Position numbers and translations under genes: made by a program. From positions 1 to 24,786 of the forward strand of contig JAZDEY010000062.1 in the NCBI GenBank assembly GCA_043808325.1: a stretch of DNA of 24,786 bases, written 5' to 3'. Positions 1 to 24,786 of the stretch are shown here, one piece after another. Below the pieces are notes generated by a model. That model saw nothing but the letters and a program-made list of their open reading frames with translations. It made no database searches and was not told the origin of the DNA. Every line of letters starts with the position of its first letter. Position 1 is the first letter of the stretch. Origin of the DNA: JAZDEY01 sp043808325 [NCBI: Candidatus Eiseniibacteriota bacterium]. GTDB lineage: Bacteria; Arandabacterota; Arandabacteria; Arandabacterales.

Positions 1-819
1 AATCCGCCGCTCGGCATTCTCTACCGCCGCCTCCACCTTGGCCTTGTCCCGAGGTTCTCCGGGGCGGGCAGGGATGATGACCGTGCCGTAGTGCTCGGCC
101 ATCTCCTCGTAAGTACGGTGTAGAGCCGGCTCGTAATGACATGGTCTGGTTACGGCGGTCTTCTCGTTGTCCGGCACCGTGACCCTCGCCACGCCCCCGT
201 AGAACTCCCAGGCATGGATGTGGGCCTCGATCCACGACGTCAATTGGGTGTTCTCGAAGGCCTCAGCGTAGGTGTAGTTGCTGACGCCCAGGGCCGCCAC
301 GAACAGGTGTGCCTGCCAGACCTCGCCACTCTGGCCGTCCACTACCGGGATCGTCTCACCGGCCCAGTCCACGAAGAGCTTCTCGCCAGCCTTGTAGGGC
401 TGCCTGAGTGCCGGCTCCAGCGTGCTCACGAAGCGCTTGTAGTACTCGCAGAACTGCGTGTAGCCGTAACCGCCAGGGTACTCGACACGGTATTCCTCCC
501 ACAAAAGCTGTAGCGTTATACCCTTACAGCGCCGCTTGCCTCGCAACTCCTTGTGGATATCCTCCATCGCAGGAAGCTGGCGCCGCGCCTCCTGGGGCGA
601 CTTCTGGGAGGAAAATAGAAGTGCCTCAAGCTCTTGCTCGTCGATCTCAGCCGCAAGCGGCCATCCGAGCCCTGCCGCCTCTGCTCGCCCCAGGTAGTTC
701 ACTACCGTGCCGTGCGAGACCCGCAGGCTACGCGCGATCTGGCGAACGCCCAGCCCTAAGTCGTACCTCAGCCGAAGTATGTCTCGTGCTTTGCGCATGG
801 ATACAGCCTTCCTTGCCAT
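1..819 (-). CDS. istA: IS21-family transposase IstA (partial, C-terminus beyond window)
   Basis: This DDE transposase would cut and join the IS ends together with the ATPase IstB. Reading from the ATG at 819, 273 codons stay open to the window edge. The start is set by a strong Shine-Dalgarno (GAAAGGAGG) just upstream. The N-terminus (residues about 6-50) is a helix-turn-helix containing GVRQIARSLRVSHGTV, typical of the IS21-type HTH. The catalytic core shows FVDWAGETIPVVD (D151), VPDNEKTAV (D217) and RDKAKVE (E263), which are the expected DDE positions, so the visible part looks intact. The C-terminal part and istB are not visible. An upstream promoter may overlap the terminal repeats (TTGGAC at 917-922 and TAATTT at 895-900 on the minus strand), but this is weak. 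Confidence 0.9.
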   Translation of the reverse strand, partial: MARKAVSMRKARDILRLRYDLGLGVRQIARSLRVSHGTVVNYLGRAEAAGLGWPLAAEIDEQELEALLFSSQKSPQEARRQLPAMEDIHKELRGKRRCKGITLQLLWEEYRVEYPGGYGYTQFCEYYKRFVSTLEPALRQPYKAGEKLFVDWAGETIPVVDGQSGEVWQAHLFVAALGVSNYTYAEAFENTQLTSWIEAHIHAWEFYGGVARVTVPDNEKTAVTRPCHYEPALHRTYEEMAEHYGTVIIPARPGEPRDKAKVEAAVENAERRI

Positions 820-887
820 CCCTGCCCTCCTTTCACTCACCTGAAAGGAGAACAGTAACCTCGCCGTATCCAGCGTCGCATCAACAC

Positions 888-1044
888 GTTTCGGAAATTA
901 TTGACCACCCGTTTCGGTCCAAAGTGACCACCTGTTTCGGACTCCCCCCAAAAGTGGTTAATTAAAACCGAAATCGCCGGTCAGTTTGCTCCGAATTCAC
1001 TGGTCAATAATTTCCGAAATCGGTGGTCAACAATCTCCGAAATC
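888..1044. repeat. IS21 terminal array of 23-bp repeats (two in one orientation, four in the other)
   Basis: Six 23-bp units lie in register. Units at 888-910 and 911-933 read GTTTCGG...TGACCACC on the plus strand, and a third partial GTTTCGG starts at 934. Units at 953-975, 976-998, 999-1021 and 1022-1044 are contiguous and carry the same motif in the opposite orientation (on the minus strand GATTTCGG...TTGACCACC and variants). IS21-family ends are known to carry several internal repeats thought to bind the transposase. This array fits that role and reaches to within 4 bp of the inferred tip. Confidence 0.85.
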
Positions 1045-3254
1045 CGCACAACATCCTGGCAAGCCTCTACTACGTTCAGGGCAGGTATTCAGAAGCCGAG
1101 CCTCTCTACAAGCATGCACTGGCTATCTTCGAGAAGGTGCTGGGACCCGATCACCCCAATGTGGCACACTGCCTCAACAACCTAGCAGTCCTCTACTACG
1201 CTCAAAGCAGGTATTCGGAAGCCCAGCCTCTCTACAAGCGGGCACTGGCTATTTTCGACGAGGCGCTGGGACCTGAGCACCCTGATGTGGCAGGAAGCCT
1301 CAACAACCTGGCAAGCCTCTACCGGGATCAGGGCAGGTATTCAGAAGCCGAGCCCCTCTATGAGCGGTCACTGGCTATCTGGGAGAAGGCGCTGGGACCT
1401 GACCACCCTGATGTGGCATTGTCCCTCGAGTCTTTCAGCGACTTCTCTCGCCAGCAAGGCGAGCATACAAAAGCTCTAGAGCTTGCTCGGCGCGCCTGCA
1501 GCATAAGGCACAAGAACTTCGTCGAGAACTCAATCGGGCTATCTGAGAAAGACGCACTGACCTACTCACAGTTTCTGCGGGCATCTCTAGGCAAGTACCT
1601 TTCCTGCTACCTCGATCTGGGCTCGCCTAACCCGGCCACTGCCTTGGAGGCAGCTGACCTGGTACTTGCCTGTAAAGGCCAAGTATCTGATGGCATACTT
1701 GAGCGTCAGAAGTCCATTGTCGAGGGGGCAGATTCAACCACTCTTAGCCTGGGTGAATCCCTCCGATATGCCAGGTTCCAACTGGCGAAGCTCTTTGTCG
1801 AAGGCCCCGGAGAGGATGTGAGTGCCTACAGAGCTGAGGTTGACTCACTGGATAGATTCTCGAAGCAACTTGAGGCCGACCTTTCCCGAAGAAGTGCCAG
1901 TTTCAGAGGATACGTGGCATACAGGGATGTCAATGCCGATAGGATTACCTCCTTGCTCCCTCGAAACTCGGTACTCGCTGAGTACGTCAGGTATGCATAC
2001 CATGATCTCGAGCTTAAGAAAGATACTCCTCACTACCTGGTAGTCGTAATGGCTACCGATGGATTACCCCGGGTGGTTGATCTGGGTGAATCTGCCGAGA
2101 TTGATAGTGTGATTGGTACCTACCGCAGCCAGATGCTAAGGGTAGCCACTTCCGGCAAGGCGCCTACAGTTGTGGACGAGCAGGAATACAGGGAGTGCGT
2201 CCAGGACGTTTATGGCAGGACTTGGCAACCGATCGAGGAGTACGTCTCGGGCAGAGACTTGGTCTTCATCGCCCCTGACGGTGCCCTCAACATGATTTCC
2301 TTCGCTGCTTTGATTGACAAGAATGGCAACTATCTCATAGAGGAATACCCCATCCACTACCTCTCTGCGGGAAGAGACCTGGTGAGGCTCAGCGATGAGC
2401 CACCTCCCGTAAGTGGCTTGCTTGCCTTGGGCGCTCCCGACTACAACGCCTCTGCGTCAAGCCGCTTACAACAACCTGCAAGTCAAGAAACAACCGTCAC
2501 CGAACTAGCTTATATGACAACGAGGAATGTCCGTTCTGGCTGTGGGAGGCTCAGTGACCTCTCCGTGCCTCCTCTTCCTGGCACGAGAAAAGAAGTTGAG
2601 CTGATATCGTCCGAGTGGAAGAAAGCCTCACACGAACCTGCCTCTATCTACTTTGGGTCGGATGCAAGTGAGGAAAGATTCAAGAAGGAAGCCCATGGCA
2701 CACGAGTGATTCACTTGGCTACTCATGGCTACTTCTTGGAGGGCGCCTGCCGGCCTGAGGTACCCGAGGGAAGCGTCGAAGCTGGAAGTGGGCTTGGTAG
2801 CGATGCGGGCTATGTTGGTGAGAACCCGCTGCTGCTCTCGGGTCTCTTCTTCGCAGGTGCCAACCTGCATGGTGAGGGAGCAGATAGTCTGGGGTGCGAG
2901 GATGGTATCCTCACCGCATATGAGGTCTCCGGGATGAACCTCGAAGGTACAGAGTTGGTAGTTCTCTCCGCGTGTGAGACGGGTTTGGGGCGTGTTGAGG
3001 AAGGAGAGGGAGTGTACGGCTTGAGGCGGGCGTTCCAGATGGCGGGAGCGAGGACGGTCGTCAGTGCGCTGTGGCCGGTATCAGACGAGGCGACTGCTGA
3101 GATGATGAGCGGGTTCTATGAGAGACGCAGCGAGTCTATTCCCGAGACTATCCGCAGGATACAGTTGGAGAAGATCAGGGACCTCAGGAGACACGGTAAG
3201 GTGGATCATCCGTTCACCTGGGCTGGCTTCATCGCCTTGGGCGATTGGAGGTAG
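1023..3254 (+). CDS. TPR-CHAT caspase-like protease, 5'-truncated by IS insertion
   Basis: The protein has tetratricopeptide repeats followed by a CHAT (caspase HetF-associated with TPRs) protease domain. Three near-identical 42-residue kinesin-light-chain-type TPR units (GRYSEAEPLYKHALAIFEK type) fill residues about 10-135, and a degenerate fourth follows. The CHAT domain carries the expected dyad: H568 in HLATHGYF and C651 in LSACETGLG, then GVYGLRRAFQMAGA, ALWPVSDEAT and the C-terminal HPFTWAGFIALGDW. The only available starts lie at or after the GTG at 1023, inside the IS end, with no Shine-Dalgarno; an in-frame TAA at 1008-1010 closes the frame upstream. The original N-terminus, probably more TPRs or an effector domain, was separated by the IS. 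It is probably a pseudogene fragment unless transcription from the IS and weak initiation rescue it. CHAT proteases act in signalling or defence cascades; the target here is unknown. Confidence 0.85.
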   Translation: MVNNLRNPHNILASLYYVQGRYSEAEPLYKHALAIFEKVLGPDHPNVAHCLNNLAVLYYAQSRYSEAQPLYKRALAIFDEALGPEHPDVAGSLNNLASLYRDQGRYSEAEPLYERSLAIWEKALGPDHPDVALSLESFSDFSRQQGEHTKALELARRACSIRHKNFVENSIGLSEKDALTYSQFLRASLGKYLSCYLDLGSPNPATALEAADLVLACKGQVSDGILERQKSIVEGADSTTLSLGESLRYARFQLAKLFVEGPGEDVSAYRAEVDSLDRFSKQLEADLSRRSASFRGYVAYRDVNADRITSLLPRNSVLAEYVRYAYHDLELKKDTPHYLVVVMATDGLPRVVDLGESAEIDSVIGTYRSQMLRVATSGKAPTVVDEQEYRECVQDVYGRTWQPIEEYVSGRDLVFIAPDGALNMISFAALIDKNGNYLIEEYPIHYLSAGRDLVRLSDEPPPVSGLLALGAPDYNASASSRLQQPASQETTVTELAYMTTRNVRSGCGRLSDLSVPPLPGTRKEVELISSEWKKASHEPASIYFGSDASEERFKKEAHGTRVIHLATHGYFLEGACRPEVPEGSVEAGSGLGSDAGYVGENPLLLSGLFFAGANLHGEGADSLGCEDGILTAYEVSGMNLEGTELVVLSACETGLGRVEEGEGVYGLRRAFQMAGARTVVSALWPVSDEATAEMMSGFYERRSESIPETIRRIQLEKIRDLRRHGKVDHPFTWAGFIALGDWR

Positions 3255-3275
3255 ACCGTCCAAAGAATCTGGAAG

Positions 3276-3349
3276 CGTCCCCGACGGGATTTGAACCCGT
3301 GCTGCCGCCGTGAAAGGGCGGTGTCCTGACCGGGCTAGACGACGGGGAC
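3276..3349 (-). tRNA. tRNA-Glu (anticodon UUC)
   Basis: On the minus strand the 74-nt sequence folds as a cloverleaf. Acceptor GTCCCCG pairs with CGGGGAC. A D-arm with AGCCCGGTCAGGAC follows. The anticodon stem CCGCC/GGCGG encloses the loop CTTTCAC with anticodon TTC. The T-arm is ACGGG-TTCAAAT-CCCGT and the discriminator is G. CCA is not encoded (CTT follows). It lies 16 bp downstream of the crotonase stop on the same strand, so it could be processed from the end of that operon transcript. The TPR-CHAT gene ends 21 bp away, convergent. Confidence 0.93.
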
Positions 3350-3365
3350 GCCCAAGAGCAAGTGG

Positions 3366-4148
3366 CTATTTGCCTTTGAATTTGGCCTCGCGCTTCTCGG
3401 TGAAGGCCTTGATGCCTTCCTTGAAATCTTCGGTGGAGAACGCGAGCCCAAAGACGCCGGCTTCGAACTCGAAGGCTTCTTCAAGACTCATATTGAGACC
3501 GCTATTGGCGGCTTCGATACAGTATCTTATCGCAATCGGTGCCTTGGCCGCAATAGTCTTCGCGGTCTTCTCGCATTCGGCGAGGAGCTCGGCCTGAGGC
3601 ACCACCTTATTTACAAGCCCAATCCTCTCGGCAGTCGCGGCATCGATGGGCTTCCCGGTGAGCAGCATCTCGAGGGCTCGCCCCTTCCCCACGAGCCTCG
3701 GTAGCCTCTGGGTTCCTCCGAAGCCAGGGGTGAGACCTAGGTTCACTTCGGGCTGGCCCATCTTGGCATTGTCCGCCGCATACCTGAAGGTACAGGACAT
3801 AGCGAGCTCCAGGCCTCCGCCCAGGGCAAAGCCGTTGATCGCCGCAATCACGGGTTTGCCGAGCTTCTCGATGAGGAGCATAGTCCTCCAGCCGAGCCTG
3901 CCGTAATCTCGGGCGTCATCCGGTGTGAAGGTCGAGAACTCGGAGATGTCAGCACCGGCTACAAAAGCCTTCTCCCCCGCCCCGGTTAGAATAACCACGG
4001 CAACGCTTGCATCGTCGCGGAGCGCCCCAAAGGCTTCGGCGAGCTCCAGGAAGGTCTTGGTGCTCAAGGCATTCAGGACCTTGGGCCGGTTGATTGTGAC
4101 GATCGCAATGTTTTCCTTTTTCTCGACCAGGATATTCTCAAACTGCAT
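3366..4148 (-). CDS. crt: Enoyl-CoA hydratase / 3-hydroxybutyryl-CoA dehydratase (crotonase)
   Basis: Reversible hydration of 2-enoyl-CoA to 3-hydroxyacyl-CoA in fatty or branched-chain acyl oxidation, or crotonyl-CoA formation in the butyrate direction. The full length of 260 aa is standard for the family. Visible motifs are AGADI (64-68), the oxyanion-hole segment NGFALGGGLELA (about 105-116) with catalytic E114, and GQPEVNLGLTPGFGGTQR with E134, matching the Glu144/Glu164 pair of rat crotonase. The start is supported by GGAGGTGAG before the ATG. It is the third gene after the amino acid dehydrogenase and butyrate kinase, 18 bp from the latter. The exact acyl chain preferred cannot be read from the sequence. 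Confidence 0.92.
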   Translation of the reverse strand: MQFENILVEKKENIAIVTINRPKVLNALSTKTFLELAEAFGALRDDASVAVVILTGAGEKAFVAGADISEFSTFTPDDARDYGRLGWRTMLLIEKLGKPVIAAINGFALGGGLELAMSCTFRYAADNAKMGQPEVNLGLTPGFGGTQRLPRLVGKGRALEMLLTGKPIDAATAERIGLVNKVVPQAELLAECEKTAKTIAAKAPIAIRYCIEAANSGLNMSLEEAFEFEAGVFGLAFSTEDFKEGIKAFTEKREAKFKGK

Positions 4149-4166
4149 CTCTCACCTCCGTGCTTG

Positions 4167-5288
4167 CTATAGCGGCATTGGTTCGACGGACCCCGGATAG
4201 GTCTTGGCTTTCTCCGTTCCCCTGAGGACCCGCAGGCAGCCGAGCAAGAGCGCCCTCAGTTCGTCTTCGCCCGGATAGACATACACAGGAGCGATGAACT
4301 TCACTCGCTCCTTTATCCAATCGGTGAGCATCTTGCTTCCCGAAAGCCCGCCCGTGAGTATTATCGCATCAACATCACCCTTCAGGACCGTCGCCATCGC
4401 ACCGATCTCCTTGGCGATCTGATAGGCCATGGCTTCATAGACCTGGCGGGCATATTCGTTGCCGCCGGCGATCATCTCTTCGACCGCCTCAGCAGAGTTC
4501 ACCCCAAGGTACGAGACCAGCCCGGCCTTGCCCACAAGCTCGCGCTTGATATCATCCTGTGAGAGCTTGTTGTCAAAGATGTATTCAATCAGTCCCATCG
4601 TGGGGACGGTGCCGGCGCGTTCCGGCGAGAAAGGCCCGCCGCTATTGCCGTCGTTGGCATCGATCATGCAGCCCCTTCTAAGCGGCGAGACCGAAATCCC
4701 GCCACCCAGATGGGCAACCACCAGGTTCACCTCATCGAGGCGCTTGCCCATCTTCTCCGCAGCCATGCGGGCAGTTGCCCTGATATTGAGCGTATGGATC
4801 AGGCTGCGGCGCGGAATATCCTTGTGGCCCGAAAATCTCGCCAGCGGTTCGAACTCGTCCACGCTCGGCGGATCGACCATGTAGGCGGGGATCCCTAGGT
4901 CCCAGCCAATCCCGAAGGCAAGCACGGGTCCGATATTCGCCACGTGTTCGCCCTGGTAGCCGGTCCGGCCGTCATCGATCATCAGTTTATTGACTTCATA
5001 GGTCCCGCTCACCACCGGCCGCAGCAGACCTCCCCGCGCAACCACTGCGGAGAGCGAGGCGAGCTCGATCGCACGGCTCTGGAGGGCTTCAATGATGGTC
5101 CGCTTCCTGAACTCGTACTGGTCCCAGGTTCTCTCGAAGGCGACGAGATCGAGCTCGGAGTGCCGGATCGTCTCCTCGAGAATCGCCTTCTCGTCATCGA
5201 AGACACCGATCTTGGTGGACGTGGAGCCCGGATTTATGGCGAGCACCCGGAATTGATGATCCTTTCCCGGGGCTTTCTTTCCCGTCAT
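4167..5288 (-). CDS. buk: Butyrate kinase (or branched-chain carboxylate kinase)
   Basis: Converts acyl phosphate plus ADP to free acid plus ATP (reversible), giving substrate-level phosphorylation. At 373 aa it matches the butyrate/acetate kinase (ASKHA) family. Motifs are the phosphate-1 loop LAINPGSTSTKIGVF (16-30), the second phosphate loop VAHLGGGISV (191-200), NDGNSGGPFSPERAG (212-226) and the C-terminal LTGGLSGS. In Bacillus, buk sits beside a leucine dehydrogenase gene in the branched-chain keto acid operon. The same pairing here suggests isobutyryl- or isovaleryl-phosphate as possible substrates (inference). The required phosphotransbutyrylase is not in the window. The gene lies 30 bp after the dehydrogenase, with a weak GGTGG-type ribosome site. 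Confidence 0.92.
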   Translation of the reverse strand: MTGKKAPGKDHQFRVLAINPGSTSTKIGVFDDEKAILEETIRHSELDLVAFERTWDQYEFRKRTIIEALQSRAIELASLSAVVARGGLLRPVVSGTYEVNKLMIDDGRTGYQGEHVANIGPVLAFGIGWDLGIPAYMVDPPSVDEFEPLARFSGHKDIPRRSLIHTLNIRATARMAAEKMGKRLDEVNLVVAHLGGGISVSPLRRGCMIDANDGNSGGPFSPERAGTVPTMGLIEYIFDNKLSQDDIKRELVGKAGLVSYLGVNSAEAVEEMIAGGNEYARQVYEAMAYQIAKEIGAMATVLKGDVDAIILTGGLSGSKMLTDWIKERVKFIAPVYVYPGEDELRALLLGCLRVLRGTEKAKTYPGSVEPMPL

Positions 5289-5318
5289 CGGTCTACCACC
5301 CGCCTCACGCAGCCGTCG

Positions 5319-6407
5319 CTAAAGTCCGATGTCCGGCGGCTTGCAGAGAATCGTTCTTACTCTGCTGACCTTCTCAATCCGTTCCATGGCCATCTTGCGC
5401 GCCGCCCGGAAGGGCGCAATCCGCTCGCGCCGCGCGCGCTCCAGGACCTTAACCAGCACCTCAAAGATCTCCCCCGCCCTCTCAAAGGCTTCCTTCTCAC
5501 TCGCAGGTCGCATCCGGTCGGCGCTCTGGAAGATCTCCCCCGCGCTGATCACAAAATCCGGGGCATAGAGAACATCCCGCGAGTGCAGCAGGTCCCCTAT
5601 CTCATCGGACTCGAGCACGTCATAGGCGCCGCCCGCAACGATCCTGCACTTGAGCTTGTCGACATTGCCCTTGTTTATCACGCCGCCCATCGCGCAGGGG
5701 GAGAAGATGTCGCAGTCGCAATCGAAGATCGCCTCGGGTCTCAGGATCTCCACATTGGGGATCTCATCTTGCACCCGCTTCATGGCGTCAAAGACGATGT
5801 CGGTGATCGCCAGATGAGCGCCCTCTTGAGCAAGGTAGCGCGCAAGATTCCGCCCGACCTCGCCCACACCCTGGACGACTACTCGCCTGTCCTTTACCGA
5901 AGATACGCCGAAGACCATCTTGCAGCAGGCCCGCATCCCACAGAGGACGCCGTATGCAGTCACCTTGGCTCCGTCGGTGCCTGCGGCCGCGGCTGTAACA
6001 AATGGCGCTACGTAGTCGGTCTCCCGCCTTATGTATCGCAGGTCGCGATCGTTCGTACCCAGGTCGGCATAGGTTATGAATCTTCCCCTCAGGCCTTCGA
6101 TGAACCTGCCGAAGGCCCGGAAGTAGGCCTCGCTCTTGTCCCTTGAGGGATCACCCCAAAGGACGGCCTTCCCGCCGCCGGTATCGCAATCGGCAACCGC
6201 AGCCTGGTAGGTCATACTTCGTGAAAGGCGAAAGGCATCCTTGATGGCCTCGGCCTCGCTCCCATAGTTCCACATCCGGGTGCCGCCCAGGGCCGGGCCC
6301 AAGGTCGTATCGTGGATAGCAATGATCGCTCTGAGGCCTGTTGTGCTGTTATAGCAGAACATAACCTCTTCATGCCCATGCTCATCCATCAGATCTAAGA
6401 TGCCCAT
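5319..6407 (-). CDS. Leu/Phe/Val dehydrogenase (NAD-dependent amino acid dehydrogenase)
   Basis: Oxidative deamination of a branched-chain or aromatic amino acid to the 2-oxo acid, ammonium and NADH. The length of 362 aa matches leucine/valine/phenylalanine dehydrogenases. The N-terminal substrate domain shows LGPALGGTRMW (about 36-46), TGGGKAVLWGDP with catalytic K80, and ITYADLGTND with the conserved Asp (about D115). The Rossmann domain has VVVQGVGEVGRNLARYL (about 177-193). Unusually, the position of the substrate-carboxylate lysine (MTYK in Bacillus leucine dehydrogenase) reads MTYQ (Q68). The start has GGAGA at a suitable distance. It is the first gene of the minus-strand operon with buk and crt; a promoter with a perfect TTGACA lies about 85 bp upstream. 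Confidence 0.9.
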   Translation of the reverse strand: MGILDLMDEHGHEEVMFCYNSTTGLRAIIAIHDTTLGPALGGTRMWNYGSEAEAIKDAFRLSRSMTYQAAVADCDTGGGKAVLWGDPSRDKSEAYFRAFGRFIEGLRGRFITYADLGTNDRDLRYIRRETDYVAPFVTAAAAGTDGAKVTAYGVLCGMRACCKMVFGVSSVKDRRVVVQGVGEVGRNLARYLAQEGAHLAITDIVFDAMKRVQDEIPNVEILRPEAIFDCDCDIFSPCAMGGVINKGNVDKLKCRIVAGGAYDVLESDEIGDLLHSRDVLYAPDFVISAGEIFQSADRMRPASEKEAFERAGEIFEVLVKVLERARRERIAPFRAARKMAMERIEKVSRVRTILCKPPDIGL

Positions 6408-6492
6408 ATTGTCTCCGAATGGCCTGAAGGTGCCGCAGCCTCGGCGCGAGAAGGCCGGAGGCCGGCGGCAAATCCGCCTGAGTTTCAGGAGA

Positions 6493-6522
6493 GAGATAAC
6501 ACACCGAGCCGGGTCTTGTCAA
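6493..6522 (-). promoter_or_regulatory. Sigma70-type promoter for the amino acid dehydrogenase-buk-crt operon
   Basis: On the minus strand a perfect -35 TTGACA (6517-6522) is followed after 17 bp by TTATCT (6494-6499), or after 18 bp by TATCTC with a TG two bases upstream (extended -10). It gives a leader of about 75-80 nt containing a GGCGG-ATTTG-CCGCC hairpin. It is divergent from the promoter at 6563-6591. Confidence 0.55.
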
Positions 6523-6562
6523 AACATTCTGCCGGCCCTCCCGCGGTGCCGCACGATTTAGT

Positions 6563-6591
6563 TTGTGTAGACGCTCGGGTTAGTGTATACT
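6563..6591 (+). promoter_or_regulatory. Sigma70-type promoter for the Cys-rich protein gene
   Basis: -35 TTGTGT (6563-6568), a 17-bp spacer and -10 TATACT (6586-6591). Transcription would start near 6598, giving a leader of about 75 nt. It stands back to back with the minus-strand promoter at 6493-6522, with about 40 bp between the two -35 boxes. Confidence 0.6.
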
Positions 6592-6597
6592 CATCTG

Positions 6598-6616
6598 GTC
6601 GGCAAATTTGGCCGAC
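6598..6616 (+). promoter_or_regulatory. Inverted repeat at the transcript start of the Cys-rich gene (operator or leader hairpin)
   Basis: GTCGGC-AAATTTG-GCCGAC: perfect 6-bp arms around a 7-nt AT-rich centre, starting 7 bp after the -10 box. The position suits either a repressor operator or a short 5' hairpin. No known regulator site is recognised. Confidence 0.45.
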
Positions 6617-6671
6617 AAGAATCAATGAGTCTTGAAACAGGCTTGAAAGCCAAACCACAAGGAGGATCAAG

Positions 6672-7217
6672 GTGTCACGTCGGATAGTTCTGATTTGCTC
6701 GCTCGTAGTGGCAATCGGGTTGGTAGGCTGGATCGCATATGCGTATGTGCAGGGTGCCCCTCCCTTCGCGAATGCCCGGAGCACCGACGCAAGGACGGAA
6801 CTAGCAGCGGCCGTGACCGCCGTGATCGCCGCTGACGCGGTCCAGGCGGGCCAAGCGGGCCAGTGCGCTATGAGTGCATCCGGCTGCCAGCACAATTGCA
6901 GCCCCGGGGAATGTCAGAAGTGCCCCAATATGAAAGACGGCAAGTGTACTAACGCCGGGAATTGTATCTGCCCGAAAGGCGCTGGCGCGTGCCCGGGTAT
7001 GCAGGCATCTGGCGGCCAGGGGATGCCTGGCGGCTGCCCGATGACGCAGGCTCAGGGTTGCCAGGGTGCCAAAGGTACCGCCTGTCAGGGTATGCAGACT
7101 GCGGGCGGCGGCAAGTGCGCCGGTATGACCTCAGATGCCCAGGGTGGCGGCTGCCCCGGAAGCCAGGCTGCGGTCGCCAAGGTGGCCTGCGGCGGCTGCC
7201 CATTGAGCGGCAAGTAA
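6672..7217 (+). CDS. Secreted or membrane-anchored Cys/Met/Gly-rich small protein, possible metal binder
   Basis: No family is recognised. The GTG start is set by AAGGAGG at about 6659-6665. The 181-aa product starts with SRR and a hydrophobic segment (about 5-25: IVLICSLVVAIGLVGWIAYAY), a signal peptide or single anchor without a lipobox. An Ala-rich spacer (about 40-60) follows, then a tail of about 118 residues holding 16 cysteines. The tail has two parts: a dense block with CQHNCSPGECQKCPNM and NCICPKG, then a low-complexity region of Cys-x-Gly-Met/Cys-Pro-Met units (CPGMQ, CPMTQ, CQGMQ, CAGMT) ending CGGCPLSGK. Cys and Met together in an exported protein suggest soft-metal (Cu/Ag) or Fe-S binding, but this is inference. 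It is a single-gene unit with its own promoter and terminator, divergent from the amino acid dehydrogenase operon. Confidence 0.75.
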   Translation: MSRRIVLICSLVVAIGLVGWIAYAYVQGAPPFANARSTDARTELAAAVTAVIAADAVQAGQAGQCAMSASGCQHNCSPGECQKCPNMKDGKCTNAGNCICPKGAGACPGMQASGGQGMPGGCPMTQAQGCQGAKGTACQGMQTAGGGKCAGMTSDAQGGGCPGSQAAVAKVACGGCPLSGK

Positions 7218-7245
7218 AGACTTCTACAGATTTTCTTAGGAGAAT

Positions 7246-7271
7246 CGGCCGAACGTGAATGCGTTCGGCCG
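7246..7271 (+). terminator. Hairpin terminator after the Cys-rich gene
   Basis: CGGCCGAACG-TGAATG-CGTTCGGCCG: perfect 10-bp arms and a 6-nt loop, 28 bp after the stop codon. The following run TGCCTTATC is only weakly T-rich, so termination efficiency is uncertain. Confidence 0.6.
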
Positions 7272-7331
7272 TGCCTTATCAGCTGGGCCCGCTACCGCCC
7301 CTCTTTGCAGTGCCGCGGCCGCAAAAAGCAA

Positions 7332-7359
7332 TTGACTCCGCGGCTTCAGGCGGTGTACC
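7332..7359 (+). promoter_or_regulatory. Possible promoter for the propionyl-CoA carboxylase/mutase operon
   Basis: TTGACT (7332-7337), a 16-bp spacer and TGTACC (7354-7359). The -35 is good and the -10 is poor. Its place between a terminator hairpin and the first gene of a long operon makes it plausible. The rest of 7272-7460 shows no other signal except the ribosome site GGGAGGT at 7449-7455. Confidence 0.3.
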
Positions 7360-7460
7360 CTTGGTGCCGGGATATTCATCGACCCCAATTGGCCTGGCGA
7401 TTTCCAAATGGAGTCTTCAGATAACTGTCTTCATTCACCAAACCAATCGGGAGGTACGCG

Positions 7461-9023
7461 ATGCCTTTGCGTAGGACGACCCGGGAGAAGATCGATGACC
7501 TCAAATCCAGGAAGGATAAGATAAGGGCGGGGGGCGACGCAGGCAAGATAGAAGAACAGCACAAGGCAGGCAAACTCACAGCCAGAGAGCGAATCCACCT
7601 CTTACTTGACGAAGGCAGTTTCCAGGAGCTCGGAGTCTTCGTCACCCACCGCTGCCAAGATTTCGGCATGCCGGAGAAGAAAATCGTGGGTGACGGCGTG
7701 GTCTCCGGCCACGGCACCATAAACGGCCGCCGGGTATTCATCTTTGCCCAGCAGTTTACGACCTTCGGCGGCACCATGGGCGAGATGAACGCCAGGAAGA
7801 TATGCCAGGTGATGGACCTAGCCGTGGAGAACGGGGCGCCGATAATCGGCCTCAACGACTCCGGCGGGGCGCGGATTCAGGAAGGTGTCTTGAGCCTTGC
7901 AGGCTACGCGGACGTCTTCCTGCGGAACACGCTCGCCTCGGGAGTCGTCCCACAAATCTCGGCCGTGCTGGGGCCATGTGCGGGAGGCGCGGTCTACTCT
8001 CCCGCGATAACCGACTTCATCTTCATGGTCAAGGGCTCAAGCCACATGTTCATCACCGGCCCGAACGTCATCAAGTCGGTCACGGGGGAGAACGTGACCT
8101 TCGAGGAGCTGGGCGGAGCCCTCACGCACGCCACCAAGAGCGGCGTTGCCCATTTCATGTGTGAAGACGAATACGACTGTTTCGCCCGTATCAAGAAACT
8201 CCTGAGCTTCCTGCCCCAGAACAACGTCGATGACCCGCCACGGCTGGAGCCCTCCGACAGGCCCGACCGGACCGAATCCAGACTCGATGAGATCGTCCCC
8301 GATTCCCCCAACAAGGCCTACGATATGCTGGAGGTGCTTAGGCTCGTGGTGGATGACGGCGACTTCTTCGAAGTCCACGCCCAGTACGCGCGAAACATCA
8401 TTGTAGGTTTCGGGAGGCTCAACGGCATCCCCGTCGGCATTGTCGCTCAGCAGCCCAAGGTATTGGCGGGCACCCTTGACATTGCATCCTCCGTAAAGGG
8501 CGCAAGATTCGTGCGGTTCTGCGACGCGTTCAACATTCCTCTGGTGACCTTCGAAGACGTGCCGGGTTTCTTGCCCGGGACCGAGCAGGAATGGGGCGGG
8601 ATCATCAAGCATGGCGCCAAGCTGCTCTTCGCCTATTGCGAAGCCACGGTCCCCAAGATAACCGTGATCACGCGGAAAGCCTACGGCGGCGCCTACGACG
8701 TTATGTCATCGAGACACGTAAGAGGCGATTACAACATAGCCTGGCCGACGGCGGAGCTCGCCGTCATGGGGCCTGAGGGTGCGGTAAACATCATATACCG
8801 CAAGGAGATCGAGAAGGCAGCGGATCCCGAGAAGGCTAGGCAGACCTTCATCGAGGAGTACGAGGCGAAATTCGCCAACCCATACATTGCGGCTTCGCTG
8901 AGCTATATCGACGACGTGATCGCGCCATCGGAGACCAGGCCGTCGATCATCACGGCCCTCGAGATGCTTATGGGTAAGCGCCAGTCCCTGCCTCCAAAGA
9001 AACACGATAACATTCCACTTTAG
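7461..9023 (+). CDS. pccB: Propionyl-CoA carboxylase carboxyltransferase (beta) subunit
   Basis: Transfers CO2 from carboxybiotin to propionyl-CoA, giving (S)-methylmalonyl-CoA. At 520 aa it is the usual size for PccB/AccD5/MmdA, with two crotonase-like halves. Visible motifs are [19 protein letters not shown] (about 38-56), the oxyanion segments [11 protein letters not shown] (132-142) and [12 protein letters not shown] (171-182), and in the second half [11 protein letters not shown]. The Asp in GGAYDVM (D413) is the residue reported in Streptomyces enzymes to favour propionyl-CoA (Asp) over acetyl-CoA (Ile). The ribosome site is GGGAGGT. It heads an operon with biotin carboxylase, biotin carrier, mutase and epimerase, which supports the propionate role. 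A decarboxylase alpha subunit looks similar, but the membrane decarboxylase beta subunit is missing and a biotin carboxylase is present. Confidence 0.93.
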
Positions 9024-9037
9024 ATGAGGGCCGACGG

Positions 9038-10606
9038 GTGAGCCGCGCTGAGAGAGCAAAACCAAAGGATTTGCGGGAAGCAAAGCCCAGGCAGTTCGAT
9101 AAGGTCCTCGTGGCGAACCGTGGCGAGATCGCGATCCGGGTCTTAAGGGCGCTCCGCGAGATGGCAATAGGATCGGTGGCCGTTTTCTCCGAAGCCGACC
9201 GGATGTCGTCCCACATAATGTTTGCCGACGAAGCCTACTGTATCGGCCCGCCCCCAGCGGCCGAGAGCTATCTCTCGATCCCCAAGATCATGGAAATTGC
9301 GCGGCAGACAGGCTGCCAGGCCATACATCCCGGCTACGGGTTCCTTGCGGAGAGCCATGCCTTCGCCCGCGCTTGCGAGGATGCGGGGATCGTTTTCATC
9401 GGCCCGCCGAGTGAAGCGATCCGATCGATGGGGCTCAAGACCGAGGCAAGAAAGATAATGCAGGCCTCGCGAGTCCCCGTGATACCGGGTAGCGACGGCA
9501 TCGTGGCCGACGACAAGGAAGCGCAGCAGCTTGCGGCCAAGATCGGCTATCCCGTAATCCTTAAGGCCTCGGCCGGCGGCGGGGGCAAAGGCATGCGGAT
9601 CGTGAGAAAGCCGGCCGAAGTAGACCAGGCCTTCCGGACCGCGAGAGGTGAAGCTTCCTCATCCTTCGGCAGCCCCGACATCTTCATCGAGAAATACATC
9701 GAGGAGCCTCGCCATATTGAGGTCCAGATACTCGCAGACAACTACGGCAACGTGGTCCAGCTCGGAGAGCGGGAGTGTTCGATCCAGCGAAGGTATCAGA
9801 AGCTTATCGAGGAATCACCCTCCCCTGCGATCGATGATGCCGTCAGGCGAAGCTTGGGTGAGACCGCGGTGGCGGCCGCCAGGGCCGCGAAGTACCGGAA
9901 CGCCGGAACTGTCGAATTCCTTTTCGATCAGTCATCCAACTTCTACTTTCTCGAGATGAACACGAGGCTTCAGGTCGAGCATCCGGTGACCGAGCTCACC
10001 ACGGGCATTGACATCGTCAAAGAACAGATACGGATTGCCGCGGGCTTCCCGCTCAGCATCCGGCAGGCGGACATCAGCCCGCGCGGAGCAGCCATAGAAT
10101 GCCGGATCTACGCCGAAGACCCGAGGAACAATTTCCTGCCGTCCCTGGGGACGATCGGCCGCCTCAGAAACCCCGAAGGACCGTGGGTCAGGGTCGAGAA
10201 CTACATCTATGAAGGGTATCATGTGCCTGTCTATTATGATCCGCTCGTTGCCAAAGTGATCACCTGGGGAGCGACACGGGATGAGGCGTTGGCCAGAATG
10301 CTCCGAGCGCTTGAGGAATATGCTATTGAGGGGATCGAGACCACGATTCCCTTCCACATCTGGGTGATGAGGGATGAGAACTTCAGGCGTGGCTCCTTCA
10401 ACACCTCGTATATCGATCAACACTACACGGCCAAGGCCGGCGAGGAGCGACGCAAGGTCCCGGTTGATGTGGCGGTGATCGCCGCTGCGATAGCCCATCT
10501 CCAGTCGAGGAGTACGCCCGCACACAGGCCGGCCTCAACGGGAAGCCGGTGGAAAGATGCCGCCAGGAAGGAAAACACCCGGAGAGGGCGCCTCCGAGAC
10601 AGGTAA
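9038..10606 (+). CDS. accC: Biotin carboxylase subunit of acyl-CoA carboxylase
   Basis: ATP-dependent carboxylation of the biotin carried by the next gene's product. At 522 aa it is longer than a typical AccC (about 450). The extra length is about 20 residues before FDKVLVANRGEIAIRV and a basic tail of about 50 residues after position 470 that looks disordered. Motifs are the glycine-rich ATP loop KASAGGGGKGM (176-186), ECSIQRRYQKLIEE (246-259) and EMNTRLQVEHPVTE (306-319, catalytic Arg region), all intact. The GTG start lies 14 bp after the pccB stop, with GATGAGGG as ribosome site. No biotinyl domain is fused; it is encoded separately 3 bp downstream. Confidence 0.93.
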   Translation: MSRAERAKPKDLREAKPRQFDKVLVANRGEIAIRVLRALREMAIGSVAVFSEADRMSSHIMFADEAYCIGPPPAAESYLSIPKIMEIARQTGCQAIHPGYGFLAESHAFARACEDAGIVFIGPPSEAIRSMGLKTEARKIMQASRVPVIPGSDGIVADDKEAQQLAAKIGYPVILKASAGGGGKGMRIVRKPAEVDQAFRTARGEASSSFGSPDIFIEKYIEEPRHIEVQILADNYGNVVQLGERECSIQRRYQKLIEESPSPAIDDAVRRSLGETAVAAARAAKYRNAGTVEFLFDQSSNFYFLEMNTRLQVEHPVTELTTGIDIVKEQIRIAAGFPLSIRQADISPRGAAIECRIYAEDPRNNFLPSLGTIGRLRNPEGPWVRVENYIYEGYHVPVYYDPLVAKVITWGATRDEALARMLRALEEYAIEGIETTIPFHIWVMRDENFRRGSFNTSYIDQHYTAKAGEERRKVPVDVAVIAAAIAHLQSRSTPAHRPASTGSRWKDAARKENTRRGRLRDR

Positions 10607-10609
10607 GCA

Positions 10610-11119
10610 ATGATCTACTACGCGAGAATCGACGGGGAAGAAAAGAAGATCCGGATCGACAAGCGCGACGACTTCTACGATGTCACAATTGGCGACGCGC
10701 TCTATCACGTCGACCCAAAGTACCTCGAGAACGTGCAATCCCTGTCGCTCTTGATCAACAGCAGATGCTACGAAGCCAGCATTGCCGAGATCGAGGGGTC
10801 GACCCTTGTCACCATAGGTGGAGAGAAATTCCAAGTCGATCTTACCGACGAGCTGATCTATCTGGCCGGCACGCCATCGCTCGCGCACGGCTCTTCGGAT
10901 ACCGAGGTGATTAAGACGCCTATGCCCGGCGTCGTGGTGGCAATCGAGGTCGAGCCGGGACAGAAGATAGCCCCGGGTTCGCCGGTGGCAATAGTCGAGG
11001 CGATGAAAATGCAGAACGAGATATCGAGCGTGTGTGGAGGGATTGTGAAGGAGATCCTGGTACGTCGCGGGGACACGGTCGAGTCCAATCAGAAACTCCT
11101 GATCGTTGGACGGGAGTGA
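10610..11119 (+). CDS. Biotin carboxyl carrier protein of acyl-CoA carboxylase
   Basis: Carries the biotin shuttled between the biotin carboxylase and PccB. It has 169 aa. The C-terminal biotinyl domain (about 98-168) contains PMPGVVVAIEVEPGQKI and EAMKMQNEI with K133 as the biotinylated lysine. The N-terminal part of about 90 residues is beta-rich and resembles the linking domain between biotin carboxylase and carrier domains of fused propionyl-CoA carboxylase alpha chains, so the alpha subunit appears split into two genes. The start lies 3 bp after the biotin carboxylase stop, suggesting translational coupling. Confidence 0.9.
   Translation: MIYYARIDGEEKKIRIDKRDDFYDVTIGDALYHVDPKYLENVQSLSLLINSRCYEASIAEIEGSTLVTIGGEKFQVDLTDELIYLAGTPSLAHGSSDTEVIKTPMPGVVVAIEVEPGQKIAPGSPVAIVEAMKMQNEISSVCGGIVKEILVRRGDTVESNQKLLIVGRE
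11112..11119 (+). promoter_or_regulatory. Ribosome binding site fixing a TTG start for the mutase gene
   Basis: GGGAGTGA overlaps the TGA stop of the carrier protein and sits 3 bp before TTG at 11123. No ATG or GTG in this frame lies in a better place before the conserved domain begins, so TTG is the likely start. Confidence 0.5.
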
Positions 11120-11122
11120 CCG

Positions 11123-12769
11123 TTGAAAGAGAAAGGGTCCGACCAGTTGCGTGAGGCGTTTGAGGCATGGCGGCGCACGGCCGCCGCCAAGCAGAATCTC
11201 GAGACTCCGTCGGGGATTCCCGTGGATACGACCTACTTCCCTCCTGCCGACGTCGAAGCAACCTATCTTGAGTCGCTCGGTTTTCCGGGCCAGTACCCCT
11301 TCACGCGGGGTGTCTATCCCAACATGTACCGGGGTAGACCCTGGACCATCCGCCAATACGCCGGATTCGCGACTTGCGAAGAGACCAACAAGCGATTCCG
11401 GTTCCTGCTGGCCGGGGGGCAAACCGGGCTTTCGGTGGCCTTCGATCTTCCAACCCAGATGGGCTATGACTCGGACAACCCGCGGGCCGAAGGCGAAGTC
11501 GGCAGGGCGGGCGTTGCGATCGATTCCGTCGAGGACATGGCACGGCTGTTTGAGGGTATCCCGCTGGATAAGGTGAGCACCTCGATGACCATAAACGCGA
11601 CCGCGCCCGTGGTGCTTGCCATGTTCATTGTCGTGGCCGAGTCGCGGGGGATCGCGAGAAAGACCCTTGCGGGGACGGTCCAAAATGACATCCTCAAGGA
11701 GTACATCGCACGGGGCACCTATATCTTCCCCCCCGGACCATCGCTCAGGGTCGCGACCGACATCTTCTCTTTCGCGAGTCGCGAGATGCCGAGATGGAAC
11801 ACGATTTCGGTGAGCGGCTATCATATGCGGGAAGCCGGAGCGACGGCGGTCCAGGAAGTGGCTTTTACCCTGGCAGACGCTATGACCTATGTGAAATACG
11901 CCGTAGATGCGGGGCTCCGGGTGGACGACTTCGCGCCGCGCATCTCTTTCTTCTTTGGGTCCCACAACGATTTCCTCGAGGAGGTCGCGAAGTTCAGGGC
12001 GGCCAGAAGGCTCTGGGCCAGGATCATGAAGCAGAGATTCCTGGCGGAGGATCCCCGCTCATGCACCTTGCGATTCCATACTCAGACCTGTGGGTCGACG
12101 CTCACAGCCCAGCAACCCCTCAACAATATCGTCCGTGTGGCCCTTCAGGCGCTTGCGGCGGTCCTTGGGGGAACCCAGTCGCTTCACACCAACAGTTTCG
12201 ATGAGGCGCTGGCCCTGCCTACCGAGCAAGCGGTGAGGGTAGCGCTCAGGACCCAGCAGATCATGGCCCATGAGAGCAGGGTCACGGATAGTGTCGACCC
12301 ACTTGGGGGAGCCTACTTCATCGAGTATCTTACCGACGAAATCGAGAAGCGCGCCGGGGCATATCTTGATAAGATAGAGGCCATGGGTGGCGTGATTCGA
12401 GCGATTGAAACGGGCTTCATCCAGCAGGAGATCGAGAAGAGCGCCTATGCCTACCAGAAGAGCCTTGACGCCAAGACCAATACCGTAGTGGGACTCAATG
12501 ATTTTGTGGGCGACGACCAGCCGCTCCAAACTCTCAAGATCGGGGCCGAGGTTGAGGAAGAACAGAAGGCGAGGCTCCGCACCTTGAAGCAGAGCCGGCC
12601 CCAGGGCGCGGTCGCCGAGTGCCTTAAGGCAGTCGAGGCCGCGGCACGTGGCGGCGCCAACTTGCTTCCCCCGATAATTGAGGCCACGAGGAACAAGGCG
12701 ACGGTCGGCGAGATCTGTGATGTGCTTCGGCAGGCATTCGGGACATTCGACGAGGTAACCAGACCATGA
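11123..12769 (+). CDS. mcmA: Methylmalonyl-CoA mutase catalytic (large, N-terminal) subunit
   Basis: Coenzyme B12-dependent rearrangement of (R)-methylmalonyl-CoA to succinyl-CoA. The 548 residues cover only the substrate-binding TIM-barrel part. Motifs are [20 protein letters not shown] (60-79), TQMGYDSD (111-118), [11 protein letters not shown] (152-162), [15 protein letters not shown] (190-204) and [11 protein letters not shown] (231-241). Y79, R197 and H234 line up with Tyr89, Arg207 and His244 of the Propionibacterium enzyme. Tyr plus Arg at the first two indicates methylmalonyl-CoA rather than isobutyryl-CoA (Phe/Gln). The C-terminal B12-binding domain (DxHxxG motif) is absent, so a separate small subunit is required and is not in this window. 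The stop overlaps the epimerase start (ATGA). Confidence 0.93.
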
Positions 12770-13170
12770 AGCTTGACGGGGTTGAGCACATAGGTATCGC
12801 GGTCAGCGATCTCGATGCCTGCATCCGGACCTTCGAAGAGGTCTTCGGCATCAAGTGCGCCGCCCGGGAGAAGGTGGAAGCGAGCAAGGTGGAGGTAGCG
12901 GTGTTCGATCTGGGCGGCACCAAGCTCGAGCTTGTGACTCCGACCGATCCCGCAAGCGGCGTCGGTAAGTTCCTGGCGAGCCGCGGGCCCGGAATCCATC
13001 ATATTTGTCTGCGGGTCCAGGACATCGAGGGATGGCTGGATGCGCTCGGCAGGCGCGGTGTTGATCTTATCGATAAGGTTCCGAGGCGCGGGGCCTTTGG
13101 GCATACGGTGGCGTTCCTGAGCCCGAAATCGGTGTGCAACATCCTCATAGAACTGAGCGAACGGAAATGA
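12766..13170 (+). CDS. mce: Methylmalonyl-CoA epimerase
   Basis: Interconverts (S)- and (R)-methylmalonyl-CoA, linking carboxylase and mutase. The 134-aa protein belongs to the glyoxalase/VOC fold with two beta-alpha-beta-beta-beta halves. Metal ligands visible by family pattern are H8 in EHIGIAV, E55 in KLELVTP (a Gln or Glu position in the family), H78/H79 in GIHHICLRV and E129 in ILIELSE. It starts inside the mutase stop (ATGA, 12766-12769) and ends with the same kind of overlap into the next gene, so translation is probably coupled on both sides. Confidence 0.93.
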
Positions 13171-14012
13171 ATCAGCGGAGGCCGGCGAAGCGGTTGAGCG
13201 TGTTGGGTGTGTCGATAGCGCTCGTCGTAGTGCTATCGGTCCTATCGGGTTGCGGCAAGAAGGCCGTGATCGAAGAATCCAAGCAACGATGGGTCAGAAT
13301 CAAGCACACCCCGCTCAGTGAGGTCAGGGCGGGCAGGGAAACGCCGGTCCACGCCGAGATAACCTCCGGGCCGGGCAGCGAGATCACGGCATTCATCTTC
13401 TATCGGTCCGGCGGCAAGGCGTACCAGGTCACCGAGATGCGTCGGCTTGAGCCGGGCAGATACTTCGGCTCGATCCTGCCGCAGGGCCGTGGGGCAAAGG
13501 TTCAGTATTACCTCGAAGCAAGGACCGGCAGCGATCTTGTGGTGCGGGTGCCTGCCAGGGTAAAGGCTGAAGGGTTTGAGGTTTATTCCAAGGGAAGACC
13601 CAATCGGTATCTGCTCGTCGCGCACGTGGTCTTCATCTTCATCGCCCTTTTCTTCTTCTTGTTCTCCGGCTATTTGGCGTTTCGGGCGCTTCAGCACAGG
13701 AGGAGCCTGCTCTATATACCGCGGGTCGCATTTCTGGGCACAATTGCCTTCTTCATAGCCAGCATCCCCCTCGGCATGGTGGTCGCCTATCAGACGTTCG
13801 GCAAACCCTGGACGGGCTTTCCCGTTGGGACCGACCTCACCGACAATAAGTCTCTTGCTATTCTGATCTACTGGGTGGTCTGCGCCTTCCTTTATCGGGG
13901 ATCGCTCTTCCGAAAGGACCCGAGCACCGACCTCATGTCGATGGGCACCCTCCCCTACGTTCACATGGCGGGAGCCGTGATCACGGCGGTGCTGTTTCTG
14001 CTTCCACACTAG
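13167..14012 (+). CDS. Unknown lipoprotein with extracytoplasmic domain and four membrane segments
   Basis: No family is recognised. The ATG at 13167 overlaps the epimerase TGA. The 281-aa product has a basic N-terminus, a hydrophobic stretch and a lipobox LSGC with C29 as the likely lipidated residue. Residues about 30-145 form a beta-rich extracytoplasmic domain (QVTEMRRLEPGRYFGSILPQ, VQYYLEART) reminiscent of Ig or fibronectin-like folds. Four hydrophobic segments follow at about 147-170, 184-208, 230-246 and 263-281, with a conserved-looking loop GKPWTGFPVGTDLTDNKS between segments 2 and 3. A lipid anchor plus several membrane spans in one small protein is unusual. Its coupling to the propionate genes suggests co-expression, but nothing in it points to propionate chemistry. 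Confidence 0.75.
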   Translation: MNQRRPAKRLSVLGVSIALVVVLSVLSGCGKKAVIEESKQRWVRIKHTPLSEVRAGRETPVHAEITSGPGSEITAFIFYRSGGKAYQVTEMRRLEPGRYFGSILPQGRGAKVQYYLEARTGSDLVVRVPARVKAEGFEVYSKGRPNRYLLVAHVVFIFIALFFFLFSGYLAFRALQHRRSLLYIPRVAFLGTIAFFIASIPLGMVVAYQTFGKPWTGFPVGTDLTDNKSLAILIYWVVCAFLYRGSLFRKDPSTDLMSMGTLPYVHMAGAVITAVLFLLPH

Positions 14013-14124
14013 CCCTCGGCAGAAGGCCTCCCTCGGGCCGCGGATTTGGGACTAAGCTCGCTTGCCCCACTGCCGATAACACAACCAGGGCCCTGAGTGC
14101 CCTACCCGATCGGAGTCGTAGACC

Positions 14125-15834
14125 ATGCCAGTGGGGCTAAAAACAACACCCAAGAGTACGCGCGAGGCCGAAGTTACGGCGGTCTTCAAGCTGATGGCCA
14201 CGACGCTTAAGAACATAAAGACCTACGACAATAACAATCCCGTGCTCAAGAAGTCCTTCTCGATGCTTTTCCAGAGGCTCGCATCGTTCCTCCGGCAACA
14301 CGAGATGCTAACTCTGTTGGTCAGGGAAAGCGACTTCATCTTCGGCCACAGCCTCGTCTATTCCTCCGCCGACAAAATGGAGAGCCTTGCCTTCGCGCTA
14401 TACAAAGACGGGATCAGGCTTATCACCTTCAAAGACGGTCTTTCGAAACGCGAGTTGCGGGATTTCCTAGCCGCGATACACGAGGCGCGGGAGGTCGATC
14501 CTTACCAAGCCGATTTGGTCACAATCCTCTGGGAGAAAGATCTTGCCAACATAACCTATCGCGCGGTGGATGCCTACCTCGAGAGCGACGAGAAACGCAG
14601 CATCGAGGAGCTTGCCAGAAAGGCGAGCCGCCAGCAGGCAGCCGTGCCAGGAGGCACCACCCTACCGGGCTCGGAGTTCTTCATCAAGGAACTGGGGCTC
14701 TCGCCCGAACAGGGCAGCACGCAGGCCGGGGAGAGACTCAAGGCAAGCGAGGTCGACTCGCGCAGGATCGTCCGCGAAATCCTCGAGGAGGACGACAAAA
14801 ACATTCTACGCCGATGCAGCAATGTCTGCCTTGAGATCGTGCAGTCGACCCCGAGGGACGATACCTTCAACCGCGTGGTCGATTTCCTTGGCCGAATATG
14901 CGATTGGCAAGTGTCGTCGGGGGACTTCCTCTCCGCGTGCTCCATCCTTTCCCACCTGCGTTCGCTCGCCGATCAGCGCGATCTGCGGGCGGTAAGGCGG
15001 GCCAGCATAATGGACACGATTGCCAAGCGTGGCGAGAAACGCAAGATCCAGCAGATACAGGAGCACCTGCACAACCTGTCGGATTCCCAGAGCGAGGAGA
15101 TCTTCGCCTACCTCGCCCTCATGTCGCCGGCGGCGGTGGAACCACTCTGCGAGATGCTCTCCGAATCTGAAGTTCGAAAGGTCAGATATCTGCTTTGCCG
15201 CGCGATCTCGATCCTCGGCAGGACCGACCTGGATCGGCTGCGCGTCTATGCCCAGGACGAACGGTGGTTCTTCGTCAGAAACATCGTGATGATCCTGGGC
15301 ATGATGGCGATCCCGCAGGCGATTCCCATGCTCAAGTCGGCCGTGTCCCATCCCGAGGCGAGAGTCAGGCGGGAAGTGGCGCGTTCCCTCGGCAGGATCC
15401 GAAGCCCCAACGCCATAGAACTGCTGCGAACGCTTCTCGCCGACGGCAACAAGATGGTCCGACTCACGGCAATCGCGGCAATAAAAGACATTGGAGGAGC
15501 CAGAGCCAAGCGTCTCCTAGAAGATATCATCAACGACAGGATGTTCAACCGGAAGTCGATCGACGAGAAGACCGAGACCATGAAGACCTACGGAAGCCTC
15601 GGCGAGGAAACGCTGAGCTTCCTCGAAGCCATTGCCAAGGGCGAGGTCAGGCAGATGGACGAAAAGACCCGCGCCAGCGCGGTCTTCGGGCTCGCAGTGA
15701 TAGAGAGCCCGCGAGTGGTCGAGCTCTTGAAAGTCATGGTAAACGAGGGTTCCGGCGCCGTGCGCTATGCGGCCTCCGAAGCCCTCGGCATGCTTGATGA
15801 CAGGATCACAGTGGGAGCGCCCGATGGAAACTGA
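14125..15834 (+). CDS. HEAT-repeat protein with N-terminal domain shared with the following HD-GYP protein
   Basis: A 569-aa soluble protein with no signal peptide. Residues about 20-150 form an alpha/beta domain (KTYDNNNPVL, ESDFIFGHSLVY, DGIRLITFKDGLSKRELRDF) that lines up with the same region of the next gene's product. A variable linker with Gly/Pro (about 165-185) follows. From about residue 333 to the end there are HEAT-type helical repeats (ARVRREVARSLGRIRSPNAI, GNKMVRLTAIAAIKDIGG, GAVRYAASEALG), usually a protein-binding scaffold. No enzymatic motif is seen. It starts 112 bp after the lipoprotein gene and overlaps the start of the HD-GYP gene by 11 bp, so the two are probably one unit. 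The gap 14013-14124 shows no clear promoter. Confidence 0.8.
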   Translation: MPVGLKTTPKSTREAEVTAVFKLMATTLKNIKTYDNNNPVLKKSFSMLFQRLASFLRQHEMLTLLVRESDFIFGHSLVYSSADKMESLAFALYKDGIRLITFKDGLSKRELRDFLAAIHEAREVDPYQADLVTILWEKDLANITYRAVDAYLESDEKRSIEELARKASRQQAAVPGGTTLPGSEFFIKELGLSPEQGSTQAGERLKASEVDSRRIVREILEEDDKNILRRCSNVCLEIVQSTPRDDTFNRVVDFLGRICDWQVSSGDFLSACSILSHLRSLADQRDLRAVRRASIMDTIAKRGEKRKIQQIQEHLHNLSDSQSEEIFAYLALMSPAAVEPLCEMLSESEVRKVRYLLCRAISILGRTDLDRLRVYAQDERWFFVRNIVMILGMMAIPQAIPMLKSAVSHPEARVRREVARSLGRIRSPNAIELLRTLLADGNKMVRLTAIAAIKDIGGARAKRLLEDIINDRMFNRKSIDEKTETMKTYGSLGEETLSFLEAIAKGEVRQMDEKTRASAVFGLAVIESPRVVELLKVMVNEGSGAVRYAASEALGMLDDRITVGAPDGN

Positions 15835-17386
15835 GACCGGTGAGCAGGCTGCCCGTCAGAAAGCGCTGGAGCAATTCCAGACCGCGAAAGAGCTCATAGG
15901 CCGGCTTTACGTCTTGATCAGGACGGCGCGTTCCTACGACAGATCGAATGCCGCCATGCTTGATAGTGCCCAGGCGCTTCACGCGATCGTCGGCCAGCTG
16001 GTGGACGAGTATGATGCGGTGCGGTTCGACATCGTCAACGACTGCGTCTTCTTTAACCGGGTGAGAATGCGCTCCAGAGTTGCCGGCTTCAACACAATCA
16101 AGTACTTCGTTGAGGAAACCAAACGCAGGGGTATAAGGTCGATAACCTTCGACGAGATGGCGGAGATCGATGACCTTTTGAGCTTCGCTATGGTCTTTAC
16201 CGAGATCGACCCAACGCTGGCCGATCCCTTCGCCGAGCTGGCGCGCCGGATGGAGCTTGAGGGCATTGCAGGAATCGAGATAAAGCCGATAAAGAAGAGC
16301 ATCGAAGATGCCCTGCATGAAGTCCGCGCCCTGCCGACCAAGGAAGAGGCGAAACGGTCTTTCTTCTCGGCGCTCCACATAGTCAAGGAGGCCGTCCAGG
16401 AGGGCGTGGCCAAGGGCAAGGTCAACCCGAGGAAAGTGAAGCGCGTGGTCGAGTCGGTGGTGGACAGCATCCTCTCGGACGAGGAGTCCATGATGGCCCT
16501 GACCGCCATAAAGGACTACGACGAGTACACGTACCATCATTCCTTCAACGTCTGCATCTATTCGATAGCGCTCGGCAACCGGCTGGGACTTCCAAGGCAG
16601 GCCCTGTGCGAGCTCGGGATAGCCGCGCTTTTCCACGACCTCGGCAAGACCGATGTGCCCCGCAATGTCCTGAACAAGATAGAGAACTTGACCGAGGATG
16701 ACTGGCAAACGCTTCAGGAACACACGCTTTCCGGGGTGAAGGTGCTCACCTATCTCAAGAAGATGGATCGCGCCATCCTGAGGTCGATGATCGTGGCCTT
16801 CTGCCATCACCTGAATATGGATCAGTCGGGCTATCCTCAGACCAAAGTGCCGGTCAACCCGGACGCCTTCAGCAGAATCGTGAGAATCGCCGACATCTAC
16901 GATGCCTTGACTTCAGCCCGTTCCTACCGGATGAAGCCCTTCGGGCGTGCCGAGGCCCTCGCGATCATCACCGAGAAGGCCGGCAAGGAGCTCGACCCCA
17001 CCATGTGCGCGATTTTCGCGGACGTAGTCGGGGGCCTGCCCGATGGCGAGGAAGCCACCAAGCAGCTGCGGCACATGGGCGATGCCGTGACCCCGGGCAG
17101 GGATGAGGGCCGGGGCGGAGATCAAGACCGGGAGGAGCCGGCAGACACCGTAAGACGCGACGCCTGGGACTTCCCCGTGGAGGACCAGATCGCCCAAGAC
17201 AATTCCGAGATGCTTGACGAGCCCGCGGCCGGCGAGGATTCCGAGATCGGCGCTGATTCTGAGGATGAAGCAGATGACGACGTCGACACCGACACCGAGG
17301 GCCTCGATACTGATGTCGAGACCCTGGACATAGGCCCGTCCCGCAGGAAACGCTCACCACTCGACAGTCTGGTCGACCAAGAGTAG
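15824..17386 (+). CDS. HD-GYP domain protein, likely cyclic-di-GMP phosphodiesterase
   Basis: The 520-aa product (ATG at 15824, preceded by GGGAG and overlapping the HEAT gene's stop) has an N-terminal domain (about 20-150: RTARSYDRSNAAML, RGIRSITFDEM) like that of the HEAT protein. An HD-GYP domain covers about 225-410. Metal and catalytic residues visible are H238/H239, H271-D272 in FHDLGK, K275, H300, H328/H329 and D357 in IADIYDAL. The signature HHExxDGxGYP reads HHLNMDQSGYP, so the Glu and first Gly are replaced while the metal-binding His pair and GYP remain. The last 100 residues are strongly acidic and probably disordered (EDEADDDVDTDTEG). Hydrolysis of c-di-GMP is the family function; a different cyclic dinucleotide or a signal-binding role is possible. 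Confidence 0.88.
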   Translation: METETGEQAARQKALEQFQTAKELIGRLYVLIRTARSYDRSNAAMLDSAQALHAIVGQLVDEYDAVRFDIVNDCVFFNRVRMRSRVAGFNTIKYFVEETKRRGIRSITFDEMAEIDDLLSFAMVFTEIDPTLADPFAELARRMELEGIAGIEIKPIKKSIEDALHEVRALPTKEEAKRSFFSALHIVKEAVQEGVAKGKVNPRKVKRVVESVVDSILSDEESMMALTAIKDYDEYTYHHSFNVCIYSIALGNRLGLPRQALCELGIAALFHDLGKTDVPRNVLNKIENLTEDDWQTLQEHTLSGVKVLTYLKKMDRAILRSMIVAFCHHLNMDQSGYPQTKVPVNPDAFSRIVRIADIYDALTSARSYRMKPFGRAEALAIITEKAGKELDPTMCAIFADVVGGLPDGEEATKQLRHMGDAVTPGRDEGRGGDQDREEPADTVRRDAWDFPVEDQIAQDNSEMLDEPAAGEDSEIGADSEDEADDDVDTDTEGLDTDVETLDIGPSRRKRSPLDSLVDQE

Positions 17387-17458
17387 CGCGACTCGTAGGC
17401 CCGAACCGCAACGACTCACGCTTTCACAAAACCCCGTAAATCCCCCGGGCATTTTCGC

Positions 17459-17487
17459 TTGACCGTGCCCTGCCCCGATGCTAATAT
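17459..17487 (+). promoter_or_regulatory. Sigma70-type promoter for the acyl-CoA dehydrogenase-etf operon
   Basis: TTGACC (17459-17464), a 17-bp spacer and TAATAT (17482-17487), giving a leader of about 75 nt before the ATG at 17569, which has AAAAGGAGG as its ribosome site. The rest of 17387-17568 contains no other recognisable signal and no clear terminator for the HD-GYP gene. Confidence 0.6.
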
Positions 17488-17568
17488 CACTCGTCGATTC
17501 TTCGTGCAACTTAGCTACTCTTTCACGACTCCTTACTCAGAGTGAGGCTTGTCAAAAGGAGGACCAAA

Positions 17569-18711
17569 ATGGATTTCGGGCTTACCGAACTTCAGCAAAT
17601 GATAAAGGAGAACGCGCGGGAGTTCGCCGAAAAGGAGATAAGACCGTTTGCGAGCAAGATCGACGAGGAAGCCTCCTTCCCTACTGAAATAGTCAAGAAA
17701 CTGAGTGACCTGGGATTTATGGGGATGATGGTGCCCGAGGAACTCGGGGGTGCGGGGATGGACTGCGTGAGTTACGCGATCGCGGTCGAGGAGATATCCC
17801 GGGTGTGCGCCTCAACCGGCGTCATAATGTCGGTCAATAACTCCCTGGTGTGCCAGCCGATCCTGGATTGGGGCTCGCCGGAGCAGCAGAAAAAGTTCCT
17901 CCCCGACCTGGCGAAGGGTAAGAAGCTGGGGGGCTTCTCTCTGACGGAGCCCGAAGCAGGCTCGGATGCCGGCAACATTCAGACCACCGCCGTGCTTCAG
18001 GGCGACGACTACGTCATAAACGGCACCAAGATATTCGTCACGAACGGCGGCAAGGCCGACGTGGTGCTCCTCTTCGCCTCGATCGACAAGGCTCTCAAGG
18101 CCAAGGGCTTGACCGCCTTTCTCGTCGAGCGGGGCATGCCCGGATTCAAGGTCGGCAAGAAGGAAAACAAGATGGGCATCCGGGGGTCGGATACCTCGGA
18201 ACTGATTTTTGAAGACTGCAAGGTCCCTAAGGCCAATCTCCTCGGCCAGCCGGGGCAGGGCTTCAAGATAGCCATGAAGGCGCTGGACGGCGGCAGGATC
18301 GGGATCGCCGCACAGGCCGTGGGAATCGCTCAGGCAGCGATGGAGGCCGCGGTCAAGTACTCCAAGGAAAGAAAGCAGTTTGGGCGCCCGATCGCGGAGT
18401 TCCAGGCGATCCAGTGGATGCTCGCCAACATGGCGGTCGAGATCGATGCGGCCAGATTCCTGACCTGGCGGGCGGCTTTCACCAAGGACAAGGGGCTTAA
18501 CTTCACCAAGGAAGCAGCAATGGCCAAACTCTTCGCCTCCGAGACCGCCGTTAAGACCGCGATCAATGCAGTCCAGGTCCACGGCGGCTATGGCTATATG
18601 AAAGAATACGACGTCGAGAGACACTTCCGTGATGCCAAGATAACCGAGATCTACGAGGGGACGTCCGAAGTCCAGCGGATGGTGATTGCTGCAAGCTTAC
18701 TTAGAGCCTAA
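17569..18711 (+). CDS. Acyl-CoA dehydrogenase (short/branched-chain, butyryl-CoA type)
   Basis: FAD-dependent alpha,beta-oxidation of a short or branched acyl-CoA, passing electrons to ETF. The length of 380 aa is standard. Motifs are the FAD/substrate segment GGFSLTEPEAGSDA (121-134), IFVTNGGKAD (155-164), ERKQFGRPIAEFQAIQWMLA (267-286), VHGGYGYMKEYDVER (337-351) and ITEIYEGTSEVQR (358-370) with E363 as the likely catalytic base. The ATG at 17569 is chosen over an upstream in-frame GTG (17542) because AAAAGGAGG lies directly before it. Followed by etfB, etfA and the membrane ETF oxidoreductase, so the full electron route is encoded together. Chain-length preference cannot be decided from the sequence. 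Confidence 0.93.
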   Translation: MDFGLTELQQMIKENAREFAEKEIRPFASKIDEEASFPTEIVKKLSDLGFMGMMVPEELGGAGMDCVSYAIAVEEISRVCASTGVIMSVNNSLVCQPILDWGSPEQQKKFLPDLAKGKKLGGFSLTEPEAGSDAGNIQTTAVLQGDDYVINGTKIFVTNGGKADVVLLFASIDKALKAKGLTAFLVERGMPGFKVGKKENKMGIRGSDTSELIFEDCKVPKANLLGQPGQGFKIAMKALDGGRIGIAAQAVGIAQAAMEAAVKYSKERKQFGRPIAEFQAIQWMLANMAVEIDAARFLTWRAAFTKDKGLNFTKEAAMAKLFASETAVKTAINAVQVHGGYGYMKEYDVERHFRDAKITEIYEGTSEVQRMVIAASLLRA

Positions 18712-18729
18712 GTTCCCAGGGGGGCCGCG

Positions 18730-19512
18730 ATGAATCTGGTGGTGTGCATAAAACACGTACCCGACACCGAATCCAAGATCAGGGTCAAGCCTGACGGGTC
18801 GGGGATTGTGACCGAAGGCTTGAATTTCGTCCTCAATCCTTATGACGAGTACGCAGTCGAGGAAGCGATAAGGATAAAGGAGAGACTTGCGGGGAGCAAA
18901 GTGGTCGTGGTGTGCATTGGTCCTGAGGACGCCACCAAGTCGCTGAGGACCTGCCTCGCCATGGGTGCTGACGATGCCGTCCATGTGCTTGATAATGATT
19001 ATCAACGGTACGATGGTATCACTACGGCCAGGATGCTGGCAGCCGCAATAAAGGACATACCCTTCGAGCTCGTCCTGTGCGGCAAACAGGCCGTGGATGA
19101 CGATTGCGCCCAGGTTGGGGCTGCAGTCGCGGAGTTCCTGGGAATTCCCAACATCTCGGTGATCACCAAACTTGAGATAGCCGCAGATGGGAAGAAGATC
19201 ACGGTCCAGCGTGAGATCGAGGGCGCGAATGAAGTGGTCGAGACGAGCCTTCCTGCGCTTGTGACGGCCCAGAAAGGCCTCAACGAGCCGCGCTACCCTT
19301 CCCTGCCCAATATAATGAAGGCCAAGAAGATGCAGATCAGGACCGTCAATCCGGATGATCTGGCCCTCGGTCCCGAGGGCGCACCCAAAATCGAAGTCGT
19401 CAAGTTCGCCGAACCGCCGGGAAGAAAGGCGGGCCGTGTCCTTGAGGGTGAGCCCCGAGAAGTAGTCAAACAGGTGATCACGTTTCTCGTTGAAGAAGCC
19501 AAGGTTATATAG
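18730..19512 (+). CDS. etfB: Electron transfer flavoprotein, beta subunit
   Basis: Forms the ETF heterodimer with the next gene's product and carries electrons from acyl-CoA dehydrogenase. At 260 aa it is typical. Motifs are the N-terminal VVCIKHVPDTESKIRV, LNPYDEYAVEEA, the nucleotide-binding LCGKQAVDDDCAQVG, and GLNEPRYPSLPNIMKAKK (the conserved recognition-loop region). The start lies 18 bp after the dehydrogenase stop, with AGGGGGG as ribosome site. No fused extra domain is present. Confidence 0.95.
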   Translation: MNLVVCIKHVPDTESKIRVKPDGSGIVTEGLNFVLNPYDEYAVEEAIRIKERLAGSKVVVVCIGPEDATKSLRTCLAMGADDAVHVLDNDYQRYDGITTARMLAAAIKDIPFELVLCGKQAVDDDCAQVGAAVAEFLGIPNISVITKLEIAADGKKITVQREIEGANEVVETSLPALVTAQKGLNEPRYPSLPNIMKAKKMQIRTVNPDDLALGPEGAPKIEVVKFAEPPGRKAGRVLEGEPREVVKQVITFLVEEAKVI

Positions 19513-19545
19513 AGAAACCGTAAAGTGATATAGAAAAACCATAAG
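19504..19545 (+). repeat. 21-bp imperfect tandem duplication between etfB and etfA
   Basis: Two adjacent 21-bp units (19504-19524 and 19525-19545) match at about 17 of 21 positions, each with the core ATATAGA(A/G)AAACC. The first unit contains the etfB TAG stop. The second ends just before the etfA ribosome site (AAGGAG). Probably a small slippage duplication that sets gene spacing. Confidence 0.6.
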
Positions 19546-19555
19546 GAGATTTAAG

Positions 19556-20548
19556 ATGGCTCGAGCCATGCTGGTAATCTGTGAACAGCGACAGGGCGAG
19601 ATAAAACGGGCGACTTACGAAGCCGTGAGTGAGGCAGCGCGGCTCGCCGCGCAGCTCGGCGGTGAGGTCTCGGCGCTTCTCTTGGGAGATAAGGTGAAGG
19701 CCAAGGCTGCCGGCCTCGCTCAGTATGGCGCTAAGAAGGTCTTTGTCGCCGATGACCCGAGACTCGCCACTTACTCGGTCGACGGCTACTGCAACGTTGC
19801 CAAGAAGGTCTGCGACGAGATCCAGCCCGAGATTATCGTGCTTTCCGCAACCGCGACCGGCAAGGACCTGGCTCCGCGGCTTGCGGCAAGATTGGGTGCT
19901 GGCCTCGCAAGCGACGTCACGGCGACCGAGATTGTCGATGGTAGTCTCCTGCTCACCCGGCCTATCTTTGCCGGCAAGGCCCTCATCACTATCAAGGTGA
20001 TTTCCCAATCCCAGGTGGTCACGTTTCGACCCAAAGTGATGGCTCTGGCGGACGTCGATGCCTCACTTGCGGCCGAGATCAAGGATGTCGCGCTCGACGG
20101 CTTGCTTGATAGCATGCGAACCACTGTGACTCAGACCGTAGCGACTGCGACCGGCAGGCCTGACGTCTCCGAGGCGGATATCATAGTCTCGGGAGGCCGC
20201 GGCACCAAGGCGCCCGAGAATTTCAAGATTCTCGAGGATCTGGCCGATCTGCTCGGGGCCGCCGTTGGCGCCTCACGTGCTGCAGTTGATGCAGGCTGGC
20301 GAGATCATCAAGACCAGGTCGGGCAAACCGGCAAGACCGTCACACCCAACCTTTACATAGCCTGCGGCATATCCGGCGCCATCCAACACCTGGCCGGGAT
20401 GCTTTCCTCCAAGTGCATCGTGGCCATCAACAAGGACCCCGAAGCTCCGATCTTCCAGGTCTGCGATTACGGTATCGTTGGGGATCTCTTTGAAGTAGTG
20501 CCGATCTTCACCGAAGAATACAAGGCGATCAAATCGAGCGGTTCCTAA
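19556..20548 (+). CDS. etfA: Electron transfer flavoprotein, alpha subunit
   Basis: Binds the FAD of the ETF heterodimer. At 330 aa it is usual. The C-terminal FAD domain is clearly visible: [52 protein letters not shown] and [13 protein letters not shown]. The start is supported by AAGGAG 8 bp before the ATG. No N-terminal ferredoxin insert of the kind seen in some bifurcating ETFs is present, so transfer to the membrane oxidoreductase encoded next is the simplest role. Confidence 0.95.
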
Positions 20549-20562
20549 AGAGCAGGCTTCCA

Positions 20563-20571
20563 GGGAGGTGA
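20563..20571 (+). promoter_or_regulatory. Strong ribosome binding site fixing a TTG start
   Basis: GGGAGGTGA ends 3 bp before TTG at 20575. It is the strongest Shine-Dalgarno in the operon and fixes the rare TTG as the start of the membrane oxidoreductase. No in-frame ATG lies before the first membrane segment. Confidence 0.6.
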
Positions 20572-20574
20572 CCA

Positions 20575-22650
20575 TTGGAGGCAACCGTACGGGCCATCGG
20601 TTACGGTGCATACGCGATTCTCTACGGCATCTTCATCCTCGCAGTTGCCCTCTTCGCCTGGGGCTTGAGGGGCAAGCTCGATAAAATCCGCAAGGGTCAG
20701 CCTGAGACTCGATCCGAGCGACTCAGAGAACGAATCAAGGGCTTCGTCGAATTCGTCTGCTTTCAGAAGCGCCTCTTCCAGGACCTGTTTCCGGGCCTGA
20801 TGCACGCCTTCATCTTCTGGGGGTTCCTGGCCTTCGCGCTCGGCTACGGCATTCTCTTCCTGCAGGCCCACGATTACTATGACAGCCTGTTCGGTTGGCT
20901 CTTCGGCGGCTGGCTTGCATTTGCGTATAACATCTTCACGGATTTCTTCGCGGTGCTGGTGATCCTCGGGGTCTTGGTCGGCCTGGTGCGGCGCTATATC
21001 TGGAGACCCGAGAGGCTGGATGTCACCCTTGATGCCGGCCTGGTCCTGATGCTGATCTTCTCCATCATGGCCACCAATCTCCTGGCCGAGGGTGCCTTGA
21101 TCCGGCTGGGAGGACTTCCCACCGTAAGTGCGGCATTTGTAGGTAAGTACGTTGCGAGGATTTTCGAGTCCTCGAGCGAGGCCTCGGTCAACCAGATCTA
21201 TATTGCGGTCTGGTGGCTTCACATATCGATTGTGCTAAGCTTCCTGGTCTATCTCCCCCACTCCAAGCATTTCCATATCGTCTTGGCGCCCTTCAATGTG
21301 CTGCTTCGGAACTTGGGACCTTATGGGGCGCTCACTAAGGTCAACATTGAAGGAGCCGAAACCTTCGGCGCGGCCAAGCCCTACGACTTCAGATGGAAAT
21401 CGCTGCTCGACCTCTTGGCTTGCGCCGAGTGTGGCAGGTGCCAAGACCATTGCCCGGCACACGCCACCGAGAAGCCGCTCTCACCCAAACGCCTGATCCT
21501 GGACCTCAAGGATGCTTTCGTCGAGTACGGCAAGTCGGGGGGCACCTCAGCGGCCTTACCGGCTGGGGCTTCCGAGTCCGGGGCGCAGCAATCGCCTGCC
21601 AGCGCGGCCGCCACGCCAGCCACGGCCGAGCCGGAAGAGTACGAGGTATCCAAGAAGGTGGGCGAGGATGCCATCTGGAGCTGCACTACGTGCAGGGCCT
21701 GTGAGGAGCACTGTCCCGTCTTCATCGAGCACGTTGAGAAGATTGTCGAGATGCGGCGGAATCTGGTGCTGATGGCGTCGCGCTTCCCTCAGGAAGTGAC
21801 CCAGCTCTTCAAGAATCTCGAGACCAACTACAATCCCTGGCCGATCGGATTCGCCCAACGCGCCGATTGGGCCAAGGGCCTCAATCTCAAGGTGGCCAAG
21901 AAGGGCGACAAGGTGGATGTGCTGATCTGGGTTGGCTGTGCCGGCGCCTTCGATGACCGAAACAAGAAAGTCGCACGCTCCCTGGTGAGCGTCTTGCGCA
22001 AGGCGGGAATAGAGCCGTCCTTCCTGGGCACTGCCGAGAAGTGCTGCGGCGATCCCGCGAGGCGTAGCGGCAACGAGTACCTGTATCAGACGCTCGCCGA
22101 GGAGAATGTCACCCTGCTCAGCGGTATAAGCTTTAAGACCCTGATCACAACCTGCCCCCACTGTTATAACACCATCCTCAATGAGTACCCTCAGTTCGGG
22201 GGCGACTACGGGGTCGAGCATTACACCACGTTCCTGGGGCGGTTGATCGCGGACGGGAAGCTTTCACCCAGGGCCGCCGGCGCCGCTGCCGAAGCCGCCG
22301 CGACCGGTACCTACCACGACTCATGCTACCTGGGAAGATATAGCGGCATCTACGACGAACCCCGAGCGCTCCTCGCGGCGTGCGGTGTCGCCTTGAAGAA
22401 CGCCAAGCGCTCCGGCCCAGAGGGCTTCTGCTGCGGCGCCGGCGGCGCCAGGATGTGGATGGAGGAAAGCCTAGGAACCAGGATCAATCACTCGCGCCTG
22501 GCACAGCTCAAGGTTACGGGCGCGACCAAGATATTTACAGCTTGTCCTTATTGTCTTACCATGCTCGCCGATGCGGTCAAGGAGAAAGAGGAAACCACAC
22601 TCGAAGTCAGCGACATCTGCGAGCTCATAGATGAGCGCACCCAGGCCTGA
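20575..22650 (+). CDS. ETF:(mena)quinone oxidoreductase, membrane Fe-S/cytochrome b fusion (EMO type)
   Basis: The product (691 aa, TTG start) would take electrons from EtfBA to the quinone pool. The N-terminal half carries about five hydrophobic segments with histidines placed as in NarI-like cytochrome b (LMHAFIFWGF and WWLHISIVLSFLVYLPHSKH). Two 4Fe-4S motifs follow: CAECGRCQDHCP (283-294) and CTTCRACEEHCP (370-381). The C-terminal half has two CCG domains as in heterodisulfide reductase HdrB/GlpC: KCCGDPARR at 490 and FCCGAGGARMW at 619. This domain order matches the EMO family described from syntrophic fatty-acid oxidisers. A stretch of about 35 residues rich in Ala, Ser, Pro and Gly (about 321-354) sits between the two clusters. 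Last gene of the operon. Confidence 0.9.
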   Translation: MEATVRAIGYGAYAILYGIFILAVALFAWGLRGKLDKIRKGQPETRSERLRERIKGFVEFVCFQKRLFQDLFPGLMHAFIFWGFLAFALGYGILFLQAHDYYDSLFGWLFGGWLAFAYNIFTDFFAVLVILGVLVGLVRRYIWRPERLDVTLDAGLVLMLIFSIMATNLLAEGALIRLGGLPTVSAAFVGKYVARIFESSSEASVNQIYIAVWWLHISIVLSFLVYLPHSKHFHIVLAPFNVLLRNLGPYGALTKVNIEGAETFGAAKPYDFRWKSLLDLLACAECGRCQDHCPAHATEKPLSPKRLILDLKDAFVEYGKSGGTSAALPAGASESGAQQSPASAAATPATAEPEEYEVSKKVGEDAIWSCTTCRACEEHCPVFIEHVEKIVEMRRNLVLMASRFPQEVTQLFKNLETNYNPWPIGFAQRADWAKGLNLKVAKKGDKVDVLIWVGCAGAFDDRNKKVARSLVSVLRKAGIEPSFLGTAEKCCGDPARRSGNEYLYQTLAEENVTLLSGISFKTLITTCPHCYNTILNEYPQFGGDYGVEHYTTFLGRLIADGKLSPRAAGAAAEAAATGTYHDSCYLGRYSGIYDEPRALLAACGVALKNAKRSGPEGFCCGAGGARMWMEESLGTRINHSRLAQLKVTGATKIFTACPYCLTMLADAVKEKEETTLEVSDICELIDERTQA

Positions 22651-22739
22651 GATCGCCTCGATCGCCCGCCGGCGCCGGAGGCGTGATCGAGAAACGGCGG
22701 CCAGCAGTCTTCGTTCACATTCGCAACCCGCGATCAAGC

Positions 22740-22762
22740 AATCACGACAGCCAGTCGTGATT
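22740..22762. terminator. Hairpin between convergent genes, probable bidirectional terminator
   Basis: AATCACGAC-AGCCA-GTCGTGATT: perfect 9-bp arms with a 5-nt loop, between the stops of the ETF oxidoreductase gene (22650) and the convergent ketoacyl synthase gene (22819). No T-tract follows, so it is a candidate only. A second, imperfect stem (CTCGATC...GATCGAG with a GCC/GGC extension) lies at about 22657-22691. Confidence 0.5.
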
Positions 22763-22818
22763 CCTGTCTGGCGATTATAAAACAGGCCGCCTGGGGTTTT
22801 CAAATCATAAGTGCGGAG

Positions 22819-23889
22819 TTAGGGCGTTCTATAGACCATTGAGTTGATGTTCATGCCCGCCCCTACCGAGGCAAACGCAAGAATATCGCCCCGCCCGAGG
22901 CTGTGGTCACTGATTCTTCCCTTGAGAAGTAGGTCCAGCAGTGTTGGCACACTTGCCACGGAACTGTTACCGAGCCAGGAGATGATCATGGGCATCACAC
23001 CCGGTCGTACTTCCTTTTGCCCATATAGCGCGTAAAGGCGCTTCAATATTGCTTCATCCATCTTCTGATTTGCCTGGTGTATGAGGATCTTGTGTACGTC
23101 GTCCAGAGACAACCCTGCTTTGTCAATGCTTTCCTTTACGATCTGCGGAACCGTTCTCAGGGCGTATTCATAAAGCTTATGGCCATTCATCTTAAGGTAT
23201 ATTTCGTCGCCTTTGTGGTCGGGGTTGTTTGACTTGCCCATCCTGAGCATATAGACCTGCTCAAGCGTGTCCGATCGCATACTATGAGAGAGTACCCCAA
23301 CCGGCTCCGGGCTTTCTATGGCCTCGACTATCGTAGCTCCCGCTCCATCAGCGTATATCATGCTGTTCCCGTCATGGGGATCTGAAACCCTGGAGAGAGT
23401 TTCAGCCCCAATGACAAGGGCTCTTCTTGCGTCGCCTGACCTGAGATAGTAGTCGGCCTGGATCATTCCCTGCAGCCAGCCAGGACAACCAAAGGGAAGG
23501 TCATAGGGTATTGTCCGGGGATTCTGGATACCCAACCTGTGCTTTACTCGTGCGGCGATAGTCGGAACAAAATCGAGTCTCCTGTTGTCTGCTTTCACGT
23601 CTCCGAAGTTATGAGCAAGGATTATGTAATCAAGGCTCTCTTTGTCTATCCCTGATGACTCCAAGGCATCCTGTGCTGCAAAGAAGGCGATGTCGGAGGC
23701 GACAAGGTCGTCCGTGACGTACCTTCTTTCCATGATCCCCGTTATTTCCTGGAGCTTACGTATGGTTTCCTCGTTTGTCCTGTCGAGCTTGCTTCCATCG
23801 GGATCATAGAAAGCATTCCCGAGAAAATCGCTGTTAGAAACCCTTCGAGTCGGGATGTAACTCCCTGTTCCAACTATGATGGAGGACAT
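22819..23889 (-). CDS. 3-oxoacyl-ACP synthase III (FabH-like) family protein
   Basis: A thiolase-fold condensing enzyme of 356 aa. The start at 23889 is chosen because GGAGGAGAGG lies just before that ATG; a longer frame from 23919 lacks such a site. The catalytic triad is in place: C135 in LPFGCPGWLQG, H271 in LIHQANQKM and N308 in SWLGNSSVASVP. The N-terminus reads IIVGTGSYIPTRRVSNSDF. Family members use acyl-CoA starters, but an insert-rich middle (DPHDGNSMIYADGAGATIVE) and lone position leave the substrate open. No acyl carrier protein or other fatty-acid synthesis gene is adjacent. Third codon positions look less GC-rich than in the neighbouring operons, and the sequence resembles Bacteroidetes-type FabH-like proteins from memory, so transfer is possible. 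Confidence 0.85.
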   Translation of the reverse strand: MSSIIVGTGSYIPTRRVSNSDFLGNAFYDPDGSKLDRTNEETIRKLQEITGIMERRYVTDDLVASDIAFFAAQDALESSGIDKESLDYIILAHNFGDVKADNRRLDFVPTIAARVKHRLGIQNPRTIPYDLPFGCPGWLQGMIQADYYLRSGDARRALVIGAETLSRVSDPHDGNSMIYADGAGATIVEAIESPEPVGVLSHSMRSDTLEQVYMLRMGKSNNPDHKGDEIYLKMNGHKLYEYALRTVPQIVKESIDKAGLSLDDVHKILIHQANQKMDEAILKRLYALYGQKEVRPGVMPMIISWLGNSSVASVPTLLDLLLKGRISDHSLGRGDILAFASVGAGMNINSMVYRTP

Positions 23890-24011
23890 GTCCTCTCCTC
23901 CACAGCGCTTCGTTCGCATGTCTACCGCCGTTTCTTCTCATCGTCCCGCACCCGATCTGAGGCCTTCGCCTTGCCACACGGTCGTGTACGTCGTCAAATA
24001 ATCCGGACTCG

Positions 24012-24049
24012 TGCAGGATTGATTCTAATCTGCGGTTTCTCATCCTGCA
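24012..24049. promoter_or_regulatory. 8-bp dyad flanking the FabH-like gene's promoter, possible operator
   Basis: TGCAGGAT (24012-24019) and ATCCTGCA (24042-24049) are perfect inverted arms separated by 22 bp. One arm overlaps the -35 box, the other lies just past the -10 box. Half-sites about 30 bp apart face the same side of the helix, fitting a dimeric repressor. No regulator gene is adjacent. Confidence 0.4.
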
Positions 24050-24050
24050 A
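24022..24050 (-). promoter_or_regulatory. Sigma70-type promoter for the FabH-like gene
   Basis: On the minus strand TTGCAG (24045-24050), a 17-bp spacer and TAGAAT (24022-24027). The leader would be about 125 nt. Confidence 0.5.
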
Positions 24051-24115
24051 GCAGTTCCTATCGTAAGATTTGGTCCATCAGCATCCAACAAGCAGGCCAC
24101 GCCAAGGCGTAGTCA

Positions 24116-24147
24116 CGAAAGCGACTGTCACAAAGCTGACAGTTTCG
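24116..24147. promoter_or_regulatory. Inverted repeat upstream of the slipin promoter
   Basis: CTGTCA-CAAAGC-TGACAG (24125-24142) with outer arms CGAAA (24116-24120) and TTTCG (24143-24147). It lies about 50 bp upstream of the -35 box at 24194, so it could be an activator or repressor site, or a terminator-like hairpin. Confidence 0.35.
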
Positions 24148-24193
24148 AGAAAGTGACCGCATCTGCATGGGATCTCTCTGAGGGGATTTTACC

Positions 24194-24221
24194 TTGACTT
24201 GACCTCAACAGTACCTATAGT
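24194..24221 (+). promoter_or_regulatory. Sigma70-type promoter for the slipin gene
   Basis: TTGACT (24194-24199), a 16-bp spacer and TATAGT (24216-24221). It is about 110 bp upstream of the ATG at 24331. Confidence 0.6.
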
Positions 24222-24330
24222 AGAGTCCAGAATCATGCGATGAAGACCATGAGGTCGCCTGGGTTCATGAGCTTAGGCCTGATGTCAGGCGAGCGGGCTC
24301 TCAAGAAGAGCTCGAAAGGAGAGATCTAAG

Positions 24331-24786
24331 ATGATGCCGGTCATTGTCGTAGCATTCGTGCTGCTTTTTATACTGGGGAACTCAGTCAGGGTCTATCGCG
24401 AGTACGAGCGAGCCGTAGTCTTCAGGCTCGGGCGGCTCCAGGGTGCAAGGGGTCCGGGCATAATCCTCTTGATCCCGATTGTGGATAGGCCCGTCAAGGT
24501 GAGCCTGAGGATGGTGGTGCTCGATGTGCCGACTCAGGATGTCATCACCAAGGATAACGTCTCGGTCAAGGTCAATGCCGTTGTGTATTTCCGGGTGATG
24601 GATCCCAACAAAGCGATCACCGACGTCGAAAACTACATGTACGCAACCTCGCAGCTTTCGCAGACGACCCTGAGGAGCGTGCTGGGCACGGCCGAACTCG
24701 ACGATCTCCTTGCCAACCGCCAGAAGATAAACTCCGAGCTCCAGACGATACTGGACCGGCACACCGACCCATGGGGAATCAAGGTA
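24331..24786 (+). CDS. Stomatin/slipin-like SPFH (band 7) membrane protein, partial
   Basis: A membrane-anchored scaffold protein of the SPFH superfamily; 152 codons are visible and the 3' end is outside the window. The ATG at 24331 has AAAGGAGA before it. An N-terminal hydrophobic anchor (residues about 2-16, [15 protein letters not shown]) is followed by the band 7 core: [40 protein letters not shown], a DPNKAI segment and [18 protein letters not shown]. These are typical of the slipin/QmcA branch. Slipins often pair with an NfeD gene; none is seen upstream, and downstream cannot be judged. Confidence 0.9.

Follow-up and report, generated by a model that had tools for sequence, protein, structure and literature searches.

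HD-GYP enzymes frequently act as dimers, and RpfG-type response regulators carry a receiver domain at the N-terminus of the HD-GYP protein. How signals stay specific in cells with many c-di-GMP enzymes is an open question, and docking on scaffolds is one proposed answer. In Escherichia coli, PdeR with DgcM and MlrA exemplifies the trigger phosphodiesterase within a local c-di-GMP complex (PMC5052742, excerpt). By analogy with such enzymes, which are held in the complex whose output they control, we propose a similar arrangement for a gene pair found in the window (the whole 24,786-nucleotide stretch of DNA that was analyzed). In the known trigger cases, an EAL enzyme binds a transcription factor or DNA, whereas the window pair would join an HD-GYP protein to a putative HEAT scaffold, and both products carry a common paralogous domain (here called Nd). 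A pair with matching domains, kept in two phyla, would be a compact and testable case for docking-based specificity.

The two genes (Table 1) overlap, as an earlier note on this DNA had stated. The HEAT repeats that it assigned to the first product were recovered with Pfam (HEAT_2, 97.6 bits against a cut-off of 27.7, in three stretches), and none of the NCBIfam models attained its cut-off on this protein; the repeats are generic and resemble those of other HEAT-repeat proteins (PF13646, PBS lyase-like). The HD domain and acidic tail described for the second product are both real, but the tail is not conserved: the closest relatives of this protein, from bacterium MAGs called Meg22 that hold A copies and B copies, stop shortly past the HD domain. 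Copy-A relatives of the HEAT protein share 43 to 57% identity with it. For the HD-GYP gene, the ATG at 15824 is a more likely start than that of the longest open reading frame (ORF) because GGGAG lies upstream at 15813 to 15817; the predicted product would be about 520 aa, and the gene overlap would be 11 bases rather than the 68 counted from the longest-ORF start. Among relatives, the commonest spacing between the HEAT and HD-GYP genes is a 4-base overlap (22/70; median spacing, −4).

Table 1. Coordinates of the gene pair and its domains within the window
Feature	Position	Strand	Basis
Nd-HEAT gene	14125..15834	+	ORF, 569 aa; HEAT_2 PF13646, E 5.1e-28
Nd of HEAT protein, residues 11-150	14155..14574	+	Profile match to HD-GYP N-terminus; pLDDT 90.0; without library family
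HEAT-repeat region, residues 215-558	14767..15798	+	HEATc profile built in this analysis and Pfam HEAT models
Nd-HD-GYP gene	15767..17386	+	Longest ORF, 539 aa; HD_5 PF13487, E 2.9e-21
Likely 11-base gene overlap	15824..15834	+	Read from sequence
Nd of HD-GYP protein, residues 36-175 of longest ORF	15872..16291	+	Profile matches; pLDDT 94.1
HD-GYP catalytic domain, residues 205-428	16379..17050	+	Profile; alignment to PmGH 4mcw
Acidic C-terminal tail, residues 430-539	17054..17383	+	Sequence; not found in closest relatives

On profile statistics, the N-termini of the HEAT protein and the HD-GYP ORF are homologous. The earlier note had proposed a shared domain from three alignments made by eye, to be checked by profile-profile comparison, and its idea held: profiles restricted to rows from the window and its nearest relatives matched with a probability of 97.5% (E 6.2e-12, 133 columns), and profiles from wider sampling with 99.4% (E 3.3e-21). 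Five control comparisons with other segments of both proteins gave at most 1.6% (E at least 0.03), and the best of 60 column shuffles gave 0.8% (E 0.068). The register of the by-eye alignments was the same as that of hhalign; the domain limits, first put at about residues 20 to 150 in both proteins, were revised approximately to those in Table 1. The note had named differing folds as evidence against a shared domain; in separate AlphaFold2 models of the two Nd, the secondary-structure elements follow one another in the same order. A chance resemblance, or a generic helical pattern, would fit the 20% identity over 106 columns seen with plain BLASTP (E 0.003, a single comparison) and the drop in probability to 58.1% with B copies only (92.0% with A copies only), yet the profile controls and the matching predicted folds leave it hardly credible, and we consider it already refuted. 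One HD-GYP protein (L032) bridges the two types, as its Nd matches the HEAT-type profile at 96.7% and the HD-type profile at 80.9%.

We propose that Nd, as modeled, is an undescribed alpha/beta domain. A scan of 31 Nd sequences against libraries gave no family with hits in two or more of them (lowest E values: Pfam, 0.0085; NCBIfam, 0.012; PHROGs, 0.016), and the N-termini of the window's two proteins had no coverage in Pfam or NCBIfam (both E up to 0.1). Neither Nd model had a Foldseek match in the PDB at an E value of 1e-3 or better. The best VIA-align results were taken as uninformative (HEAT Nd: Z 3.9, rmsd 5.6, 94 aligned; HD Nd: Z 5.1, rmsd 6.5, 91 aligned, to a designed protein), and the designed protein Octarellin, the best profile match among PDB sequences, was rejected as a relative (E 0.0029). 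Among the papers listed on HD-GYP or HEAT proteins with scaffolds, partners, or fusions, none described the pair or Nd. Nd, absent from the searched libraries, could be used to find HD-GYP partners by sequence alone.

The survey covered two phyla and found the pair in the window and 47 genomes: 7/8 from the closest relatives' phylum and 40/199 from that of an Aminicenantes MAG, which we take to be Acidobacteriota (GTDB). The phylum of relative G001 was taken as that of the window on the basis of 57% identity and common gene order, not of a marker tree. In PMC9727166, some FCB-superphylum MAGs bear Meg22 names. By profile, 70 of the 73 Nd-bearing HD-GYP ORFs have an Nd and/or HEAT gene directly upstream on the same strand; in two of the other three (L032 and L219), the ORF upstream overlaps and, judged by eye, resembles a HEAT protein. 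Among 20 loci chosen by HD-GYP protein similarity, a HEAT neighbor was present in 9/9 with Nd and 0/11 without (Fisher P = 6e-6), with the upstream gene outside the flank in four of those 11 (L041, L044, L047, and L050) and the flank of L049 extending just 282 bases upstream. With larger flanks and nine further Nd-less loci, HEAT or Nd matches numbered 0/20. In a tree of Nd, HEAT-type and HD-type sequences are mostly apart (5 label changes; shuffled mean, 51), and the HD type could still have a single origin. Distances between partners are correlated (r = 0.80; permuted values do not exceed 0.10), a correlation that includes common species history. A common undescribed domain and a pair that travels together suggest an unrecognized two-part signaling module in many uncultured bacteria.

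Other neighbors and roles were considered for the locus. Copy A adjoins genes of the propionyl-CoA carboxylase, methylmalonyl-CoA mutase, or acyl-CoA dehydrogenase type in the window, as it does at 7 of 13 searched loci of the closest relatives; these were rejected as parts of the module because, at an E value of 1e-10, none was found at the five copy-B loci searched, at a third copy (L025), or at 21 second-phylum loci. A defense role was likewise rejected, both PADLOC hits falling within the HEAT repeats. Against plasmids, the HEAT protein matched two records, both inside the repeats alone, and none of 522 records matched the HD-GYP protein over 80% of its length at a single site (at most 65% among the matches listed).

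The common domain, the matching predicted element order, the conserved gene pair, and the mostly intact active site are computed results, and from them we infer, with about an even chance of being right, a two-gene module in which the paralogous Nd tether the phosphodiesterase to the HEAT scaffold for local control of c-di-GMP. The two genes would be translationally coupled, the first encoding a HEAT-repeat scaffold or effector and the second an HD-GYP phosphodiesterase, with Nd copies descended from one or a few old duplications. Mutual binding of the copies would keep the enzyme on the scaffold, whose HEAT arm may bind a target; as the enzyme binds and hydrolyzes a cyclic dinucleotide, it would then switch the scaffold's output, or, in the alternative direction, the scaffold would set enzyme activity locally.

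Exclusive use of Nd for such heterodimers did not hold up. Thirty-four Nd genes, nearly all Nd-HEAT, were listed without an Nd-bearing HD-GYP mate, in 29 genomes, of which seven also hold a pair; one (L190) abuts an HD-GYP ORF and another (L200) is cut off by the end of its contig, so that at least 32 lack a visible mate. Therefore, Nd cannot serve solely for HD-GYP partner binding. Such mate-less genes, together with the tandem Nd of L177 and L200, would also be expected if Nd were a ligand-sensing or localization domain that brings a common signal, or a membrane or polar target, to two outputs responding in parallel, contact being unnecessary. In the majority of these mate-less and tandem proteins taken together, Nd lies at the N-terminus or close to it, a position frequent for sensor domains. 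We regard this reading as rather improbable: a complex is the better fit to the coupled HEAT-then-HD-GYP order and to a HEAT pairing that depends on Nd (9/9 against 0/20), and the fold searches turned up no relative whose ligand is known. Alternatively, Nd may homodimerize each protein, the genes being merely co-expressed. Each of the two paralogous Nd types has its own C-terminal part, with a WEKD-like motif in many HEAT-type rows, as homodimers would allow; the pairing persists over two phyla, unlike the ten genes flanking the window's pair, none of which was found in 21 second-phylum loci, and we judge homodimerization quite unlikely.

In its catalytic domain, the window protein is like known HD-GYP phosphodiesterases (PmGH, 4mcw; 5z7c; Bd1817, 3tm8), with all seven metal-site residues (H258, H290, D291, H319, H347, H348, and D376), the catalytic lysine K294, and the GYP motif (G355, Y356, and P357); it differs from them in its undescribed Nd and in the putative coupling of its gene to an Nd-bearing HEAT partner. 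No receiver domain of the RpfG type was among its Pfam matches (E up to 0.1). All seven metal-site residues are kept in 61 of 74 sequences, and the GYP motif as well in 52. Four residues before the first His, Y254 stands where PmGH has E185, a ligand of the third metal in the assignment of PMC4159591 (excerpt), which sets the protein apart from the trinuclear-iron subclass; this position is Tyr in 55/74 sequences, the window's included. We predict that the protein is most likely a phosphodiesterase for c-di-GMP.

A hydrolase for another substrate (3'3'-cGAMP or a noncyclic nucleotide), with the module lying outside c-di-GMP signaling, would accord with the Tyr at the E185 position and with 5z7c, the 3'3'-cGAMP-specific HD-GYP enzyme phosphodiesterase 3, being the second-best PDB match. 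It is unlikely given the intact GYP motif and the fusions of Nd to PilZ and GGDEF. These fusions are rare: two of 19 proteins examined with Pfam are clearly fused to c-di-GMP domains, one as PilZ-PilZ-protein kinase-Nd-HEAT (L088, adjoining an Nd gene with a degenerate HD-GYP) and one as GGDEF-AAA-Nd-Nd (L200). Together with the two-phyla pairing, they support a link between the HEAT protein and cyclic-dinucleotide signaling, in line with part of what the note had suggested.

With slightly less assurance than the tethering itself, we suggest an undescribed two-protein system, in the window's lineage and the phylum of the Aminicenantes MAG, in which heterodimers form between the HEAT-borne and HD-GYP-borne paralogues of Nd, a dedicated docking domain, and thereby couple a scaffold to the turnover of cyclic dinucleotides; in some cases PilZ, GGDEF, or kinase domains are built in. 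Versions with a dead enzyme would be pure c-di-GMP-responsive or structural switches. In four loci (L082, L088, L156, and L158), Nd is kept though the active site has decayed, as expected if binding counts beyond catalysis.

The overlapping, same-strand genes listed below were proposed in an earlier note as a candidate two-protein signalling system, in which one shared N-terminal domain joins a HEAT scaffold to c-di-GMP turnover. Neither N-terminus was covered by any Pfam or NCBIfam match (E up to 0.1). Compared with each other, they matched by BLASTP (E 0.003) and by profile-profile alignment (hhalign probability 97.5; E 6.2e-12; 133 columns; 14 HEAT-type and 15 HD-type sequences, taken from the window and its nearest relatives). 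Probabilities did not exceed 1.6 in five comparisons of other segments and reached at best 0.8 in 60 column shuffles. The match was weaker when restricted to a single copy of the pair (A copies only, 92.0; B copies only, 58.1), and cross comparisons held (HEAT-A versus HD-B, 96.7; HEAT-B versus HD-A, 79.9). Adding rows from a second phylum (15 versus 16 sequences) raised it to 99.4 (E 3.3e-21). The proposed common domain, here called Nd, is thus borne out, as is the gene overlap, and the three segments that the note had aligned by eye are in register.

Coordinates of the paired genes in the window
Feature	Position	Strand	Basis
HEAT-repeat gene	14125-15834	+	ORF, HEAT repeats
HD-GYP gene	15767-17386	+	ORF, HD-GYP domain

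AlphaFold2 models of the two Nd (pLDDT, 90.0 and 94.1; pTM, 0.83 and 0.88) were built from separate alignments and agree in the order of their elements: two long helices, a beta hairpin, a helix, a strand, two helices, and a strand. In the HEAT-type model, the third strand, which follows the hairpin, is longer, and the low-confidence end carries an additional helix. A PDB search with the models returned no confident relative, and 31 Nd sequences searched against Pfam, NCBIfam, and PHROGs hit no family matching more than one of them; Nd was thus not found in these libraries.

A genome-contig search returned three loci, all with the HEAT gene followed by the HD-GYP gene: two belong to bacterium metagenome-assembled genomes (MAGs) and the third to a Candidatus Aminicenantes MAG. 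The phylum of the first bacterium MAG was taken as that of the window, and Nd was found in 7 of its 8 genomes. In six of these, the two genes occur together at two or three sites, some of them truncated where a contig ends; in the seventh (G002), one pair is complete and in the other the HEAT gene is only partly visible. In the Aminicenantes MAG's phylum (Acidobacteriota in GTDB), Nd occurred in 64 of 199 genomes (E 1e-3 or better), and in 27 of 60 genomes of the MAG's class.

Locus context was read for every match listed in the 199-genome search, leaving aside matches new in the class search. The 104 loci held 73 ORFs with both Nd and HD-GYP, 70 of which are immediately preceded on their own strand by a gene with Nd and HEAT (59 cases), Nd alone (8), or HEAT alone (3). 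One of these pairs is the window's own, 15 belong to 7 genomes of its lineage, and 54 were found in 40 of the 199 genomes. Their median spacing was −4 bases (−30 to +60 in 52/70; exactly −4 in 22/70), measured from longest ORFs, so that large overlaps may be start-codon errors. The exceptions were L032 and L219, with an overlapping upstream ORF that is HEAT-like by eye, and L207, a 216-residue remnant without a partner. Elsewhere, Nd and HD-GYP are split over two adjacent ORFs (L190), and L165 and L167 show two Nd-HEAT/Nd-HD-GYP pairs in tandem within one locus.

Among 20 control loci picked by similarity to the HD-GYP protein (Nd included in the query) and not by HEAT, a HEAT neighbor was present in 9/9 with Nd versus 0/11 without (Fisher p 6e-6; in 4 of these 11 the flank was not long enough). 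In an enlarged control with 0.7 to 5 kb of upstream sequence, those 11 loci and a further 9 HD-GYP loci without Nd, from part of the similarity list, had no HEAT or Nd match (0/20). None of the ten genes flanking the window's pair was found in 21 second-phylum loci searched, and the commonest neighbor family there occurred in 6/52 loci; what is conserved is therefore the pair itself. Both HD-GYP enzymes and HEAT scaffolds are kinds already known, and no description of the coupled pair was found in the literature searched; there is a fair chance that it is an undescribed two-protein system.

The domain, its element order, the pairing, and the active site are computed results; binding, the substrate, and the direction in which control runs are inferred. 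In the proposed mechanism, the paralogous Nd domains would heterodimerize and so keep the phosphodiesterase attached to the HEAT scaffold. The main rival is that Nd is a shared sensor or localization domain, the proteins having no direct contact. HEAT-type and HD-type Nd distances were correlated (r 0.80; at most 0.10 in 999 permutations), and either protein gave the same nearest neighbor in 44 of 65 pairs; because shared species history contributes to the correlation, co-inheritance is supported rather than binding. A quickly built tree with 163 Nd sequences (few columns, several long branches) required 5 changes of the HD label versus a shuffled mean of 51, and the HD-type Nd may have had one origin.

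An exclusive role of Nd in HD-GYP pairing is argued against by solo genes: 34 Nd genes in 29 genomes were listed without an Nd-bearing HD-GYP mate, leaving 32 after L190, which abuts an HD-GYP ORF, and L200, which ends at its contig. None of 168 ORFs neighboring solo genes at least 400 residues long matched the HD-GYP profile (E 1e-3). Five solo Nd-HEAT genes (L169, L175, L178, L186, and L202) lie against or overlap with a preceding gene of ~226 residues that by eye resembles HD-superfamily hydrolases, three (L169, L176, and L178) are abutted downstream by a histidine-kinase-like gene (by eye), and histidine-ammonia-lyase-like genes (by eye) recur nearby.

Fusions to other outputs, which the earlier note had raised, were found among 19 proteins checked against Pfam. 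One protein of 1,164 residues (L088:5202-8696, − strand) combines PilZ-PilZ-protein kinase-Nd-HEAT and is followed by an adjoining gene that joins Nd to a degenerate HD-GYP domain; another ORF (L200:133-3039), running off its contig, encodes GGDEF-AAA ATPase and then two Nd. A PilZ match in L205 fell below the cutoff (E 0.0081; 16.9 versus 22.5 bits). Few as they are, these cases link Nd proteins to c-di-GMP.

None of the seven metal-site residues is missing from the window's HD-GYP domain, which also has K294 and the GYP motif. The third-metal ligand E185 of the phosphodiesterase PmGH (structure 4mcw) aligns with Y254; PMC4159591 reports that E185A reduces the activity of PmGH without abolishing it. 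All seven residues were present in 61 of 74 sequences, 52 of which also have GYP; the 13 that fall short comprise L018 and L207, which are truncated or remnant, and 11 with altered residues. Several of these residues are lost in L082, L088, L156, and L158, with Nd and the partner gene kept. The HD-GYP partners at L190, L201, L164, L171, and L173 lack GYP and keep the other tabulated metal ligands, except that L190 and L201 have also lost one histidine.

Elsewhere in the window, 1023-3254 encodes a TPR plus CHAT (caspase-like) protein (Pfam CHAT, E 6e-68). At 13134-14012 lies a gene for a short membrane protein whose start looks lipoprotein-like by eye and which had no Pfam or NCBIfam match; the gene is kept next to copy A in the window's closest relatives (43-56% identical) and was not found in other loci searched. 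Upstream (7461-13170) lie carboxyltransferase, biotin carboxylase, and glyoxalase-like genes and, by eye, a methylmalonyl-CoA mutase-like gene; downstream (17542-22650) are an acyl-CoA dehydrogenase-like gene (by eye), two electron-transfer-flavoprotein-like genes, and an Fe-S protein gene. The gene order of both stretches is common to the surroundings of copy A in the relatives.
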